Of a stretch of 64,000 bases of DNA, positions 1 through 64,000 are shown piece by piece. Position numbers and translations under genes: made by a program. This stretch comes from Nitrospirota bacterium (GTDB lineage: Bacteria > Nitrospirota > Nitrospiria > Nitrospirales > Nitrospiraceae): positions 186,001-250,000 of the forward strand of contig SCVN01000007.1 of the NCBI GenBank assembly GCA_004296885.1, read 5' to 3'. The notes under the pieces are model-generated. The model was not told the origin of the DNA. It saw only the letters and a list, made by a program, of their open reading frames with translations, and ran no database searches. The number at the start of each line of letters is the position of its first letter. The first letter of the stretch is position 1.

Positions 1-43
1 TGTCGTCGCGGGATCGCGTGCAGTCCTCCGGCAGACCCACCGT

Positions 44-352
44 ATGTTTCACGCCCTCTCGAACGGCGCCGGTCCCTCGGCCAACCATGCCGATCCGAAC
101 TTTTCCCTCGAAGACTATATCAAGTCAAAATTGGGAGATTTTGTCAGGGGAATGAAGAACGGCTCCGCCCGTGATTTGCATCCGATTTTGATCAAGGCGG
201 TGGAAGAACCTTTGATTACGCTCGTGCTGAGGGAAACTAACGGCAATCAGATGCAAGCCGCCGACCTGCTGGGCATGAACCGCAACACCCTCCGCAAGAA
301 AATCACCGAGTTCCGGATCTCCGTCAAGCGGGAGCGAGCACGCCGGACGTAG
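44..352 (+). CDS. Fis-family DNA-binding protein (start uncertain)
   Basis: A 102-residue protein whose C-terminal half is a Fis-type helix-turn-helix: residues about 68-90 contain NQMQAADLLGMNRNTLRKK, the pattern shared by Fis and the C-terminal domain of NtrC-type activators. The preceding helix (DLHPILIKAVEEPLITLVL) matches the Fis dimerisation region. Such proteins bind and bend DNA as dimers. The reading frame stays open to the left edge of the window and there is no clear ribosome binding site before the ATG at 44, so the gene may start upstream; a longer regulator ending in a Fis domain is the alternative. It stands about 120 bp before tRNA-Val, with no obvious link. Confidence 0.75.
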   Translation: MFHALSNGAGPSANHADPNFSLEDYIKSKLGDFVRGMKNGSARDLHPILIKAVEEPLITLVLRETNGNQMQAADLLGMNRNTLRKKITEFRISVKRERARRT

Positions 353-430
353 AACCATCCGCCCCGAACAGGGCTGGCCCGATCGGGGGCGGACTGAATC
401 CATTTGACGCCCCCTATCCAGGCGAAATTC

Positions 431-460
431 TTGACAGTACCGCTTGGGCTATATTAGCAT
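431..460 (+). promoter_or_regulatory. Putative sigma-70 promoter of tRNA-Val
   Basis: A perfect -35 TTGACA (431-436) is followed after 18 bp by TAGCAT (455-460, 4 of 6 to consensus). Transcription would start near 467, just before the mature tRNA 5' end at 474. The same 18-bp spacing recurs before tRNA-fMet, icd and the peroxiredoxin gene. Confidence 0.6.
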
Positions 461-473
461 GGCCCCGAACGTT

Positions 474-548
474 AGGCGCGTAGCTCAGGGGGAGAGCGCT
501 ACCTTGACACGGTAGAGGTCGACGGTTCAAGACCGTCCGCGCCTACCA
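474..548 (+). tRNA. tRNA-Val (anticodon GAC)
   Basis: A full cloverleaf can be drawn. The acceptor stem AGGCGCG pairs perfectly with CGCGCCT, the D arm carries GCTC..GAGC, the anticodon stem CTACC/GGTAG encloses the loop TTGACAC with anticodon GAC, and the T arm contains GGTTCAAGACC. The discriminator A and an encoded CCA end the gene at 548. The anticodon reads GUC/GUU valine codons. Confidence 0.95.
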
Positions 549-785
549 TTTCGCGGAACGAGGGCATCAGGTCGCCGGGGACGAGAACCCATTCGATTGC
601 GGGAGACGGAGTCAGATGCGAGGTCGCGGGCAACAGAGAACCACGGGCGCAGTAACGTCCATGCGTTGAGGGTTTCTCCAAGCCGGTCCGGCCGCAGATG
701 ATTTCGGGATGCTTCCCGCAGGAACGAAGAGGTTCCGAGAGACGAGTCCCGCGGCAATCATGATGCCTTTTCTTATTTGAGCCCT

Positions 786-2717
786 ATGCCCATCGGGACC
801 CAACAGATTCAGATCACATTGACGGACGGGACCACCCGCCAGGTTCCGAGCGGCTGTACCGTCGCTGAAGCCCTGAGCGGAACAACCGGCCGTCTCAGCC
901 CGGACATCCTGGCGGCGAAGGTTAACGGCACGCCCGTGGACCTGAGCAAGACCCTGACCGAACCAGCGACGGTGGAACCGATTACCTTCGCCACCCCGGA
1001 GGGTAAAGAAGTCTACCGGCACAGCAGCACCCATATCATGGCTCAGGCGGTCAAAGAGGTTTTTCCCTCGGCCCAAGTCACCATCGGCCCGGCCATCGAG
1101 GAGGGCTTTTACTACGACTTTGCCTTCGAACGGTCGTTCACTCCGGATGATCTGGCCAAGATCGAGGCCCGCACATTGGAGCTGATCAAGGCCAACCGCC
1201 CCTTCAAGCGGTTGGAGATGCGCCGCTGGGACGCAGTCAATTTCTTCAAACAGCGCGGCGAGTTGTATAAGGCTGAAATCCTCGAAAGCATCGAAGACGA
1301 GACCGTGTCCCTCTACGATCAGGGTGATTTCATCGACCTCTGCCGCGGACCGCACCTGCCGTCCACCGGACGGGTCGGGGCCTTCAAGCTGCTCTCCAGC
1401 GCCGGCGCCTACTGGCGGGGAGACGAGCGCAACCCGATGTTACAGCGGATTTACGGAACCTCCTTTCCGACCCAGGCGGAGCTGGATGCGCACCTCGCCA
1501 AGCTCGAAGAGATCAAGCGGCGGGACCACCGCAAGCTCGGCAAAGAGCTCGACTTGATCTCGCTGCAGGACGAGATCGGACCCGGCCTCGTCCTGTGGCA
1601 TCCCAAGGGCGCCCTGGTCCGCCTGCTGATCGAGAATTTCTGGCGGGAGCAGCACATCAAGCAGGGCTATGAGCTGGTCTATTCGCCTCACGTCGCGCGG
1701 CTGGATCTCTGGAAAACCAGTGGACACGTGGACTACTACCGGGAAAACATGTTCGCCTCGATGAAGGTGGAGGCCAGCGAGTACCAGCTCAAGCCGATGA
1801 ATTGCCCGTTCCACATCATGATCTACAAGGGCCACCTGCGCAGCTACCGGGACTTGCCGATCCGGTACGGCGAGTTGGGCACCGTATATCGGTATGAGCG
1901 AACCGGCGTGCTGCACGGCCTGTTGCGGGTCCGCGGCTTTACCCAGGACGACGCCCATCTGTTCTGCCGCCCGGACCAGATCGAATCCGAAGTCAGCCGG
2001 GTCCTGGACTTTACCTTCTTCGTGCTCCGAACGTTCGGCTTCTCGGAATTCGAAGTCTACGTCTCGACCAAGCCTGAAAAATCCGTCGGCGCGCCGGAAA
2101 ACTGGGCGCTGGCAACCAGCGCCCTGGAAGCCGCCCTCAAGGGACGGGGCGTCGCCTACGAGATCGACCCGGGCGAGGGAGTCTTCTACGGCCCCAAGAT
2201 CGACATCAAGATCAAGGACGTGCTCGGCCGGGCCTGGCAATGTTCCACGATCCAGATCGACTTCAACAATCCCGAACGGTTTGGATTGACCTACACGGGC
2301 GAGGATGGGAAGGCCCACCAGCCGATCATGATCCACCGGGCGCTGATGGGGTCCATCGAACGCTTCTTCGGCATTCTGGTGGAACACTACGCAGGAGCCT
2401 TTCCCACTTGGCTCGCGCCGGTCCAGGCGATGGTGCTGCCGATCAGCGAGCACCAGCATGACTATGCCGTGAAGGTCACGGAACAGTTGAAGGCGGCCGG
2501 GCTACGCGCCGACGTCGATCTGCGGAACGAAAAAGCCGGCTATAAAATTCGCGAAGCCGAGAAGGCGAAAATCCCCTACATGCTGGTCGTTGGCGCCCGC
2601 GAGCAGCAGGCTGAATCGGTGTCGATCCGCAAGCGCGGCGGCGAAGATAAGGGCAGCCAGCCGGTGCTGGCGGCCATTGACCTGATCAGGGCCGATCTGG
2701 CGCAGGCCCTGTCGTGA
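786..2717 (+). CDS. thrS: Threonyl-tRNA synthetase
   Basis: Charges tRNA-Thr in the cytoplasm. The 643-residue protein has the full ThrRS layout: an N-terminal TGS domain (about residues 1-65), the editing domain with HSSTHIMAQ, then the class II core with the zinc-ligand segment MNCPFH, motif 2 around RYERTGVLHGLLRVRGF and motif 3 GSIERFFGILVEH, and a C-terminal anticodon-binding domain from about residue 545. The ATG at 786 is chosen because it begins directly before the TGS domain; an in-frame TTG at 777 is possible and neither has a strong ribosome binding site. The spacer from the tRNA (549-785) shows no riboswitch or T-box that I can recognise. First gene of thrS-infC-rpmI-rplT. Confidence 0.97.
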   Translation: MPIGTQQIQITLTDGTTRQVPSGCTVAEALSGTTGRLSPDILAAKVNGTPVDLSKTLTEPATVEPITFATPEGKEVYRHSSTHIMAQAVKEVFPSAQVTIGPAIEEGFYYDFAFERSFTPDDLAKIEARTLELIKANRPFKRLEMRRWDAVNFFKQRGELYKAEILESIEDETVSLYDQGDFIDLCRGPHLPSTGRVGAFKLLSSAGAYWRGDERNPMLQRIYGTSFPTQAELDAHLAKLEEIKRRDHRKLGKELDLISLQDEIGPGLVLWHPKGALVRLLIENFWREQHIKQGYELVYSPHVARLDLWKTSGHVDYYRENMFASMKVEASEYQLKPMNCPFHIMIYKGHLRSYRDLPIRYGELGTVYRYERTGVLHGLLRVRGFTQDDAHLFCRPDQIESEVSRVLDFTFFVLRTFGFSEFEVYVSTKPEKSVGAPENWALATSALEAALKGRGVAYEIDPGEGVFYGPKIDIKIKDVLGRAWQCSTIQIDFNNPERFGLTYTGEDGKAHQPIMIHRALMGSIERFFGILVEHYAGAFPTWLAPVQAMVLPISEHQHDYAVKVTEQLKAAGLRADVDLRNEKAGYKIREAEKAKIPYMLVVGAREQQAESVSIRKRGGEDKGSQPVLAAIDLIRADLAQALS

Positions 2718-2733
2718 CCATAACCCTTTTCCT

Positions 2734-2748
2734 GAGAGGTGTCGTATC
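2734..2748 (+). promoter_or_regulatory. Ribosome binding site and AUC start codon of infC
   Basis: GAGAGGT (2734-2740) lies 5 nt before an in-frame ATC at 2746-2748. Initiation at this non-canonical codon gives a protein whose N terminus (VPKLRVNREIRVREVRVIG) matches the conserved start of IF3. The GTG at 2791 would remove that conserved segment and has no ribosome binding site of its own. Confidence 0.8.
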
Positions 2749-3252
2749 GTCCCCAAGCTGCGTGTAAATCGGGAAATCCGAGTCCGGGAAGTGCGCGTGA
2801 TCGGGCCTGAAGGCGAGCAATTGGGCATCCTGCCCACGCTCGATGCGCTCAAGAAGGCCCAGGAACTGGGCTACGATCTAGTCGAGGTGGCGCCCACGTC
2901 GGCGCCGCCGGTCTGCCGGATCATGGATCACGGAAAGTACAAGTACGAGCTCCAGAAAAAGGAGCACCAGAGCCGGAAGCATCAAAAATCCACGCAGGTC
3001 AAAGAGATCAAGCTTCGGCCCCGCACCGACAAGCATGATCTGGAGATCAAAATCCGGCAGGTCAAGGAGTTCCTGGCGGAAGGCAACAAGACCAAAGTCA
3101 CGGTCACATTCCGGGGGCGCGAGATGGCGAACCAGGAAATGGGACGCACGATGATGAACAGCGTGATGCAGCAGTTGATGGAAAACGGGACGATCGAGTA
3201 CGCGCCCAGGATGGAGGGGCGCAGTCTCATCATGATCGTCGCGCCCAAATAA
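2746..3252 (+). CDS. infC: Translation initiation factor IF-3
   Basis: Binds the 30S subunit, keeps the ribosomal subunits apart and checks start-codon and initiator tRNA pairing. The 168-residue product has the N domain (RVNREIRVREVRVIGPEGEQ, GYDLVEVAP, PVCRIMDHGKYKYE), the lysine-rich linker and the C domain (KEIKLRPRTDKHDLEIK, VTVTFRGREMAN). The start is placed at the ATC codon at 2746, since the protein N terminus and the ribosome binding site both require it. In E. coli and several other bacteria infC uses a rare start codon as part of its self-regulation; that IF3 represses itself here is inference. Lies 28 bp after thrS. Confidence 0.95.
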   Translation: MVPKLRVNREIRVREVRVIGPEGEQLGILPTLDALKKAQELGYDLVEVAPTSAPPVCRIMDHGKYKYELQKKEHQSRKHQKSTQVKEIKLRPRTDKHDLEIKIRQVKEFLAEGNKTKVTVTFRGREMANQEMGRTMMNSVMQQLMENGTIEYAPRMEGRSLIMIVAPK

Positions 3253-3312
3253 TCGGAGTCGGCCCGGTGCAGGACGAATCGACGCGAGAGAAACGTTGAA
3301 GGGAGAACGATG

Positions 3313-3519
3313 ATGGCAGGCCAAAAATTAAAAACGCACAGCGGCGCCAGCAAACGCATTAGCAGAACCGGCAGCGGCAAGCTGCGGCGGCGCAAGGCCG
3401 GGAAGCGGCACATCCTGACCAGCAAGGCGCGCGACCGCAAGCGGAGACTCAAGGGCACGGCGCCCGTGGATCAGACCATGACCATGTCGGTGAACCGGTT
3501 GCTCCCGTATAACACATAG
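3313..3519 (+). CDS. rpmI: Ribosomal protein bL35
   Basis: A basic 68-residue protein of the 50S subunit. It has the family pattern: [41 protein letters not shown] and a C terminus NRLLPYNT. There are two adjacent ATG codons (3310, 3313); GGGAG at 3301-3305 is 7 nt from the second and only 4 nt from the first, so the second is preferred. It sits between infC and rplT, the classical order in which the ribosomal proteins and IF3 are co-transcribed. Confidence 0.96.
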
Positions 3520-3567
3520 CTATCAGCCGTCGGCTGATGACTACGATTAAGGTAAGGAGAACAAGAC

Positions 3568-3927
3568 ATGCCACGCGTAAAAGGCGGTCCCAAGACCAGG
3601 CAGCGGAGAAAGAAGCGGCTGAAACTTGCCAAGGGCCAGTACGGAGCGAAGAGCCGGCTGTTCCGAAGCGCCACCGAATCGGTGGACAAAGGCCAGACGT
3701 ACGCCTATGCCGAGCGGAAGAAGCGGAAGCGGAATTTCCGGCGCCTCTGGGTCACCCGGATCAGCGCCGCCGTGCGCCAACACGGATTGACATACAGCCG
3801 CTTCATCAATGCGTTGAAAAAAGCCAACGTGCTGCTGGACCGGAAGGTGTTGTCGGATATGGCCATCAAGGACCCGGCAGGATTCGACCAGCTGGCCGTC
3901 CTGGCCAAGCAGACCGCCTCGGCATAG
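3568..3927 (+). CDS. rplT: Ribosomal protein bL20
   Basis: A 119-residue 50S assembly protein with the diagnostic features MPRVKGGPKTRQRRKKRLKL at the N terminus, then RKKRKRNFRRLWVTRI and the C-terminal globular part (LDRKVLSDMA, PAGFDQLAVLAKQ). A good ribosome binding site (AAGGAG) precedes the ATG. Last gene of the thrS-infC-rpmI-rplT group; in E. coli bL20 represses rpmI-rplT translation, but no such operator was identified here. The genes that normally follow, bacterial pheS-pheT, are absent in this orientation; an archaeal-type pheST runs convergently instead. Confidence 0.97.
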   Translation: MPRVKGGPKTRQRRKKRLKLAKGQYGAKSRLFRSATESVDKGQTYAYAERKKRKRNFRRLWVTRISAAVRQHGLTYSRFINALKKANVLLDRKVLSDMAIKDPAGFDQLAVLAKQTASA

Positions 3928-3943
3928 CCCGCTCACAAGTCCG

Positions 3944-4000
3944 AAAGTCTGAAAGTCAGAAAGTCCGCCCCGTTTCAGGACTTGACGACTTTCAGACTTT
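3944..4000. terminator. Inverted repeat between rplT and pheT, likely bidirectional terminator
   Basis: AAAGTCTGAAAGTC (3944-3957) is the exact reverse complement of GACTTTCAGACTTT (3987-4000). Inside the loop AAGTCC (3961-3966) pairs with GGACTT (3978-3983), so a long hairpin can form. The left arm is a run of AAAGTC-like units (AAAGTCtgAAAGTCagAAAGTCc). The right arm touches the pheT stop codon (3999-4001). It can serve both convergent operons. Neither side has a long U tract, so the terminator role is inferred from position. Confidence 0.6.
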
Positions 4001-5744
4001 ATGACTTTTCGACAGTCCCCTCGGCCAGCCGATCCACTTCCAGTTCAAACACCACCGCCGGCATCGTCACCTGCCACTGCTCCAAGACCTCCGGATGCAG
4101 TTCGCCGATCAGGCCGATGGCGTGGCCGTGCAGCAGAATCCGGCCCGCCCGCCCGGGTAAGAACGAGGGGTGGGCCACCGGCTCCAGACTGTAGGGGCAA
4201 TTCAAATAAAACAACAGCAGGTCCAAACTGGAATGGACTTCGGAAAAGTTCGCGCTGGCATGGGCGATCAGCGCGCCGAGCGCCATCCGGGTACGTGACC
4301 CGAGCTCCTCTGCCTGATCAGGCACCGCCACTTCCCCGACCTCAAAGAGCCGGTGCGGATAGAAGGATCGGGTGGACGCTGCTTCCACCCGCAGCAGGGA
4401 CGGAACGATCCACTGCCGCAGGCAACTGAAGGTCTGGGACATCGCATTGTCCACTTCCACGATGCGGTCCCACTCGCTTCCGGTCAGCCGCATCCGCTCA
4501 ATCAACTCCTGCCGCGAAGCCAGGATATTGGCCATGATTTCCTGGAAACCCAGCCCGATCATCAGATCGCGCATCCGGTCGGACAGCTGCTCCACGCGAG
4601 ACAGACCGCCCACGGTGAACTGCGACGGCATCACCGGCTCGAACGATCCGTATCCGCGGCTGATCGCCACGTCTTCCACTACGTCGACCGCATGCATCAG
4701 GTCGTTCCGGTAGGGCGGCAGCTTCACCGTCAGCTTGTCCTTCGCCCCGCGGACCTCGCACCCGTACACCGACAGGGCCTCGCGAATCTGTTTCGGCTCC
4801 AACGGCACCCCCAGAGCTTCACGGATCACTTGGATGGCAATGGACCGTGGCTGGCCGAAATCCAGCGGCGTGGGCATGGATTTGCCCAGCGCCGTGGCAT
4901 AGGGATAGGTCACCTGCACCGGCTCAATGGCCGCGCCCCGATCCGCCAGATTGACCGCCAGAATGTTCAAAGTCAGCACAACCATCAACAAATCGGTGCC
5001 GGTAACTTCGACAAAGAGATCCCGGTCGCCGATCCGCACTTCCCCGATCTCCCGGCTGTTAATGATGGGCGGGAGGGAGAGCACCTGCCCCTCGTCGTCC
5101 CGCAAGAGGGGCACCCGGTCATGGCCCGCGATCAACGCCCCGTACTCCAAACCTTTCGGGTGCACGGCCAGGATCTCGCGCAGCGACATCTTGTCGTCGA
5201 AGCCCAGGGGGGTGAACCGGGCATCGTCCTGCTTGACCAGGTCGTAGGTGACCGGAAAGACGATCTCCGGGAGGCGATAGAGCCCGATCGACACAGTGCT
5301 GCGCTTCCGCCCGAAAATGTCGGCCAGTTTTTCCTGCACCTGAATCAACTGCGCCAGGCCGGCCTCGGTCACCGCATACCCGCAGGCCGTGCAGGCCGCC
5401 ACGTAAGGACGAATCTTCTCTAAGCCCGGCGCGACGAGCAGGCGCCGTTTTGCCTGTGGCTTGGCGCCGAAGAACGGATAGGCCGGCGCGGCACCTGTGA
5501 GCTTGATCCGAATCTGCCGGGCCACTCCTTCGGCGGACCAGAGATCGGGCCGGTTACTGTCCTGCAGTTCGACCCGCACCTCACCCGTTTCGTGGTCATG
5601 ATCCTTGAGTTCGCCCTTGACCAGCGGGAGCCACGACTCCAGGCTCTCGGCGGTCAAGACGCCTCCTCCCGCCGTGGCTTCCCCGAGCGCGGCGGGACCG
5701 AGGAGCTGCTCGAAGTCTTTTAGATTGATGGAGATGGTCGGCAT
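3999..5744 (-). CDS. pheT: Phenylalanyl-tRNA synthetase beta subunit, archaeal/eukaryotic type
   Basis: Beta subunit of the alpha2-beta2 PheRS. At 581 residues it is far shorter than the usual bacterial PheT (about 790-800) and lacks the N-terminal EMAP/OB tRNA-binding domain and the C-terminal ferredoxin-like anticodon domain of that type. The N terminus MPTISINLKDFEQLLG, the B5-region motif PPYRNDLMHAVDVVEDVAI and the C-terminal GLIGELHPEVLEQW are the form seen in archaeal and eukaryotic beta subunits. B3/B4 editing region about 90-270, B5 about 290-370, catalytic-like fold after 380. Follows pheS by 34 bp. Spirochaetes are known to carry this type; its origin by transfer is inference. Confidence 0.93.
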   Translation of the reverse strand: MPTISINLKDFEQLLGPAALGEATAGGGVLTAESLESWLPLVKGELKDHDHETGEVRVELQDSNRPDLWSAEGVARQIRIKLTGAAPAYPFFGAKPQAKRRLLVAPGLEKIRPYVAACTACGYAVTEAGLAQLIQVQEKLADIFGRKRSTVSIGLYRLPEIVFPVTYDLVKQDDARFTPLGFDDKMSLREILAVHPKGLEYGALIAGHDRVPLLRDDEGQVLSLPPIINSREIGEVRIGDRDLFVEVTGTDLLMVVLTLNILAVNLADRGAAIEPVQVTYPYATALGKSMPTPLDFGQPRSIAIQVIREALGVPLEPKQIREALSVYGCEVRGAKDKLTVKLPPYRNDLMHAVDVVEDVAISRGYGSFEPVMPSQFTVGGLSRVEQLSDRMRDLMIGLGFQEIMANILASRQELIERMRLTGSEWDRIVEVDNAMSQTFSCLRQWIVPSLLRVEAASTRSFYPHRLFEVGEVAVPDQAEELGSRTRMALGALIAHASANFSEVHSSLDLLLFYLNCPYSLEPVAHPSFLPGRAGRILLHGHAIGLIGELHPEVLEQWQVTMPAVVFELEVDRLAEGTVEKS

Positions 5745-5778
5745 GAAAATACGCTTTCAGTGGTCGGCTGACAGCTCT

Positions 5779-7362
5779 TCAAAAATGTCCGCGCGTGGTC
5801 CGCAGCATGTCCAGATCGGTGGAGAACAGGTCGCGAATATCGTGGATACCCAGGGCCACCATGGCCATCCGGTCCAGCCCCAGCCCCCAGGCGATCACCG
5901 GCACCTCGACACCCAGCGGCAGCGTGACCTCCGGGCGAAACAACCCGGCCCCGCCCAGTTCCATCCAGCCCAGCTTGGGATGTCTGACATGAAGCTCGAC
6001 GGACGGTTCGGTGAAAGGAAAGTACGCCGGCAGGAACCGGCTTTCCTTTGCCTGCGCCATTTCAACGGCAAACAAATTCAGCAGTCCCAGCAAGGTGCGA
6101 AAATTGATGTCCGGCCCCAGGACAATCCCTTCGACCTGAAAGAAATCGCAGGCGTGGGTCGCGTCCACCGCATCGTAGCGGAAGCAGCGGGCAATGGAAA
6201 AATACTTCCCCGGAACCGCAGGCCCGGATGCCAGCCGGTGCGCCGACACCGCCGTGCCCTGGCTTCGCAGCACCAGCCGCTTGGCCCGTTCGCGATCATA
6301 GTCATAGCCCCAGCCGGCGGATCCCGTGTCGCCGCCGTTCCGATGCGTCTCCGCCACACGTGAGAGGAAGGGCTCGGCGATCCCGCGCGCATGCGTGGGG
6401 TCTTTCACGAAATAGACATCGTGGATGGCCCGCGCCGGATGGAACTGCGGCATATATAACGTATCCATGTTCCAGAACTCGGTCTCGACCAGAGAGCCCC
6501 GCATTTCCTGGAACCCCATGCTGACCAGCTTGCGTTTGACCAGATCGAGAAACTCGCGGTAGGGATGCCGACGCCCAGCCGACAATCGCGGCGGCCGCAG
6601 GCTGATCGTATATTGCCGAAAACGTTTCGTCCGCCAGGACCCGTCCTTGAGCAGCTCCGGGGTGAGTTGCGAGACCTCGTCGCCCAGACCCTGGGTCGCA
6701 ATCGTCTGCGCGGCTTCCTGCCCGGCCTGGGTCAATTGGTAGCGGCGCTCGACCCGGTCGTCGATCCGGAAGGGCTCGTTGGGATTGCCTCGCTTGACGG
6801 CGTAGTGCTCGATGACCCGGCGCAGAGGCTCCGGAAACGCGTGGAGCTCCCTGGGCGCGCCATGCAGATCCTTCAGCAAAGTACGCAAGGATTCGGACAA
6901 GGGGCTGGGCGCACCGGTGGCTTCCACGTGCCCACCCTGTACGATCCGAATCGCGCCTTCCTTCTTCAGACTCCCGACGGCCCCGCTCATTTCGCTGGGC
7001 TCCAATCCTTCGCGGGCCTGGAGGTCCTGGATGGTCATGCGCTTGCCGGTCTGCTTGGCGTCCCGGACCACCGACAGAATGCGTTCGATGGGGGCATATT
7101 TCTCGAAGTACCGTTCGCCCACCTTGCTCAATGACACGATCGGCGTGACGACTTCGGATTCCACCCGGAGCAACGCTTTCGCCAGCAGCCACTCTACGGC
7201 CATGCTGAGTTGGGAGGGCTCCAGGCCGGCGGCATGCCCGATATCTTCCTGGCGAAGAGGGCCAGGCTGGTGCGTCTGATGCTGGCCGAGTACGGTCAGC
7301 ACCTTGACCTCAAGGGGATGGAGGCTGCCGATTTGAGAGGGAGTGTCCACCGGGTTGTCCAA
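5779..7362 (-). CDS. pheS: Phenylalanyl-tRNA synthetase alpha subunit, archaeal/eukaryotic type
   Basis: Catalytic subunit of PheRS. The 527-residue length exceeds the bacterial form (about 330-350). Residues 1-200 form winged-helix-like segments (LHPLEVKVLTVLGQ, EVVTPIVSLSKVGERYFEKY) as in archaeal and eukaryotic alpha subunits, in place of the bacterial coiled coil. The class II core follows: HPYREFLDLVKRKLVSMGF, FWNMDTLYMPQFHPARAIHD, the insertion RSQGTAVSAHRLA, and GGAGLFRPEV..GLGLDRMAM (motif 3). The TTG at 7362 directly follows the rpe stop codon; an in-frame GTG at 7350 is the alternative. Translationally linked to rpe and pheT. Confidence 0.93.
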   Translation of the reverse strand: MDNPVDTPSQIGSLHPLEVKVLTVLGQHQTHQPGPLRQEDIGHAAGLEPSQLSMAVEWLLAKALLRVESEVVTPIVSLSKVGERYFEKYAPIERILSVVRDAKQTGKRMTIQDLQAREGLEPSEMSGAVGSLKKEGAIRIVQGGHVEATGAPSPLSESLRTLLKDLHGAPRELHAFPEPLRRVIEHYAVKRGNPNEPFRIDDRVERRYQLTQAGQEAAQTIATQGLGDEVSQLTPELLKDGSWRTKRFRQYTISLRPPRLSAGRRHPYREFLDLVKRKLVSMGFQEMRGSLVETEFWNMDTLYMPQFHPARAIHDVYFVKDPTHARGIAEPFLSRVAETHRNGGDTGSAGWGYDYDRERAKRLVLRSQGTAVSAHRLASGPAVPGKYFSIARCFRYDAVDATHACDFFQVEGIVLGPDINFRTLLGLLNLFAVEMAQAKESRFLPAYFPFTEPSVELHVRHPKLGWMELGGAGLFRPEVTLPLGVEVPVIAWGLGLDRMAMVALGIHDIRDLFSTDLDMLRTTRGHF

Positions 7363-8082
7363 TCACGGCCGACGCGCCGGCCCGCCGGCCGGCGCCACGC
7401 CGGATGCAGGCGCCGTACGGTGCGAGGCCCGACGCAACGCGCCGATCACCGCGCCATAGTCCGCGCTGCAGAATATGGCCGAGCCGGAAACCAGGACGTC
7501 GGCTCCGGCCTCGATGATGCGCCCGGCGTTGTCGACCTTGACGCCGCCGTCCACCTCCAGCAAGGCGCCGCTGCCGGTCTGGTCGATGAGCTGCCGGGCT
7601 CTCGTAATTTTGTCCAGGACCGACGGGATGAACTGTTGCCCGCCGAACCCAGGATTGACCGACATGATCAACAGGAGGTCGGCCTCGCCGAGAATTTCCT
7701 CCACCGTCGCCAGCGAGGTCGCCGGATTCAGAGTCACCCCGGCCTTGACGCCCCGCTCCTTGATGGCCTGGACCGTGCGATGGAGATGCGGACAGGCCTC
7801 CACGTGGACCGTCAGGTAGGTCGCGCCGGCCTGCGCAAACTCGGCAATGAAGGCATCGGGGTTCGTCATCATCAGATGCACGTCCAGCGGAAGCTTCGTC
7901 ACCTTGCGCAAGGCCTCGACGATCGGCGGCCCGACCGTCAGGTTGGGGACGAAGTGGCCATCCATGACGTCCACATGCAGCCAATCGGCGCCGGCCGCCT
8001 CCACACGGGCCACTTCCTCGGCCAAACGGGCAAAGTCCGCGGAGAGAATGGACGGAGCGATCCGCAGGGAAGGTCGTGCCAT
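7363..8082 (-). CDS. rpe: Ribulose-phosphate 3-epimerase
   Basis: Interconverts ribulose-5-phosphate and xylulose-5-phosphate in the pentose phosphate pathway. The 239-residue TIM barrel shows all signature strands: IAPSILSADFARL, WLHVDVMDGHFVPNLT, LDVHLMMTNPD, LLIMSVNPGFGGQ, and LEVDGGVK near the C terminus, where the phosphate-binding GSAIF follows. The metal and catalytic His and Asp residues in these motifs are present. The C terminus carries an extra proline/arginine-rich tail of about 20 residues. Its ATG overlaps the rsmB stop by two bases, so it is part of the fmt-rsmB-rpe-pheS-pheT operon. Confidence 0.96.
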   Translation of the reverse strand: MARPSLRIAPSILSADFARLAEEVARVEAAGADWLHVDVMDGHFVPNLTVGPPIVEALRKVTKLPLDVHLMMTNPDAFIAEFAQAGATYLTVHVEACPHLHRTVQAIKERGVKAGVTLNPATSLATVEEILGEADLLLIMSVNPGFGGQQFIPSVLDKITRARQLIDQTGSGALLEVDGGVKVDNAGRIIEAGADVLVSGSAIFCSADYGAVIGALRRASHRTAPASGVAPAGGPARRP

Positions 8083-9443
8083 CAGGCACCAGCCTTTCGG
8101 AGCCGGGCGGCAAAGAATCCATCCATCGAGAACCGATTCACCGCCGTCGACAAGTCGCCTTGTTGGGTCATCAACTCCAAGCCGCTTGCCGGCAGGACAG
8201 CCGCAACCGACTCCCTGCGGAACTCCGCGTGCTTGCTCAGGAATTGATGGATCACGTCGAGAGTCTCCTCCGGCTCTGTGGAGCAGGTACTATAGACCAA
8301 GCAACCGCCGGGCCGCAAGAGACGGCACGCCGATTCCAGAAGCAGCAGCTGCCGCTTCTGGTGGGCAGGAAGCATCTCGGCATGCTTCTGCCACTTTCCC
8401 TCCGGATGACGTCGCAAGACGCCCAGCCCGCTGCAGGGAGCATCCAGCAAGATACGATCGAACGGCCGAGCGGCCGTCGGGTTTCCACGCGTCACATCTC
8501 CTGGAAGCGGGATGACGATCCGGACCCCGAGCCTTGCACAATTCTCCTGAAGCCGCCGCAATCGGTCCGGGCTTTGGTCCATAGCCACCACGTCGCCCCG
8601 ATTCTCCATCAAAGCCGCCAGGGCCGTGGCCTTTCCTCCCGGCGCGGCACAGGCATCCAGAATCCGCTCACCAGGCTGCGGGGCCAGCAGTCCGGTCACC
8701 AACTGGGCCGCCTCGTCCTCGACGTAGAACAGCCCCTCGCCGAACTGGGGAATGTCGGTAATCGGCCCGCACTTATCCAGCACCAGGCCAAGCGGGCTGA
8801 CCGACGTCGGGGCAACCTGGTAGCCGCTCAGCCGCAGGGCGTCGGCCAAGGCCTCGCGGGTGGTTCGCAGGCTGTTGACCCTGATCGTCAACGGCGGAAT
8901 CGTCAGGGTGGCTTGGCAAAGTTGCTCCGCTTGGGCCAGGCCGAAGCGTGCCGCCCATCGCTCGGCGAGCCAGGCGGGACACGCATAGCGAACGGAGAGA
9001 AACGTTGCGGGCTCCTTGTCGTAATCGGGCCAAGCTGGGGCCGGCTCCCGGATCAAACTGCGGAGCACCGCGTTGGCAAAACCGGCCCATCGCGTTCCTA
9101 TTCCAGGCTGGGCTTTGACGAGAGCTACTGATTCGTTGACCGCGGCGGACTGAGGAATCCGGTCGAGATAGAGCAGTTGGTAGGCCGCCAGGCGCAGGGC
9201 CGCTTGCACAGGATGGGGCAGGCGCCGGATCGGTCGGTCCGCCACGTGATCAAGCCGCCAGTCGAGGGTCAGGCGATGCCGGAGCACCCCATAGACCAGT
9301 TCCACCGCGAGCGCCCGGTCGCGGGTATCCAGCGAGGCTCGGCTCACGCTCTGGTCGAGCGCATCGTCGGCATAGACGCGCGCGCGGTCGACGGCCAGCA
9401 GCGTTTCCAACGCCGCCGCTCTCGCCCCTTTCATCGGTTTCAT
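8082..9443 (-). CDS. rsmB: 16S rRNA (cytosine-967-C5)-methyltransferase
   Basis: Methylates C967 of 16S rRNA using S-adenosylmethionine. The first 150 or so residues form a NusB-like RNA-binding domain (RDRALAVELVYGVLRHR). The Rossmann methyltransferase follows, with the SAM loop LDACAAPGGKATALA, motif IV LDAPCSGLGVLRRHP and the catalytic cysteine motif VYSTCSTEPEE. At 453 residues it has the family's usual size. It overlaps fmt by 4 bases (ATGA), the same fmt-rsmB order known from many bacteria. Confidence 0.95.
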   Translation of the reverse strand: MKPMKGARAAALETLLAVDRARVYADDALDQSVSRASLDTRDRALAVELVYGVLRHRLTLDWRLDHVADRPIRRLPHPVQAALRLAAYQLLYLDRIPQSAAVNESVALVKAQPGIGTRWAGFANAVLRSLIREPAPAWPDYDKEPATFLSVRYACPAWLAERWAARFGLAQAEQLCQATLTIPPLTIRVNSLRTTREALADALRLSGYQVAPTSVSPLGLVLDKCGPITDIPQFGEGLFYVEDEAAQLVTGLLAPQPGERILDACAAPGGKATALAALMENRGDVVAMDQSPDRLRRLQENCARLGVRIVIPLPGDVTRGNPTAARPFDRILLDAPCSGLGVLRRHPEGKWQKHAEMLPAHQKRQLLLLESACRLLRPGGCLVYSTCSTEPEETLDVIHQFLSKHAEFRRESVAAVLPASGLELMTQQGDLSTAVNRFSMDGFFAARLRKAGA

Positions 9444-10408
9444 GAGGGCACAGTCGGTGGAGGAGATCCGAACCGGAGGCCCGGCTCAAGCGCATGACCG
9501 GCCAGGTATTGGGCCACGGACATCCGCCGGCTGTTGGCCGGCTGAACCTCCGTGACGCGCAACAGCCCCATGCCGGTTTGCACGAGCAGCGCATCTTTTC
9601 CGACGGCCACGATGTCGCCGGGAACGGACGACGGGCCGGCCCCTGAGGCAGCCGGCGCAACGGCCTCGGCCTTCCAGAGACTCCAGCGATCCTGATCAAG
9701 ATACGTATAGGCACCGGGCCAGGGCGACAACCCGCGCACCCGGTTGGCCATCGCAGCGGCCGGCAAGGTCCAGTCGAGCAATCCATCCTCCTTCTTCAGC
9801 AACGGCGCCATCGAGGCCCGGCTGGAGTCCTGTAGACAGGGAGTCAGGTTTCCCGCTTTGAGGCGACGGAGGGTTTCAATCAGCAGTCGCCCCCCGACCG
9901 CCGCCAGCTTGACCGACAGGGAGCCGGCCGTGTCGTCCGGGGCAATGGGCACCGGCTCCTGCAGCAGAATCGCGCCCGTATCCATCCCCTCGTCCATCAA
10001 CATGGTCGTGATCCCGGTTTCACGCTCCCCGTTGATGACGGCCCACTGGATCGGTCCGGCGCCGCGATACTTGGGCAGAAGCGACGCGTGGACATTGACG
10101 CAGCCTTTGGGGGGCAGATCGAGAATCATCTTGGGCAGAATGCGCCCGAACGCCGCCACCACAATCAGGTCCGGCTGCCAGGCCTTCAGCGCATCCAGAA
10201 AGACAGGGTCTTTCATTTTCAGCGGCTGCAGGATCGGAATCTGCGCGCGCTGGCCGACAAGCTTCACGGGAGACAGAGCCAGGGCCTGCCCTCGCCCCTT
10301 CGGGCGATCCGGCTGCGTCACCACCCCCACGACGTCGTCCGGCGAATGCAGCAGCGCGTCCAGCGACGGCACGGCGAACTCCGGCGTGCCCATGAAGACG
10401 ATACGCAT
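9440..10408 (-). CDS. fmt: Methionyl-tRNA formyltransferase
   Basis: Transfers a formyl group from 10-formyl-tetrahydrofolate to Met-tRNA-fMet. The 322 residues begin MRIVFMGTPEFAVPSLDAL and contain the catalytic segment NVHASLLPKYRGAGPIQWA and TGITTMLMDEGMDTG, followed by the C-terminal tRNA-binding OB domain. There is no ribosome binding site before the ATG, and a possible -10 box lies only 7 nt upstream, so a leaderless message is possible. It heads the operon fmt-rsmB-rpe-pheS-pheT and is transcribed away from initiator tRNA-fMet, its own substrate. No def gene is adjacent in this window. Confidence 0.97.
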   Translation of the reverse strand: MRIVFMGTPEFAVPSLDALLHSPDDVVGVVTQPDRPKGRGQALALSPVKLVGQRAQIPILQPLKMKDPVFLDALKAWQPDLIVVAAFGRILPKMILDLPPKGCVNVHASLLPKYRGAGPIQWAVINGERETGITTMLMDEGMDTGAILLQEPVPIAPDDTAGSLSVKLAAVGGRLLIETLRRLKAGNLTPCLQDSSRASMAPLLKKEDGLLDWTLPAAAMANRVRGLSPWPGAYTYLDQDRWSLWKAEAVAPAASGAGPSSVPGDIVAVGKDALLVQTGMGLLRVTEVQPANSRRMSVAQYLAGHALEPGLRFGSPPPTVPS

Positions 10409-10415
10409 GGGGCTG

Positions 10416-10443
10416 TGTTAACACGCCATCGGCGCGAAATCAA
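10416..10443 (-). promoter_or_regulatory. Putative fmt promoter, leaderless arrangement
   Basis: On the minus strand TTGATT (10438-10443) is followed after 16 bp by TTAACA (10416-10421), then 7 nt and the fmt ATG. A start site at the normal distance would fall on or next to the start codon. Weak match, read by eye. Confidence 0.35.
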
Positions 10444-10457
10444 CGACCGGCCCTACC

Positions 10458-10487
10458 TTGACTTCGCTTCAACCGCTTTGTTAGTAT
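10458..10487 (+). promoter_or_regulatory. Putative promoter of tRNA-fMet
   Basis: TTGACT (10458-10463), 18-bp spacer, TAGTAT (10482-10487). The mature tRNA begins 5 nt downstream at 10493, as expected for a tRNA promoter. The -10 and spacing resemble the tRNA-Val promoter. Confidence 0.55.
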
Positions 10488-10492
10488 CCGGC

Positions 10493-10569
<77 letters not shown>

Positions 10570-10646
10570 CCCTTCTCCCAATTCAATCAACAACTTCTCG
10601 CGGTCGGCTGGGTCTTCGGACGGACCCGCTAAGGGCTCACGAAAAC

Positions 10647-10688
10647 AAAAAGCCTGAGGCAGAAGAATTCTTCTGCCTCAGGCTTTTT
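10647..10688. terminator. Perfect palindromic bidirectional terminator
   Basis: A 42-bp perfect palindrome: a 16-bp stem GCCTGAGGCAGAAGAA and its complement, flanked by A5 on the left and T5 on the right. Either strand therefore reads as a strong hairpin followed by a U run. It separates tRNA-fMet from the convergent icd gene. Confidence 0.9.
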
Positions 10689-10722
10689 CGAAAACGTCAC
10701 AGACCTGTCGCGATTCGTTCCT

Positions 10723-12996
<2,274 letters not shown>

Positions 12997-12998
12997 TT

Positions 12999-13028
12999 AG
13001 GATAATGGATTCTCCGTTTTCTTGTCAA
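12999..13028 (-). promoter_or_regulatory. Putative icd promoter
   Basis: Minus strand: perfect TTGACA (13023-13028), 18-bp spacer, TATCCT (12999-13004). The start site would be near 12992, giving a leader of roughly 40 nt with a GGGGA ribosome binding site. The peroxiredoxin gene near 61.5 kb has the same TATCCT -10 and spacing. Confidence 0.55.
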
Positions 13029-13415
13029 CATGCAGACGTGCCGACAGGTTTCATGCCCATCCGCCTAAACAGCACTGCTGGCGCGGCGTTTATGGCGATT
13101 CATGGCGTAAACAATTGAATGCCCCACGCATCCGGCAGGCCTCCCGGACTTGACCGGGAAGAGCCGACGCACCCTGGCAAGCTCGTGATCGCTCACGCGG
13201 CGGTGCTCTCACCAGGGCGCACCTTCACCGGCAGGATTGCGGCGGCCGCTCCTTGACATTCCAACCCTGGAGTGTCTGCTTAGGGGTAAGGTCGGCCTGT
13301 ACTCGACGTAGCCTGAGGCATCGAACGGCGAGTGGGGGATTGCGAACGCCGGCGCGAAACCGGTTCCGGTCAAAGGCCTGCGAAGAGAAGCGGACTCCGG
13401 TTTTCCAGAACCTGA
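13029..13415. other. Intergenic region with hairpin and possible relic repeat
   Basis: No convincing gene on either strand. TCCCGG-ACTTGA-CCGGGA (13143-13160) forms a six-pair hairpin without a U run. TGAGGCATCGAACGGCGAG (13314-13332), followed by GAACGCCGGC, resembles one arm of the palindromic element at 60683-60801, which contains TGAGGCATCGAGCGACGCGAG and GAACGCCG. This could be a decayed copy of that element. Confidence 0.35.
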
Positions 13416-14120
13416 TCAATCCTTCAACAAGAACGACATCTTTACGCCCGCGACTTCCAGCAGATCCCCGTCTTTCAGATCGGCCCGGCCGTGAATCGGC
13501 GTACCGTTGACCAGGACCTTCTTGCCGTCTTCCGAGAGGCTGATGTTGTAGCCGTCCGGCCGGCGGCTGATCATGGCCGCCACCTTCGGGGCAAACCAGC
13601 CGGTGAGCTTGACCGTGGCGCCGTCCTGCGACCCGATCAGCACGATCCGGCCGGTGAGCTGGTACTCCTTTTTATCCGTGCCGCCTGAGAGGACCTGCAA
13701 GACCCCGAACCGTTCCTTGGGTTTGGGCTGCGTGGTCTGCTCGGCTTTGAGCAATTCCCGCTGCCGCTGCGTATCCAGGATCATCGTCTTGTCCGTGTCC
13801 ACGGCCGGCGCGGGCGGCGGCGCCATGCCCTTCGCCTCGTCTTCATAGAGCAGCACGTGCTTGCCGATCGTGACCCGGTCCCCGTCCTTCAACTGGCGCT
13901 TGTCGATCTTCTTCTCATTGACGAAGGTGCCGTTGGTGCTGCCCAGGTCTTCGAGAAAATAGACCGCCTGCACGCGGGACAGCTTGGCATGGTGCCCGGA
14001 CACGGCCGGATTGTCGATGACCACGTCGTTGTCGGGCTTCCGGCCGATCGTGAGTTGTTCGCGATCCAGCGGCACGTCTTTGATCACCGCCTCGTTGAAC
14101 TTCACAATGATCTTTGGCAT
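13416..14120 (-). CDS. Double FHA-domain protein
   Basis: A 234-residue cytoplasmic protein. Residues 1-95 form a clear FHA domain with the phosphothreonine-binding pattern: LTIGRKPDNDVVIDNPAVSG (GR..., S-x-x-H as SGHHAKL) and LGSTNGTFVN. A second, more diverged FHA-like domain occupies about 145-234 (YQLTGRIVLIGSQDGATVKL, KKVLVNGTPIHGRADLKDGD). A linker of about 45 residues holds a threonine within DTDKTMIL, the sort of site a Ser/Thr kinase could phosphorylate. Downstream of a PP2C phosphatase and a Ser/Thr kinase, it is the likely phosphothreonine reader of that module. Confidence 0.9.
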   Translation of the reverse strand: MPKIIVKFNEAVIKDVPLDREQLTIGRKPDNDVVIDNPAVSGHHAKLSRVQAVYFLEDLGSTNGTFVNEKKIDKRQLKDGDRVTIGKHVLLYEDEAKGMAPPPAPAVDTDKTMILDTQRQRELLKAEQTTQPKPKERFGVLQVLSGGTDKKEYQLTGRIVLIGSQDGATVKLTGWFAPKVAAMISRRPDGYNISLSEDGKKVLVNGTPIHGRADLKDGDLLEVAGVKMSFLLKD

Positions 14121-14165
14121 ACCCTCTTCACCTCACCTGGCCCCATGAACGTGTGACGCCATCCG

Positions 14166-14963
14166 TCATCCCCAGACCCGATGCCAGAGCCCCCGCAACC
14201 CGCTTTCACGCAGGGCGATCAGCACGACGGTCGTATTATCCTCTCCTCCCGCGGCATTAGCCAGCGCCACCAACCGTTCGGCCGCGGCCTGCGGCGTCGC
14301 CCCGTTACGCACCTCCTGCAAAATCTCATCCGGTTTGACCCCCCGTGTCAACCCGTCCGAGCAGAGCAGCAGCACATCGTGCACCCCCAGGGGCAGCTCG
14401 TCGAGCGCGACCTCCACCGTTTCCTCGACGCCCAGGGCCCGCGTGACGATGTTCTTCTGAGGCGACCGCTCGGCCTCCTCCTCGGTCAGCAAGCCGCGAC
14501 GGACCTGTTCCGCCACCAGCGAATGGTCTTCGGTCAGGGGCTGGATGCCGCCGCCGCGGATCAAATACAGCCGGCTGTCCCCGATGTGCGCGACGGACAG
14601 CAGTTGCCCCGTGATCAGCGCGGCCACCACGGTCGTCCCCATGCCGGCCTGCTCGGACTGGCTCTGCGCCGCCCCGTGCACCACTTGATTGGCCAAACGA
14701 AGCGCGCTCGCCAGCCGGTTGGTCTGCGGCGAGAAGCTGGCATCCATCGGCCCGATCATCGGCAACGACGCATTCTGTCTGGCGTCACGGATATGCTGTT
14801 GGATCACTTCCACCGCGAGACGACTCGCCACCTCCCCCGCGTTGCGCCCGCCCATGCCGTCACAGACCAGGTAAAGGCCCAGTTCGGGAGCGGTACAAAA
14901 ACTATCCTCGTTATGGCCCCGCTTGAGGCCGACGTCCGTCTTAGCTCCGAACCGACTTTCCAT
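14166..14963 (-). CDS. PP2C-family Ser/Thr protein phosphatase
   Basis: A 265-residue metal-dependent phosphatase. PPM-family motifs appear in order: KRGHNEDSF (metal Asp), LVCDGMGGRNAGEVAS, the central TTVVAALI and VAHIGDSRLYLIR, TEDHSLVAEQ, and near the C terminus LLCSDGLT and GGEDNTTVVLI. It has no membrane segment. It lies 45 bp before the FHA gene and 40 bp after the kinase gene, the arrangement of kinase-phosphatase-reader sets, so its substrate is probably the neighbouring kinase or FHA protein (inference). Confidence 0.93.
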   Translation of the reverse strand: MESRFGAKTDVGLKRGHNEDSFCTAPELGLYLVCDGMGGRNAGEVASRLAVEVIQQHIRDARQNASLPMIGPMDASFSPQTNRLASALRLANQVVHGAAQSQSEQAGMGTTVVAALITGQLLSVAHIGDSRLYLIRGGGIQPLTEDHSLVAEQVRRGLLTEEEAERSPQKNIVTRALGVEETVEVALDELPLGVHDVLLLCSDGLTRGVKPDEILQEVRNGATPQAAAERLVALANAAGGEDNTTVVLIALRESGLRGLWHRVWG

Positions 14964-15002
14964 GGCTGCCGCCTATCCGATCCTCTCGCGCGTGCGCCCG
15001 TG

Positions 15003-17576
15003 CTAGAGCCCCTGGAGGCACCCCCGTATATCTCGGGCCATCTCACTCCCACGCTGGTACCGCAAAGTAACGTCCTTTTGCAAGGCCCGGTCGATCACCG
15101 CCTGACAGGAAGCCGGCAAGTCGGGCCGGATCTTGGCCGGCGACTGGTGGGGCTGATTCGCGATCTGGAACAGGAGGGTGGCCACGCTGTCGGCTTGGAA
15201 CGGCTTTTCGCCGGTCAGCAACTCGAACAGGACCACTCCCAACGAGAACAAGTCGGACCGGCCGTCCACCTTGGTGCCGGCCAGCTGCTCCGGAGACATG
15301 TAATTGGGCGTGCCCAGCACCACGCCGGTCTGGGTCTTGGAGGAGGCCGCGATCCGCGCAATGCCGAAGTCGGTCACTTTCGGCGTCCCGTCCTTCATCA
15401 GCATGATGTTCGCGGGTTTGATGTCCCGATGCACGATCCCCTGATGGTGCGCATAGTCCAGCGCATCCGCCACTTTGGCTACGATCTCCAGGGTGCGCGG
15501 CAGCGGCAGCAGATTGTCCTTCCGGCAATGGTCCTTCAGATCCGTCCCCTCCAGGACCTCCATGGCGATGAAGCCCAGCTCCTGCTCCTCGCCCGCATCG
15601 TAAATCGTAACGATGTTCGGATGGGAGAGCCGGCCGGCCGATTCGGCCTCACGGAAGAACCGCTCCTTGACCTCGGCCAACTGCTCCGTCTCCACTTCGT
15701 CCAGACGCATGGTCTTGATCGCGACGGACCGCTGGATCTTGGGGTCCTTGCCGAGATAGACGACGCCCATGGCGCCGCGGCCCAACTCTCTGACAACCTC
15801 GTACCGGCCCAACGTCGGCTTAACCCCGCTTCCCTCCAGGATGACGGTCCCTTCGGCCCCGCCTTTCTTGAGGCCGCCCGATCCGAAGATCATGGTCTCG
15901 CCTGCCTCTTTCAGACGCCGCCTGCGCTCCTCGACGTCTTTGAACCGGCGATCCTTGGTCTGAATGTGCTCGTAGACGGCCACGGCCTTATTGAACATGC
16001 GCTTGCGTTCGAAGTCGAGGGCGAGGTTGTAGAGGAGCCCCATCACGGCCTCGTCCAGCGGGCACTTGCGGAATTTTTCGAAGGCCAGGTCCAGCATGCC
16101 CTGCCCTTGGAACGAGAGACCCAGCGTTTTATTGCTTTCGATGCTGTCCGCTTCCGCCAGTTCCTGCCGCCGTTCGCTGAGCAGGAAGCGTGTGGCGACG
16201 ACGCCCGCATAGCCCAGACCCAACAACAGGCAAGCCGGCAGGACGGAGACCACAGCACCGGACATCGCAAAGAGCGCCGCGGCTGTGCCGGCAAGAATTA
16301 GGATTGCGGCTCCGGTCGCGATGCCGCCCCACCTGACGCTCAGCCGCGGCAAGCCCGCGACGAGAACCGCGCCGGACAACAGCAGGGCCAAGAGTTCGAA
16401 CGGACCGGCCCACACAGGGACGGAGATGAAGCGCTGATCCAGAAGGTTTTGCGCCACGCTGGCCACCACCTCGATGCCGGGGACCGAGGCCGAGAACGGC
16501 GTGACGTGGCGGTCGGCCAGGCCATCCGCCACGGGGCCCAGCAGAACCAGCTTGTTGCGGAACGTCCCCGGCAGGGCCTCTCCCGAGAGGACCGCATGCG
16601 CCGGGACGGTCTTGAAGACATGGTCCGCGCGGGCGAAGCCGACCGGCAGCCGCAGCCAGGGGTCCGTGGGAATCTGGAGCGGGCCGAGCGACACCTGGCC
16701 GCCCAGCTGCACCTGTACCTTGCCGGGTGGGACGTTCAAAAATGCGCCGACCGCCCGCAGGGCGAACGAGGGGAAGACGTGCCCGTGGTATTCTACCAAC
16801 AGCGGCTCGCGGCGCACCACGCCGTCTTCGTCCGGGTGCAGATTGACGTGGCCGACGGCCATCCCTTCGTGCTGAAAGATCGGGAGAGGCGGCGTGAGCC
16901 GCCGGGCCTCGGTCGGCGGGAAGACGTTCCGGTCCTGCGGATTGCCGATGGCGTCCATGGCATTGGCCAGAATCGGCGCCGGGGGATCGTTGGCCTCCGC
17001 GCCCAGCGGGGGGCCGATCTCGAACACCATCGGCAGCACCACCTGGGGCGCCCGGTCGAGCGAGGCGGCCAGCTTGGCATCGTGGTCCAGACGGGTTTCG
17101 GCCTCGGTCAGATCTTGCAGCAGCGCGGTGTATATCTCCTGCGCCCGAAGATCCGCCTCGGCCGGTTTCTTGGCCGCCTCCAACTCCGACGCCACGGCCT
17201 GGGCTTGCAGCGCCAGCTCTTTTTTGAGCCCGCGTATTTCCTGCAAGCCTTGCGTCTGGTCCGGTTCGGACAGGGCAAAATCCACGCCGATCACCGTAGC
17301 GCCGCTTTCGCGCAGAATGTCGATCAGCTCTCCCATGGTGGATCGGGGCCAGGGCCAGCGACCGACCCGCGTCAGGCTGTCGTCGTCGACGCCGACGATC
17401 ACGATCTGGTCCGACGGTTGCGCGGATGCACGCAAGGGGAGACGCAGGTCGTAGGTGAGATAGTCGAGGTTGCGCAGGACCGACCAGTCGGCCAGGTAGC
17501 CGACGACGAACAGGAGGGTGAGGACCCCTCCGATGACCCGCTCGGAGAGCAGGTGTTTGGACGATGCGACGCTCAT
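15003..17576 (-). CDS. CHASE2-domain transmembrane Ser/Thr protein kinase
   Basis: An 857-residue receptor-type kinase. A first membrane helix (VIGGVLTLLFVVGYL, about 15-30) leads into a periplasmic CHASE2 sensor with DYLTYDLRLPLRA and VIVGVDDDSLTRVGRWPW near its start and a coiled-coil insertion (about 95-150). Three membrane helices follow (about 380-455), then a TPR-like linker and a C-terminal kinase of about 270 residues: GRGAMGVVYLG, VAIKTM, HRDIKPANIM, DFGIAR and GTPNYMSPEQ are intact. The start is the ATG at 17576 with GGATGAGG upstream; an in-frame TTG at 17603 is less likely. Neighbours are a PP2C phosphatase, an FHA protein and a murein hydrolase, which suggests envelope sensing. 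Confidence 0.93.
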   Translation of the reverse strand: MSVASSKHLLSERVIGGVLTLLFVVGYLADWSVLRNLDYLTYDLRLPLRASAQPSDQIVIVGVDDDSLTRVGRWPWPRSTMGELIDILRESGATVIGVDFALSEPDQTQGLQEIRGLKKELALQAQAVASELEAAKKPAEADLRAQEIYTALLQDLTEAETRLDHDAKLAASLDRAPQVVLPMVFEIGPPLGAEANDPPAPILANAMDAIGNPQDRNVFPPTEARRLTPPLPIFQHEGMAVGHVNLHPDEDGVVRREPLLVEYHGHVFPSFALRAVGAFLNVPPGKVQVQLGGQVSLGPLQIPTDPWLRLPVGFARADHVFKTVPAHAVLSGEALPGTFRNKLVLLGPVADGLADRHVTPFSASVPGIEVVASVAQNLLDQRFISVPVWAGPFELLALLLSGAVLVAGLPRLSVRWGGIATGAAILILAGTAAALFAMSGAVVSVLPACLLLGLGYAGVVATRFLLSERRQELAEADSIESNKTLGLSFQGQGMLDLAFEKFRKCPLDEAVMGLLYNLALDFERKRMFNKAVAVYEHIQTKDRRFKDVEERRRRLKEAGETMIFGSGGLKKGGAEGTVILEGSGVKPTLGRYEVVRELGRGAMGVVYLGKDPKIQRSVAIKTMRLDEVETEQLAEVKERFFREAESAGRLSHPNIVTIYDAGEEQELGFIAMEVLEGTDLKDHCRKDNLLPLPRTLEIVAKVADALDYAHHQGIVHRDIKPANIMLMKDGTPKVTDFGIARIAASSKTQTGVVLGTPNYMSPEQLAGTKVDGRSDLFSLGVVLFELLTGEKPFQADSVATLLFQIANQPHQSPAKIRPDLPASCQAVIDRALQKDVTLRYQRGSEMARDIRGCLQGL

Positions 17577-17681
17577 GGCCTCATCCAAGACTGGCCGTGG
17601 CAAGTCCAGCCAGAGTAGTCAAACGGCCCATGCAAGTCAAATAAAGCGCGAAGTTACAGGAGGCGAGAAAGACTGGGCCGG

Positions 17682-19013
17682 TTACGGTCGCCCAAGAGGT
17701 TGAACCGGAGCCTGAGGTTGGGCCGGCGGAAGGTCGGCATAGAGTTCCATCCGATCCCGCACTTGCCTGAGGTAGAGCCTGGTATCCTCCGGAGCCCGCT
17801 GCGCCAGGAGGCTGAGCACTTGCGTGTCGGTCAGGTCCTGGATCCGCACTTGCTTGAGCACCTTGTTCTGGACGTTGGCCGGCCCCCATTTATAGGCGCA
17901 GATCAAGAGGGAGGTTTGCTTGTCCCCGGCCTCCAATCCCCCGACAAGCTGCTTCCGCAGGAGACGCAAATAGGCGGCACCCAACTCGACGTTGTGGGCC
18001 GGGTCCAGGAGATACTCATCGTCCAGCACCCGATCTTCTTTGTAGAGAAAGTTGTAGGCGTCCCGCGCCGCCGCGCGGGGCACCAACTGCATCAGCCCGT
18101 AGGTCGGCGAGGGGGACTGGGCCCGGGGATTGAAAAACGATTCCGTATGGATCACCGCATAGAGCAAGCGCGGATCGAGGCCGTGTTGTTTTGCGTACGG
18201 CGGCACCACGTCCTGATATTGCAAGGCGCGCCGCTTGATGTGGTCGGGGGTCATCGCGATCTTGGCCGTGATCTTCACGCGCGCGACCCCATCCCGCGAT
18301 TCCACCGGCTTCTGCTCGACCACCGCGGCGGGCAGAACCTCGTCCTGCACGTAGGCCTTAACGGTCTGCCGATCGACCGGCTTCCCCTCGCGGGTCACAA
18401 CTTGGCCGGCCAGCGCCATACGGCCAGGCGCAGCTTCCTGGTCGAAGACCCGCTCGAACTGGTGGAGGAGCCGGGTCCAGGACGCGGGCAAGGCGGTCAG
18501 CCGCATCTGCGCCTGGTCCGGGAGCGGCGCCAGCAACGCCGGCACCGCCCGCAACCCATCCAGAGTCAGGCCGACTTTGGTCAGGGACAAGAACCAGGCC
18601 GGCTGCACGGCGCTGACTTCGGCGAGAGGCACGAGCGCCACGACCTCGACCGTCCCCTGCTCGAAATCCACGATGCTGCGGGCCTCATGCGTCTGGGAAT
18701 AGTCCACCCAATCCTTCGGGGTGGACCGCAACGCCCGGTCCCACTTCTGCTCGATGGTCTGCTTGGTCTGATCCCAGCGGGCCTCGATCTCCCGTTCCCG
18801 TTGCTTCCACTGAGTCTCCATGGCCTGCCGCTTGCCCCGATACTCCTCGTGGAGGCCGCGGAGCGCATCCTCTCCCTGCTGCTGCCGCTCTTGAAACCGC
18901 CGGTCGATTTCCTGAAACGGGTCGGCGGCACGGACAGGGCCTGGAGCCAGCTCCCCCGCCGTGATCCCCATGATGACTCCGATCGCCAGCATCCGCCGCC
19001 ACAATTGTGTCAT
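17682..19013 (-). CDS. MltC-like membrane-bound lytic murein transglycosylase
   Basis: Cleaves peptidoglycan glycan strands. The 443-residue protein has a cleavable Sec signal (RRMLAIGVIMGI...VRA-ADP) without a lipobox, a long charged coiled coil (about 32-95), an MltC-type N-terminal domain (YSQTHEARSIVDFEQGTVEVVAL) and a C-terminal SLT domain (about 275-430). The catalytic Glu lies in YAVIHTESFFNPRAQSP, followed by YGLMQLVPRAAARDAY and LDPAHNVELGAAYLRLL. It ends with a proline-rich tail. Directly upstream of the CHASE2 kinase gene (105-bp gap) and downstream of a coiled-coil protein, it is likely in the same transcription unit. Confidence 0.92.
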   Translation of the reverse strand: MTQLWRRMLAIGVIMGITAGELAPGPVRAADPFQEIDRRFQERQQQGEDALRGLHEEYRGKRQAMETQWKQREREIEARWDQTKQTIEQKWDRALRSTPKDWVDYSQTHEARSIVDFEQGTVEVVALVPLAEVSAVQPAWFLSLTKVGLTLDGLRAVPALLAPLPDQAQMRLTALPASWTRLLHQFERVFDQEAAPGRMALAGQVVTREGKPVDRQTVKAYVQDEVLPAAVVEQKPVESRDGVARVKITAKIAMTPDHIKRRALQYQDVVPPYAKQHGLDPRLLYAVIHTESFFNPRAQSPSPTYGLMQLVPRAAARDAYNFLYKEDRVLDDEYLLDPAHNVELGAAYLRLLRKQLVGGLEAGDKQTSLLICAYKWGPANVQNKVLKQVRIQDLTDTQVLSLLAQRAPEDTRLYLRQVRDRMELYADLPPAQPQAPVQPLGRP

Positions 19014-19041
19014 CGCATACTCCCCGCGTACCGGGCCTCGC

Positions 19042-19680
19042 TCAAATGCCGAACAGCCGTTTCAGCTTGTCGATCTCGACCGGATCGTATTTCTTCCGAA
19101 TTTCCAATTCCTTCTTCAGCGCCGACACTTGTTCGGACAGTTCAAGAAAATCCTTGATCCAGTTGCCTGGCACAAAGGCTTTGATATCGGTGGACTTGTA
19201 GGTCGGACCATAGGGCGTCTGCTCCTCGATCAGGTCGATCGTCAGGAGCGTTGCGCCGGCGTCATGACAGAAGGAGAGGAGCATGGACGCGGGACACCCC
19301 GTCGTCAGACCTTCGGAGACCCGTTTGCGGCAAATGATATAGCCGCGACTGTTCTGATCGAAGCGGAGGAACTCTCCTTCGCAACCCTCGGTCCCGACCG
19401 GCGGGGGAACCGACGCCTCATCCGCCGGCGCCTCGCGTGCCGACTCGCCGCCGGCCGTCTCGGAAGCAACCTTCTCCCAATGAGGCGAGCTTCGGACTTG
19501 TTCGTACATGTCCAGCAGCCGCCGGCTCAGTTCCAGGCTGCGGGCAAGAGCCTTACGTTGTTCCACTTGAGCATGGATGTTCCCGGTCATTTCCCGCAAG
19601 TCCTGCTCCAGGCGGCGGAGCCGCGCATCGAGTGCCCGGCGGAGCGAGATAAGGTCGTGAAATTTCTGTTCGTCGTCCAT
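19042..19680 (-). CDS. Coiled-coil protein of unknown function
   Basis: A 212-residue protein not assigned to a family. Residues 1-70 are a strongly charged helical coiled coil (SLRRALDARLRRLEQDLREM), residues 75-100 are Ala/Pro rich, and a compact domain follows with cysteines at EGCEGEFLRF, GYIICRKRV, TTGCPASMLLSFCHDAGAT. The C-terminal 45 residues are again helical (LELSEQVSALKKELEIRKKY). No signal peptide is visible. It is the first gene of the run leading into the MltC-like hydrolase (28-bp gap) and kinase module, so a role in the same envelope process is plausible. Confidence 0.8.
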   Translation of the reverse strand: MDDEQKFHDLISLRRALDARLRRLEQDLREMTGNIHAQVEQRKALARSLELSRRLLDMYEQVRSSPHWEKVASETAGGESAREAPADEASVPPPVGTEGCEGEFLRFDQNSRGYIICRKRVSEGLTTGCPASMLLSFCHDAGATLLTIDLIEEQTPYGPTYKSTDIKAFVPGNWIKDFLELSEQVSALKKELEIRKKYDPVEIDKLKRLFGI

Positions 19681-19819
19681 GGGTCCATCACAAAGACGGC
19701 GAGGCGCTCAAAGTCCAGGGCCGGCCGCGACTGGGTTCCAGCTTAGCATTGAGATGCATGACGCACAACTCCGCCACGACATTCGACCGAGCCACCGGCG
19801 GCCCACGTATGGGTGGCGG

Positions 19820-19848
19820 TTGCACGTCAAGGAACGTCCAGGTACAGT
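19820..19848 (+). promoter_or_regulatory. Putative promoter of the aldo/keto reductase gene
   Basis: TTGCAC (19820-19825), 17-bp spacer, TACAGT (19843-19848), about 40 bp before the start codon at 19888. Read by eye. Confidence 0.45.
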
Positions 19849-19887
19849 ACCTCCGCAACAGGGCGGGGAGCCTGTCGAGGAGGGCAC

Positions 19888-20856
19888 ATGCAGTATCGGC
19901 GGTTGGGGAAAACGGGCTGGCAGATCTCCGAGGTCGGCTTCGGCGCCTGGGGCATCGGCGGCACCTTTTGGATCGGCGCCCAGGACCAGGAATCCCTGTC
20001 GGCCCTCCACGCATCCATCGACGCGGGGCTGAATTTCATCGACACGGCCCTGGTCTATGGCGACGGGCACAGCGAAGCCCTCGTGGGCCAGGTGGTCCGG
20101 TCCCGCAAGGAACGTCTCTACGTCGCCACCAAAGTTCCTCCGAAAAATCTTCACTGGCCGGCCTTGCCGGACGATACGGTCGAGACGGCCTTCCCGCCTG
20201 CCCACATCATCGACTGTACCGAGCAGAGCCTGAAGAACCTCAAACTCGACTGCATCGACTTGCAGCAGTTGCACGTCTGGCGGGACGAGTGGATGGAAGA
20301 CCAACGTTGGCTGGAAGCGTTGCTGACGCTCAAGAGCCAGGGAAAGATTCGAGCGATCGGGGTGTCCATCAACGACCATGAGCCGGACTCGGCGCTCCGC
20401 CTGGTCGCCAGCGGCCTGATCGATTCCGTGCAGGTGATCTACAACATTTTCGACCAGTCCCCGAACCGTGCGCTACTCCCTGCCTGCCTCAAGCATGACG
20501 TCGGCGTGCTGGCCCGCTGTCCCTTCGACGAGGGGGGCCTGACCGGCAAGATCACCCCCGAGACGATCTTTCCCGCAGGCGACTGGCGCAACGACTACTT
20601 CAAGGACGACCGCAAGGCCCAGGTCGCCGAGCATGTCGAGCCGATCAAGCGACTACTCGGCCCCGAAGCGAAGACGCTGCCGGAACTGGCGCTCCGCTAT
20701 TGCCTGGCCCATCCGGCGGTGAGTACGGTCATCCCCGGCATGCGCACCCAGGCCAACGTACGAGCGAACTGTTCCTGGTCGGACGGGCGGCGCTTAAGCG
20801 AGGGACTCGTGAAGACCCTCCAGGCCCATGCCTGGGAGAGAAACTTTTACGACTGA
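19888..20856 (+). CDS. Aldo/keto reductase
   Basis: A 322-residue NAD(P)H-dependent carbonyl reductase of the TIM-barrel AKR superfamily. It has MQYRRLGKTGWQISEVGFGAWGIGG at the N terminus in several family-typical pieces, the active-site Asp and Tyr region NFIDTALVYGDGHSE, the Lys in VATKVPP, LDCIDLQQLHVW, AIGVSINDHEP and the C-terminal cofactor segment STVIPGMRTQANVRAN. The ATG at 19888 follows GAGGAGG and agrees with the conserved start. The substrate cannot be told from sequence. A bcp peroxiredoxin gene begins about 20 bp downstream. Confidence 0.93.
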   Translation: MQYRRLGKTGWQISEVGFGAWGIGGTFWIGAQDQESLSALHASIDAGLNFIDTALVYGDGHSEALVGQVVRSRKERLYVATKVPPKNLHWPALPDDTVETAFPPAHIIDCTEQSLKNLKLDCIDLQQLHVWRDEWMEDQRWLEALLTLKSQGKIRAIGVSINDHEPDSALRLVASGLIDSVQVIYNIFDQSPNRALLPACLKHDVGVLARCPFDEGGLTGKITPETIFPAGDWRNDYFKDDRKAQVAEHVEPIKRLLGPEAKTLPELALRYCLAHPAVSTVIPGMRTQANVRANCSWSDGRRLSEGLVKTLQAHAWERNFYD

Positions 20857-20877
20857 TCGAAATCCGGTGAGGTGGTG

Positions 20878-21351
20878 ATGGGCTATCTGAAGGTTGGGGA
20901 ACAGGCGCCGGATTTTACCGCGAAAACCGGAACGGGCGAAACGGTCTCGCTTCATTCCCTGCGCGGCACACAGGTCGTGCTGTACTTCTATCCGAAGGAC
21001 GACACGTCGGGCTGCACGATCGAAGCCTGCGGGTTTCGGGACGCCACAACCTCATTGGAACAGGCAGGGGCGGTGGTGCTGGGCGTCAGCCGGGACGGAC
21101 AGGCTTCCCATCAATCGTTCAGCCAAAAATTCAACCTGCCGTTCCGTCTGCTTTGCGACGAAGACGGGACGATCGAACGGGCCTACGGAACCCACTGGCC
21201 GGTCCTGAGCTGTTTGCCGGTCATCGGCCGCTTGATCGGTTCCAAGCGCAAGACTTTCGTCATCGACGCAACCGGCCGCCTCAAAGCCATCTTCCCTAAC
21301 GTCAACGTGCAGGGACACGTCGAAGAGGTATTAGCCACGCTGCGGAGCTAA
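20878..21351 (+). CDS. bcp: Thioredoxin-dependent peroxiredoxin of the BCP/PrxQ family
   Basis: Reduces H2O2 and organic peroxides with thioredoxin-type donors. The 157-residue protein shows the PrxQ pattern: VGEQAPDFTAKTG, VVLYFYPKDDTSGCTIEACGFRD with the peroxidatic Cys in TSGCT and the resolving Cys five residues later (CTIEAC), and VLGVSRD, the spacing typical of the atypical two-Cys PrxQ subgroup. The ATG at 20878 is preferred over two adjacent GTG codons because GAGG lies 5 nt upstream. Probably co-transcribed with the aldo/keto reductase. Confidence 0.94.
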   Translation: MGYLKVGEQAPDFTAKTGTGETVSLHSLRGTQVVLYFYPKDDTSGCTIEACGFRDATTSLEQAGAVVLGVSRDGQASHQSFSQKFNLPFRLLCDEDGTIERAYGTHWPVLSCLPVIGRLIGSKRKTFVIDATGRLKAIFPNVNVQGHVEEVLATLRS

Positions 21352-21408
21352 AAACGGGCTGCCACTACGGATCAGCTGCGACCAAAGGCTGGCGACTGGA
21401 TACCAACG

Positions 21409-22077
21409 TTAGACGACAGGTGATTCAGTCGCCAAAAACTTTAGAAGTTCTTCCTGTGCTTTCGTGATCTGTGGCTGGGCGTCCTTGATACGCCTGGGTG
21501 CCTCGTTGACACCTTCCGCCCACGAATTCGAGCCTTTCGGGTGCCGCCAAGCGCTATCGACAATCTGGCTCGCCGCATCCATTGCGACATAGGCGTCAAG
21601 AACCGCCTCGCGAATCTCGTCGCGAAGAATGGCAATTGAGCCCACTTCGATGGCGCGCCGGAGTTGGGCGTCATGGAATCTTGCGCCTTGATCTTGCACG
21701 TTTGGTCTGGCTGCGACCTTGCCGTTAAGCGCTAACTCATCAATCAAAGCCTGCAATGGGCCTACATCTGCTGCCCGGTGCACCGAAACGAGCACATCTG
21801 GGCGCTCATCACAGATCTTGAGCCACTGTTCTTTGTGCTGGCGTAGCTCGTCGGGAAGAAACTTTCGACCCCGAGGGTGCTGGTCGTTGTAACTGTGAAT
21901 CTCAGCATGACACTCGAAACACACCGGAATGGCATTTTCAATGTCATCGCTGCCGCCCTGCTCCTTGGGCACAATGTGGTCTGTCTCAATCTTTATGCCA
22001 CAGAAGCGGTGGCACACGCAGCACCGTCTGTGGCATCGCGCCAAGAGTTTGGACACTAAGTCTCGAGGAAAGGCCAT
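21409..22077 (-). CDS. HNH endonuclease-domain protein
   Basis: A 222-residue protein with an N-terminal zinc-binding HNH nuclease: CCVCHRFCGIKIETDHIVPK (Cys pair and catalytic DH), then ENAIPVCFECHAEIH (N and second Cys pair plus H). This 70-residue module could cut DNA. The C-terminal 120 residues are helical and not recognised (AIEVGSIAILRDEIREAVLD). The stretch is visibly less GC-rich than its neighbours, which suggests recent acquisition. There is no adjacent methyltransferase or phage gene. The ATG at 22077 is preferred over a TTG two codons upstream. Confidence 0.82.
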   Translation of the reverse strand: MAFPRDLVSKLLARCHRRCCVCHRFCGIKIETDHIVPKEQGGSDDIENAIPVCFECHAEIHSYNDQHPRGRKFLPDELRQHKEQWLKICDERPDVLVSVHRAADVGPLQALIDELALNGKVAARPNVQDQGARFHDAQLRRAIEVGSIAILRDEIREAVLDAYVAMDAASQIVDSAWRHPKGSNSWAEGVNEAPRRIKDAQPQITKAQEELLKFLATESPVV

Positions 22078-22168
22078 TGGCAACTATTCCTTTTACTGTA
22101 TAGGTACGGGGCCTTTTAGCACTTTGCAAGATATTTTCAGGCGTCCGAAGCCTGACCACAGCGACCTG

Positions 22169-23035
22169 CTATCTACCTATTTCAGACAGCGGTTCCTTAG
22201 TCACACAAATCGCCCCGCGCGGATTGGCGTCCAGTTGATTGGCCGCGGCCAGTTCCTCCCTTGGCGGCGATGTCGTACATTCCGGCGTGGTGACCAGGCC
22301 CCAATGTTGGTTGTCGCGGCAGATATTGCTCAGGACCATGGCTTCGGCATTGTGGAAGAGCAGGATGCCGCTGAGCATGTTGTCGCGGCAGACGTTGCGG
22401 ACCAGGTCCGGCTGCGTACCCTCGTCCCGGACGGCGAGCCCGAAGTGGTGGTTCTCGAAACAGTGGTTCTGGGCGAGGTAGGGGCGGGCACCGGCGAATG
22501 AAAAGATGCCGGACTCGCGGTTGTGGCAGACTTCGTTGTCGATCAACGTGGGCCGGCAGTCCGGCCCGTAGATGACCACCCCGGACAGAATGCCTTCGGT
22601 CGCGCGGCAGGCGGCGATGGTGCAAGTGCTGTCCAGAATGTTCATCGCGGAATTCTGGTCGCTGCCGACGTAGCGGAAGGTGATCCCGCTGATGCGGCCG
22701 TTGGGCACCCGCTGCAGATAGAGGGGCCCGCCGCGCCGGCTGAAGATCTGCACGACGTCGCGCCCGGCTCCGATCAGCAGGATCGGCCGCTCCGACACGA
22801 AGAGCTTGTCCTCATACCGTCCCGGCCTGATAAAAACCTGATCCTCCGGCCCTGCCTCATTGACCGCCGCGCTGGGACGGGGATAGGCCGCAGGATCGAC
22901 CGCGTCCACGATGAGCGTCCGGCCGCCGTTGGGATTGGGTGGAGGTTCTTGCAGAATGGGCTGGGCCTGAGGCGGCTGGTCAGGGGAGCCGGGGCGAGGC
23001 GCCTTCTCGGAATCACCCGCAGATCCATTCGCCAT
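22169..23035 (-). CDS. Right-handed parallel beta-helix protein
   Basis: A 288-residue protein. After a Pro-rich N terminus (about 1-45) it shows pectate-lyase/NosD-type beta-helix rungs: NGRISGITFRY, GILSGVVIYGPDCRPTLIDN, NRESGIFSFAGARPYLAQN, NHHFGLAVRDEGTQPDLVRN, NMLSGILLFHNAEAMVLSN, each about 23 residues and ending in Asn. Enzymatic activity cannot be claimed, since such helices can be scaffolds, lyases or binding proteins. No signal peptide is visible, so it appears cytoplasmic. The start at 23035 avoids overlap with the Nudix gene 31 bp upstream, which is probably in the same operon. Confidence 0.82.
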   Translation of the reverse strand: MANGSAGDSEKAPRPGSPDQPPQAQPILQEPPPNPNGGRTLIVDAVDPAAYPRPSAAVNEAGPEDQVFIRPGRYEDKLFVSERPILLIGAGRDVVQIFSRRGGPLYLQRVPNGRISGITFRYVGSDQNSAMNILDSTCTIAACRATEGILSGVVIYGPDCRPTLIDNEVCHNRESGIFSFAGARPYLAQNHCFENHHFGLAVRDEGTQPDLVRNVCRDNMLSGILLFHNAEAMVLSNICRDNQHWGLVTTPECTTSPPREELAAANQLDANPRGAICVTKEPLSEIGR

Positions 23036-23066
23036 GCTCTGGCCTCGGGCCGGGAAATTCCGGCTA

Positions 23067-23612
23067 TTACTCGAAAGGAATGCGACGGTCCACGACGCCG
23101 ACTTGCAGTTGATACTGTCCCCTGCGGCGATCTTCCACGTATCGGGCCAGCGCTTCATGAATGACCGGGAAAGCGAGGCGATCCCAGGGCACCTTGTCCC
23201 AGGGAAACAATTGCACATCCAGACTTTCCATGCCGGCGCCGAATTCCAAGTTGCGGAGCGTTCCCCGGAACACGAGATAGACCTGGCTCACGTGGGGCAG
23301 GCTGAGCAGGGCATAGAGCGAGGTGATCTCCACGGAGGCCTTGGCTTCTTCCAGCGTCTCGCGGGCCGCAGCCTGGGCTGTGTCCTCGCCGGCCTCCATG
23401 AAGCCGGCGGGAAAGGTCCAGAAGCCGATGCGCGGCTCGATGGCCCGCCGGCAGAGGAGAATCTGATCTTCCCATTCGGGAATGCAGCCGGCGACGATCT
23501 TGGGATTTTGGTAATGGATCGTCTGGCAGGCATCGCACACATGGCGGGGCAGGTTGTCCCCCGGAGGCACTTTGAGTACGACAGGACGGCCACAGTGGCT
23601 GCAATAGTTCAT
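23067..23612 (-). CDS. Nudix hydrolase with N-terminal zinc ribbon
   Basis: A 181-residue pyrophosphohydrolase. An N-terminal zinc ribbon (CSHCG...CDAC) is followed by the Nudix fold with the box GFMEAGEDTAQAAARETLEE (residues about 82-104), in which G, E, RE and EE are all in place; the usual Gly after LEE-x is Ala. WTFPAGF precedes the box. Nudix enzymes with this ribbon are often NADH or FAD/ADP-ribose pyrophosphatases, but the substrate is not predictable. Its ATG overlaps the end of the racemase-like gene by 4 bases. Confidence 0.92.
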   Translation of the reverse strand: MNYCSHCGRPVVLKVPPGDNLPRHVCDACQTIHYQNPKIVAGCIPEWEDQILLCRRAIEPRIGFWTFPAGFMEAGEDTAQAAARETLEEAKASVEITSLYALLSLPHVSQVYLVFRGTLRNLEFGAGMESLDVQLFPWDKVPWDRLAFPVIHEALARYVEDRRRGQYQLQVGVVDRRIPFE

Positions 23613-24408
23613 GGCCGACTCATATCCGATCCGCCGCCATGGTCCAAGAACTCCTGCAAGGCCTTGGGCGAGGGTTTCGCAAAGGTGGCGGCCCGGCTGA
23701 CCTCCGTGCCGTTAAGCCGGCGGAGGGTCACCGCCAGCTCGGCCATCTTGGCCAGCACCGCCAGGCCGTTCAGCACCACCGCCTGCCCGACGGTGAACTG
23801 CGCGACGCGGGAGAAGAGGAGCATCGGCAGGCCCCCGGCCGGGATGATCACTTCCACGCCATCGTCCACCAACGGCTGGGCCTGCTCCTTGAATTGTTGG
23901 AGGATGCGCTCGAACGCACCTGCGTCCGTGAAGGCTCGGTTGAGTTCTTCCGGGTCGGTCGTCAGGGCCTTGACCGCCACCACCCGCTCCGTCAGTCCAT
24001 AGCGGGCGATCTGCTCTTCGTGAAAGGGAATAAAGACCGGGTTGATGGTCACCAGCGCGATCTTCCTCCCCAACAGGCAGGCATAGAGCATGGTCGTCTC
24101 GCCCAGACCCAGGACCGGGATATCCACCGTCGCCCTGGCTTCATAGAGCCCCCGTCCTGGAAATGTCCGATGGCGAAGGCGTCGTAGCCCTGTTGCTGCG
24201 CCGTGACGGCATTGCGCACCACCTGCGCGGCGCAGCGAAACTCCGTGATGCGGTGCAGCTCGAGATCGGGCGGCGTGATCCCGTGAATCTCGTAGCTGGC
24301 CTCCGGGCCGGCGCAGGCCGTCAGCGCTCTCCGCAGATCGCGGACATACCCCGTCTGCTGGTTGGGGTCGACGAAACTCTGATACCAAATTTTCATTGGA
24401 CGGCTCAT
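23609..24408 (-). pseudogene. Asp/Glu/hydantoin racemase-family gene with a 1-nt frameshift
   Basis: Two overlapping minus-strand frames together encode one racemase-like protein of about 266 residues. The N-terminal frame starts at ATG 24408 (GGAG upstream): MKIWYQSFVDPNQQTGYV, GITPPDLELHRITEFRCAAQ, GYDAFAIGHFQDGG. The C-terminal frame continues with LYEARATVDIPVLGLGETTM, RKIALVTINPVFIPFHEEQI and DDGVEVIIPAGGLP, with cysteine YACLLG. The junction is in a run of five C (24149-24153 on the plus strand); one more base would restore one frame. It may be a sequencing or assembly error in a homopolymer, a real inactivating mutation, or frameshifting. It overlaps the Nudix gene by 4 bases, as would be expected of a functional operon member. 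Confidence 0.8.
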
Positions 24409-24560
24409 CGCAGCTCCGCGGCCTAGGTCCGGCAGGCAGGAAGCGGTCACCGGGGAACGGCAGCCCCTTCGAGACTGTGTACCACAAACCCCCGCCGCCG
24501 GTCACTGGCTCCTGCCCGATTCAAGTTTTTCGGCCATTCGACCGCTAGGCCTCTATATCT

Positions 24561-24577
24561 ACCCATGTCACATGGGT
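24561..24577. promoter_or_regulatory. Palindrome upstream of the PilZ gene
   Basis: ACCCATG-TCA-CATGGGT is a perfect 7-bp inverted repeat with a 3-nt centre, 31 bp before the PilZ start codon and just after the AT-rich TATATC. Size and position suit a dimeric regulator operator; a small hairpin is the alternative. Confidence 0.4.
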
Positions 24578-24607
24578 CATTGAGCTCGGGCGAGGGGGCG
24601 CCTGCGC

Positions 24608-25282
24608 ATGAATTCTTTTGTCTCGCATCTCAGAGTTCATCATTCTCGGGAACAGCCGGCGGCCCACCGGGATGCCCGGCAACCGGAGCCCAGGATGCTG
24701 CGCGACCGCCGGGCGCATCCGCGTCTGGCCGTCTCCTTTCCCCTCGAATTCGGGGTCCTGCCCTGGTTCAGGCACTGGCTGTTGCGCCCGACCTATCAGA
24801 CAACGCGCAGCCTGGATCGCAACCCAACCGGCAGCCTGGCCGTGCCGGACCCGGAACCCTGGTCCCATCCCTATCTGGCCGTGGCCCGATACCTGGGCAA
24901 GCTGCTGTTTATCAACGGGACCCGCTGCTGGGACGGCGAAGGGCAGATTGCCTCCGCCAACGGGCTGGACCTCAGCCAAAGCGGACTCCGCATGACCACT
25001 GCCTATCCGCTCTGGCTGGGTGCGTCGCTCCATTTGCGCGTGCCGGCCAGCGAACTGGCCCCCTTTGGATACACCGTGCTGGGAAAAGTCATGCGCGTGG
25101 CGAAAACCGATCGGGACGAGGTGGAAGCCGGCGTGGCCTTTACCGGCATTCATCCGTCGGACAGCCATGAGCTTCCCCGCTTCCTCCTGACCCCGCTGCC
25201 AAAACTGGCCGCCCTGCGCCGACAGGAACGGTATGTTCCCCGGCCCCAGGCCGACGAGCCGGTGGGAATCGGAGCACCCTGA
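24608..25282 (+). CDS. PilZ-like domain protein
   Basis: A 224-residue cytoplasmic protein. The two c-di-GMP-binding motifs of PilZ are recognisable: RDRRAHPRLAVSFPLEF (RxxxR type, about residues 33-47) and GLDLSQSGLRM ([D/N]xSxxG, about 117-127). About 70 residues separate them, much more than the usual 20-30, so an insertion rich in aromatic and proline residues interrupts the barrel. The C-terminal part (GASLHLRVPASELAPFGYTV, VEAGVAFTGI) continues the PilZ beta strands. The start ATG follows GAGGGGG. A palindrome lies 31 bp upstream. No signalling partner gene is adjacent. Confidence 0.72.
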   Translation: MNSFVSHLRVHHSREQPAAHRDARQPEPRMLRDRRAHPRLAVSFPLEFGVLPWFRHWLLRPTYQTTRSLDRNPTGSLAVPDPEPWSHPYLAVARYLGKLLFINGTRCWDGEGQIASANGLDLSQSGLRMTTAYPLWLGASLHLRVPASELAPFGYTVLGKVMRVAKTDRDEVEAGVAFTGIHPSDSHELPRFLLTPLPKLAALRRQERYVPRPQADEPVGIGAP

Positions 25283-25423
25283 GCCAGCCATAGGTCCCCG
25301 CAGGACTTCCGTCGGGCAGAGGTACCAAGATCGGCTGCGCCTCGCTATGCTCTGGTACTCGCCCGCTAGAGGAGAATCGGCCCCGGTCTTGCCTTCTGAC
25401 GCCGGCAGACATACACTCGCGCC

Positions 25424-26569
25424 ATGCGACTCCTCTTCATCCTGACCGTGGTCCTGGCCCTCCAGGGCTGTCAGACGGCTCCGGAACCGGTCGATACCCC
25501 GGCGACACGCGCCGCCAAGGCCATGGCCCTCGCGGCGGCCGCGAAGGAGGCATACGAGCATCGGGAATTCGCCCAAGCGATCGAGCAGGCCAGGCGCGGG
25601 CTCCAGTTGGACGAGACCTCCCTGGATTCATTGTATTGGCTCGGGGCCTCCCTGTTTGCGAGCAATCAGGAGGAGGAAGCCTTTACGACCAACAAACGGT
25701 TCGTCGAGCTTGGGGCCGCCCGCCCCGACCGGCAAGGCCAGTTGGCACAGGCTTACGACAGATTGGGATGGATCAGCTTTCGGAAAGGCCGCACGGACGA
25801 AGCGGCCAAATATTTTTCCCTGGCGATCGAACGGGCCCCGGCCCTCGCCCACGCCCTGGACGGGCGAGGACAGATCGCCTACTTAAAGAAGGACTATCCC
25901 GCCGCCGTCCGGGACTTCTCCAGGGCGTTGGAACTGGGGTCCACAGCGCATCAAATTGCGGTGGAATCCCGTGGGCTGGCCTATTATTGGATGGGCAATT
26001 TTGCCAAGGCTTTACCGGACCTGAAAGCCGCGTTCGAATCCACCGGAGCCGATCGGAGGACTGATCGGAAGGACTTGCTGCGGGCCAGAGCCTTCTGTCA
26101 CCTGGCGCTGGGGGAACAGGAGGCGGCCACGAATCTCTTTACCCGCGGGACGGACTTCAGCGAGGAAGAACGCCGCTACAACCTCGCCGTGATCACCTAT
26201 CTCACGGGAGACAAGGAGTTGGCCTTGCGCCAGGCCGGTAAGCGCACCGGCATCATTGTCAAAGAAGCCAAGCTCAACGCCGCGATCATTGCCCGTGTGG
26301 ACAAGGTGGCCACGGGCAGCCCCGCCGAGAAAGCCGGCGTCCAGGTCGGCGACGAGATCACAATGGCCAACGGCATCCCGGTTTCGAATCTCGAGCAGTA
26401 TCGCGAGGTGATGCGCTCCATCCCCCCCGGCACCAAGTTCACGCTCAGCATCGTCCGGAACGGGGCCAAACGGGATCTCGGTCTGACGATGGGCGACGCC
26501 GAGTACGTCATCAAGTCGGACCCCTACCTGGCCCCGCTCCTGGCCAAGCCGTTACGATCCAAAAATTAG
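25424..26569 (+). CDS. Lipoprotein with TPR repeats and a PDZ domain
   Basis: A 381-residue envelope lipoprotein. The signal peptide MRLLFILTVVLALQGC ends in the lipobox LQGC. Residues about 35-270 are TPR-type helical pairs (AYEHREFAQAIEQARRGLQL, LGWISFRKGRTDEAAKYFSLA, GQIAYLKKDYPAAVRDFSRA, GLAYYWMGNFAKALPDLKAA). The C-terminal 95 residues are a PDZ domain (GSPAEKAGVQVGDEITMANG, VMRSIPPGTKFTLSIVRNGA). It is a likely scaffold or adaptor that holds protein partners at the membrane. No protease domain is present. Confidence 0.88.
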   Translation: MRLLFILTVVLALQGCQTAPEPVDTPATRAAKAMALAAAAKEAYEHREFAQAIEQARRGLQLDETSLDSLYWLGASLFASNQEEEAFTTNKRFVELGAARPDRQGQLAQAYDRLGWISFRKGRTDEAAKYFSLAIERAPALAHALDGRGQIAYLKKDYPAAVRDFSRALELGSTAHQIAVESRGLAYYWMGNFAKALPDLKAAFESTGADRRTDRKDLLRARAFCHLALGEQEAATNLFTRGTDFSEEERRYNLAVITYLTGDKELALRQAGKRTGIIVKEAKLNAAIIARVDKVATGSPAEKAGVQVGDEITMANGIPVSNLEQYREVMRSIPPGTKFTLSIVRNGAKRDLGLTMGDAEYVIKSDPYLAPLLAKPLRSKN

Positions 26570-26648
26570 CCGTCGCGAGTCTTCCGTCAGTCCTTCTTCA
26601 GAAAAGACCGTCCCGTTCCGACAAGGACAAGAAGGAGCAAGAAGTCCC

Positions 26649-27446
26649 ATGGCTCAGCCCAAGACCCACGAACATAGCAGCCCGGCCCGCGGCTCTTCCG
26701 AACCAGAAGTTCCGGAGCCTTCGCTGGCCGAGCGGGCGCGAACCCTCATGCACCTGGGCCCGATCGGGAGCCTCTGCACCCTGTCGCAAAAACAACCGGG
26801 CTGGCCTTTCGGTTCGATCATGCCCTACGCCCTGGACGGCCAGGGACAGCCGATCTTTCTGATCAGCACCATGGCCATGCACACGAAGAATCTCCTGGCC
26901 GATGCCCGCGCCAGCCTCCTCGTCGCACAGCCGGAAGCCGCAGGCGATCCGTTGGGCGCGGCCCGCGTCACGGTGATGGGGCAGGTGGCTCGGGTGCCCA
27001 AGGACGAGAGCGACGCCGCACGGCAGGCCTATCTGGCCCGCCATGCGAACGCGAGCTACTGGGTGGATTTCGGCGATTTCGGGTTCTACCGCATGGCCAT
27101 CGTGGATGTGTATTACGTCGGCGGGTTCGGTGTGATGGGCTGGGTTTCCGCCGACGACTACCGACGAGCTTCGGTAGACCCGCTGGCCGACCAGGCATCA
27201 GGCCTCATGCAACGGATGAACGCCGAGCGGGCCGCGGACCTGCTGGATCTGGCCCGGGGCTCCGGCTACGCCCAGGCGGAGGAAGCCAGGCTGACGGCGA
27301 TGGACCGGCTGGGTTTCCACCTGCGTCTGCGTACGGGAGAGCGGGTACAAGGGGTGCGCATCGCCTTCCCCCGAGCCGTCACCGGCGGGCAGGAGGCCGA
27401 ACAGATGTTGGGAGAGATGATCCGGCAGGCAAGGGCCAAGGCTTAG
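26649..27446 (+). CDS. HugZ-like / pyridoxamine 5'-phosphate oxidase-fold protein
   Basis: A 265-residue protein with a split-barrel flavin/haem-binding fold followed by a DUF2470-type C-terminal domain. Typical segments are IGSLCTLSQKQPGWPFGSIM, IFLISTMAMHTKNLLADARA, ARVTVMGQVARV, YVGGFGVMGWV and, in the C domain, NAERAADLLDLA. In this family, members such as HugZ bind or degrade haem and others bind flavin; the ligand here is not known. It ends 2 bp before the convergent metal-transporter permease gene. Confidence 0.85.
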   Translation: MAQPKTHEHSSPARGSSEPEVPEPSLAERARTLMHLGPIGSLCTLSQKQPGWPFGSIMPYALDGQGQPIFLISTMAMHTKNLLADARASLLVAQPEAAGDPLGAARVTVMGQVARVPKDESDAARQAYLARHANASYWVDFGDFGFYRMAIVDVYYVGGFGVMGWVSADDYRRASVDPLADQASGLMQRMNAERAADLLDLARGSGYAQAEEARLTAMDRLGFHLRLRTGERVQGVRIAFPRAVTGGQEAEQMLGEMIRQARAKA

Positions 27447-27448
27447 AC

Positions 27449-28276
27449 TTAATGCGCGGCGGCGGGCGCCCGCCGGACCCGTTTGGGCGAGAAAAAGACC
27501 GACAAGAAAAAGACCGTGGTGGCCAGCAGCACGATGGCCGGGCCTGACGGCAAGTCCCACCAGTAGGAGACCATCACTCCTCCCACGGCGCAGACCGTCC
27601 CGATCAGCACCGCATAGATCGTCATCTGCCTCAGACTGTGCGTCAGCTGGTAGGCCGTGGAGGCGGGGATCAAGACCATGGCGAAGACCAGAATGGCCCC
27701 GACGGTCTTGAGCGAGATGACCACCGTCAGCGCGATGAGCGTCAGGAGCAGGTAAAAGATCCGGCGCGCCGGCACGCCCGAGGCTTCGGCCATGTCCTGG
27801 TCGAACGCGATGAAGTACAGTTCCTTGGCAAAGACGACAATCACCCCGACGACCAGCAGGCTCAGCAGCCCGATCACGCGCAGCTCCTCCGGCGTCACCG
27901 AGAGCACGCTGCCGAACAGGTAGCCGTAGACTTCCGCGTTGTAGCCCTTCATCAGTCCGATGAACAGGATCGCCAGGGCCATCGTGGCCGTATAGAGAAT
28001 CCCGATCGACACGTCCAGCTTCATCCGCCCCTGCTCTTCCATGACTCCCGTGATCCACACGGTCGCCAGGCCGAACACGATGGCCAGCGGCAGCGGCGAG
28101 ACGCCGAGCAGGTAGGCCAGCGCCACCCCGGCAAAGGCCGCGTGGGCCGTGCCGGCCCCGATGAACGCCAGCCCCCGCAAGACAACGAACACGCCGATGA
28201 CCGAGCAGACCGCTCCCACCAGCGCCGCCGCCAGCAACGACCGCTGCATGAAATCGTATGTGAGCATCTCGATCAT
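27449..28276 (-). CDS. Zinc/manganese ABC transporter permease
   Basis: Membrane subunit of a ZnuABC/MntABC-type (ABC-3 family) metal importer. The 275 residues hold seven or eight hydrophobic helices. Family segments include FMQRSLLAAALVGAVCSVIG at the N terminus, FIGAGTAHAAFAGVALAYLL, and the conserved VGAILVFAMVLIPASTAYQL. Last gene of the set znuA-znuC-znuB type, separated from the ATPase gene by a 103-bp spacer filled with short repeats. Zn versus Mn specificity cannot be settled by sequence alone. Confidence 0.93.
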   Translation of the reverse strand: MIEMLTYDFMQRSLLAAALVGAVCSVIGVFVVLRGLAFIGAGTAHAAFAGVALAYLLGVSPLPLAIVFGLATVWITGVMEEQGRMKLDVSIGILYTATMALAILFIGLMKGYNAEVYGYLFGSVLSVTPEELRVIGLLSLLVVGVIVVFAKELYFIAFDQDMAEASGVPARRIFYLLLTLIALTVVISLKTVGAILVFAMVLIPASTAYQLTHSLRQMTIYAVLIGTVCAVGGVMVSYWWDLPSGPAIVLLATTVFFLSVFFSPKRVRRAPAAAH

Positions 28277-28284
28277 GAAGTTAT

Positions 28285-28383
28285 CAGTGAATCGTGAAAG
28301 GTGAATGGGCAGAAGAGAAGCCCCATTAACATCGTTCTTCTTTTTCTCTGCTCACCATTCACTGTTTACCATTCACTATTCAG
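28285..28383. repeat. Short GTGAATGG/CCATTCAC repeats in inverted arrangement
   Basis: GTGAA-rich units on the left (CAGTGAATCGTGAAAGGTGAATGG, broken into GTGAAT, GTGAAA, GTGAATGG at 28301-28308) face CCATTCAC copies at 28355-28362 and 28369-28376 and TTCAGTG at the end. The arms can fold into a long imperfect hairpin inside the transporter operon. The layout resembles the AAAGTC array at 3944-4000: direct short repeats whose complements lie on the other side. Confidence 0.5.
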
Positions 28384-29165
28384 TGGTGGTGGTGATAGTC
28401 TTCCACAATAATCAGGTCCTTCTCCGTGATCACGAGTTCCTTGCCATAGACCTGCTGCAGCACATCCTGGCGCAGGACTTCCGCCGGCGGGCCGGCCGCA
28501 TAAAGACGGGTTTTCAGCAACACCAGCCGATCTACGTAGGACCGGATCATGTTGATGTCGTGGGTGATCAGGAGGACGGTCAGCTTCAAATCCCGGTGCA
28601 AGTGCCGGATGAGATCCAACACCGCGTGCTGCGTGGTGATGTCGATGCCGGTGGTCGGCTCGTCCAGGAGCAACACTTGCGGCTGCTGCGCGAGCGCCCG
28701 CGCAATCAGGACCCGCTGCTGCTGCCCGCCCGAGAGGTGCCCCAACGCACTGTCCCGGTGATCCTGCATGCCCACCTGTTCCAACGCGTGCAACGCGATC
28801 TCCCGATCCTGTTTTCCCGGCCGCGTGAAGAGGCCCAGCGCGCCGTAACGGCCCATCATGACCGCCTCCAACACCGTGATGGGAAAGTTCCGGTCCAGCA
28901 CGCCCTTCTGCGGCAGGTACCCGATGCGGGCCCGGTGGTGGCAGCGCAGTTCCTGGCAGGCGCAGTCGAAAATCTGGAGGTGGCCGGAGCGCGGCGGCAA
29001 GAGGCCCAGGACCGCCCGGCAGAGCGTGGTTTTGCCGGAGCCGTTCGGACCGATCACGCCCACGAATTCCCCGTCGGCGATCTCCAGCGAAATGTCCTCC
29101 AGCGCGGTGACGCCGGGGAAGCCGAAGGTCGCGTGGGAGAACCGGATGATCGGAGTCGCCATCAT
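28380..29165 (-). CDS. Zinc/manganese ABC transporter ATP-binding protein
   Basis: Drives metal uptake with the permease at 27449-28276. The 261-residue ATPase has Walker A GPNGSGKTT, Q-loop YLPQKG, signature LSGGQQQR, Walker B VLLLDEPTTG and the H-loop LLITHDI. Unusually rich in possible metal ligands: a CACQELRCHHR cluster near residue 75 and a natural C-terminal tail ending DYHHHH. The tail may sense or chelate metal (inference). The ATG lies about 20 bp downstream of the binding-protein gene. Confidence 0.95.
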   Translation of the reverse strand: MMATPIIRFSHATFGFPGVTALEDISLEIADGEFVGVIGPNGSGKTTLCRAVLGLLPPRSGHLQIFDCACQELRCHHRARIGYLPQKGVLDRNFPITVLEAVMMGRYGALGLFTRPGKQDREIALHALEQVGMQDHRDSALGHLSGGQQQRVLIARALAQQPQVLLLDEPTTGIDITTQHAVLDLIRHLHRDLKLTVLLITHDINMIRSYVDRLVLLKTRLYAAGPPAEVLRQDVLQQVYGKELVITEKDLIIVEDYHHHH

Positions 29166-29186
29166 GGGGTCCGCGGATGGAGCCGA

Positions 29187-30113
29187 CTAGGGCTGGGCCA
29201 GCGCATGAGCCAATTGCCGGCCATTATACCCCAGCATCTCGAGATAGGTCGCCGTGCCGGGCAATCCGCCGGACAGCGGCGTCAAGACCACCACTCGCAC
29301 GCCGGTCTCGCGCGCCAGGACCTCGGGAATCTTTTGATTCAACTGCGGCTCGGAGACGACGACGCGAATCCTGTCTTTTCGGATTTCCGCGATCAATTCC
29401 TGGATATGATGGGCCGAAGGTTCCGCGCCGGCCTGCGTGACGATCTCGCCGGCGATCGTGAGTCCGAACCGCCGCGCGAAATAGGGCCAGGCCGGATGGT
29501 GCACGATGATCCGCCGCTCGGGCACCTGCCGGAACCGCTCGGTCAACTCGGCCTGCAACTGCTCGATTTGACGGACGTAGGCGGCCTCATTGCGCCGATA
29601 CTCGGCGGCATGGGCCGGATCCACCAGGCTGAAGGCATCGGCAAGGTGCCGAATCATGACCTTGGCATTGTCCGGGTCCAACCAGACATGAGGATTTCCG
29701 GATGGGTGCCGATCATCATGGGCCTGCCGAGTTCCCGCGTGAGCCTCGCCCCCCTGGATCAGCTCGATCCCCTCGGAGGTCGTCACCACCAGCAAGCCGG
29801 CGTTGCCGGAATTCTTCACGAGCGACGCCACCCACACTTCCAGCCCGATGCCGACTTGTAGCAGAAGACGCGCCTTGCGAAGCGCGATCAAGTCGCTCGG
29901 CTTCGGCGAATAGCTGTGCTCGCTCTCGAGACCGGAAATCAAGGACAGGACCCGAACGTGAGCGCCCCCGACCTGCTCCGCCCAGTCCTTCAGGACCGGG
30001 ATGGTGACGACGACCGGCAGCGGCTCTTCCGCCCATGACGGCACGCTTGCCCCCAGCAGAAGGCAGGCCGCAAGCATCCAGGCGCGGTTCGTAATTGCAA
30101 ACGGTTTGCGCAT
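29187..30113 (-). CDS. Metal ABC transporter substrate-binding protein (ZnuA-like)
   Basis: A 308-residue periplasmic zinc/manganese-binding protein (cluster A-I). It has a Sec signal (RAWMLAACLLLGASVPSWA) and the family's metal-ligand segments: LESEHSYSPKPSDL (first His), NPHVWLDPDNAKVMI (second His), VHHPAWPYFARRFG (third His) and VSEPQLNQK. A short His/Asp-containing loop (about HAGTRQAHDDRHPSGN) sits before the second His, as in zinc-type members. The start is set at 30113 by the signal peptide. The -10-like box is 7 nt upstream, so the message may be leaderless. First gene of the importer operon. Confidence 0.93.
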   Translation of the reverse strand: MRKPFAITNRAWMLAACLLLGASVPSWAEEPLPVVVTIPVLKDWAEQVGGAHVRVLSLISGLESEHSYSPKPSDLIALRKARLLLQVGIGLEVWVASLVKNSGNAGLLVVTTSEGIELIQGGEAHAGTRQAHDDRHPSGNPHVWLDPDNAKVMIRHLADAFSLVDPAHAAEYRRNEAAYVRQIEQLQAELTERFRQVPERRIIVHHPAWPYFARRFGLTIAGEIVTQAGAEPSAHHIQELIAEIRKDRIRVVVSEPQLNQKIPEVLARETGVRVVVLTPLSGGLPGTATYLEMLGYNGRQLAHALAQP

Positions 30114-30120
30114 GGGCGGG

Positions 30121-30150
30121 ACCGTAGCATCGCCCCCCACGGAAAGTCAA
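30121..30150 (-). promoter_or_regulatory. Putative promoter of the metal importer operon
   Basis: Minus strand: TTGACT (30145-30150), 18-bp spacer, TACGGT (30121-30126), then 7 nt and the ATG at 30113. No ribosome binding site is seen in those 7 nt. I could not identify a Zur or MntR box. Confidence 0.4.
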
Positions 30151-30169
30151 ACCGCGCCGCGGCCTTCGC

Positions 30170-30198
30170 TTGACCCCTCCGGTCACTTCGGTTAGCCT
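30170..30198 (+). promoter_or_regulatory. Putative promoter of anmK
   Basis: TTGACC (30170-30175), 17-bp spacer, TAGCCT (30193-30198), 44 bp before the anmK start. Back-to-back with the importer promoter. Confidence 0.4.
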
Positions 30199-30242
30199 GC
30201 GCGGATGCGCTTGGCCCACGGATGGTTCCAATTGAGTGCCGC

Positions 30243-31433
30243 ATGAAGGTCGTCGGCCTCATGTCCGGCACATCCGGCGACGGAGTGGACGCCGCGTTGG
30301 TGGACATCCGCGGCGCCGGGCTCGCCCTCAGAGTGACCGCGCTGGCGTTTGCCCCCACGCCCTATCCGGCGGACTTGCAGCGGCGGGTGTTGCATCTCTG
30401 CTCCGGCGGATCCGTCGCCGAGGCCTGCCATCTGAACGCCGTCTTGGGCGAATGGTTCGCCAGAGCGGCGCTCCGCGTGATCAAGAAAGCCGGACTGAAC
30501 CCCGCCGAGGTTGAGCTCATCGGGTCCCACGGGCAGACCATCCAGCATCTGCCGCAAGGCATCCGCGAACGGGGGCTGGGCCCCATCCGCTCGACGCTGC
30601 AAATCGCCGAACCGGCGGTGATCGCCGAACGGACCGGCATCGCGACGGTGGCTGATTTTCGCCCCCGCGACATCGCGGCCGGAGGACAGGGAGCCCCGCT
30701 GACCCCCTATGTCCACTATCTCTTGTTCAGACATGCCACGCGGTCACGTCTTGTCGTCAACCTGGGCGGCATCGGCAACGTCACCCATTTGCCGGCCGGC
30801 GGTTCCCTGTCCACAGTGCGGGCCTTCGATACAGGCCCGGGCAACATGGTGCTGGACGGGCTGGTCCAGCGGCTGACCAACGGCCGACAGACCATGGACC
30901 GAGGCGGGCGGCGCGCGGCCCAAGGCACCGTGGATGCCGGACTGCTGGCCGAGTTACTGGCCCACCCCTTTCTGAAACAGCCGCCGCCCAAGTCCACGGG
31001 GCGGGAAACGTTCGGGGAGCCCTTCGTCGCGCGGCTGCTCGCCACCATGCGCAAGCGCCGCCTCACGGCCAACGATGTCCTGGCGACTTGTTCGTTGTTC
31101 ACCGCCGTGACCGTAAGTAGTGCCAGGCGCTGGCTGGGGCCGAGCCTTGACGAAGTGATCGTCGCCGGCGGCGGCGCGCGCAACCGGACGTTGCTGGGGG
31201 ACCTGGCGGCCGTGTTCGAACCGATTCCGGTGCGCACCCTGGAAGAGATCGGCTGGGACAGCAAAGCCTTCGAGGCCGTCGCCTTCGCCGTCCTGGCCTA
31301 TCAGACGCTGCACGGGAAATGCGCCAACGTCCCGGCCGTCACCGGCGCGACGCATCCCGTGCTCCTGGGCACGATCGTGCCGGGCACGCGGGGCCCGCGC
31401 TCCTTGTTCCGCAGAACCGGCGGGAAAAGCTGA
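30243..31433 (+). CDS. anmK: Anhydro-N-acetylmuramic acid kinase
   Basis: Phosphorylates and opens 1,6-anhydro-MurNAc released by lytic transglycosylases, returning it to cell-wall recycling. The 396-residue protein carries VGLMSGTSGDGVDAALVDI, IGSHGQTIQHLP, TVADFRPRDIAAGGQGAPL, VVNLGGIGNVTHLP, AFDTGPGNMVLD and VIVAGGGARN, all signatures of the family and its actin-like ATPase fold. The ATG at 30243 is chosen by homology to the conserved MKVVGLMSGTSGDG start. It complements the MltC-like enzyme at 17.7-19.0 kb, whose product it would use. Confidence 0.96.
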   Translation: MKVVGLMSGTSGDGVDAALVDIRGAGLALRVTALAFAPTPYPADLQRRVLHLCSGGSVAEACHLNAVLGEWFARAALRVIKKAGLNPAEVELIGSHGQTIQHLPQGIRERGLGPIRSTLQIAEPAVIAERTGIATVADFRPRDIAAGGQGAPLTPYVHYLLFRHATRSRLVVNLGGIGNVTHLPAGGSLSTVRAFDTGPGNMVLDGLVQRLTNGRQTMDRGGRRAAQGTVDAGLLAELLAHPFLKQPPPKSTGRETFGEPFVARLLATMRKRRLTANDVLATCSLFTAVTVSSARRWLGPSLDEVIVAGGGARNRTLLGDLAAVFEPIPVRTLEEIGWDSKAFEAVAFAVLAYQTLHGKCANVPAVTGATHPVLLGTIVPGTRGPRSLFRRTGGKS

Positions 31434-31439
31434 GGCCTT

Positions 31440-31982
31440 GTGGACGCTCCCCTGATTCTGAATGTGGCCGGAGGGATGCTGCTTCTGGGACTGGTCCTGC
31501 TGCTCCGGACCAGGATCAGCCGCCGGCAGGCGGACAGGGGAGACGGCCAACCGAAAGACATCACCTCGCCCATTCCGCCCGGGCTCACCCTCACCCCGCA
31601 ACCGCTGCTCTCGGAGGCTGAAGCCGCCTTCTACAACCTCTTACGGCTGGCCGTGCAGGACCAGTTTCTCGTCTTTGCCCAGGTGCCGGTCTGGTGCCTG
31701 GTTGACATTCATACGCAAGACCGCCAGGCGCGTGGCGCCTTCCTGAGTCAGGTGGCGCTCAAACGCGTGGACTTCGCCCTAGTGCATCCGGGGAGTCTGT
31801 CGGTCGTCAAGGTCATCGAGCTGCGTGACGCAGCCCCGCCTTCGCCGCAACGGCAGACGCGGGATCGGCTGCTGAATGCCGTCTGCGAACACGCCGGCAT
31901 CGAATTGATCAGGCTGGACGGCCGGGAGACCTACACGGTGCCCGGGCTGGCCGCTCGCCTGGGGCTTGAGCCGGAGGAGTAG
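31440..31982 (+). CDS. DUF2726-domain membrane-anchored protein
   Basis: A 180-residue protein with one N-terminal membrane helix (ILNVAGGMLLLGLVLLLR) and a DUF2726 domain (about 55-175): LLSEAEAAFYNLLRLAVQDQ, RVDFALVHPGSLSVVKVIEL, IELIRLDGRETY. This domain resembles the restriction-endonuclease-like fold, with D and E-x-x residues in the expected strands, but nuclease activity is unproven. It starts at GTG, 7 bp after the anmK stop, and is likely co-transcribed with it. Confidence 0.8.
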   Translation: MDAPLILNVAGGMLLLGLVLLLRTRISRRQADRGDGQPKDITSPIPPGLTLTPQPLLSEAEAAFYNLLRLAVQDQFLVFAQVPVWCLVDIHTQDRQARGAFLSQVALKRVDFALVHPGSLSVVKVIELRDAAPPSPQRQTRDRLLNAVCEHAGIELIRLDGRETYTVPGLAARLGLEPEE

Positions 31983-31990
31983 GCGACCGC

Positions 31991-33025
31991 TTAGGGGACT
32001 TTTCTCGTCAATTCTTTTTTCTCTCCCTCCCGCAGCACCGTGACTTTCGTGACGTCGCCCGACTTCAGATTCGCCAGGCGGTCCCGGATCACCGTAGTGC
32101 TGGAGCCGTCGCCCACGATCGGAACCCCCTGCACCTCCAGCACAATGTCGCCGCCGACGAGGATGGACTGCCCCTCGATCACCGCCTGCATCGAACCGGG
32201 ACGCAACCCGATTTCCGCGGCGGGCGACCGGGCCGCAATCCGCTGGACCAGGAGCCCGGCCGGCTGCGGGAGGTTGAACACCTTCGCGAGGTCGCCGGAG
32301 AGCAGGAAGCCCTCGACCCCGCTCCAATAAGGATTCTTCTCCAGCAAGACGCGCCGCGCCACCGACGAGGTCACGACGAACCCCAGCCCCTCGAAGCCGC
32401 CCGACTTGGAGATGATGTGGCTGACGATGCCGATGACCTCGCCCGCCATGTTGAACATGGGCCCGCCAGAGTTGCCCTGATTGATCGCGGCATCGGTCTG
32501 AAAAAACTCCGCCTGGGCCAGGCCGCCATACATAGTTTTGGGTTTGTGCCGGGCGCTGATATGGCCCACCGTCAGCGTATGCCCCAGCCCCAACGGCGCG
32601 CCCACGACGAAGACCTGGTCGCCGACTTGAGCCTCGTCGGAGTTCCCGAGCCTGGCCACCTCGGTGTGCGGCGGGACCCGCTCCAACTGGAGGAGGGCCA
32701 CGTCGGCGGAGGGTTCGGAGGTCACGACCTTGGCTTTGACCACCTCGCCGGTTTGGAAATGCGCCGTAACCTCGTCGGCCGTCTGGACCAGATGGGCCGC
32801 CGTCATGACCTTGCCGTCCGCGGAGATCAGCACCCCCGAGCCCATCCCCGCGAGGGTGGTGGGTTTCTGCTCGGGCCCGCCCACGGTCTCCTTGCGATTG
32901 GTCTGGATCACGATGACCGCGCCGTCCACTGCCTTGAACATCTGGCGGAGCGTGTCGGCGTCGGCGTTCCCCCAGGGCCAGCCGACCAGGACCACTGCAC
33001 ACAACAGGATGGCACGCGCGTTCAT
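31991..33025 (-). CDS. Periplasmic Deg-type trypsin-like serine protease with PDZ-like domain
   Basis: A 344-residue exported protease. A Sec signal (RAILLCAVVLVGWPWGNADA) precedes the S1C protease domain with an intact triad: His in MTAAHLVQ, Asp in SADVALLQL, Ser in INQGNSGGPMFN. One C-terminal PDZ-like domain follows (AARSPAAEIGLRPGS, GDIVLEVQGVPIV). Shorter than DegP, close to the DegS-like layout but with a cleavable signal. The start is set at 33025 by the signal peptide and GGAGGTG upstream. It follows the patatin-like gene by 35 bp on the same strand. Confidence 0.92.
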   Translation of the reverse strand: MNARAILLCAVVLVGWPWGNADADTLRQMFKAVDGAVIVIQTNRKETVGGPEQKPTTLAGMGSGVLISADGKVMTAAHLVQTADEVTAHFQTGEVVKAKVVTSEPSADVALLQLERVPPHTEVARLGNSDEAQVGDQVFVVGAPLGLGHTLTVGHISARHKPKTMYGGLAQAEFFQTDAAINQGNSGGPMFNMAGEVIGIVSHIISKSGGFEGLGFVVTSSVARRVLLEKNPYWSGVEGFLLSGDLAKVFNLPQPAGLLVQRIAARSPAAEIGLRPGSMQAVIEGQSILVGGDIVLEVQGVPIVGDGSSTTVIRDRLANLKSGDVTKVTVLREGEKKELTRKVP

Positions 33026-33060
33026 GGACACCTCCAGCTCGGCGTTGGCGGGCGGGCCGG

Positions 33061-35298
33061 CTACGTCGGACGGTTCCGCTTCCAGTTCTCGAGGGTTTCC
33101 CTTGCGGAATGATAGCCGATGTCCACGATCCGGTCGATCGATTTCCAGTCGAAGATGCTGATCCCTTCGGTCGGGACGTGGAGATAGAGATCCGCCTGTC
33201 GTTTGATCGTCTCGATCTTCGACAAGGTGTTCAGCATCGTCGCCCGGGTCAGAATATTGAAGATGTTGGGCACCGACACGCGCTTCGCCAAGGGATTCAA
33301 CCGGCGCCAAAACAGCTGCCAGCCCGAGAAGAACGTATGGGCGCCGACGTTGGTCGTCAAGTCGGTCCTCGCGCAGACGTCCACCGCGATCACGGCCCCC
33401 TGGGCTAACTCGCCCATCACGTCGGCCGGCAGGTTATTGAGGATGCCGCCGTCGATCAGCAGGTCTCCGTTCGGCAGGACCACGGGCGGAATCGCGCCGG
33501 GCACCGCCACGCTGGCCCTGGTCCACAACCACAAGGGCCCGGCCTGGTGGACCATCATCGCGGCACGCGTGAGATTCGCCGACACGCAAAAGTATTTGAT
33601 CCAGAGATCTTCAATCTGCCGGGAGCCAAACATCATCTTGAGCATCTTGGTGAGTTTGCGGCCGGTGATCATCGCCATGATCGGCAGGGTTTTGTCCCGG
33701 TGCGGCGCCAGCCCGACGAACCCCTTGCGGTTCAACTCGACGATCTCTTCGACGGAGCGCCCCATGGCGTATTGTCCGGCGATGATCGCCCCCATGCTCG
33801 TGCCGCCGATGAGATCGATGGGCAACCCGCAGTCCTTGATCGCCCGGATGACGCCGATGTGGGCGAACCCCCGCGCGCCCCCGCCGCTCAGCACCAAGCT
33901 CACCGAGTGCCCGGTCAGGATCCTGGCCAACCGCTCGTAGTCCGCTTGCCGGTCGGCCCGCACGTGATGATGGGCGGACACCTGGCAGGCTTTGAGCCAT
34001 TGACCGGTGCCCTCCGGTGCCTTCGCGTCATCCGGATGCAGGAGGACCAGTTCTTTCCTGGCGCCGGCCCCGCCGGCTTCCCCCGACCGCATCAGCATCT
34101 CGATCACGCCGGGCGATGAGTAGGCGCCCGCCGTATGGACGAGGAGAATCAGGTCGGCTTGTCGCAGGCAGCGCTTGGTCCAGGGGGAGGGAGTCGAGTC
34201 GCACTCCAGGAGCAGATATCGGTACTGCGTTTCCTGGTCGTTCAGCCAATCCACGATCCGGTTGTTGCTTAGACTGTTCAGCGGCACCTGGGCCGTGCCC
34301 TTCCCCAGGTGCCGGTCCAGCCGGCTGCCGTCCAAATGCAACACCGAGCCGCCGCAGGTCCCCAACGCCGAGACCAGGCGTTCGGCGAAACGGGCATGCG
34401 GGACGGCCTGGTGGCCGGGCACCACCGCAATGGTAGCGATCGGCGTCGTCTTCGTCCGCGACGCATCCGATTGCTGCAGACGCCGGGCCAGCGTGCGTGA
34501 CAGTTCGACGGCGGCCTGCGGATGGGCTTGCAACAAGCGGTCGAACGCCGCTTTGGGGAGACGGATCAACTCCGAGTCGCGTACCGCGCGCACCGTCGCC
34601 GAACGGGGGGCCTCCGTCAACAGCGCCATCTCCCCGACGCAAGTCCCCCGCCCAATGGGTCGCACCATCGGATCACCCCCGCCCTCCTCCTGGATGATGG
34701 CCTCGAGCCGGCCGCTCACGACGGTGTAGAGGCAATCGGCGGGATCCCCTTGCCGAAACAGGGTGTCGCCCCCGGACAGACGCAGCCACGCGGATTCCTG
34801 AATGACCTGATCGAGGGCCGATTGGTCGAGTCCGCGGAACAGATCCATCAAGGCAAGAGACTGGCCGGACTGCCGGCTGCTCGCCAAGCGCTCCAACTGT
34901 TGTTTGATGTCCGGATGCTGGGCCAGAAACCGATCGAGCCCCGCCTTGGTGAGACGCATCAGTTCCGACGGCTGGATGGCACGGACGGTCGCCGACCGGG
35001 GCTGGTTTGCGAGGAGGGCGATTTCTCCGAGGCAGCCGCCGACGGCAATCTGCCCCAACACCTGTTCGGTGTCGTCGGCCCGTTCGAAAACCACCTGCAG
35101 GCACCCGTCCGCCACGAGATACAGACTGTCGGCGGGATCGCCCCGGCGGAAGAGCACCTCGCCGGCGGACAGCCGGACAGGCTCCATCTCGTCCCCCAGC
35201 TTCCTCAGCGTGGGCTGATCCAACCCATGAAACAGCTCCACGGAGGCCAGTAAGGCGCTGGTGTCGGGATGCGGGCAAGGAGGTTCCGGACGCTGCAT
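33061..35298 (-). CDS. Patatin-like phospholipase with two cyclic-nucleotide-binding domains (NTE type)
   Basis: A 745-residue protein with the layout of neuropathy target esterase-like lipases: two cNMP-binding domains (about 15-135 and 150-275; FRRGDPADSLYLVADGCLQV, FRQGDPADCLYTVVSGRLEA, both with GE(I/M)ALL..PRSATVRA), a middle domain of about 190 residues, and a C-terminal patatin domain. The oxyanion motif SGGGARGFAHIG, nucleophile GGTSMGAI and dyad Asp in DGGILNNLP are intact. Start ATG 35298 has AAGGA 5 nt upstream. No membrane segment is obvious at the N terminus. It is expected to hydrolyse lysophospholipids at membranes, with nucleotide control as inference. Confidence 0.93.
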   Translation of the reverse strand: MQRPEPPCPHPDTSALLASVELFHGLDQPTLRKLGDEMEPVRLSAGEVLFRRGDPADSLYLVADGCLQVVFERADDTEQVLGQIAVGGCLGEIALLANQPRSATVRAIQPSELMRLTKAGLDRFLAQHPDIKQQLERLASSRQSGQSLALMDLFRGLDQSALDQVIQESAWLRLSGGDTLFRQGDPADCLYTVVSGRLEAIIQEEGGGDPMVRPIGRGTCVGEMALLTEAPRSATVRAVRDSELIRLPKAAFDRLLQAHPQAAVELSRTLARRLQQSDASRTKTTPIATIAVVPGHQAVPHARFAERLVSALGTCGGSVLHLDGSRLDRHLGKGTAQVPLNSLSNNRIVDWLNDQETQYRYLLLECDSTPSPWTKRCLRQADLILLVHTAGAYSSPGVIEMLMRSGEAGGAGARKELVLLHPDDAKAPEGTGQWLKACQVSAHHHVRADRQADYERLARILTGHSVSLVLSGGGARGFAHIGVIRAIKDCGLPIDLIGGTSMGAIIAGQYAMGRSVEEIVELNRKGFVGLAPHRDKTLPIMAMITGRKLTKMLKMMFGSRQIEDLWIKYFCVSANLTRAAMMVHQAGPLWLWTRASVAVPGAIPPVVLPNGDLLIDGGILNNLPADVMGELAQGAVIAVDVCARTDLTTNVGAHTFFSGWQLFWRRLNPLAKRVSVPNIFNILTRATMLNTLSKIETIKRQADLYLHVPTEGISIFDWKSIDRIVDIGYHSARETLENWKRNRPT

Positions 35299-35470
35299 CG
35301 GGGTCCTTCTGCTCACGCGCGATCGGTGCGACGGACTCGCGAGAACCGGCCACCGGGCCGGGCCAAGACAGCCGAGCTTACTGACTTATGCGTGAGGGGT
35401 CAACGGGGAATGGGGGAGCGCCGGCACGGAAGTCTCGCGGCGCGGTTCGGAACCGGGCACAAGCCGGTGG

Positions 35471-35905
35471 TCACAAGCGCCCTTCGTCCAACTCGATGGC
35501 CTCCACCCAGGTAGTGACCGAAGGAAGCGATTCGACCGGCACCTTCCGTTTGGCCGCGATCTCGGCAAGCCGGACCTGAAACCTGTGTTGTGCCGCCTCG
35601 TCCTTGGGCGCGGCTTTCAGGAGGCCCTGGTTCCACAGCCGGATATCCGCCTCCGTCAGCGGCTTGCCCTCACGGCGCACCCAGGCCAGCAGCTCATCGT
35701 CCGTGCCGCCGGCCTGCACTCGCCGTTCGAAAGCGTCGCCCGTCAGGCCGAGCAGATCCAGCAGGTACTTGTCGAAGCCCGCCGTGAGATAGTTGTAGTC
35801 CTGAATCAAGCCGGCATGGCGCAGGCGCACTTTGTCGATCATGCGCCCGAGATGCATGATGCCGCCGAGCATCGCCTTGGGACTGCGGGGATAGGTGTCG
35901 GCCAT
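35471..35905 (-). CDS. DUF5069-domain protein
   Basis: A 144-residue protein matching the DUF5069 pattern: YPRSPKAMLGGIMHLGRMID, LIQDYNYLTAGFDKYLLDLL, GGTDDELLAWVRREGKPL, DIRLWNQGLL. It lacks a signal peptide and has no known function. It starts right after the stop codon of the upstream haem-binding gene (adjacent bases), so it is translated with it. Its function may relate to the haem proteins, but that is only context. Confidence 0.85.
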   Translation of the reverse strand: MADTYPRSPKAMLGGIMHLGRMIDKVRLRHAGLIQDYNYLTAGFDKYLLDLLGLTGDAFERRVQAGGTDDELLAWVRREGKPLTEADIRLWNQGLLKAAPKDEAAQHRFQVRLAEIAAKRKVPVESLPSVTTWVEAIELDEGRL

Positions 35906-36451
35906 CTAATTCGCCTGCCGGCTCAGCCGAACCACGATGGCGCCCATCACATCGCCCTTTTTGAAATTGCGCCAGCGGCTTTCCGGGTGGCCGTTGTGGC
36001 AGTCGGCGCAGGACTGGGAGACGGCGAAGTCGGCCGCCATGGCCTTGAACTGTTTCCCGTCAGAAAAGGTGACGATCTTCTTGCTGGGATCGGCCATGAG
36101 GCTTTTCAAGGCTTCCGTCTCGGCGTCGGTCTTGGGCAGGTTGCTCTTGTAGATGGGGGTCAGACCGATGATGCCGATCTCGAACGTGTCCAGGTCGGAC
36201 CCGGCGGTTTTCACAAACTGGGCGGGCAGCGGGATCGCATGGGCGTTCTTGACCCAGTCTTCCTTGGGCGCGATACCGACGTCCTTCGTATGTTCGACGA
36301 CGTGCAGCACGTAAGCGGAGCGGAAGGCGCGGACCGTTTCGAGCACATAGCGGGCCACCAGATCGTAGGTTTCCGCCTGCGCCACGGATCCCCACAGGAC
36401 CAAGCCGACCACTCCCGCCCCCATCGCCATACCCAAGGCTCGCTTGTTCAT
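35906..36451 (-). CDS. Exported monohaem c-type protein, DUF3365/Tll0287-like (copy 1)
   Basis: A 181-residue periplasmic protein with a Sec signal (VVGLVLWGSVAQA) and one c-type haem site CADCHNGH (about residue 148). Typical family segments: FVKTAGSDLDTFEIGIIGLT, YKSNLPKTDAETEALKSL, FSDGKQFKAMAADFAVSQ and the end WRNFKKGDVMGAIVVRL. Such domains bind haem and act in redox or gas/redox sensing; the partner is unknown. About 60 percent identical by eye to the next gene, with a 16-bp spacer, so the pair is a tandem duplication. Confidence 0.9.
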   Translation of the reverse strand: MNKRALGMAMGAGVVGLVLWGSVAQAETYDLVARYVLETVRAFRSAYVLHVVEHTKDVGIAPKEDWVKNAHAIPLPAQFVKTAGSDLDTFEIGIIGLTPIYKSNLPKTDAETEALKSLMADPSKKIVTFSDGKQFKAMAADFAVSQSCADCHNGHPESRWRNFKKGDVMGAIVVRLSRQAN

Positions 36452-36467
36452 GATCCCTGCGCTTTCC

Positions 36468-37019
36468 TCATTTCTCGTGTTTGTTCAAACGGACGATGAC
36501 GGCCCCCATGATGTCCCCCTTCTTGTAGTTTCTCCAGGGACTGTCCGGGTGGACGTTGTGGCAGTCCACGCAGGACTGCACCACCGCGATATCGGCCGCC
36601 ATAGCCTTGAATTGCCTGCCGTCGACAAAGGAAACGACCTTCTGGCTGCGATCCGATGTCAACCGCTGGAGCGCATCGCTCTCGGCCTGGGTGCGGGGGA
36701 GATTACTCTTGTACACCGGGGTCAAGCCGATCAGCCCGATCTCGAAAGATTCCAGATCGGCGCCGGCCGCCTTCACGAACTGGGCGGGGAGGGGAATGGC
36801 ATGGGCATCCTTGATCCAGTCTTCTTTCGGAACAATGCCCCCTTCGCGGACATGCTCCACCACGTTCAACACGTAGGCCGTGCGGAACGCCCGGACCGTC
36901 TCCAGCACGTACCGGGCGACCAGATCATAATTGTCCTCGGCCCGGCCCGGAGAGACGGCCAGCAGGATCGCGGCAACAGCCAGGGCCGCTCCCATCTTGA
37001 TCCGTGTCCAGCATGACAT
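36468..37019 (-). CDS. Exported monohaem c-type protein, DUF3365/Tll0287-like (copy 2)
   Basis: A 183-residue paralogue of the downstream gene, with signal peptide (MGAALAVAAILLAVSPGRA) and haem site CVDCHNVH. The whole body aligns without gaps to copy 1 (YDLVARYVLETVRAFR, AHAIPLPAQFVK, LIGLTPVYKSNLPRTQ, WRNYKKGDIMGAVIVRLN). Start ATG 37019 has GGGAGG upstream. It heads the three-gene set with copy 1 and the DUF5069 gene. Different residues flank the haem site, so redox tuning may differ. Confidence 0.9.
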   Translation of the reverse strand: MSCWTRIKMGAALAVAAILLAVSPGRAEDNYDLVARYVLETVRAFRTAYVLNVVEHVREGGIVPKEDWIKDAHAIPLPAQFVKAAGADLESFEIGLIGLTPVYKSNLPRTQAESDALQRLTSDRSQKVVSFVDGRQFKAMAADIAVVQSCVDCHNVHPDSPWRNYKKGDIMGAVIVRLNKHEK

Positions 37020-37179
37020 GACCGCCTCCCTTCGCCCCCGTCTATTCCCGTCCCGCACGCAATGCGCCCGACGATGATACTGGAATCACCCAGACCATAC
37101 AAGGGTCGCAACGAGCTGCGGAACATGGTACAAAAGGGCGCGGAAGGAACGGGCGGAGACGTTCAGCAGGAGGACGACG

Positions 37180-37497
37180 ATGAATCGTAAGGAGTTTGCG
37201 GCCGTGCTGGCCGTGGCCCTCGTGGGCGGGTTCCTGGGCGGCCTGTGTGCGGACCGGCTTCTGAACGTGGAGCCGGCGTTGGCTCAGCAGCGGATGAAGG
37301 TGGTCAACTCGGAAGAATTCCTGTTGGTGGACAAGTTCGGCAGGACGAGAGCCGGTCTCGGCTTGGATGCCAACGGAGAAGTCGGGTTGGTGTTGCTGGG
37401 CAAAGACGGGAACCGGAGCCTGCACCTCACACCCGACGAACCGCAAGCGCTGAAGGTGAAAGACAAGGCGGGGAAAATCCTCTGGGCCGCGCCCTAG
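37180..37497 (+). CDS. Small exported protein of unknown function
   Basis: A 105-residue protein with a signal-like N terminus (FAAVLAVALVGGFLGGLCADRL, then EPALAQQ as a likely cleavage region) and a compact beta-rich body (FLLVDKFGRTRAGLGLDANG, EVGLVLLGKDGNRSLHLTPD). The body's G-x-x-R-x-x-L-x-x-x-x-x-G pattern repeats twice, as in small beta-sandwich domains. AGGAGG lies 7 nt before the ATG. I do not recognise a named family. Confidence 0.8.
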   Translation: MNRKEFAAVLAVALVGGFLGGLCADRLLNVEPALAQQRMKVVNSEEFLLVDKFGRTRAGLGLDANGEVGLVLLGKDGNRSLHLTPDEPQALKVKDKAGKILWAAP

Positions 37498-37516
37498 TCC
37501 GCGGCTTGGGCGCCGG

Positions 37517-38242
37517 CTACCAATCGGCGCCCAACCGGTCCACGACCACGTGGTGCACGACCGCATGCGGCCCCAGCGTCGCCAGATACACGGCGGTTTC
37601 CGCAATGTCGAACGGACTGATCTGCTCGCTGCGCCGGATCTCTTCCGGCGACGCATCCACGAGCGCATCGGCGACTCCGCCCGGGCAAATGGCGCTGACT
37701 TTGATCTTGTAGCGACGCCCCTCATCCGCCAACGATTTGCTCAGCGCCATGATGGCATGTTTCGAGGCGCTGTAGGCGCCGGTGCCGGCCCAGGCTTGCA
37801 GCCCGCAGACGCTGGACATGTTCAGGATCGTCCCACCCTCCGGCTGCTGCATCATCCGACGGAACCCGGCCCGGCAGCAGAAAAAAGTGCCCCGCAGATT
37901 CGTGCCGATCACTTCGTTGAACGCTTCCGTGCTCGTCTCGACGATCCGGTCGCCGCCCCCGATCCCGGCGTTGTTCACCAGAATGTCCAGCCGGCCGTAC
38001 TGTGTGACCGTGTCGGCGATCAGCCGCTCCACTTGCGCCTCGTCGGCCACGTCCGCGGGCAGGGCCAGGGCCTGCCCGCCCCGCTGCGTAATCTGCCGCA
38101 CAACCTGCGCGCAGAGATCGCGCCGGCGGGCCGTCACGACGACCTTGGCCCCCTCGGCAGCGAAGGTCAGGGCGATGGCCTTACCGATCCCACTGCTGCT
38201 GCCCGTCACGACCGCCACCTTGCCGTCCAAACGTCCGCTCAT
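37517..38242 (-). CDS. Short-chain dehydrogenase/reductase
   Basis: A 241-residue NAD(P)-dependent oxidoreductase. Classical SDR motifs: cofactor loop TGSSSGIG, VTARRRD after strand 2 (Arg suggests NADPH), DILVNNAG, catalytic Ser in ILNMSSVCG, and YSASK. The C-terminal half gives a plausible substrate lid. The start ATG 38242 is set by homology (MSGRLDGKVAVVTG); the open frame continues upstream but without family residues. The substrate is unknown. Confidence 0.93.
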   Translation of the reverse strand: MSGRLDGKVAVVTGSSSGIGKAIALTFAAEGAKVVVTARRRDLCAQVVRQITQRGGQALALPADVADEAQVERLIADTVTQYGRLDILVNNAGIGGGDRIVETSTEAFNEVIGTNLRGTFFCCRAGFRRMMQQPEGGTILNMSSVCGLQAWAGTGAYSASKHAIMALSKSLADEGRRYKIKVSAICPGGVADALVDASPEEIRRSEQISPFDIAETAVYLATLGPHAVVHHVVVDRLGADW

Positions 38243-38348
38243 ACATCCGGCTCCTTCGTGAGATGCACGGGCTTCATCCCCGGTTGACTCGACCGCATCG
38301 GACAGCGTACACAGAAGACCATTGTAATCCAGCCGGAGACCTTGCACC

Positions 38349-38552
38349 ATGAACTTGTCGGACCTAACCCCCGAGCAACTGCGCGAGCTGGTCTCGGGCA
38401 TCGTGGACGACCGGCTGCGCGACTTGCTGGGCGACCCGGACTTGGGCCTGACCCTGGGGGAAGCGGCGAGGATCAGGCTCAAGGGATCCCTCGCCTCGAC
38501 GACACGTCTCACGGGCGAGGACGTGGCCGAAAAACTCGGACTACGCTGGTAA
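38349..38552 (+). CDS. Antitoxin-like small protein, partner of RelE-type toxin
   Basis: A 67-residue acidic protein (LSDLTPEQLRELVSGIVDDR, LTGEDVAEKLGLRW) directly before a RelE-like gene, with a 5-bp gap. Length, charge and position fit the antitoxin of a type II toxin-antitoxin pair. A recognisable DNA-binding domain is not evident, so the assignment rests largely on the partner. Related small proteins of this kind are common on bacterial chromosomes. Confidence 0.72.
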   Translation: MNLSDLTPEQLRELVSGIVDDRLRDLLGDPDLGLTLGEAARIRLKGSLASTTRLTGEDVAEKLGLRW

Positions 38553-38557
38553 CAAAA

Positions 38558-38830
38558 ATGGCTTGGTTTCAGATTGCCTATGGCCCAAACGTGGTGGCCG
38601 ATTTGAAACAGATCGAGCCGGGCACGGCGCAGCGCCTGCTGGACAAGACCAAGTGGCTGGCCTCCAATGTGGACAATCTCCGCCACGAGCCCCTGGCGCC
38701 GGATTTACCCGACCTGTCGAAGTATGCGGTGGGCGACTGGCGCATCCTCTACTCGATCGACAAGGACGAACGGCTCCTGGCCGTGCACTCGATCGCCCAT
38801 CGCCGGGACTTGTACGGAGCCGTCCGCTGA
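38558..38830 (+). CDS. RelE/ParE-family toxin
   Basis: A 90-residue basic protein with the RelE fold pattern: FQIAYGPNVVADLKQIEPGT, NLRHEPLAPDLPDLSKYAVG, DWRILYSIDKDERLLAVHSI and the terminal HRRDLY. Toxins of this type cut mRNA on the ribosome or poison gyrase; which one applies is not clear. Forms a pair with the upstream antitoxin-like gene. The start ATG 38558 is weakly preceded by a ribosome binding site inside the antitoxin's end, suggesting coupled translation. Confidence 0.85.
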   Translation: MAWFQIAYGPNVVADLKQIEPGTAQRLLDKTKWLASNVDNLRHEPLAPDLPDLSKYAVGDWRILYSIDKDERLLAVHSIAHRRDLYGAVR

Positions 38831-38881
38831 GAGCCCCGGTGCATCTCCACCATACCGCATTGCATAAAAAAGGAGTCATTC

Positions 38882-39226
38882 ATGGCTGAAATCACGACGC
38901 CATCCGGACTGCAGTACGAAGACACACGGGAAGGGACCGGACCCGCCGCCCAATCGGGCCAGACGGTGTCCGTCCACTATACGGGGTGGCTGACCGACGG
39001 CAAGAAGTTCGATTCCAGCAAAGACCGCAACCAACCCTTCGAGTTTCCCTTGGGGGCGGGCCGCGTGATCAAGGGCTGGGACGAAGGCGTCCAGGGTATG
39101 AAGGTGGGCGGCAGCCGCAAACTCACCATCCCGGCCAATTTGGGCTACGGGGCGCGGGGGGCCGGAGGCGTCATCCCGCCGAACGCCACGCTGGTCTTTG
39201 AAGTGGACCTGTTGAAGATCCTCTAG
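38882..39226 (+). CDS. FKBP-type peptidyl-prolyl cis-trans isomerase
   Basis: A 114-residue single-domain FKBP. Hallmarks: [58 protein letters not shown]. All aromatic pocket residues (Y, F, W, Y) are there. No signal peptide, so it acts in the cytoplasm on proline bonds. AAGGAG precedes the ATG. It follows the toxin-antitoxin pair and precedes an RNA methyltransferase gene by 14 bp. Confidence 0.95.
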
Positions 39227-39240
39227 CCCCTTGCCAGCCC

Positions 39241-40410
39241 GTGGATCGCGGCACCCAGACATTCTTTGCCCCCTGCCCGCGCGGGCTGGAAGATTTATTG
39301 TGCGCCGAACTGGCCAAACTCGGCGCGCAGGATATTGCCGGCACGCAAGGCGGCGTGAGCTTCGCCGGCCCGTTCGATCTCTGCTACCGCGTCAACCTCG
39401 ACAGCCGCCTGGCCAGCCGCATCCTCTGGCGGATCGCCCAGGGTTCCTACGCGCACGAGCAGGACCTTTACCAGGCCGCCCTTCGCCTGCCCTGGCCCGA
39501 CTGGTTTCCCTCCTCCTGCACGATCAAAGCCAAAGTCAGCGCCAAGCGGTGCCCGCTCAAGAGCCTCGACTTCGTCACGTTGCGGATCAAGGACGCGGTT
39601 TGCGACACGTTCAAATCCCTCACCGCAAGCCGCCCCACCGTCGAAACCAGCAGGCCCGATATCCGGATCGACGCCTTCCTGGATGAAACCCGGTTCACGT
39701 TCTATCTGGACACGTCGGGGGAAGCTCTCTTCAAACGAGGCTGGCGCAAGGCCGGAACCGAAGCCCCGCTGCGCGAAAATCTTGCCGCCGGAATCCTCCA
39801 GCTGGCCGGCTGGACCGGCGACCAGGTCCTGCTGGACCCGATGTGCGGCGGGGGGACGATTCTGCAAGAAGCGGTCATGCTGGCCAAGCGCATCAGCCCC
39901 GGACTGGGCCGCCGCTTTGCCTTCGAGAAGCTGCGCAACTTCGAGCCGCAACGTTGGCGGATGCTGTGCGACGCGAGCCGCGGGCAACAAACCAGCGACG
40001 CTCAGCCGGCCATCTTCGGGAGCGACCGGGACGCGACGGCGTTGCGCGCGGCCCGGGCCAATCTGGACGCAATCGGTCAGGCAGACGCCGTGCGGCTGAC
40101 ACAGGCCGATGTGTTGGACCTCACGGCACCGGCCACGGAAGGCCTGTTGATCACCAACCCGCCCTATGGGGTCCGCCTCGGTGACGACGCCATGCTGGCG
40201 GCGTTCTACCCGAAGCTGGGCGACCTGCTCAAACAGTATTTTCCAGGCTGGCGCGCCTATATTTTGACCGCCGACCTTCGCTTGCCGAAGCTGATCGGAC
40301 TCGCTCCCTCCCGCCGCACGCCGCTGTTCAACGGCGCGCTGGAATGCCGGCTGTACGAGTTCAAGATGGTGGCTGGTTCGATGCGCCGCAATAGGTCGGA
40401 GGGGGCCTAG
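39241..40410 (+). CDS. THUMP-domain class I RNA (guanine-N2) methyltransferase, RlmL-like
   Basis: A 389-residue SAM-dependent methyltransferase. An N-terminal ferredoxin-like plus THUMP domain (about 1-165; FAPCPRGLEDLLCAELAKLG, IDAFLDETRFTFYLDTSG) is followed by the Rossmann domain with LDPMCGGGTILQEAVMLAK (SAM loop) and the N2-guanine motif ITNPPYGVRLG. This equals the RlmL half of E. coli RlmKL, which makes m2G2445 in 23S rRNA; the RlmK half is absent. It starts at GTG 39241. The target base is inferred. Confidence 0.9.
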   Translation: MDRGTQTFFAPCPRGLEDLLCAELAKLGAQDIAGTQGGVSFAGPFDLCYRVNLDSRLASRILWRIAQGSYAHEQDLYQAALRLPWPDWFPSSCTIKAKVSAKRCPLKSLDFVTLRIKDAVCDTFKSLTASRPTVETSRPDIRIDAFLDETRFTFYLDTSGEALFKRGWRKAGTEAPLRENLAAGILQLAGWTGDQVLLDPMCGGGTILQEAVMLAKRISPGLGRRFAFEKLRNFEPQRWRMLCDASRGQQTSDAQPAIFGSDRDATALRAARANLDAIGQADAVRLTQADVLDLTAPATEGLLITNPPYGVRLGDDAMLAAFYPKLGDLLKQYFPGWRAYILTADLRLPKLIGLAPSRRTPLFNGALECRLYEFKMVAGSMRRNRSEGA

Positions 40411-40411
40411 T

Positions 40412-42289
40412 GTGAACGGGCTCATCGTCACGATCGGCTTGGGCTTGTTCACCGCCTTGGTCGGATGCGCCGATCGACACCCGATCCCCTCCGATATCGG
40501 GGACAAGCCGTTGCCGGTGGCCACGCTGCTCGCGCAGGTGCGCGGAGAGGTCGAACGGTCCGCCGGCGCGCAACAGGCAGCCACGCTCAAGGCCCTGGCC
40601 GAGGCTGTGACGGCGCCCGTCCTGTTCAAACAGCCGCTCAGCCTGCGCACGCTGACGGACCCCTGGCGCGGCTTCGCGACATTGGAACAGCGCCTGGCAC
40701 GCGTGGCCGGCGCCACTGCTTCGCCTCAGCCGCTGGACCCATTGTTGGTGGCGCTGGAACAGTTGTCGGAACGAGCGCCTGGGTCGAAGGCCCAGCCCGC
40801 GCCCCCGACATCAACACAGGCAGAGGACCATGTGGCCTATCTGGAAGCCCTGCTCGCCGAAGCTGCCCGGCTGCGCGCGCAAGCCCTCAGTCAGTTGACC
40901 GACGAGGAGCGGCAATTCCTGTTCGACCAGGCGGCGCGGCTCGCGGACGGCTTCGTCCCGCAATGGTCGGAACGGGACGAGGACCAACGTCGGCAGGCGC
41001 AGGCGGACCGCCGCTTCTTCGCGTTGGTCGGGGATCGACTGGACCAGGCCTCCTTGTTGGACGCCGCGCGGCTCCTCGCTAGCCTGGACGACGAAGAATG
41101 GCTGGGCAGGGTTCGCCTCGCCTTCAAAGATACGCCGGCCCTGACTCACCCGCTGCCGGGAATCACGGGGCCAGTGCTCCTGTTCAAGAACGCCCAGTCG
41201 GGATTGCTGATTATCGGAGGACCCGGTCCCAACACCTACGACCTACATGAACCGGTCGCCCTCCTGTTGGATTTGGGCGGGGACGATACCTATCGAGGCA
41301 CGATAGCTGCCGCCACGGATGTCACCCACGGCGTCAGCCTCTTGCTGGACCTCGACGGCAACGACCGTTATGAAGCCTCGCCGCTCGGCCTGGCGACCGG
41401 ACGGCTGGGTGTGGGACTGCTGATGGATCGCAACGGGGACGACCAATATCGCCTGGCGGCGGGAAGCGGCGGGGTTGGACTGGCGGGGATCGGCCTGCTG
41501 GAGGACAGAGAAGGGGACGACCGCTACGTCGGCTCCCGCCTGACGCAGGGAGCGGCAATCGGCGGGCTGGGCCTGCTGGTCGATCTCGCCGGCAACGATA
41601 CGCACAGCAGCTTCGGCTATGCCATCGGGTTCGGCGGGCCGCTCGGCACGGGCGCCCTGATCGACGTCGCCGGCCACGACCAGTATCAGTGCGGGAATCG
41701 GTATCCCAGCCGCTATAACGAACAGGACGCGCCTCAAGCCAAGCAAGGCGACGCGCAGTTCCAATATGAGTGTTTCGGCATGGGGGCCGGAGTCGGCCAA
41801 CGGTTCATGCCCAAGCTCGACCGTTCCACGACGGCCGACATCGCCGGGGGCCTGGGCCTGATCCTGGATCTGGCAGGCAACGACCGTTCCCTCAGCGCCA
41901 ACTTCTCGCAGGGTGTGGGCTATGCCTTCGGGACCGGCGCGAAACTGGATCTGAGCGGCGACGACGAGCATGTGGCGGCGCGATACGGCCAGGGGGCGGC
42001 GGCCCATTTCGGCGTGGGACTATTCGTGGATGCCGGCGGCAGGGACTCCTACGGCTCCACCGGCCCCCTGTACAACGGCGCAGCGGCCTGGGACCGGAGT
42101 GTGGCCCTCTTCGTGGATGGGGGAGAGGACGACGATTGGTATGACTTTCAACAGTCCACCGGCTTGGGCATCGCCGAGCAGCAATCCTGGAGCCTCTTTC
42201 TCGACGCGGGCGGGACGAACCGGTATGCGATCCGGAGCGGCAAGGGCACAGCCGACGACGGCAGCATGAGCGTCTTCATCGGACGCTGA
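40412..42289 (+). CDS. Lipoprotein with C-terminal D-x-x-G-x-D-x-Y solenoid repeats
   Basis: A 625-residue protein with signal and lipobox (FTALVGC). Residues 30-250 are mainly helical. Residues about 280-605 hold eleven repeats of roughly 25-29 residues, each with a core of the type LLLDLGGDDTY: 286, 312, 338, 363, 390, 417, 486, 512, 539, 568 and 597. The repeat GxGLLxDxxGxDxYxxxxxxxG resembles a calcium-binding beta-solenoid (RTX-like in concept, not in consensus). A 50-residue insertion with a cysteine pair (QCGNRYPSRYNEQ, YECFGMGAG) breaks it after repeat six. GTG start right after the previous stop; GGAGGGGG upstream. I do not recognise a named family. Confidence 0.85.
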   Translation: MNGLIVTIGLGLFTALVGCADRHPIPSDIGDKPLPVATLLAQVRGEVERSAGAQQAATLKALAEAVTAPVLFKQPLSLRTLTDPWRGFATLEQRLARVAGATASPQPLDPLLVALEQLSERAPGSKAQPAPPTSTQAEDHVAYLEALLAEAARLRAQALSQLTDEERQFLFDQAARLADGFVPQWSERDEDQRRQAQADRRFFALVGDRLDQASLLDAARLLASLDDEEWLGRVRLAFKDTPALTHPLPGITGPVLLFKNAQSGLLIIGGPGPNTYDLHEPVALLLDLGGDDTYRGTIAAATDVTHGVSLLLDLDGNDRYEASPLGLATGRLGVGLLMDRNGDDQYRLAAGSGGVGLAGIGLLEDREGDDRYVGSRLTQGAAIGGLGLLVDLAGNDTHSSFGYAIGFGGPLGTGALIDVAGHDQYQCGNRYPSRYNEQDAPQAKQGDAQFQYECFGMGAGVGQRFMPKLDRSTTADIAGGLGLILDLAGNDRSLSANFSQGVGYAFGTGAKLDLSGDDEHVAARYGQGAAAHFGVGLFVDAGGRDSYGSTGPLYNGAAAWDRSVALFVDGGEDDDWYDFQQSTGLGIAEQQSWSLFLDAGGTNRYAIRSGKGTADDGSMSVFIGR

Positions 42290-42424
42290 GCTGCCCGCTC
42301 AAGCTTTGGTTTCCTCCGACCGATATCCCTTTACACCTTGCTGTCTCCCGAGCCGGAGGCGCACACAACCGACACCAACGAACACCGAGCCCTGTGAGCG
42401 GGTGACGAAGGGAAAGAGGTCGCG

Positions 42425-43066
42425 ATGCTGACGGCCATGGGCGACGTGATGCGGCACTGTTACGCCAAAGGCTGGATCACCACCAGGGACGGCAACATCA
42501 GCCTGTGCAAAAAGGCGGGCAAGTACCTCTACATCACCCCGACCGGATTCAGAAAAACGATCGTGCACCCGGAGCAGATCGTCAAGCTGGAAATCGTCGC
42601 GGATGCGGCGACAGCGGAGCGCCGGCCGCGCGTCCTGGAGCAGCAACGGCCTTCGGGAGAACTCTGGATGCATTGGAACATCCAGTGCCATACCCCGCGC
42701 ACGAGAGCCGTGGTCCACATCCACCCGACCCACGTAGTTGCGGCCATCTATCGGGGATTCGACTTGCAGAAAATTTGCGCGGACTTCCCGGAGATTTCCC
42801 GGTACACGAAGGTCGGCCCGTCGGTCCCGCCGCTGCCGGCCCTCTCCCGCGAATTCGCCGACGCAACCGCGGACTGTCTGGGCGTGCACCAGGACGGTTC
42901 GTTGGACTATGACATCGTCGGGCAGGCCAACCACGGAGTCTGTTCCGTGGGGTCTGATCCCTGGTCGGCCTACGAGCACATCGAGCGGCTCGACCATATC
43001 TGTGAGATTGTACTGAAGAGCGGGGTGAGCCCCGGAGTCGGAATGTTCGACGCAGTCTTACGCTGA
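42425..43066 (+). CDS. Class II aldolase/adducin-family protein
   Basis: A 213-residue zinc-dependent sugar-phosphate aldolase fold. Landmarks: TTRDGNISL, YITPTGFRKT, the phosphate-binding PSGELWMHWNIQ, and the zinc-ligand motif VVHIHPTHVVAAI, with a further HGV near the C terminus (third His). Relatives include fuculose-phosphate aldolase and methylthioribulose-phosphate dehydratase; the specific reaction is unresolved. The typical catalytic Glu is present in PSGEL. AAAGAGGT precedes the ATG. Stands alone between a lipoprotein gene and an intergenic region. Confidence 0.88.
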   Translation: MLTAMGDVMRHCYAKGWITTRDGNISLCKKAGKYLYITPTGFRKTIVHPEQIVKLEIVADAATAERRPRVLEQQRPSGELWMHWNIQCHTPRTRAVVHIHPTHVVAAIYRGFDLQKICADFPEISRYTKVGPSVPPLPALSREFADATADCLGVHQDGSLDYDIVGQANHGVCSVGSDPWSAYEHIERLDHICEIVLKSGVSPGVGMFDAVLR

Positions 43067-43120
43067 CGGAAGGCGCCGGCTGTCCGGCACATCCGAACCG
43101 ATCATCGGCCTATGATCTGA
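43067..43120. other. Spacer between aldolase and sORF
   Basis: Contains GGCCTATGATC..AGGCC (43108-43127), a small inverted repeat after the sORF stop on the minus strand that could end its transcript. Otherwise nothing recognisable. Confidence 0.3.
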
Positions 43121-43186
43121 TCAGGCCGTGACCCCACCCCGAACCACCATCCAGCTGAACAGCACCACCAGTGAGAATGTAAGCAT
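43121..43186 (-). CDS. Putative 21-residue hydrophobic small protein
   Basis: A 21-codon frame starting ATG at 43186 with an excellent ribosome binding site (AAGGAGG, 9 nt upstream) and ending TGA at 43121. The peptide begins MLTFSLVVLFSWMVV and ends in RGGVTA: one short membrane helix with a basic residue after it, like CydX-type or other single-helix membrane micropeptides. A 19-bp inverted repeat lies about 70 bp upstream. No homology can be claimed from reading alone; the strong ribosome binding site and membrane-helix composition are the evidence. Confidence 0.5.
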   Translation of the reverse strand: MLTFSLVVLFSWMVVRGGVTA

Positions 43187-43252
43187 GTTGGCTTCCCTCC
43201 TTGGCACCCTCTGGCTTCCTCGTTCCGTTCAATCGCTTGCCCCTTACTTGAG

Positions 43253-43271
43253 CAAGATGGGTACCATCTTG
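43253..43271. promoter_or_regulatory. Inverted repeat upstream of the sORF
   Basis: CAAGATGG-GTA-CCATCTTG: 8-bp perfect arms around a 3-nt centre. It lies 67 bp before the minus-strand sORF and about 300 bp before msrB. It could be an operator or a leader hairpin. Confidence 0.4.
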
Positions 43272-43572
43272 ACACCAGCCCCGATTACATATCGCAAGAT
43301 ATTGAAATAATATAATTATTTTAGATTTAAACTGGAGCAAATGGCCTGCAAAAAATGGCCATGTGGCACAAAGTTGAGTCTTATAGGACGCCTTTGCGGT
43401 GTTTTTCACACACCCGGATGAGATGAAATGATGGAGCTGGCAAATGGGTAGGGAGGCCGGTAAGCTAGATAAAAATCGGGCTTGCGCCAGCCTTCGTAAG
43501 GAGAGAAGAGAATCGACGACTAAACGGTACGCGCCTCGCAGCACCGTTGTGCTTGTCGATAAGGAGCCCCCC
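43272..43572. other. AT-rich intergenic region before msrB
   Basis: Sharply more AT-rich than the rest of the window at 43290-43340. TTGAAA (43302-43307) with TTTAAA (43326-43331) at 18 bp may be the msrB promoter, but AT richness makes chance matches likely. No gene is supported. Confidence 0.3.
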
Positions 43573-44073
43573 ATGGAACGACGAACCCTGCTCAAGACCC
43601 TGGCGGTCTTGGGAATCGGATGGCTGGTTAAGGGCATGAGTCCGAAACCGACCGAGGCAAAGGAGGCAGCAATGGGTTTTGAAGTGGTCAAGACAGACGC
43701 GGAATGGAAGGCGCTTCTGACGCCGGAGCAATATCAAGTCCTGCGCCATGAAGGGACCGAGGCGCCGTTCAAGAACCCCTACCACGACAACCATGCCAAG
43801 GGCGTCTACCACTGCGCCGGCTGCGACCTGCCGCTGTTTGCTTCCGAGCACAAATACGACAGCGGCACCGGTTGGCCCAGCTTCTGGCAACCGATCAACG
43901 ACCACGCCGTCCAGACCAGGACGGACTACAAGCTGATCCTGCCCCGCACCGAGGTCCATTGCCGACGCTGCGGGGGACACTTGGGCCACGTGTTCGAGGA
44001 CGGACCCAAGCCGACCGGCTTGCGTTACTGTATGAACAGCGCGGCCATGAAATTCGTACCGGCCAAGGCCTGA
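43573..44073 (+). CDS. msrB: Peptide-methionine (R)-S-oxide reductase, Tat/Sec-exported
   Basis: Reduces methionine-R-sulfoxide in proteins. The 166-residue protein has the MsrB domain (about 35-160): YHCAGCDLPLFASEHKYDSG, TGWPSFWQP, zinc Cys pairs CAGC and CRRCGGHLGHVF, catalytic Cys in LRYCMNSAAMKF. The N terminus MERRTLLKTLAVLGIGWL resembles a twin-arginine (RR-x-L-L-K) signal, so it probably works in the periplasm; an N-terminal anchor is the alternative. AAGGAG precedes the ATG at 43573. Confidence 0.94.
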   Translation: MERRTLLKTLAVLGIGWLVKGMSPKPTEAKEAAMGFEVVKTDAEWKALLTPEQYQVLRHEGTEAPFKNPYHDNHAKGVYHCAGCDLPLFASEHKYDSGTGWPSFWQPINDHAVQTRTDYKLILPRTEVHCRRCGGHLGHVFEDGPKPTGLRYCMNSAAMKFVPAKA

Positions 44074-44233
44074 CTGTTTTTGCAAAGACCGCTTGGGGCT
44101 TGAGGGTATCGCTGGAGGCGGACCCCGTCCTTTCCGTTGTCCTCGCACACCGACAGCAATCGGCGGACGCGATTGACAGAAGCGAAGGACCGCCGTACAA
44201 CTCACCGGCAGGCCATATCTCCGGGAGGCATCC

Positions 44234-45430
44234 ATGTCCGCCATCAAGACTCACGCTGCACGACAGATCTGGGCCACGGTGACTCTTCTGCTAACCCTAA
44301 CGATCAGCGGCTGCGCATCGGGCGACGCCATCAAAGCCCCCAAGCCGCCCGCCACGTTCAGCCCGCAGCAGGAAGCGCAACTGCTGAAAACCGTCCTGGA
44401 CGCCTTGGAGAAAGGCGGCATTCCCGGCGCCGTCATCGGGATCTGGGCGCCGGACCAAGGCACCTGGGTCGAGGCCTTCGGCCAGGCCAGTCTCGCCGGG
44501 CACCAATCCATGGCCGTGGACCACAAGTTCCGTATCGGCAGCATCACCAAAACCGCCACCGCCACGATCGTTCTGCAACTGGCCGGCGACGGGGTGATCG
44601 ATCTCGATCAGGACATCGAGAAGTACGACAAGAAATACGACCTCAAGATTCCCAACGCCAAAGAGATCACGATCCGCCAGTTGCTGAACCACACCAGCGG
44701 CCTCTTCAGCTACACCGACGATCCGGCGCTGGAAGCGGTCAGTTACGCCAACCTGCTCCTCTATTGGACGCCGCAGGAATTGATCAAGTACGCCGTCTCC
44801 CACCGGGACACCGCACAGCCCGGCAAGGAACACCATTACTCCAACACCGGCTATGCCCTGCTCGGCCTGATCATCGAGGAGGAAACCAAGCACCGGCTCG
44901 ACGAAGAGATGGACCGTCGGATTATTCAGAAGCTCGGGCTCAAGCACACGTCGTTCCCCATGCTGCCCAATACGACCGAGCCGCATGCGAACGGCTACAT
45001 CGCCAATGCCGATCTCCTGCGCCTGTCCTTCAACCTGCGGGGAAACAAGACGGCCGAGCTGGTGGACGTGACCGCCTTCAACCCCTCCTGGGCCTGGGCC
45101 GCCGGCGCCATGGTCTCGGACGTCAACGACCTGAAGGTCTATGCCAAAGCCCTGGGGACCGGCTCGTTGGTGGGGAAGAAGATGCAGGCGGAGCAACTGA
45201 AAATGATACCCGTGGTGCCAGGGTCGGACGTGAAATACGGGTTGGGTCTCGCGGAGTACAAGGGATGGCTGGGGCACCGAGGCGAAGTGCCGGGCTACGA
45301 CATCAGCATGTATTACTCGCCGGAACTCGACGCCACCTTCGTGGTATGCCTGAACCGGACCCCCAACAGCGTCCAATCCGATGCGCTGCTCTTTAGTCTG
45401 GCGAAAATCGTGTACCCGAAGAAATTTTAG
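44234..45430 (+). CDS. Serine hydrolase lipoprotein of the beta-lactamase/D,D-peptidase class C family
   Basis: A 398-residue envelope enzyme. The signal peptide ends in lipobox TISGC. Serine-acylating motifs: SxxK in IGSITKTATA, YxN in HHYSNTGYALLG, HxG in LGHRGEVPGYD, plus QLLNHTSGLFSY typical of the family. The family includes D,D-carboxypeptidases, esterases and class C beta-lactamases; the anchoring and lack of a typical AmpC omega loop favour a peptidoglycan or ester-hydrolysing role. The stop codon overlaps that of the convergent DUF4112 gene. Confidence 0.92.
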   Translation: MSAIKTHAARQIWATVTLLLTLTISGCASGDAIKAPKPPATFSPQQEAQLLKTVLDALEKGGIPGAVIGIWAPDQGTWVEAFGQASLAGHQSMAVDHKFRIGSITKTATATIVLQLAGDGVIDLDQDIEKYDKKYDLKIPNAKEITIRQLLNHTSGLFSYTDDPALEAVSYANLLLYWTPQELIKYAVSHRDTAQPGKEHHYSNTGYALLGLIIEEETKHRLDEEMDRRIIQKLGLKHTSFPMLPNTTEPHANGYIANADLLRLSFNLRGNKTAELVDVTAFNPSWAWAAGAMVSDVNDLKVYAKALGTGSLVGKKMQAEQLKMIPVVPGSDVKYGLGLAEYKGWLGHRGEVPGYDISMYYSPELDATFVVCLNRTPNSVQSDALLFSLAKIVYPKKF

Positions 45431-45954
45431 AGCGTCAGGGACAGGCGCATTAAATCCCACAGACGCATCACCAGCCAGAGGACGGCCAGGATCGCACCGA
45501 CCAGCAGAACCAGGGTGCCGGTCAGGAGGCTGATGACGAACGTCCAGTCCACGATGTTGGCGGTACGAGGGACCACGCTGGCTCGCCGGAGTAGTGCCGC
45601 ATTGCGCCGGTTGCTCTGAAACCAGACCGAGAAAGCATCGCCCATCCCGGGAACCGCCCCGACAACCCCGTTCAACAGCAGGTTCAGGCACATGCGGGCC
45701 AGCGTCACCCTCGGCACGCGCAACCGCACGGCCATCACCAGGATCGCCGCGCCGATTAGGCTGGCCAGCGCATCCCCAATGCCGGGGATCAGCCCGATCA
45801 ACGGATCGAGACCAAGGTAGAGGTTTGTCCCAGGAATCCGGACCGCTGAATCCAACAGCCTCGCCAGAAGGTCCGCCGCCTCCCGGATCGCCTCGGCCTC
45901 CGCATCGGCGGACCGTCCGTCCCGCAAAGACTCCTGCCGTTGATCGCCGGACAT
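45427..45954 (-). CDS. DUF4112-family membrane protein
   Basis: A 175-residue integral membrane protein matching DUF4112: LARLLDSAVRIPGTNLYLGL, LDPLIGLIPGIGDALASLIG, CLNLLLNGVVGAVPGMGDAF and a C-terminal pair of helices (FVISLLTGTLVLLVGAILAV, LWLVMRLWDLMRLS). The GIGD and GMGD turns are the family signature. Function unknown. Transcribed convergently to the serine hydrolase, with overlapping stops (45427-45430). Confidence 0.88.
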   Translation of the reverse strand: MSGDQRQESLRDGRSADAEAEAIREAADLLARLLDSAVRIPGTNLYLGLDPLIGLIPGIGDALASLIGAAILVMAVRLRVPRVTLARMCLNLLLNGVVGAVPGMGDAFSVWFQSNRRNAALLRRASVVPRTANIVDWTFVISLLTGTLVLLVGAILAVLWLVMRLWDLMRLSLTL

Positions 45955-46116
45955 CCACGCCTCCCGGACGAGGGATTATCGCGCAAGGCCCGGCCCAAGA
46001 CCATGAGATTCGCGTCGGCGGAACGGCCCCTCCGGGATCTCAATTGACAGGCCTACCGGCCGGGACTATGCTGCCGCGCATACGTAGCCCCATCCCCCGT
46101 CACCCGGGAGACTGCC

Positions 46117-47355
46117 ATGACGCTCACCCGCTTCACTTGTCTTGTCCTGATCGGAAGCTGGTTCATCTCCGGCGCAGCCGGGCCGGCGCCGGCGCAAACC
46201 GGCCGCTCCTATACCGCGCAGCCCAGGTCCGGCGGCGCGGCCGCGCCGCAGATGCTCATCTTCAACTGGATCGGGCAAGACGCGGACTTCGTCGGCGAGT
46301 GGGGGAACGGGAGGCCGGACGGCCGCAAGGACGGCCATTTCCAACTGTCGCTCAACGCCGGCACCGGCGCCGAGGTCACATCCATTGCTGTGTACAGCAC
46401 CGACGCAGGCGGCAATCCGGTCGGCGGCCAGGTCTGGCACAGCGCCACCACCAATCACTGGATGCTGGGCGTCTTTCAGAACGGCCGGCAGATGAACCCG
46501 AGTCACGTGCCGACGCTGGGCACCTTCACGGGGCCGGTCACGCTCGACCTCTACGGCAACGACTCCGGCTGGTTCAAGTCTGGCAACTGGTTTCTCGTAG
46601 AAGTGACTCTGGGGACCGGGACGAAGATCAAGAAAACCGTGCAGCTGGGAGCCGCGGCGCCGACCGGACGCTCATACACAGCCCAACCCAGAACCGGTTC
46701 CACCGCCGCGATCACCTGGGCGGATACGCCCAAAGAACTGCGCGGTAGGAACGGACAGCAATTCACTTACGTCTGCCCGCCCAACGGCACGCCGGCCCGC
46801 GTCTGGGGCACGGATATCTACACCGACGATTCGTCCATCTGCGCGGCCGCAGTCCACGCTGGCCGGATCACCTCCATCGCCGGCGGCACGGTCACGATCG
46901 AGATTCGACCGGGCCAGAGCAGCTACATGGGGACTGGCCGCAACGAAGTCTTGAGCGAGGGCTACGGGGCCTGGCACGGCAGCTTTGCCTTGGCCGGAGC
47001 CACTCCCGCGACGGGAAGCCCGCCGCCCCCTCCGTCCTCCGCAGCGACCCCGGCGACCTGGACGACCCAGGCGAACCAATGGCGCGGCCAGAACGGGCGG
47101 CGCGAAATGCTGACCTGTCCTCCCGGCGGACCCACAGCGGGACGTCTCTGGGGCGCCGATCTTTACACCGATGATTCCTCGATCTGCCTGGCGGCGGTCC
47201 ATGCGGGAGCCCTCACCGCGGCGGCCGGCGGCACGGTCACGATCGAGATCCGGCCCGGCCTGTCCAGCTATACCGGCAGCGTCCGCAACGGCGTCACGAG
47301 CCAGGCCTACGGGGCTTGGAGCGGCAGCTTTGCCGTGGTCGGCGCGACGCCGTGA
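46117..47355 (+). CDS. Exported protein with two LCCL domains
   Basis: A 412-residue protein with Sec signal (LVLIGSWFISGAAGPAPA). Residues 30-180 form a beta-rich domain with WHSATTNHWMLGVFQNGRQM. Two LCCL domains follow (about 195-290 and 315-410): VWGTDIYTDDSSICAAAVHA/LWGADLYTDDSSICLAAVHA, GGTVTIEIRPG, SSYxGSxRNxVxSxxYGAW, each with the conserved Cys pair. The short phrase GRSYTAQPR occurs before both the first domain and the first LCCL domain. LCCL domains are best known from secreted eukaryotic proteins and occur in some bacterial secreted proteins; they bind ligands, function unknown here. Confidence 0.9.
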   Translation: MTLTRFTCLVLIGSWFISGAAGPAPAQTGRSYTAQPRSGGAAAPQMLIFNWIGQDADFVGEWGNGRPDGRKDGHFQLSLNAGTGAEVTSIAVYSTDAGGNPVGGQVWHSATTNHWMLGVFQNGRQMNPSHVPTLGTFTGPVTLDLYGNDSGWFKSGNWFLVEVTLGTGTKIKKTVQLGAAAPTGRSYTAQPRTGSTAAITWADTPKELRGRNGQQFTYVCPPNGTPARVWGTDIYTDDSSICAAAVHAGRITSIAGGTVTIEIRPGQSSYMGTGRNEVLSEGYGAWHGSFALAGATPATGSPPPPPSSAATPATWTTQANQWRGQNGRREMLTCPPGGPTAGRLWGADLYTDDSSICLAAVHAGALTAAAGGTVTIEIRPGLSSYTGSVRNGVTSQAYGAWSGSFAVVGATP

Positions 47356-47377
47356 ATGACCGGGGGATCACGAAACC

Positions 47378-48241
47378 GTGCTCGCCCTTACCATGCATCC
47401 GGTAAGACAACAGCTCTGGCCCTGGCTGAGCGGAGCCCTGCTCGCGACGGGGCTTTGCCTGACGCCGGCATGGGCGGCCCCGACCGATCCCTTTCCGCAA
47501 GCGGCAGCCGCATACCTGCTCCTCGTCCAGGGAGAGCCACAGTGGGCAAGACATGCGGACATCCCCCTGCCGCCGGCCAGCCTGACCAAGATCATGACTG
47601 CGTTGCTCGCCGTGGAGAGCCATAAGCTCGAGGAGACGGCGACCGTCGGCGCCGCGGCGGCAGGGGAAACCGGCTCTCGCATCGGCCTCAAGCCCGGCGA
47701 TCAGTTGAAGGCCGGCGACCTGCTGGCCGCCACGCTCCTGATGTCGGCCAACGACGCCTGCCACGCCCTGGCCGACCACGTCGCCGGCAGCGAGGCACAG
47801 TTCATCAGCCTGATGAACCGGCGCGCGGCAACGCTGGGATTGCGGCATACGCATTTCACTAACGCCTGTGGGCACGACCAGCCGGGACACGTCTCAACGG
47901 CCCGCGAGCTGGCAACGCTGGCGCAAGCGGCGATGGACGATCCGGCCTTCGCTTCCCTGGCCGGCGTCGTGCGCACGACGATCGCGACGACGGACGGAGC
48001 GCGCCGGTTCCAGCTGGACAACAAGAACGAATTGATCGGCCGCTATCCCGGCGCCGTCGGCGTCAAGAGCGGATTCACTGCCAAGGCGGGAAAATGCATC
48101 GCGGCGGCGGTGAACCGGGACGGCCGCCGCGTGCTGCTCGTCCTGCTCAACGCGCCGGACCGTTGGTGGACCGCCGTGTCCATGTTGGACCATGCCTTCG
48201 GTTCCACCCAGGTCTCCCGGGCCGGAACCCCCGCGCCATGA
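47378..48241 (+). CDS. D-alanyl-D-alanine carboxypeptidase (peptidase S11, PBP5-like)
   Basis: A 287-residue low-molecular-mass PBP that trims pentapeptide side chains of peptidoglycan. A Sec signal (LLATGLCLTPAWA) precedes the catalytic domain: SxxK in PPASLTKIMTALL, SxN in LLMSANDACHALA, KSG in VGVKSGFTAKAGKC (KTG variant). It ends with no amphipathic C-terminal anchor, so it may be soluble in the periplasm. The GTG at 47378 has GGGGGA upstream; ATG 47393 is possible. It overlaps the next gene by 4 bases (ATGA). Confidence 0.92.
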   Translation: MLALTMHPVRQQLWPWLSGALLATGLCLTPAWAAPTDPFPQAAAAYLLLVQGEPQWARHADIPLPPASLTKIMTALLAVESHKLEETATVGAAAAGETGSRIGLKPGDQLKAGDLLAATLLMSANDACHALADHVAGSEAQFISLMNRRAATLGLRHTHFTNACGHDQPGHVSTARELATLAQAAMDDPAFASLAGVVRTTIATTDGARRFQLDNKNELIGRYPGAVGVKSGFTAKAGKCIAAAVNRDGRRVLLVLLNAPDRWWTAVSMLDHAFGSTQVSRAGTPAP

Positions 48242-49644
48242 TCGGCGAACGACTGCGCGGCAACAAGGCCCACCCGTTCATCCTGCTCGGCGCCGTGGGC
48301 CTTGCCTACCTCAACGCCTTTGCCGGCGCCTTCCAGTTCGACGACTACAACGTCATCGTGGAGGCCCAAGCTGTCCAGAGCTGGGCCTCCTGGTGGCACG
48401 ACCTGTCCCAGAGCATCCGCCCCCTGTTGAAAGCCAGCTACACGCTCAATTGGACATCGGGCGCCGGGCTGTTCGGCTTTCATCTCGTCAACCTGCTCGT
48501 GCATGCGGGCAACGTGCTGCTGGTCTATACCCTGTCCCGCAGAATCCTCGCGAACACGGAGGCTGTGCGCGCCGACCTGGTCGCCGGCGCCTCTCTCCTG
48601 ACTTCGCTCCTCTTTGCATTGCACCCGGTCCAGACGGAGGCCGTCACCTATGTCAGCGGCCGATCGGCCTCGCTCATGACGCTCTTCTACCTGGCCAGTC
48701 TGTTGACCTACGTCCGAGGATGCGAGGGGCAACAGTCCTGGCGGATGGCCTCCCTGTCGCCGTTCTTCTTCCTCTGCGCGCTGGCCGTCAAGGAAACCGC
48801 CGTGACTCTTCCGGCGGCGCTACTCCTATGGGAACTGACCGTCAGGACGGACCGGGCCTCCTGGGGAACCATCCTCCGGCGGCAGGCGGCTCACTGGCTG
48901 CTGTTGATCGCGGCGCTCGGCCTCCTGCTGCTGCATCCTCGATACGAATGGCTGCTGGGCGTCAGCCTTGGGGCTCGGAGCCTAGGCGACAACCTGCTCA
49001 CGCAGATTCACGGCATCGCCTATCTCCTATCCCAGGTCCTCTGGCCGAACCAGCTCAACATCGATCCGGACTTGCCCGTCATCACGAGCTGGACTTCCGG
49101 CCTGACGGCCGAAGCGATTGGACTGGCCCTGCTTGCGGCGTTGGGGCTTGTGAATCTCCCCCGGCGGCCATGGCTAGCCTTCGGCATCTTGTGGTTCATG
49201 CTGCAGTTGCTCCCGACCAATTCGGTCCTGCCCCGGCTCGATGTCGCCAACGACCGGCAACTGTATCTCGCTGGTTGGGGGCTCTTCCTGGGCGGGGTGG
49301 TGGCCTTGGTGAAACTGCTCGCCCGAGGACTCGCTTCGGTTGGGGAAGGATATGGCAGCTACTTCATCCGTCGCGTTGGGCTGACGGCTGCCGCGCTGCT
49401 CCTGCCGCTCCTCCTCGGTTGGATGACGATCGAACGGAACGCCGACTATCGGACGGAGATCGCGCTCTGGGAACAGACGGTGAGCCTCTCTCCAAACAAG
49501 CCCCGCGCCTGGAATAACCTGGGCTATGCCTACTTCCTCGCCGGACGCCAGACCGAGGCCAGGGAGGCCTATCAGACCGCCCTGCGCCTGGACCCGAGAT
49601 TCGCACTGGCCGACAACAACCTGGCTCTGTTGACCTTGCAGTAG
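48238..49644 (+). CDS. GT-C-type membrane glycosyltransferase-like protein with C-terminal TPR
   Basis: A 468-residue integral membrane protein with about ten hydrophobic helices and a C-terminal TPR pair (RAWNNLGYAYFLAGRQTEAR, AYQTALRLDPRFALADNN). The acidic FDDYNVI loop after the first helix, HPVQTEAVTYVSGRS and LAVKETAVTLPAALLLWEL are typical of GT-C lipid-linked-sugar transferases of the TMTC/O-mannosyltransferase kind. It likely moves sugar from a lipid carrier to protein or polymer in the periplasm; the acceptor is unknown. Overlaps the carboxypeptidase stop by ATGA, indicating coupled translation. Confidence 0.88.
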   Translation: MIGERLRGNKAHPFILLGAVGLAYLNAFAGAFQFDDYNVIVEAQAVQSWASWWHDLSQSIRPLLKASYTLNWTSGAGLFGFHLVNLLVHAGNVLLVYTLSRRILANTEAVRADLVAGASLLTSLLFALHPVQTEAVTYVSGRSASLMTLFYLASLLTYVRGCEGQQSWRMASLSPFFFLCALAVKETAVTLPAALLLWELTVRTDRASWGTILRRQAAHWLLLIAALGLLLLHPRYEWLLGVSLGARSLGDNLLTQIHGIAYLLSQVLWPNQLNIDPDLPVITSWTSGLTAEAIGLALLAALGLVNLPRRPWLAFGILWFMLQLLPTNSVLPRLDVANDRQLYLAGWGLFLGGVVALVKLLARGLASVGEGYGSYFIRRVGLTAAALLLPLLLGWMTIERNADYRTEIALWEQTVSLSPNKPRAWNNLGYAYFLAGRQTEAREAYQTALRLDPRFALADNNLALLTLQ

Positions 49645-49736
49645 ATGCAAGAGGGGGTAGACTCTTGCGGAATGAAGGGGGAGCATGGAAGTTTTGTGGC
49701 TGTACTCCGCTCGGGTAAAAACCGTGGGAGGTGTCC

Positions 49737-50117
49737 ATGCTGAGTCTGATCGTCCTGGCCGCAAGCCTGTACGTCTGTCCGGGCGGAGTCTATGCGGACC
49801 ATCCTGAACCGGGCTGCAAACCATTCACGGAATCCCAGCAGCATGGCTTCAGCACCAAGGAAGACTTCCCCGCCTCTCCTGCGGCGCCGGTCGAATCACG
49901 GCCCAGCCGGCCCCAACCCTCCGTCGCGGCGCCCTCTCCACAGCCGGTGGGCAAAGAACCGTCAGCCGCTGCCTCCGAGCTATGCGACAATTATCGCGAG
50001 TGGGTGGCCCTCAGCTTGAAACAGAGCGGGGGCGGATTGACCCCGCAAGAAGTGAATCGGTGGAACGCCTTGCGGGGAGTCTTCGGCACCAGCAGCGCCC
50101 CGCCCGTGAAGTGCTGA
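49737..50117 (+). CDS. Small exported proline-rich protein
   Basis: A 126-residue protein with a signal peptide (MLSLIVLAASLYVCPGGVYA), a Pro/Ser-rich linker (about 40-78) and a short helical C-terminal segment with Cys (LCDNYREWVALSLKQSGGGL, and a terminal Cys). GGGAGG lies 5 nt before the ATG at 49737; an in-frame GTG at 49731 overlaps that site. No known family is recognised. Cysteines at 15, 27, 84 and 126 may form disulfides. Confidence 0.72.
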   Translation: MLSLIVLAASLYVCPGGVYADHPEPGCKPFTESQQHGFSTKEDFPASPAAPVESRPSRPQPSVAAPSPQPVGKEPSAAASELCDNYREWVALSLKQSGGGLTPQEVNRWNALRGVFGTSSAPPVKC

Positions 50118-50214
50118 TCCAGTCCTAGCCAGACCGACCGTCAACGCGGCCAGCCCTGCAGGACGCCCTGCCGGCGGCGGCGGACAGGGAGCCGTCAACC
50201 GATTCGTACCCACC

Positions 50215-50880
50215 TTAGGCTCCGTGCTCGGTCATCAACCACCCGGCGACGGAGAGTCGCTTATACTCCCCACCCACGGGGTCCACACGGCACACACGAT
50301 GGAACCGGGGGACGGTAAAAAGGACCAACGAGCCGGGCAGCGGCGCAATGCAATGGGTGATGGAGAGTCGGCGTCTATTCATGCCACCGCCGGAGCCGTT
50401 CGCATAGATGATCAATTCGCCCCCCCAGTCCGGCTGCCATTCATCATGCAGGTAGGTGACGAGGGCAAGGCGCCGTAACGGTGCCACGCCATGCCGTGCA
50501 TTCGCCGGTCCGGCGGTTTGCACCGTATCGTCATGTGTCAGCAGACAATCGCCCGCCGCATAGGAATAATAGCTGAAGCTCATGTGTCGCCGCCGGATAC
50601 TCGGGAACGACTCGATGTAGCGCTCGATGCACGGCAGCGACAGCCGCTCCAGTAACCGTTCTGCTTCCGGTCGAGCCATCTCCGCCTTGCCCCAGTTGCC
50701 GCAGTCAGGAAACGTCGCCCGAACGTGCGGCATCTCGGACAACGCTCTCCAGGCTGCGCGCGTCCCCGCCTGCAACAGGACTTGGCGTTCCGCATCCGTC
50801 CAGAAATCTTCAATGACCAGGACCGGATCCCGGTGGAAGGAAAACTCGTCGGCATCGAACTGATTCCAGGATATATTCAT
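50215..50880 (-). CDS. 2-oxoglutarate/Fe(II) oxygenase (prolyl 4-hydroxylase-like)
   Basis: A 221-residue double-stranded beta-helix enzyme. Iron ligands: HxD in LLTHDDTVQT and the distal His in PRFHRVCRVD, followed by the 2OG-binding Arg nearby (KRLSVAGW). Other segments: DPVLVIEDFWTDAERQVL, MSFSYYSYAAGDC, WGGELIIYANGSG. It is likely to hydroxylate a protein or small molecule; the substrate is unknown. The ATG at 50880 begins the homologous region; an upstream open stretch to 51228 has no conserved residues. Confidence 0.87.
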   Translation of the reverse strand: MNISWNQFDADEFSFHRDPVLVIEDFWTDAERQVLLQAGTRAAWRALSEMPHVRATFPDCGNWGKAEMARPEAERLLERLSLPCIERYIESFPSIRRRHMSFSYYSYAAGDCLLTHDDTVQTAGPANARHGVAPLRRLALVTYLHDEWQPDWGGELIIYANGSGGGMNRRRLSITHCIAPLPGSLVLFTVPRFHRVCRVDPVGGEYKRLSVAGWLMTEHGA

Positions 50881-51190
50881 GCAGCGCTTTCTTGACTCCT
50901 CTCTTGAGTGAGCGGCCCGAACGAAGCCGCCCGCTTCGCTGCAAAATTCGATCCATGCCTGCGTTTGAAATTGTGCCGTGCCCGTTGCTGTTGAAGAGCT
51001 GGAAGAACGCCTCTGATACGCGATCGGCATGTCTTGAAATGGGGGGCGCGTACGCCCCATTCGCAGGATCCAGCACTGAGCGTTGCGTGCGAATTCGCCC
51101 ATTGCTGAGTCGATCTCAGCGATCACTGGAGAGGCAATGAGTGAGCTATCCGTGAAGGAACCGGCTGGAGCGTGGCGCGAGCAAACGGAG
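50881..51190. other. Intergenic region without a supported gene
   Basis: Contains a small inverted repeat (GGGGCG-CGTA-CGCCCC, about 51040-51060 on the plus strand) with no U run. No reading frame has conserved features. Possibly carries the promoter of the 2OG oxygenase gene. Confidence 0.4.
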
Positions 51191-51868
51191 TTACCGGTGG
51201 AGAACGGCCAGGAGCTTGTCCCGATCACCGAATATCTGGTCCCGGATCTGCTCCACCGCTTCGGTGAAGGCCCGGTTCAATCTGGCATGAGCCGGGTAGA
51301 GGGGCATGGACCAGTAATGATGATCGCGGCCCTCGATCTGGCTATAGTCCGCCTGCCCACGATAGGTCCCCAGCATCCTGCCGTCCGCTGTCGAGAGCAC
51401 CAACTCGAGATCCACCTCGCCCGCCCATTGCTGGAACGGCACCCAATAGGCATGGGCCGCCCAACTCATCCAGGGGACATGGAGCCAGGAGGGGGTGGAC
51501 ACCTCCCCATAGAACTGATGGATCGTTCCGCTCAAGATCAGATCTGGGCTTTGTTGGTTCCGATGGAGCGTCTGAAAGACGCCGGTCGCGCTGAAGTCCG
51601 CCACGATCGCTTTGGTGACCAAGACGCTGAGGTCCCCTTCCATCGAGCCAGGGGCGGTCTGGGACAAACTGGCCTCGCTGGAATTTTGCTTGTCGTCAGG
51701 CGGCGAAGCATCGACCAGTGGCCGCACCAGCACCTTGGCGGGAATCGTATCGAACGTCGCCTCCATCTTCAGCGTCGGCTTGTAGGGAGTGGCGCAGGCG
51801 GTGAGGAGTAACGTGACGCCGACGCCGGGCAAGAGCTGCAAGGCACCGGTCAAGAAAGAGCGCGACAT
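51191..51868 (-). CDS. Lipoprotein of unknown function
   Basis: A 225-residue lipoprotein: signal peptide ending in LLLTAC (lipobox), then a beta-rich body (MEATFDTIPAKVLVRPLVDA, DLSVLVTKAIVADFSATGVF, LILSGTIHQFYGEVSTPSWL, GEVDLELVLSTADGRMLGTY). The alternation of strands and a helix suggests a small periplasmic-face domain of the kind seen in outer-membrane assembly or transport accessories, but no family is recognised. Confidence 0.8.
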   Translation of the reverse strand: MSRSFLTGALQLLPGVGVTLLLTACATPYKPTLKMEATFDTIPAKVLVRPLVDASPPDDKQNSSEASLSQTAPGSMEGDLSVLVTKAIVADFSATGVFQTLHRNQQSPDLILSGTIHQFYGEVSTPSWLHVPWMSWAAHAYWVPFQQWAGEVDLELVLSTADGRMLGTYRGQADYSQIEGRDHHYWSMPLYPAHARLNRAFTEAVEQIRDQIFGDRDKLLAVLHR

Positions 51869-51928
51869 ACCGACATACTAGCGACGGGCCGTCGCCACTG
51901 CAACCGAAGCTTCGTTCACCAGCCAGGC

Positions 51929-52645
51929 TCACGCACCGGGCCAAGCCTCGTGGGGAATGTGCCAGGTGGACAGGACGCCCGCGCGCCGCTCGCGCAACAG
52001 CAGGCCTTCGTGGCCCTCTACCGCTTCGATCACGCGATCCGCCTTCCGCTGCAAGGCTTCCAGCAGATGCCCCCGCCGCGGGAGCGAGGGCGGCGGGCAG
52101 AGGCAGAGGACGCGGCAGCCCTGGCCGGCCAGGAGCCGGAGCGAGGCGAACAGCACCTGTGCCAGCCGGACCGCCTCCGCCGCAGGCACCGTCTCGTCGT
52201 AGAACGTCTCCAGCGGTCCGGAGAGAACGACCGCACTGCCGCGGGCGGCGCGGAGGGCCGGGCCCAGCCGTTCCGTGACCAGCTGGACCATCTGGTGGCA
52301 GGTAAAAGCCCGCGACACCTGGATGGAGGGCAAAATCCTGCGCGGCAGTGAACCGGCGGCGCGGGCCAGTCGGCCGATCAGAAATGGATCGAAGGCATTG
52401 GCCCCGTCCAGATAGAACAGCGACTCGCCCGCGAGGCTTCGGTCCACGACGGCGCAGAGCCCCAGTTGCAGCACGGCCGGATGGCCGTGAAGCACCACCA
52501 GTCCATCGCTCTGGGTGAGCCGCCAAGGCCCCTGGTGGACAAGCCGGTCTACCGGAACGGGCGAGGGAACGGAAGACTCGATCGTTGCACTCACCGATGG
52601 CAGCCGCAGTGGAAGGATCTGAGGGCAAAAAGTCCGGCTCATCAT
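51929..52645 (-). CDS. RecA/Rad51-superfamily-like protein without a Walker A motif
   Basis: A 238-residue protein directly after a LexA-like repressor (24 bp). The middle resembles RecA/Rad51 core strands: SLFYLDGANAFDPFLIGRLA, PSIQVSRAFTCHQMVQLVTE, GSAVVLSGPLETFYDETVPA, with VLCLCPPPSLPR after. The segment where a P-loop GxxxxGK[ST] would be (LQLGLCAVVDRSLAGES) has none, so ATPase activity is doubtful. It resembles the RecA-like ImuA protein of the lexA-imuA-imuB-dnaE2 damage cassettes in place only; no imuB or dnaE2 is nearby. ATG 52645 follows GGAGGT by 6 nt. Confidence 0.6.
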   Translation of the reverse strand: MMSRTFCPQILPLRLPSVSATIESSVPSPVPVDRLVHQGPWRLTQSDGLVVLHGHPAVLQLGLCAVVDRSLAGESLFYLDGANAFDPFLIGRLARAAGSLPRRILPSIQVSRAFTCHQMVQLVTERLGPALRAARGSAVVLSGPLETFYDETVPAAEAVRLAQVLFASLRLLAGQGCRVLCLCPPPSLPRRGHLLEALQRKADRVIEAVEGHEGLLLRERRAGVLSTWHIPHEAWPGA

Positions 52646-52669
52646 GATCGCACCTCCATACAATATCGA

Positions 52670-53293
52670 TTAAACCAGAGAGGGGAGACGGAGCACCCCT
52701 TGCACCTTGCCCAAAATGCGGACCACCGGGCCATCGGGCGTCAGCGGAATCGGCGCATACTTGGGATTCTCCGGCTGCAATTCATACCCGTCGGCAGTTC
52801 TGGCCAGCCGTTTGACCGTAGCCTCGTCATCCAGCAACGCCACAACCAACTCGCCCGGTTCTGCCTGATCCTGGGCTTTCACCAACACGTGGTCCCCATC
52901 CAGAATCCCCGCGCCGACCATGCTGTCCCCCTTCACCCTCAAGAGGAAGGGCCTGTCCCAACGGACAAGCGATCGATCCAGCACCACCCGGTCGAGCACT
53001 TGCTCCTCCGCAAGCAGCGGCGGCCCGGCCGCGATGCGTCCAAGGATCGGCACCGACACCCCGTCTACCTGCGAAGCATCACGGGTGAGGTGGAGCGCCC
53101 GGCGCGCCCCCGCCTTGCGGACCAGACGTCCCTTTTTTGCCAGCGCGCTGAGGTGCTTCTTCACGCCGTTGAGACTCGACAGTCCGTGGTGATCGGCAAT
53201 CTCACGTAGCGTGGGCGGGTAATGGTGGGCGGCGGTGTACTGTTCGACGAAATTCAGGATCAGTTCCTGGCGATTGGTTAGTTGCAGAGCCAT
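52670..53293 (-). CDS. lexA: LexA-like SOS repressor
   Basis: A 207-residue repressor: N-terminal winged helix (LTNRQELILNFVEQY, PPTLREIADHHGLSSLNGVK), a cleavage site Ala-Gly in RIAAGPP, and the S24 protease domain with catalytic Ser in GDSMVGAGI and Lys in DEATVKRL. All residues for RecA-stimulated self-cleavage are present. The operator palindrome (53294-53311) covers the -10 box. Transcribed with the RecA-like gene downstream. Whether it is the genome's main LexA or a second copy cannot be judged here. Confidence 0.92.
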   Translation of the reverse strand: MALQLTNRQELILNFVEQYTAAHHYPPTLREIADHHGLSSLNGVKKHLSALAKKGRLVRKAGARRALHLTRDASQVDGVSVPILGRIAAGPPLLAEEQVLDRVVLDRSLVRWDRPFLLRVKGDSMVGAGILDGDHVLVKAQDQAEPGELVVALLDDEATVKRLARTADGYELQPENPKYAPIPLTPDGPVVRILGKVQGVLRLPSLV

Positions 53294-53311
53294 GGTGCAT
53301 AAAAGTACACC
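53294..53311. promoter_or_regulatory. Putative LexA operator
   Basis: GGTGTACTTTTATGCACC on the minus strand: half-sites GGTGTA and TGCACC separated by 6 bp. It ends directly at the ATG of the LexA gene and overlaps the -10 box, as expected for autorepression. The motif differs from the E. coli (CTGT-N8-ACAG) and Bacillus (GAAC-N4-GTTC) boxes. Confidence 0.55.
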
Positions 53312-53331
53312 ATATATGAAAAAGATGTCAA
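53304..53331 (-). promoter_or_regulatory. Putative lexA promoter, short or no leader
   Basis: Minus strand: perfect TTGACA (53326-53331), 16-bp spacer, TGTACT (53304-53309), then 10 nt to the ATG at 53293. No ribosome binding site lies in that gap. Confidence 0.5.
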
Positions 53332-53463
53332 TACATAATTATTGCAATTTTTTCATGAAGTTATGAGTAGATAACCGTTCGGACTAAGACAAGCGATGCA
53401 TGAGAGATGATCCTGACTGTTTACCGGAAATCATTAAATGTACCGAGAATCTCGCTGGATAAA

Positions 53464-53492
53464 TTGACCGACGTTCATCGCTCACGTACTCT
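53464..53492 (+). promoter_or_regulatory. Putative promoter of the methyltransferase gene
   Basis: TTGACC (53464-53469), 17-bp spacer, TACTCT (53487-53492), about 45 bp before ATG 53537. The stretch 53310-53470 is AT-rich and otherwise empty. Confidence 0.35.
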
Positions 53493-53536
53493 ATTTCCTT
53501 CATCCTGATCGGATCGTTGATACGAATCAAACGCCC

Positions 53537-54565
53537 ATGCCTACGAGTAACTTCCAATCGCACTTTTCCACCGCGCAGTCCGTGGACCAGGCCCTCGCGG
53601 CGGTGGAAAGCCGGCTGGACAAACTCAATCTCCCCGTGTTGGAACAGAAGCTGGGGTGCAGTCTGGATCGGCTGATGCGCGTGGCGGCGGCAGAGCCTGG
53701 GGCCCAGTGGGCATTGCGGTTTTCCGATGAGAAGGCGTTTCTGCTATCGCTGGCGGAAGATGCGGCCCGCAGCGAACTCGGCCGCTTCCTGCTCTGCGCG
53801 CGGGGGTTGAACTGGCGCGCCACCGACCTCCTGTTCGATCCGGCCTATCAGGCAACGCTCCGCCAACAGGAGCGTGACCACAGCCTGGGCCTGTTCGATC
53901 GGTTGGCCTTCTTCACCTGCCCTCTGTTCCTCGCAACGCGGGAGCGCTTCCGCATCTTTCAGCAACAAACACAGCCGTTGGTCACGGACGGAACCGTCCT
54001 GGCCAGCCTGCCCTGCGGGCGGATGCGGGACCTGCTCAGCCTGGATTATGCTCACCTCGGGCAGGAGGTTCGGCTCGTCGGCCTCGACAAAGACCCGGAA
54101 GCGCTGCAGGGAGCTCAGACCCTTGCCACCGAGATGCAAACGATGCGGCCTGCGCGGTGCGCCGTAGAGTTTCTCGCCTGCGACATTCTTAAGCCCAACC
54201 TGACCGAGACCGGCATTCGCGAGAAGTTCGACGTCGTTACCAGCAACGGGTTGAACATCTACCTCAACGACGACCAATGTCGGACCTTCTACCGTCACGT
54301 GCATGAGGCCCTGAAGCCGGGGGGAACCTTTATCACCAGCCACATCGTGCCTGCCGAGGAATACCGGTGGGACCAGATCAACCGGGACCATTGGCACCTG
54401 CAAGCAATCATCTTGACTGTGCTGATCGGCGCGCTCTGGGAGCCGCGGGTGAAGCCGGCACAACTGGTGCGAAAACAGTTGGACGCGGCGGGATTCCGGG
54501 AGGTGCGGACCCGCCCGGACTTACAGGGCATCTTTCCGACCTTCGTTGCGAAGAAACCCCGGTAG
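53537..54565 (+). CDS. Class I SAM-dependent methyltransferase
   Basis: A 342-residue protein. Residues 1-150 are helical and unassigned (LLCARGLNWRATDLLFDPAY). A Rossmann methyltransferase follows: motif I region VLASLPCGRMRDLLSL, acidic SAM residue in LVGLDKDPEAL, CDILKPNLTE, and FDVVTSNGLNIYL plus ALKPGGTFITSHI (motifs IV-V). The motif I glycines are partly replaced (LPCGRMRD instead of GxGxG). Substrate unknown; ending GIFPTFVAKKPR is common in small-molecule methyltransferases. Confidence 0.85.
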   Translation: MPTSNFQSHFSTAQSVDQALAAVESRLDKLNLPVLEQKLGCSLDRLMRVAAAEPGAQWALRFSDEKAFLLSLAEDAARSELGRFLLCARGLNWRATDLLFDPAYQATLRQQERDHSLGLFDRLAFFTCPLFLATRERFRIFQQQTQPLVTDGTVLASLPCGRMRDLLSLDYAHLGQEVRLVGLDKDPEALQGAQTLATEMQTMRPARCAVEFLACDILKPNLTETGIREKFDVVTSNGLNIYLNDDQCRTFYRHVHEALKPGGTFITSHIVPAEEYRWDQINRDHWHLQAIILTVLIGALWEPRVKPAQLVRKQLDAAGFREVRTRPDLQGIFPTFVAKKPR

Positions 54566-54577
54566 GCGAGAAACTGT

Positions 54578-55141
54578 TTAGCGGAGCTGCCGGTAGCGAA
54601 AACAATTGATCCGATGGTCGTTGACCATGCCGACGGCCTGCATGAAGGCGTAGCAGATCGTCGAGCCGACGAACTTGAACCCGCGTTTGGCCAGGTCCTT
54701 GCTCAACGCATCCGACTCAGGGGTCTTGTCCGGCGTCGGCTTGCGTATTGGCCGGCGGTGAACTTTTGGCTTGCCCCCGACAAACCGCCAGAGGTAGGCA
54801 TCGAAGCTCCCGAATTCTTGCTGCACGGCCAGGAAGGCCTTGGCGTTCTGGATGGCCGCCGCGATCTTGAGCCGATTGCGCACGATGCCTGCGTTGCCGA
54901 GCAGTTGCCGGACTTTACGCTGGCCGTAGCGAGCGATGATGAAGGCATCGAAGCGATCGAAGGCGGCGCGATAGCCCTCGCGTTTTTTTAAAATCGTGGC
55001 CCAGCTGAGGCCGGCCTGGGCCCCCTCCAAGATCAAGAATTCGAACAGCAACCGGTCGTCGTGCACCGGCTGACCCCATTCCTCATCATGGTAGCGGATC
55101 ATCAGTTCGCCGGCATCGGCGGCCCAGGCGCAACGCTCCAT
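54578..55141 (-). CDS. tag: DNA-3-methyladenine glycosylase I
   Basis: Excises 3-methyladenine from alkylated DNA. The 187-residue protein starts with RCAWAADAGELMIRYHDEEW (zinc-binding Cys), and has VHDDRLLFEFLILEGAQAGL, SWATILKKREGYRAAFD, GNAGIVRNRLKI, and the C-terminal zinc-ligand His region (MVNDHRINCFRYRQL). The zinc snap residues of Tag (two Cys, two His) are present. Adjacent to the dehydrogenase gene (3-bp gap) on the same strand. Confidence 0.95.
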   Translation of the reverse strand: MERCAWAADAGELMIRYHDEEWGQPVHDDRLLFEFLILEGAQAGLSWATILKKREGYRAAFDRFDAFIIARYGQRKVRQLLGNAGIVRNRLKIAAAIQNAKAFLAVQQEFGSFDAYLWRFVGGKPKVHRRPIRKPTPDKTPESDALSKDLAKRGFKFVGSTICYAFMQAVGMVNDHRINCFRYRQLR

Positions 55142-55144
55142 CGC

Positions 55145-56020
55145 TTATCCCTTGTTCGTGTCGGATGGGTTCACCAGGCTATGGACCGCCGAATAGTCCA
55201 CGTCGGCCAGGCCCTGGGCGACGGCTTGCTGCAAGAGCTGGCGCACCCCGGATGCGCAGTCGGGATTGAGTCCGAGGCCCTTGGCCTCGTCGAGAAAGAG
55301 GTTCAGATCTTTCAATAAATTCTTCGTGGAGAAGTTGGGATCGGCATAGTTACGCGCCAGCAGGCGCGGCAGCTTTTTCTCGAAAGCCGGGGCGAAGAGG
55401 GCGCTCTGGCGCAGGATGCCCATGAACATTTCGACGGGAATGCCCTCCCGCTGCACTAATCCCACGCTCAACGAGAAGGCTGCGATTTCCGCCGCGATGA
55501 GCTGGTTGAGCGCCAGCTTGAGCGCGGCGGCCTTGCCCACCGGACCGATCAACCGCAGCTCGGGGCCGAAGCTCTTGAGCAGCCCGGCCCAGCGGGTGAA
55601 CTGCGCTTCCGTGCCGCCCACCATGACCAGCAGTCTCTGTGTCTTTGCCTCGGCAATGCTGCCCAAGACCGGCGCTTCCAGATACTCTCCGCCGGCCGCC
55701 TGTACTTCCTGTTGGATCGCCCGGCTTTCCTGCGGCCCGATCGTGCCCATCTGAATCACGGTCCGGCCCTTGAGCTCTGCCTTCCCTGCCGGTGACAGCA
55801 ACATACGGCGGATAGCGCCCGCATCCGCCAGCATCAGGATCACACAGGCTCCGGCGCGAATCGCCGCCTCTGGCTGCGCCGCCACGGCGATCCCGACCTT
55901 CGGCAGATCCGCAATCTTCTCCTGTGTGCGGTTATAGATCGTGACCTGATGACCCGCAGCCTGTAGCCGCTCCGCCATCGGCCGTCCCAACAGCCCAGCC
56001 CCCAAAAATCCGATATGCAT
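55145..56020 (-). CDS. NAD(P)-dependent beta-hydroxyacid dehydrogenase (3-hydroxyisobutyrate dehydrogenase family)
   Basis: A 291-residue oxidoreductase: N-terminal Rossmann fold with IGFLGAGLLGRPMAERL (GxGxxG), VTIYNRTQEK (Arg after strand 2, favouring NADPH), and GTIGPQESRAIQQEV. The substrate motif YLEAPVLGSIAEAK and catalytic Lys in KAAALKLALNQLI are present. This pattern is typical of the GLYR1/glyoxylate-succinic semialdehyde reductase branch. Four bases separate it from tag. Confidence 0.93.
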   Translation of the reverse strand: MHIGFLGAGLLGRPMAERLQAAGHQVTIYNRTQEKIADLPKVGIAVAAQPEAAIRAGACVILMLADAGAIRRMLLSPAGKAELKGRTVIQMGTIGPQESRAIQQEVQAAGGEYLEAPVLGSIAEAKTQRLLVMVGGTEAQFTRWAGLLKSFGPELRLIGPVGKAAALKLALNQLIAAEIAAFSLSVGLVQREGIPVEMFMGILRQSALFAPAFEKKLPRLLARNYADPNFSTKNLLKDLNLFLDEAKGLGLNPDCASGVRQLLQQAVAQGLADVDYSAVHSLVNPSDTNKG

Positions 56021-56053
56021 GGCAACCTTTTGTTCTGCGCAAAGCGTGCCTGC

Positions 56054-57088
56054 CTACTTCGGCAGGCTCATCGCGCAGCGCAAGCCCACCGTGTCGTGGC
56101 GGTAGATGGGCGTGTCCCAGTCGCGGTTGGCGGAACGGGCGCGCAGCGCCCCGTTGGCCCAGGAACCGCCGCGGATCACTTTGTACTGGCCGGTAGCCGG
56201 CCCTTGGGGATTGTGCTCCTGCTCTTTCTTGTAACTCCCTCCGTACCAGTCGTGGGTCCACTCGGCCACGTTCCCGATCATGCCGTGCAGGCCCCAGGGA
56301 TTAGGTTCGAAGGAACCGATCGGCGAGGTCCGTGGGAAGCCGTCCGTGTACCCATGGACGATCCCACCGATCAGCTGCCGCGCCGATTCGTCGGCGATGT
56401 TCCCCACCTTCCGTTCGCGGGGCTCTTCATCGCCCCACCAGAAGAGGGTGTGGGTGCCGGCCCTCGCCGCATATTCCCACTCCGATTCGGTCGGCAACCG
56501 CTTCCCCGCCCAAAAGCAATAGGCATTGGCGTCTTCCCAGGACACGGACACGACCGGGTGCTGATCACGATGGGGCAGGATCGGCGTGTCGCCCCCCTCC
56601 GGCTGCCGCCAACTGGCGCCCTTCACCGCCACCAGCCCCCGGCCCTGCACCCAGGCCTTGGCCCAGCCCTCCCGCTCGGCGGTGGTCAGGTAGCCGGTGG
56701 CGGCGGTGAACTGGGCAAACAGACGATTGGTCACTTCATGCACATCCAGATAAAAGGCGTCGAGCGAGACCTTGTGCCGGGGCATTTCGTCTTCATACCA
56801 ACCCACGCAGGTCGCCTCATCCAGTTCCTGGTTCGTGCGGCAGTCCTGGATCACCAGATCCACCTCGGCCCTCGTACTCCCCATCCAAAAGGAACCGGCC
56901 GGCACCAGGATCATGGCGGCTCCATCCCGTCCCGTAATCTCCTGACCCGGACCCGGTGCGCCATTGGGAGACGCAGCTCCGCTCGGATGGTATTCCGCAG
57001 GACTGGGTCCGGGACACAAGACCAGGGCGCCGAGCGCCAACGCCACTCCGATTGTCAGGCCCGCGAAGGAGACCTTGCACTGTCTCAT
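56054..57088 (-). CDS. Exported formylglycine-generating-enzyme-like (SUMF1) protein
   Basis: A 344-residue protein with a signal peptide (VSFAGLTIGVALALGALVL) and an FGE-sulfatase-type C-lectin fold: AAMILVPAGSFWMGS, DEMPRHKVSLDAFYLDVHEV, NAYCFWAGKRLPTESEWEYA, GMIGNVAEWTHDWY, VIRGGSWANGALRARSANRD, GLRCAMSLPK. The pair of cysteines used by true formylglycine enzymes is not evident, so it is more likely a structural or nonsulfatase paralogue. Start set at 57088 by the signal peptide. Confidence 0.9.
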   Translation of the reverse strand: MRQCKVSFAGLTIGVALALGALVLCPGPSPAEYHPSGAASPNGAPGPGQEITGRDGAAMILVPAGSFWMGSTRAEVDLVIQDCRTNQELDEATCVGWYEDEMPRHKVSLDAFYLDVHEVTNRLFAQFTAATGYLTTAEREGWAKAWVQGRGLVAVKGASWRQPEGGDTPILPHRDQHPVVSVSWEDANAYCFWAGKRLPTESEWEYAARAGTHTLFWWGDEEPRERKVGNIADESARQLIGGIVHGYTDGFPRTSPIGSFEPNPWGLHGMIGNVAEWTHDWYGGSYKKEQEHNPQGPATGQYKVIRGGSWANGALRARSANRDWDTPIYRHDTVGLRCAMSLPK

Positions 57089-57255
57089 GCCGCACCGATC
57101 CGCTGTCTCATCGTCCGCCCCTGTGACCGCCGGCGATCGTTTGAGAGAGAGTAAAAGAATCCGACGCCGCATACAAGAGGCTGGTCTTTTGCCACTGGCC
57201 CAGGTAGGCTGATCCCGATTTTTCCACGCGACGCTCACCCGACAGGGATCGAACG

Positions 57256-58422
57256 ATGGCGGACGCCGCTTCATTCCAGTTCTCCGGACAGCGTTTCACC
57301 GTTGAATACCGTCTGAGCGGGACGGAGGCGGAAGCGCGCACGAAAGCGGCCTCGGTCTGCAACGATCAGACGGTCGAGGCGCCCGACAAGATCATTCCGG
57401 CGGGCATGATCCGCGAACAGATTCTGGGGCGGGTGGAACGGTTCACCAGCGCGGCCGGCTCATCGCTCGCCGCCATCAGCTATCCGATCGAGCTGCTCGG
57501 CCAGGACTGCGCCCAACTGCTCAACGTCCTGTTCGGCATCAGCAGCCTCAGGCCCGGCATCCGCGTGGAACGGCTGGAGATCCCCGAGGCGGCGGTGCAG
57601 GCGAAAGACTGGCCCGGGCCGCGCTTCGGCCGGAACGGGTTGCGCGACCTCGTCGGCACCCCCGTCCGTCCGTTGGTCTGCGGCGTGCTCAAACTGCTCG
57701 GCTTGTCCCCGACGGCATTGGCCGACCTGGCCTATCAGTTTGCTCTGGGCGGACTCGACATCATTAAAGACGACCAGGGCCTCGCCGACCAACCCTTTTG
57801 CCCATTCGAAGAGCGAGTGGCGCGTTGCGCCGAGGCCGTGGCCAAAGCCAATCAGGAAACCGGCCGGCACTGCCTCTATCTGGCACACGTGACCGGCCGC
57901 TGGGAGACGATGAAACAGCAAGCCTTGTACGCGAAGCGCGCCGGCGCCGGGGGCCTGCTGGTCTGCCCGGGGTTGGCCGGGTTCGATGCCCTGCGCGACC
58001 TCGCGCTGGATGACGCCATCGCGCTCCCGATCCTGAGTCACCCGGCCCTGCTCGGAAGTTTTGTCACACAGGCCGACAGTGGAATAGCCCCGACGGTCCT
58101 CTTCGGCCAGCTCCCCCGGCTGGCGGGCGCCGATGCCAGCTTGTACCCGATCTACCATGCGGGGTTTCCGGTCACGCGGGACGACTGCCGGGCCATTGCC
58201 AAGGCTTGCGGCGAATCCTGGGGCCATCTGAAGCCGATCTTCCCCACGGCCGCAGGCCGCATGGGCTTCGAGCGGGTGCTCGAGATGTGCGAGTTCTACG
58301 GGCAGGACTTGCTCTTCATTGTGGGCAGCAGCATCCAGCAGCATCGGGCCGGACTGGTCAAGGCCTGCCGGCTGTTCATGGACGAGGTCGCCCGCTCTAC
58401 CCAACAGGCTGCGCCAAAATAG
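57256..58422 (+). CDS. RuBisCO-like protein (form IV type)
   Basis: A 388-residue RuBisCO large-subunit homologue. The TIM-barrel core is recognisable: VCGVLKLLGLSPTALADLAY and GGLDIIKDDQGLADQPFCPF correspond to the regions of Lys175 and of the carbamylated Lys201/Asp203/Glu204. Lys146 and Lys171 and Asp173 are kept but Glu204 is Gln174, Lys177 is Leu, and loop 6 has no Lys (ASLYPIYHAGF). Carboxylation is therefore unlikely; other enolase/isomerase-type chemistry is expected (family knowledge). Followed after 9 bp by a radical SAM gene, likely co-transcribed. Confidence 0.88.
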   Translation: MADAASFQFSGQRFTVEYRLSGTEAEARTKAASVCNDQTVEAPDKIIPAGMIREQILGRVERFTSAAGSSLAAISYPIELLGQDCAQLLNVLFGISSLRPGIRVERLEIPEAAVQAKDWPGPRFGRNGLRDLVGTPVRPLVCGVLKLLGLSPTALADLAYQFALGGLDIIKDDQGLADQPFCPFEERVARCAEAVAKANQETGRHCLYLAHVTGRWETMKQQALYAKRAGAGGLLVCPGLAGFDALRDLALDDAIALPILSHPALLGSFVTQADSGIAPTVLFGQLPRLAGADASLYPIYHAGFPVTRDDCRAIAKACGESWGHLKPIFPTAAGRMGFERVLEMCEFYGQDLLFIVGSSIQQHRAGLVKACRLFMDEVARSTQQAAPK

Positions 58423-58431
58423 CAGGCACCG

Positions 58432-60624
58432 ATGCATTCTCCCTCACTGCTCCTCATCATCCCGCCGCTGACGCAACTCAACACCCCCTATCCGTCCACC
58501 GCGTACCTGACCGGCTTCCTCCGGTCGCGCGGCTATCGAGTCGCGCAAGCCGACGTCGGGATTGAAATGGTCCTGGCCCTTTTCTCCCGGGCCGGGCTGA
58601 CGCTGGTGTTCGACCGCATCAGCCGCGCACAGGGCAAGCTGCCGGGAGAAGCCCGTCAGATGCTGGCGCTGCGGGATGCTTACCTAAATACGATCGACGC
58701 GCTCGTCGAATTTCTGCAGGGCCGCAATCCGACCCTGGCTCCGTTGATCTGCCAAGGCCGGTTCCTGCCGCAAGGCCCCAGATTCGCAGCCGCCGGCGGA
58801 GCCGACTTGGGCTCCTCGGCTCACTCCATGGACCAGGCCAAACGATGGGCGACAATGTACTTGGAGGATCTGGCCGACCTCGTCCAGGCGACCGTGGCGC
58901 CCCAGTTTGCCTTGAGCCGTTATGCCGAGCAGGTCGGGACCTCGGCTTCCTCGTTCGAGCAAATCGCGCGGGCGCTGGCCAAGCCGCCCAGCCTGACGGA
59001 TCAGCTCATGCTGGATTCTCTGTGGCGGCATGTTGACGAGGTCCATCCAACCATCGTCGGACTCACCGTGCCCTTTCCCGGCAACCTCTATGGAGCCTTC
59101 CGGATTGCACAGGCGCTGAAAGCCGGCCGGCCCGAGATTACCATCGTCCTAGGGGGCGGCTATGCGAACACGGAACTGCGGCGCCTGGCCGATCCCCGCT
59201 GCTTCGACTATGTGGACGCCGTCACCCTGGATGACGGCGAACGTCCCTTGCTTTGCCTGCTTGAATATCTGTCGGGTGCCCGCGAGCAAGGTTTGTTGCG
59301 CCGGACGTTTCTTCGATCCGGCGACAAGGTCGTCTGGCAGGACGGAGCAGAAGAACCGGACGTGACCATGGAAGCAGTCGGCACGCCGACCTACGATGGG
59401 CTGCCGCTGGACCGATACATTTCCATCCTGGACACGCTGAACCCGATGCACCGGCTCTGGTCGGACGGGCATTGGAACAAGCTCACGGTCGCGCACGGCT
59501 GCTATTGGAAGCAATGTACCTTCTGCGATGTGGGGCTGGACTACATCGGCCGCTACGAGGCGGCGCCCAGCGCCATCCTGGCGGACCGGATCGAGGCCCT
59601 GATCGCCGAGACCGGGAAGCGTGGGTTCCACTTCGTGGACGAGGCGGCCCCGCCGGCCGGCTTGAAAGGACTGGCGCTAACACTGCTCGAACGGGGCCAA
59701 ACGATCAGTTGGTGGGGCAACATCCGCTTCGAAGAAGCCTTCACGCCGGACCTCTGCCGACTGCTCGCCGCCTCCGGCTGCATCGCCGTGAGCGCCGGGC
59801 TGGAAGCGGCCTCGGACCGACTGCTGGCCGAGATGAAAAAGGGCATCACCGTGGATCAGACCGCAAGGGTCGCCGTGGCCTTTCACGAGGCCGGCATCCT
59901 GGTCCATGCCTACCTCATGTACGGTCTGCCGGGCGAGACAGTTCAGGAAACGGTGGAGAGTCTGGAGCGGGTCCGGCAATTGTTCGCTCAGGGATTGATC
60001 CAGTCGGCCTTCTGGCACAAGTTCACGGCCACGGCGCACAGTCCGATCGGCTTGGCCCCTGCAGCCCACGGCATCCGGGTCACCGGCCCGCGCTTCGACG
60101 GTTTTGCCGAAAACGACCTGACCCATCGGGACCCCCATGGCTCTGCGCCGGACTGGCTGGGGGCCGGGCTGCGGAGGGCCACGTTGAACTTTATTGAAGG
60201 CAAGGGCCTCACGGCCAACGTGCAAAGCTGGTTCGATAAGTCGGTCGAGAAGCCGAAGGTCCGTCGCAACTGGGCCAGCCTGGCCCTGGCCGGAAGAGCA
60301 CGAGAAGATGATCCGACGGCGGAACGACGGATCGTCTGGACCGGCGGGACCCCGGCGGTGGAAACGTTACGAGGAACGAGCCGACGCGTGATTCTCCCCG
60401 GCAGGACGGACGATGCGGAGCTTCGACTGGAGGCAGAGAAGGCCGCTTGGTTAGTCGGGTTGATCCGCGAGGCCACGCCTGCCCGTAACAAGCAGGGCGA
60501 GGGCTACCCCTCGCTCAAAGACGTGCGCGCCGCCTATCCGTTGGGCGGGCCCCGCGCTTTCGACGCGCTGCTTCGCTCCGCCGCCTGGCGGCAAGCGCGA
60601 GCCATCGGGTTGTTGCTCGTCTAG
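58432..60624 (+). CDS. B12-binding-like radical SAM protein
   Basis: A 730-residue protein. The first 280 residues resemble a cobalamin-binding-type domain (LLIIPPLTQLNTPYPSTAYL, GLTVPFPGNLYGAFRIAQAL, IVLGGGYANTELRRLADPR) but no DxHxxG is seen. The radical SAM domain begins at Cys357: HGCYWKQCTFCD, a CX4CX2C cluster site, unusual against the CX3CX2C norm. Later motifs include GFHFVDEAAPP, GNIRFEEAFT, SAGLEAASDRLLAEMKKGIT and MYGLPGETVQETVESLERV. An unassigned C-terminal region of about 170 residues follows. Immediately behind the RuBisCO-like gene, so it probably works in the same pathway. Confidence 0.9.
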   Translation: MHSPSLLLIIPPLTQLNTPYPSTAYLTGFLRSRGYRVAQADVGIEMVLALFSRAGLTLVFDRISRAQGKLPGEARQMLALRDAYLNTIDALVEFLQGRNPTLAPLICQGRFLPQGPRFAAAGGADLGSSAHSMDQAKRWATMYLEDLADLVQATVAPQFALSRYAEQVGTSASSFEQIARALAKPPSLTDQLMLDSLWRHVDEVHPTIVGLTVPFPGNLYGAFRIAQALKAGRPEITIVLGGGYANTELRRLADPRCFDYVDAVTLDDGERPLLCLLEYLSGAREQGLLRRTFLRSGDKVVWQDGAEEPDVTMEAVGTPTYDGLPLDRYISILDTLNPMHRLWSDGHWNKLTVAHGCYWKQCTFCDVGLDYIGRYEAAPSAILADRIEALIAETGKRGFHFVDEAAPPAGLKGLALTLLERGQTISWWGNIRFEEAFTPDLCRLLAASGCIAVSAGLEAASDRLLAEMKKGITVDQTARVAVAFHEAGILVHAYLMYGLPGETVQETVESLERVRQLFAQGLIQSAFWHKFTATAHSPIGLAPAAHGIRVTGPRFDGFAENDLTHRDPHGSAPDWLGAGLRRATLNFIEGKGLTANVQSWFDKSVEKPKVRRNWASLALAGRAREDDPTAERRIVWTGGTPAVETLRGTSRRVILPGRTDDAELRLEAEKAAWLVGLIREATPARNKQGEGYPSLKDVRAAYPLGGPRAFDALLRSAAWRQARAIGLLLV

Positions 60625-60628
60625 GGAT

Positions 60629-60661
60629 AAAAAAGGGCCGCTGGAAATTCTCCAGCGGCCC
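60629..60661 (-). terminator. Intrinsic terminator of the peroxiredoxin gene
   Basis: On the minus strand: GGGCCGCTGGA-GAATT-TCCAGCGGCCC, an 11-bp perfect stem, followed by T6. It terminates transcripts from the peroxiredoxin gene beyond the palindromic element at 60683-60801. Confidence 0.85.
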
Positions 60662-60682
60662 CCTCGGTACGCACGGCAGAAA

Positions 60683-60801
60683 GGGTGTTCAAACAGCCTA
60701 TCCGGCAAGGCCGCAGCGAGCGAGATGCCGAGGCGTACCTTTCTCGTACGTTGAGGCATCGAGCGACGCGAGAACGCCGCCGGCAGGCTGTTTCAACACC
60801 C
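60683..60801. repeat. 119-bp palindromic element (MITE/REP-like)
   Basis: GGGTGTTCAAACAGCCT (60683-60699) is mirrored by AGGCTGTTTCAACACCC (60785-60801) with one mismatch. The interior is also partly self-complementary (CCGGC.., GATGCC../..GGCATC, GTAC). It begins directly after the peroxiredoxin stop codon region and lies before the terminator, so it sits in the 3' UTR. Arms, palindromy and a possible relic near 13314 suggest a mobile non-coding repeat. Confidence 0.7.
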
Positions 60802-60802
60802 G

Positions 60803-61438
60803 TTACTTGTTCGGCTGCGGCGTGATGCGCAGATACGGCTTCACCGCTTTGAAGCCCTTGGGGAACAGGGTCTTGGCTTCCGCGTCGGATACGGCCGGGG
60901 TAATGATGCAGTCCTGGCCGTCCTTCCAATTCACCGGCGTCGCCACCTTGAACTTGGCGGTGAGCTGCAGCGAATCCACCACCCGCAGCAGCTCGTCGAA
61001 GTTCCGCCCGCAGGAGGCCGGATAGGTGAGCATGAGCTTGACCTTCTTGTCCGGCCCGATGACGAACACCGACCGCACGGTCATGTTGTCCATCGCGTTC
61101 GGATGGATCATGTCGTAGAGCATCGCCACTTTCTTCTCCGGGTCCGCGATCAGCGGATAGCTCACCTGGCACCCCTGCGTCTCGTTGATATCCCCGATCC
61201 AGCCCTTGTGGGACTCCAGCGGGTCCACGCTGATCGCCAGAACCTTCACGTTCCGCTTCTTGAATTCGCCCGACAGCTTGGCCATGTAGCCCAATTCGGT
61301 CGTGCAAACCGGCGTGAAATCCTTGGGGTGCGAGAACAGGATGCCCCAGCCGTCGCCCAACCACTGATGAAAATTAATGGGCCCCGCTGTCGTCTCCGCC
61401 GTAAAGTTCGGCGCCTCATCGCCCAATCGTAGTGCCAT
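60803..61438 (-). CDS. 1-Cys-type peroxiredoxin (Prx6/AhpC-TSA family)
   Basis: A 211-residue peroxidase with LRLGDEAPNFTAETTAGPI, the active-site FTPVCTTELGYMAKL (peroxidatic Cys in PVCTTE), VKVLAISVDPLESHKGWIGD, and the Prx6-type C-terminal domain (NVTVRSVFVIGPDKKVKLML, VATPVNWKDGQDCIITPAVS). It reduces hydroperoxides in the cytoplasm. AAAGGAG lies 6 nt before the ATG and a clear promoter lies upstream, so it can be expressed strongly on its own. Another, unrelated peroxiredoxin (Bcp type) is at 20.9 kb. Confidence 0.95.
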   Translation of the reverse strand: MALRLGDEAPNFTAETTAGPINFHQWLGDGWGILFSHPKDFTPVCTTELGYMAKLSGEFKKRNVKVLAISVDPLESHKGWIGDINETQGCQVSYPLIADPEKKVAMLYDMIHPNAMDNMTVRSVFVIGPDKKVKLMLTYPASCGRNFDELLRVVDSLQLTAKFKVATPVNWKDGQDCIITPAVSDAEAKTLFPKGFKAVKPYLRITPQPNK

Positions 61439-61500
61439 GTCGGACTCCTTTCATTTATGAGAAGGATGATGGATCGTGTGCGGTCGGCCTCCGGACCTCT

Positions 61501-61530
61501 AGGATACGGCCTTCTCCTGCCGATGTTCAA
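61501..61530 (-). promoter_or_regulatory. Putative peroxiredoxin promoter
   Basis: Minus strand: TTGAAC (61525-61530), 18-bp spacer, TATCCT (61501-61506), about 65 bp before the ATG. Same -10 hexamer and spacing as the icd promoter. No OxyR or PerR box was recognised. Confidence 0.5.
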
Positions 61531-61541
61531 TAGGGGGAGCG

Positions 61542-62522
61542 CTAGACCTCGACCGACGTGCCTTCTCGGGCAAAGCACCAGTCGACTTCGTGGAACGGAA
61601 GGTTTTTTTCCCGCGCCGTTTTCTTCTGCCGTTCGTAATACTCGCGGGTCCGCGCCTCGGCCTCGGCGATCTTGTCATCCGACGAGGCCGGCTCGTGATG
61701 GATAAAGCGCACCTTCTTGATCCCTTCGCTGATCGCCAGGTCCAGCCCGATCAGCGCGGCCGCGTGCCCCCAGTCCACCTTCTCGACCACCTCCATAATG
61801 GAGTACTGGGCGTCGAACACCATCAGGTCCGCCCCCTGGTACAAGGGCAGGTCCGGACCGAGGTCCTCCCGGCTCATACGCGTACACTCGGTATCCGCAC
61901 AGTGAGAAAAGACCTTGCCTCGATGTGCGAAGCGGTAGCCCCAACAGGGGTCCGGATGGTCCAGCCGGTAGGGCGTGACCGTCAGATCGCCCAGTTGCGT
62001 CGGCTGACGGGGCGGCAACCGGTGATACACCACTGTGCCTCCGATTCGTTCGAGCGGCACGGGAAAATTCGGCTTGCGGAAGAGCGTGCGCAACACCTCG
62101 GGCAGGTCCGGCTCGACGGCGTAGAGATGGATCTTGTTGCCCGGGATGAAGAGAGGCGTGAAGAACGGCAGCCCGATCAGGTGATCCCAGTGGAAATGGG
62201 TGAACAGGAGGTGGACTTCGCCCTGGCCCTGGCCGCAGGGGCCCTTCAGCAGTTCGTAGCCCAACAAGCGGAGCCCGCTGCCTGCGTCGATGATAACCTG
62301 CTGGGTCTCGGTCTGCACGTCGAGGCAGAGGGTATTGCCTCCATAGCCGCCGATCTGTTGGGGAGGCAGAGAGCCCAGGAAACGGTCGATATCCTCGGCA
62401 CCCCGGTTCCCGGCGGAAAAGAAGGCGTGGAGCAGGTCGCGCGTTCTCGTAATCAGAGCTTGCGGCGCGGTAGGCGAGGGGAGCGAGCCGCGGACGCCCC
62501 AGAATGTGACGCGCATGGCCAT
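61542..62522 (-). CDS. MBL-fold metallohydrolase
   Basis: A 326-residue metallo-beta-lactamase-fold enzyme. Metal-binding motif THFHWDHLIG (HxHxDH) at about residue 110, the later His in SHCADTE and Asp in VFDAQYS, and the final His in VRFIHHEP complete a two-metal site. The N terminus RVTFWGVRGSLPSP and GGYGGNTLCLDV are typical of the RNase Z/phosphodiesterase-like branch. Two ATGs (62522, 62516) are possible. A GGA lies before the first. Substrate unknown. Confidence 0.9.
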   Translation of the reverse strand: MAMRVTFWGVRGSLPSPTAPQALITRTRDLLHAFFSAGNRGAEDIDRFLGSLPPQQIGGYGGNTLCLDVQTETQQVIIDAGSGLRLLGYELLKGPCGQGQGEVHLLFTHFHWDHLIGLPFFTPLFIPGNKIHLYAVEPDLPEVLRTLFRKPNFPVPLERIGGTVVYHRLPPRQPTQLGDLTVTPYRLDHPDPCWGYRFAHRGKVFSHCADTECTRMSREDLGPDLPLYQGADLMVFDAQYSIMEVVEKVDWGHAAALIGLDLAISEGIKKVRFIHHEPASSDDKIAEAEARTREYYERQKKTAREKNLPFHEVDWCFAREGTSVEV

Positions 62523-62567
62523 AGGGTCCAAGCCTCCCATTCTCGGCCTGGGCGAGTCAAGAGCGCC

Positions 62568-63242
62568 TCACCAGTCCAGGGATGGCTGCGGGACCTGCGG
62601 CAACAAGGGATGGTCGGTCAGCGCCTCATAGGCCTGGCTGATCGAGCTGACCGGGGAAACTTGCACGAGAAAGGGCGTGAGCCAGTCGCTATCGGCAATG
62701 TCCAGCTCGTCCGGCACCAGCACGCGGTGCATGTGCGCATAGCCGGCCGCGATGACTTTCAACGGCACAGCGCCCACCGGCGAAATGTGCCCGTCCGGCG
62801 TCACGGCGCCGGTCATGACCCGATCGGAGGGAATGAATTCGCCTTTGGCCAGAGCCACCACGGCCAGGGCCACCATGGCGGATAAGCTATCGCCATAAAT
62901 GGTGACGCCGGCATAGGGCACGGACAGGATAACGTTCCAGGAATCGGTGGAGAGGCCGGCGGCCTGAGCCGCCCGCCGGATCGCCTGCTCGACGGCGGTC
63001 TGGGCCATGCGTGAGAAACGGCCGGGCGAGGTTCTGAAGTGGACGGCCAGGCCGGTCCGATCCAGCCGTTCGTCGAAAGCCAGGATGAGGTTCGCAACGG
63101 TGCCGATGGGCTGTGATTCCATCGTCACGCCGAGGATGGGGATGAGTTGCTCCCGCTGCCCGCTGAACGCCTGGGCTGGCGGCGCCTGAATCAAGATTGC
63201 GGCCAGCGCCAGGATCGAGGCCAGCGCCAATGCCGGCATCAT
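62568..63242 (-). CDS. Exported Lon proteolytic-domain (S16) protein
   Basis: A 224-residue protein with a signal peptide (ALASILALAAILIQAPPAQA) and a stand-alone Lon-type protease domain: GDSLSAMVALAVVALAKGEF with the expected catalytic Ser in LSAM, MTGAVTPDGHISPVGAVPLK with the Lys aligned to the catalytic Lys of archaeal Lon, then VIAAGYAHMHRVLVPDELDI. There is no ATPase domain. The start may be ATG 63242 or GTG 63287. It would cut or process a protein in the periplasm; substrate unknown. Upstream is a small unassigned gene. Confidence 0.82.
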   Translation of the reverse strand: MMPALALASILALAAILIQAPPAQAFSGQREQLIPILGVTMESQPIGTVANLILAFDERLDRTGLAVHFRTSPGRFSRMAQTAVEQAIRRAAQAAGLSTDSWNVILSVPYAGVTIYGDSLSAMVALAVVALAKGEFIPSDRVMTGAVTPDGHISPVGAVPLKVIAAGYAHMHRVLVPDELDIADSDWLTPFLVQVSPVSSISQAYEALTDHPLLPQVPQPSLDW

Positions 63243-63312
63243 GACCGGCGACCCGCGCGCGCGGCCTGGCCGCGTTGCGGTCCCCACAATCTCTGGACGC
63301 CGCCTTACCCCA

Positions 63313-63564
63313 TCAGTCGCCCTCCTGCGACACCATGCATTCGTCCAGGCTGCCCTCCCAATCCCGAGCCGGCCGATACTCCAATAATGGACAGACCGGC
63401 TGATCGTCCTGCCGTTTCCGGAGCGCCGCCGACAGCCCGTCATAGATCGCACGGGCCGACTGCGACCAGTCCACGTTGAACGGTTGCCCTTGAAAGGCCG
63501 CCTCCGCCGCTTTCATCTCATCATGCGTGAGGGGTCGCGGTCGCTTGAAAGTGTTCATGATCAT
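63313..63564 (-). CDS. Small protein of unknown function
   Basis: An 83-residue cytoplasmic protein (MNTFKRPRPLTHDEMKAAEA, FNVDWSQSARAIYDGLSAAL, CPLLEYRPARDWEGSLDEC). GGAG lies 8 nt before ATG 63564. It has no signal peptide and no named domain. It ends about 70 bp before the exported Lon-domain gene and might be co-transcribed. Cysteines near the end and a tryptophan-rich core are its notable features. Confidence 0.65.
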   Translation of the reverse strand: MIMNTFKRPRPLTHDEMKAAEAAFQGQPFNVDWSQSARAIYDGLSAALRKRQDDQPVCPLLEYRPARDWEGSLDECMVSQEGD

Positions 63565-63726
63565 CGCATTGACTCCGCATCCGCTTCTGCTAACCCTATC
63601 GGTCGGAGGGTAGGGGAAGCTTGAGCGGGGCCCCATTCCAGCGAAAAATCGACAAAAAGTTCCGCCAGGGAACAGCGAGACCTGTCCCCGTTGCTTTCCG
63701 AACCAGCCTCAGCCATCCTGGCCCCC

Positions 63727-64000
63727 ATGTCCCAATATGACGTCATCGTGATCGGGGCCGGCGGGGCCGGCCTCATGTGCGCCCTACAAGCGGCCAGACG
63801 AGGCAGACGGGTGCTGGCGCTCGACCATGCGCCGAAGATCGGCAAAAAGATCCTGATTTCAGGCGGCGGCCGCTGCAACTTCACCAACCTCCATGCAAGC
63901 CCGGCCAACTTCGTTTCGCACAATCCTCATTTCTGCAAGTCGGCTCTGGCCCGCTTCACCCCAGACGATTTCATACAGATGGTGAAGGACCACGACATTC
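63727..64000 (+). CDS. FAD-dependent oxidoreductase, HI0933/YhiN type (partial)
   Basis: Starts at 63727 (ATG) and runs off the right edge. The visible 91 residues begin SQYDVIVIGAGGAGLMCALQ, a Rossmann FAD-binding loop GAGGAG, then RRVLALDHAPKIGKKILISG and GGGRCNFTNLHASPANFVS, the signature of the HI0933 family of flavoproteins (also seen in BaiN). Divergent from the small gene at 63313-63564. Function of the family is mostly unassigned beyond a few reductases. Confidence 0.9.
   Translation, partial: MSQYDVIVIGAGGAGLMCALQAARRGRRVLALDHAPKIGKKILISGGGRCNFTNLHASPANFVSHNPHFCKSALARFTPDDFIQMVKDHDI

Follow-up and report, generated by a model that had tools for sequence, protein, structure and literature searches.

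A RuBisCO-like protein with a rewritten active site in the Nitrospirales, its conserved locus and its possible role in S-adenosylmethionine by-product salvage

The window analysed here, a stretch of 64,000 nucleotides from a Nitrospirota genome (contig SCVN01000007.1), encodes a form IV RuBisCO-like protein (RLP) that groups with the DeepYkr 5-methylthioribulose-1-phosphate isomerases and shares with its Nitrospirales relatives an active site rewritten at five positions. We give about even chances that it acts in the salvage of S-adenosylmethionine by-products, isomerising the product of MtnA with this altered active site. The gene that follows it encodes a B12-type radical SAM protein; the two share a locus, but the radical SAM gene stands on its own and is retained in more genomes. 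Coordinates are collected in Table 1.

Table 1. Features of the locus, in positions of the window
Feature	Coordinates	Strand	Basis
RuBisCO-like protein (RLP), form IV, 388 aa	57256..58422	+	Pfam RuBisCO_large, tree, structure 3qfw, AlphaFold2
Lys146 (RuBisCO Lys175), invariant	57691..57693	+	alignment
Lys171-Asp172-Asp173-Gln174: metal-site KDD kept, Glu204 position is Gln	57766..57777	+	alignment
Gly303, position of RuBisCO loop-6 Lys334	58162..58164	+	alignment
Arg335, phosphate-1 loop, RuBisCO Gly381 position	58258..58260	+	alignment
Ser358, second phosphate loop, RuBisCO Gly404 position	58327..58329	+	alignment
B12-type radical SAM protein, 730 aa, orthologous set kept in Nitrospirales	58432..60624	+	Radical_SAM, weak B12-binding
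CX4CX2C [4Fe-4S] site, Cys357-Cys362-Cys365	59500..59526	+	identical in 52/52 orthologues
1-Cys-type peroxiredoxin, convergent	60803..61438	-	domain match and neighbourhood reading

Family placement of the RLP

The Pfam RuBisCO_large model matches the protein with 95 bits, and the nearest structure, by sequence and by fold alike (TM 0.86/0.95), is 3qfw, an RLP from R. palustris; the AlphaFold2 model has a pLDDT of 94.4. Glu204 and the loop-6 Lys334 of carboxylating RuBisCO are missing, their places being taken by Gln174 and Gly303. The residues picked out from the sequence alone (Lys146, Lys171 and Asp173 kept, Gln for Glu204, no Lys in loop 6) are all borne out by the alignment. We know of no assigned reaction for most form IV RLPs beyond MtnW, DeepYkr and OiaX.

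A phylogeny against the form IV subclades, proposed by the sequence-only reading as a check and now run, places the window RLP with the DeepYkr isomerases and leaves MtnW outside. The careful tree unites the Nitrospirales RLPs in a single clade (98/96), which belongs to a superclade shared with the cupin-linked DeepYkr RLPs and the transketolase-linked RLPs, and MtnW-type proteins lie outside this superclade with a support of 100/100; in the quick tree the group of the window RLP is separate from both OiaX and a second plasmid RLP (96 SH-aLRT). The cupin-linked rows, which hold the tested members, form a clade of their own (89/70) that excludes the window RLP. The grouping with the transketolase-linked RLPs has 95 SH-aLRT in the quick tree and becomes a weakly supported polytomy in the careful one, the branching order among the three groups of the superclade differing between the two.

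The DeepYkr proteins that have been tested, from R. rubrum and R. palustris (RLP1), are MTRu-1P 1,3-isomerases, which convert 5-methylthioribulose-1-phosphate to 1-methylthioxylulose-5-phosphate (PMC5893883). The rate of the R. rubrum RLP is about 1 per second. The window RLP resembles the DeepYkr RLPs in superclade, in fold and in Lys146, Lys171, Asp172, Asp173 and His262, but has only about 35% identity to them and differs in His to Gln174, Asn to Ile95, the loop-6 Arg to Gly303, Gly to Arg335 and Gly to Ser358; its genome also lacks the cupin methylsulfurylase with which they are linked. Closer to it, at 40–50% identity, and its closest relatives outside the Nitrospirales, are the transketolase-linked RLPs, which comprise those of Agrobacterium sp. 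MA01 (L213), Rhizobium, Devosia, Spirochaetes, Chloroflexota and one Nitrospirales genome, G213. These keep the ancestral active site and adjoin a split transketolase, often together with mtnK/mtnA, whereas the window RLP does neither; G213 joins the two kinds of RLP inside the Nitrospirales.

Salvage genes and the operons of related RLPs

Survey of 235 genomes of the order Nitrospirales identifies mtnP in 223 and mtnA in 204, the window genome included in both counts. In that genome the two genes lie outside the window, in which the sequence-only reading had noted neither mtnA nor mtnK. Three near-complete genomes with an RLP (G191, G242 and G251) give no mtnA match. The window genome has DXS and an ordinary transketolase, and neither a split transketolase nor an mtnB/mtnD operon was found in it; the window ORF at 42425–43066 was rejected as MtnB, since its 49 bits fall short of the cut-off of 137. 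There is no match to the cupin methylsulfurylase in the window genome (G000), and only weak matches, with E about 1e-6 (best about 5e-7), in 3 of the 235, so that a cupin partner for the Nitrospirales RLP is essentially absent from the whole set. The idea that the RLP replaces a lost DXS was discarded, DXS being present in 17 of 17 genomes checked. A class II aldolase in the window genome could take the same substrate as the RLP.

Judged by MtnB, 29 genomes have the canonical mtnB-mtnD-mtnC route; in five of them the operon itself was read. Only one of the 29 (G125) has an intact RLP, and in another (G115) the mtnBDC operon is accompanied by what is left of a broken RLP gene, lying before the radical SAM gene; the RLP and this route are both missing from about 135 genomes. 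The mutual exclusion of the two is suggestive only, a lead rather than proof: p is 4e-4 on the raw count and 0.046 within one genus, and when relatedness is taken into account, on the radical SAM protein tree, significance is lost, with 6 independent pairs.

The surroundings of related RLPs also bear on the substrate. In a survey of the 80 closest named loci, a split transketolase/DXP-synthase-like enzyme adjoins the RLP in 18, MtnK-like genes are nearby in eight and MtnA-like genes in eight. In a Rhizobium locus (L155) both reach well above their NCBIfam cut-offs, MtnK with 505 bits (cut-off 275) and MtnA with 445 bits (cut-off 279), and on a plasmid of Agrobacterium sp. MA01 the genes form one run, sugar ABC transporter-mtnK-mtnA-DXS_N-TK_C-RLP. 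In G213 the split transketolase stands directly before the RLP (TK_N-TK_C-RLP); none was found beyond G213 among the 235 Nitrospirales genomes, the other matches being of DXS/TK type at 33–38% identity and rejected as such. A DXS-like partner would fit a 1-deoxy- or 1-methylthio-ketose-5-phosphate as the product of the RLP. A search of the open-access literature found no account of the transketolase-RLP operon, of the lineage or function of Nitrospira RLPs, or of an RLP that makes DXP from a 5-deoxy sugar. The sugar or methylthio compound suggested by the sequence-only reading holds up for the RLP, in that a methylthio- or deoxy-sugar substrate is its best reading, given the grouping with DeepYkr to the exclusion of MtnW and the mtnK/mtnA operons of relatives in other phyla.

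The active site

Comparison of 51 derived Nitrospirales rows with 40 relatives shows the extent of the change. The roles of these positions in substrate contact are presumed from homology with RuBisCO numbering. Position 174 is Gln in 50 of the 51 derived rows and His in 39 of the 40 others, DeepYkr and transketolase-linked alike. Position 303, in loop 6, is Arg (GGRF) in 39/39 non-derived relatives, and this Arg is lost in the derived proteins; position 335 is Arg in 49/51 and Gly in 39/39 others; and at position 358 Gly gives way to Ser (48/51). At position 95, Asn is replaced by Met, Thr or Ile. Of the DeepYkr active-site set N/KDDH/GGRF/GG, everything but KDD is thus changed in the derived rows, and Lys146, Lys171, Asp172, Asp173 and His262 are invariant in an alignment of 41. 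The basal RLP of G213 keeps the old residues at all five positions.

The five positions have changed in concert, and this may mean either that the same reaction has been tuned or that a new substrate has been adopted; a change of substrate is possible because the Nitrospirales RLPs share the rewritten site. Since the RLP is under purifying selection, as is the radical SAM gene (dN/dS 0.14–0.20 between sister species), the rewriting looks like functional change and not decay.

Proposed reaction

We infer a substrate, direction and product as follows. The RLP would act on 5-deoxy-D-ribulose-1-phosphate, derived from 5'-deoxyadenosine, and/or on 5-methylthio-D-ribulose-1-phosphate, derived from 5'-methylthioadenosine, with Lys146, Lys171 and Asp173 carrying out metal-assisted proton transfers that shift the ketone from C2 to C4. 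With the methylthio substrate the product would be 1-methylthioxylulose-5-phosphate, which would need the missing cupin; 5-deoxyribulose-1-phosphate would yield DXP directly, with no further enzyme needed, and we presume a preference for this 5-deoxy substrate. Both the 5-deoxy and the 5-methylthio series are ascribed to MtnA and MtnK in PMC10986504.

A salvage role is supported by clade membership, by the retention of the KDD motif and the Lys and His residues, by the presence of mtnP and mtnA, by the mtnK/mtnA/RLP operons and split-transketolase neighbours of relatives, by the purifying selection and, as a lead, by the rarity of an intact RLP in mtnBDC genomes. Counting against it are the changes at five first-shell positions, near-invariant in the tested and transketolase-linked relatives and including the phosphate loop, together with the three RLP genomes that lack an mtnA match, the class II aldolase, and the roughly 135 genomes that have neither route.

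Alternatively, the RLP may be neofunctionalised, having kept its enolising core and taken up another phosphosugar or a carboxylated substrate, with Arg335 replacing the lost loop-6 Arg, as a Nitrospirales-specific enzyme untied from MtnA. We hold this to be possible, though clearly on the improbable side. It would account for the concerted change at 95, 174, 303, 335 and 358, for the new identities at 174, 335 and 358 being kept in 48–50 of 51 rows while G213 retains the old ones, for the absence of any salvage gene beside the RLP in the Nitrospirales loci read (the G213 transketolase excepted), and for RLP genomes without mtnA. However, neither the general fold nor the catalytic core has changed, mtnP and mtnA are seldom missing, and the neighbouring genes point to no alternative substrate.

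In a more specific form, the salvage reading starts from 5'-deoxyadenosine, a by-product of radical SAM enzymes. MtnA would make 5-deoxyribulose-1-phosphate from it, and the RLP would convert this directly to DXP without a cupin, so linking radical SAM waste to isoprenoid synthesis; the Nitrospirales would do so with the rewritten site and its new phosphate-loop Arg, and in other phyla the product would feed the split transketolase/DXS-like enzyme. We offer this form of the proposal tentatively, as rather doubtful.

The locus and the radical SAM protein

The gene pair is as the sequence-only reading described it, on one strand with 9 bp between the RLP stop codon, ending at 58422, and the ATG of the radical SAM gene at 58432; both genes are intact, and the convergent peroxiredoxin gene comes after them. 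On the other side, a divergent FGE-sulfatase-like gene precedes the RLP, its start overlapping the RLP start.

Nor is the pair confined to this genome, a point on which the sequence-only reading was prepared to be refuted. Among the 235 genomes the radical SAM orthologue occurs in 180 and the RLP in 77, in 72 of them apparently intact. Both genes are present, with coordinates listed for each, in 57 genomes. Of these, 34 from several genera have the RLP no more than 3.5 kb before the radical SAM gene and on the same strand, with a gap within 100 bp in 5; in 17 the genes are on different contigs, and in 6 they are far apart or in another order. Because these 34 genomes keep order, strand and proximity, we conclude that the neighbourhood is old and far from chance.

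The pairing is not obligate, each gene occurring without the other: an intact RLP is missing from 117 genomes with the radical SAM gene, and the radical SAM gene from at least 9 with an intact RLP. In one large genus an HD-GYP gene fills a gap of ∼1.7 kb between the two, and in other genera the intervening gene encodes a flagellar rod protein or a beta-lactamase-like protein. One well-supported RLP clade sits elsewhere in the genome, away from the radical SAM gene. In most loci the peroxiredoxin gene adjoins the radical SAM gene; in some loci that lack the latter, among them G217 and G334, it is close to the RLP instead.

The radical SAM protein matches Radical_SAM with 51.8 bits and the B12-binding model with 22.6 bits, below the model cut-off of 32.1. 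Its nearest NCBIfam models, PhpK (81 bits, cut-off 600) and rSAM_ocin_1 (79 bits, cut-off 282), represent B12 radical SAM methyltransferases with an alignable core and an order of domains, B12-binding then radical SAM, that the window protein probably shares, but the scores are far below the cut-offs and long N- and C-terminal regions of the window protein are not covered. A structure predicted from 5 sequences is poor (pLDDT 57). The CX4CX2C site is present at residues 357–365, as had been read from the sequence. To call it unusual was an overstatement; the motif is normal in the protein's group, being found also in two paralogues elsewhere in the window genome (as C-YWGR-C-xF-C) and in GenD1, a B12 radical SAM methyltransferase (PMC4340712).

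The sequence-only reading suggested that the two proteins may together run an undescribed step on a sugar or methylthio compound, here taken as successive reactions on a single such compound. The 9 bp spacing and the conserved arrangement favour this, and the radical SAM gene is somewhat commoner where an intact RLP is present (63/72 genomes) than in the remainder (117/163). Against it stand the far wider occurrence of the radical SAM gene, the genomes with either gene alone, the unrelated genes that intervene in many genomes, the RLP clade that has moved away as a whole, and the neighbourhoods of the closest relatives outside the Nitrospirales, in which this radical SAM gene does not adjoin the RLP. 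Distribution and synteny rule out a two-enzyme pathway as the main reading, and we consider joint action unlikely; what has been shown is that the locus is conserved, not that the two enzymes form a system. On the salvage reading the radical SAM protein would at most supply 5'-deoxyadenosine.

Its patchy presence, with the remnant in G115 and fragments in a few other genomes, and its altered active site could also suggest that the RLP is a dispensable, non-enzymatic protein drifting after loss of its pathway, but the purifying selection and the conservation of the new residues themselves make this very unlikely.

An MtnW-like role, as 2,3-diketo-5-methylthiopentyl-1-phosphate enolase in canonical methionine salvage, is the least probable of all and is rejected for the window RLP on clade and residues: MtnW is the best NCBIfam match by score and shares the form IV fold and KDD motif, but the 206 bits are half the cut-off of 409, MtnW forms a separate, fully supported clade with a different operon (no mtnB/mtnD operon was found in the window genome), and it keeps Glu204 and has Lys where the window RLP has Ile95.

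Implications

The mtnK-mtnA-split transketolase-RLP operon provides a testable substrate for a large unassigned group of RLPs across many phyla, and the Nitrospirales RLPs, with five active-site positions changed together, are a natural experiment. If the 5-deoxy substrate is correct, radical SAM waste would be converted to DXP in one step, with no oxygen needed, in a group of bacteria that drives nitrification.

The RLP locus and radical SAM paralogues

The RuBisCO-like protein (RLP) gene overlaps the divergent gene for an FGE-sulfatase-domain protein by 19 bp in their start regions. In genome G115, which carries mtnB-mtnD-mtnC, the radical SAM gene is intact, and a broken remnant of the RLP lies upstream of it. 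Chromosome L139, whose label reads Candidatus Parvibacillus calidus (Bacteroidota), also has a Nitrospira-type locus of RLP, HD-GYP and radical SAM genes; the assembly is probably mislabelled or mixed. Elsewhere in the window genome, tandem radical SAM paralogues share ∼30% identity with the window protein and also contain the CX4CX2C motif; such tandem copies are common across Nitrospirales.

Features of the RLP and related loci
Locus	Coordinates	Strand	Feature
Window	42425-43066	+	Class II aldolase
Window	56054-57274	-	FGE-sulfatase-domain protein
L255 (window genome, contig 23)	5994-9844		Two tandem B12-type radical SAM paralogues
L257 (G115)	4880-5296		Broken RLP remnant
L213 (Agrobacterium sp. 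MA01 plasmid)	4686-10110		Operon: sugar ABC transporter, mtnK, mtnA, split transketolase/DXS-like enzyme, RLP
L161 (Lachnospiraceae MAG)	1617-14281		Single run: sugar ABC transporter, mtnK, mtnA, RLP, class II aldolase, PduL-type phosphotransacylase, acylating aldehyde dehydrogenase, RnfC-like protein

Possible sugar phosphate routes

The class II aldolase in the window, of a type occurring in many Nitrospirales genomes, shows weak similarity to MtnB (49 bits against a cut-off of 137); it is a candidate enzyme for cleaving ribulose-1-phosphate sugars and could compete with the RLP. The mtnK/mtnA/split transketolase/DXS-like/RLP operon of L213 recurs at four further loci (L155, from Rhizobium, L157, L158 and L146), and appears to encode an undescribed pathway for breaking down 5-methylthioribose or 5-deoxyribose. 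No transketolase was seen in the Lachnospiraceae gene run, which is a candidate second downstream solution for the RLP group found in the transketolase-linked operons.
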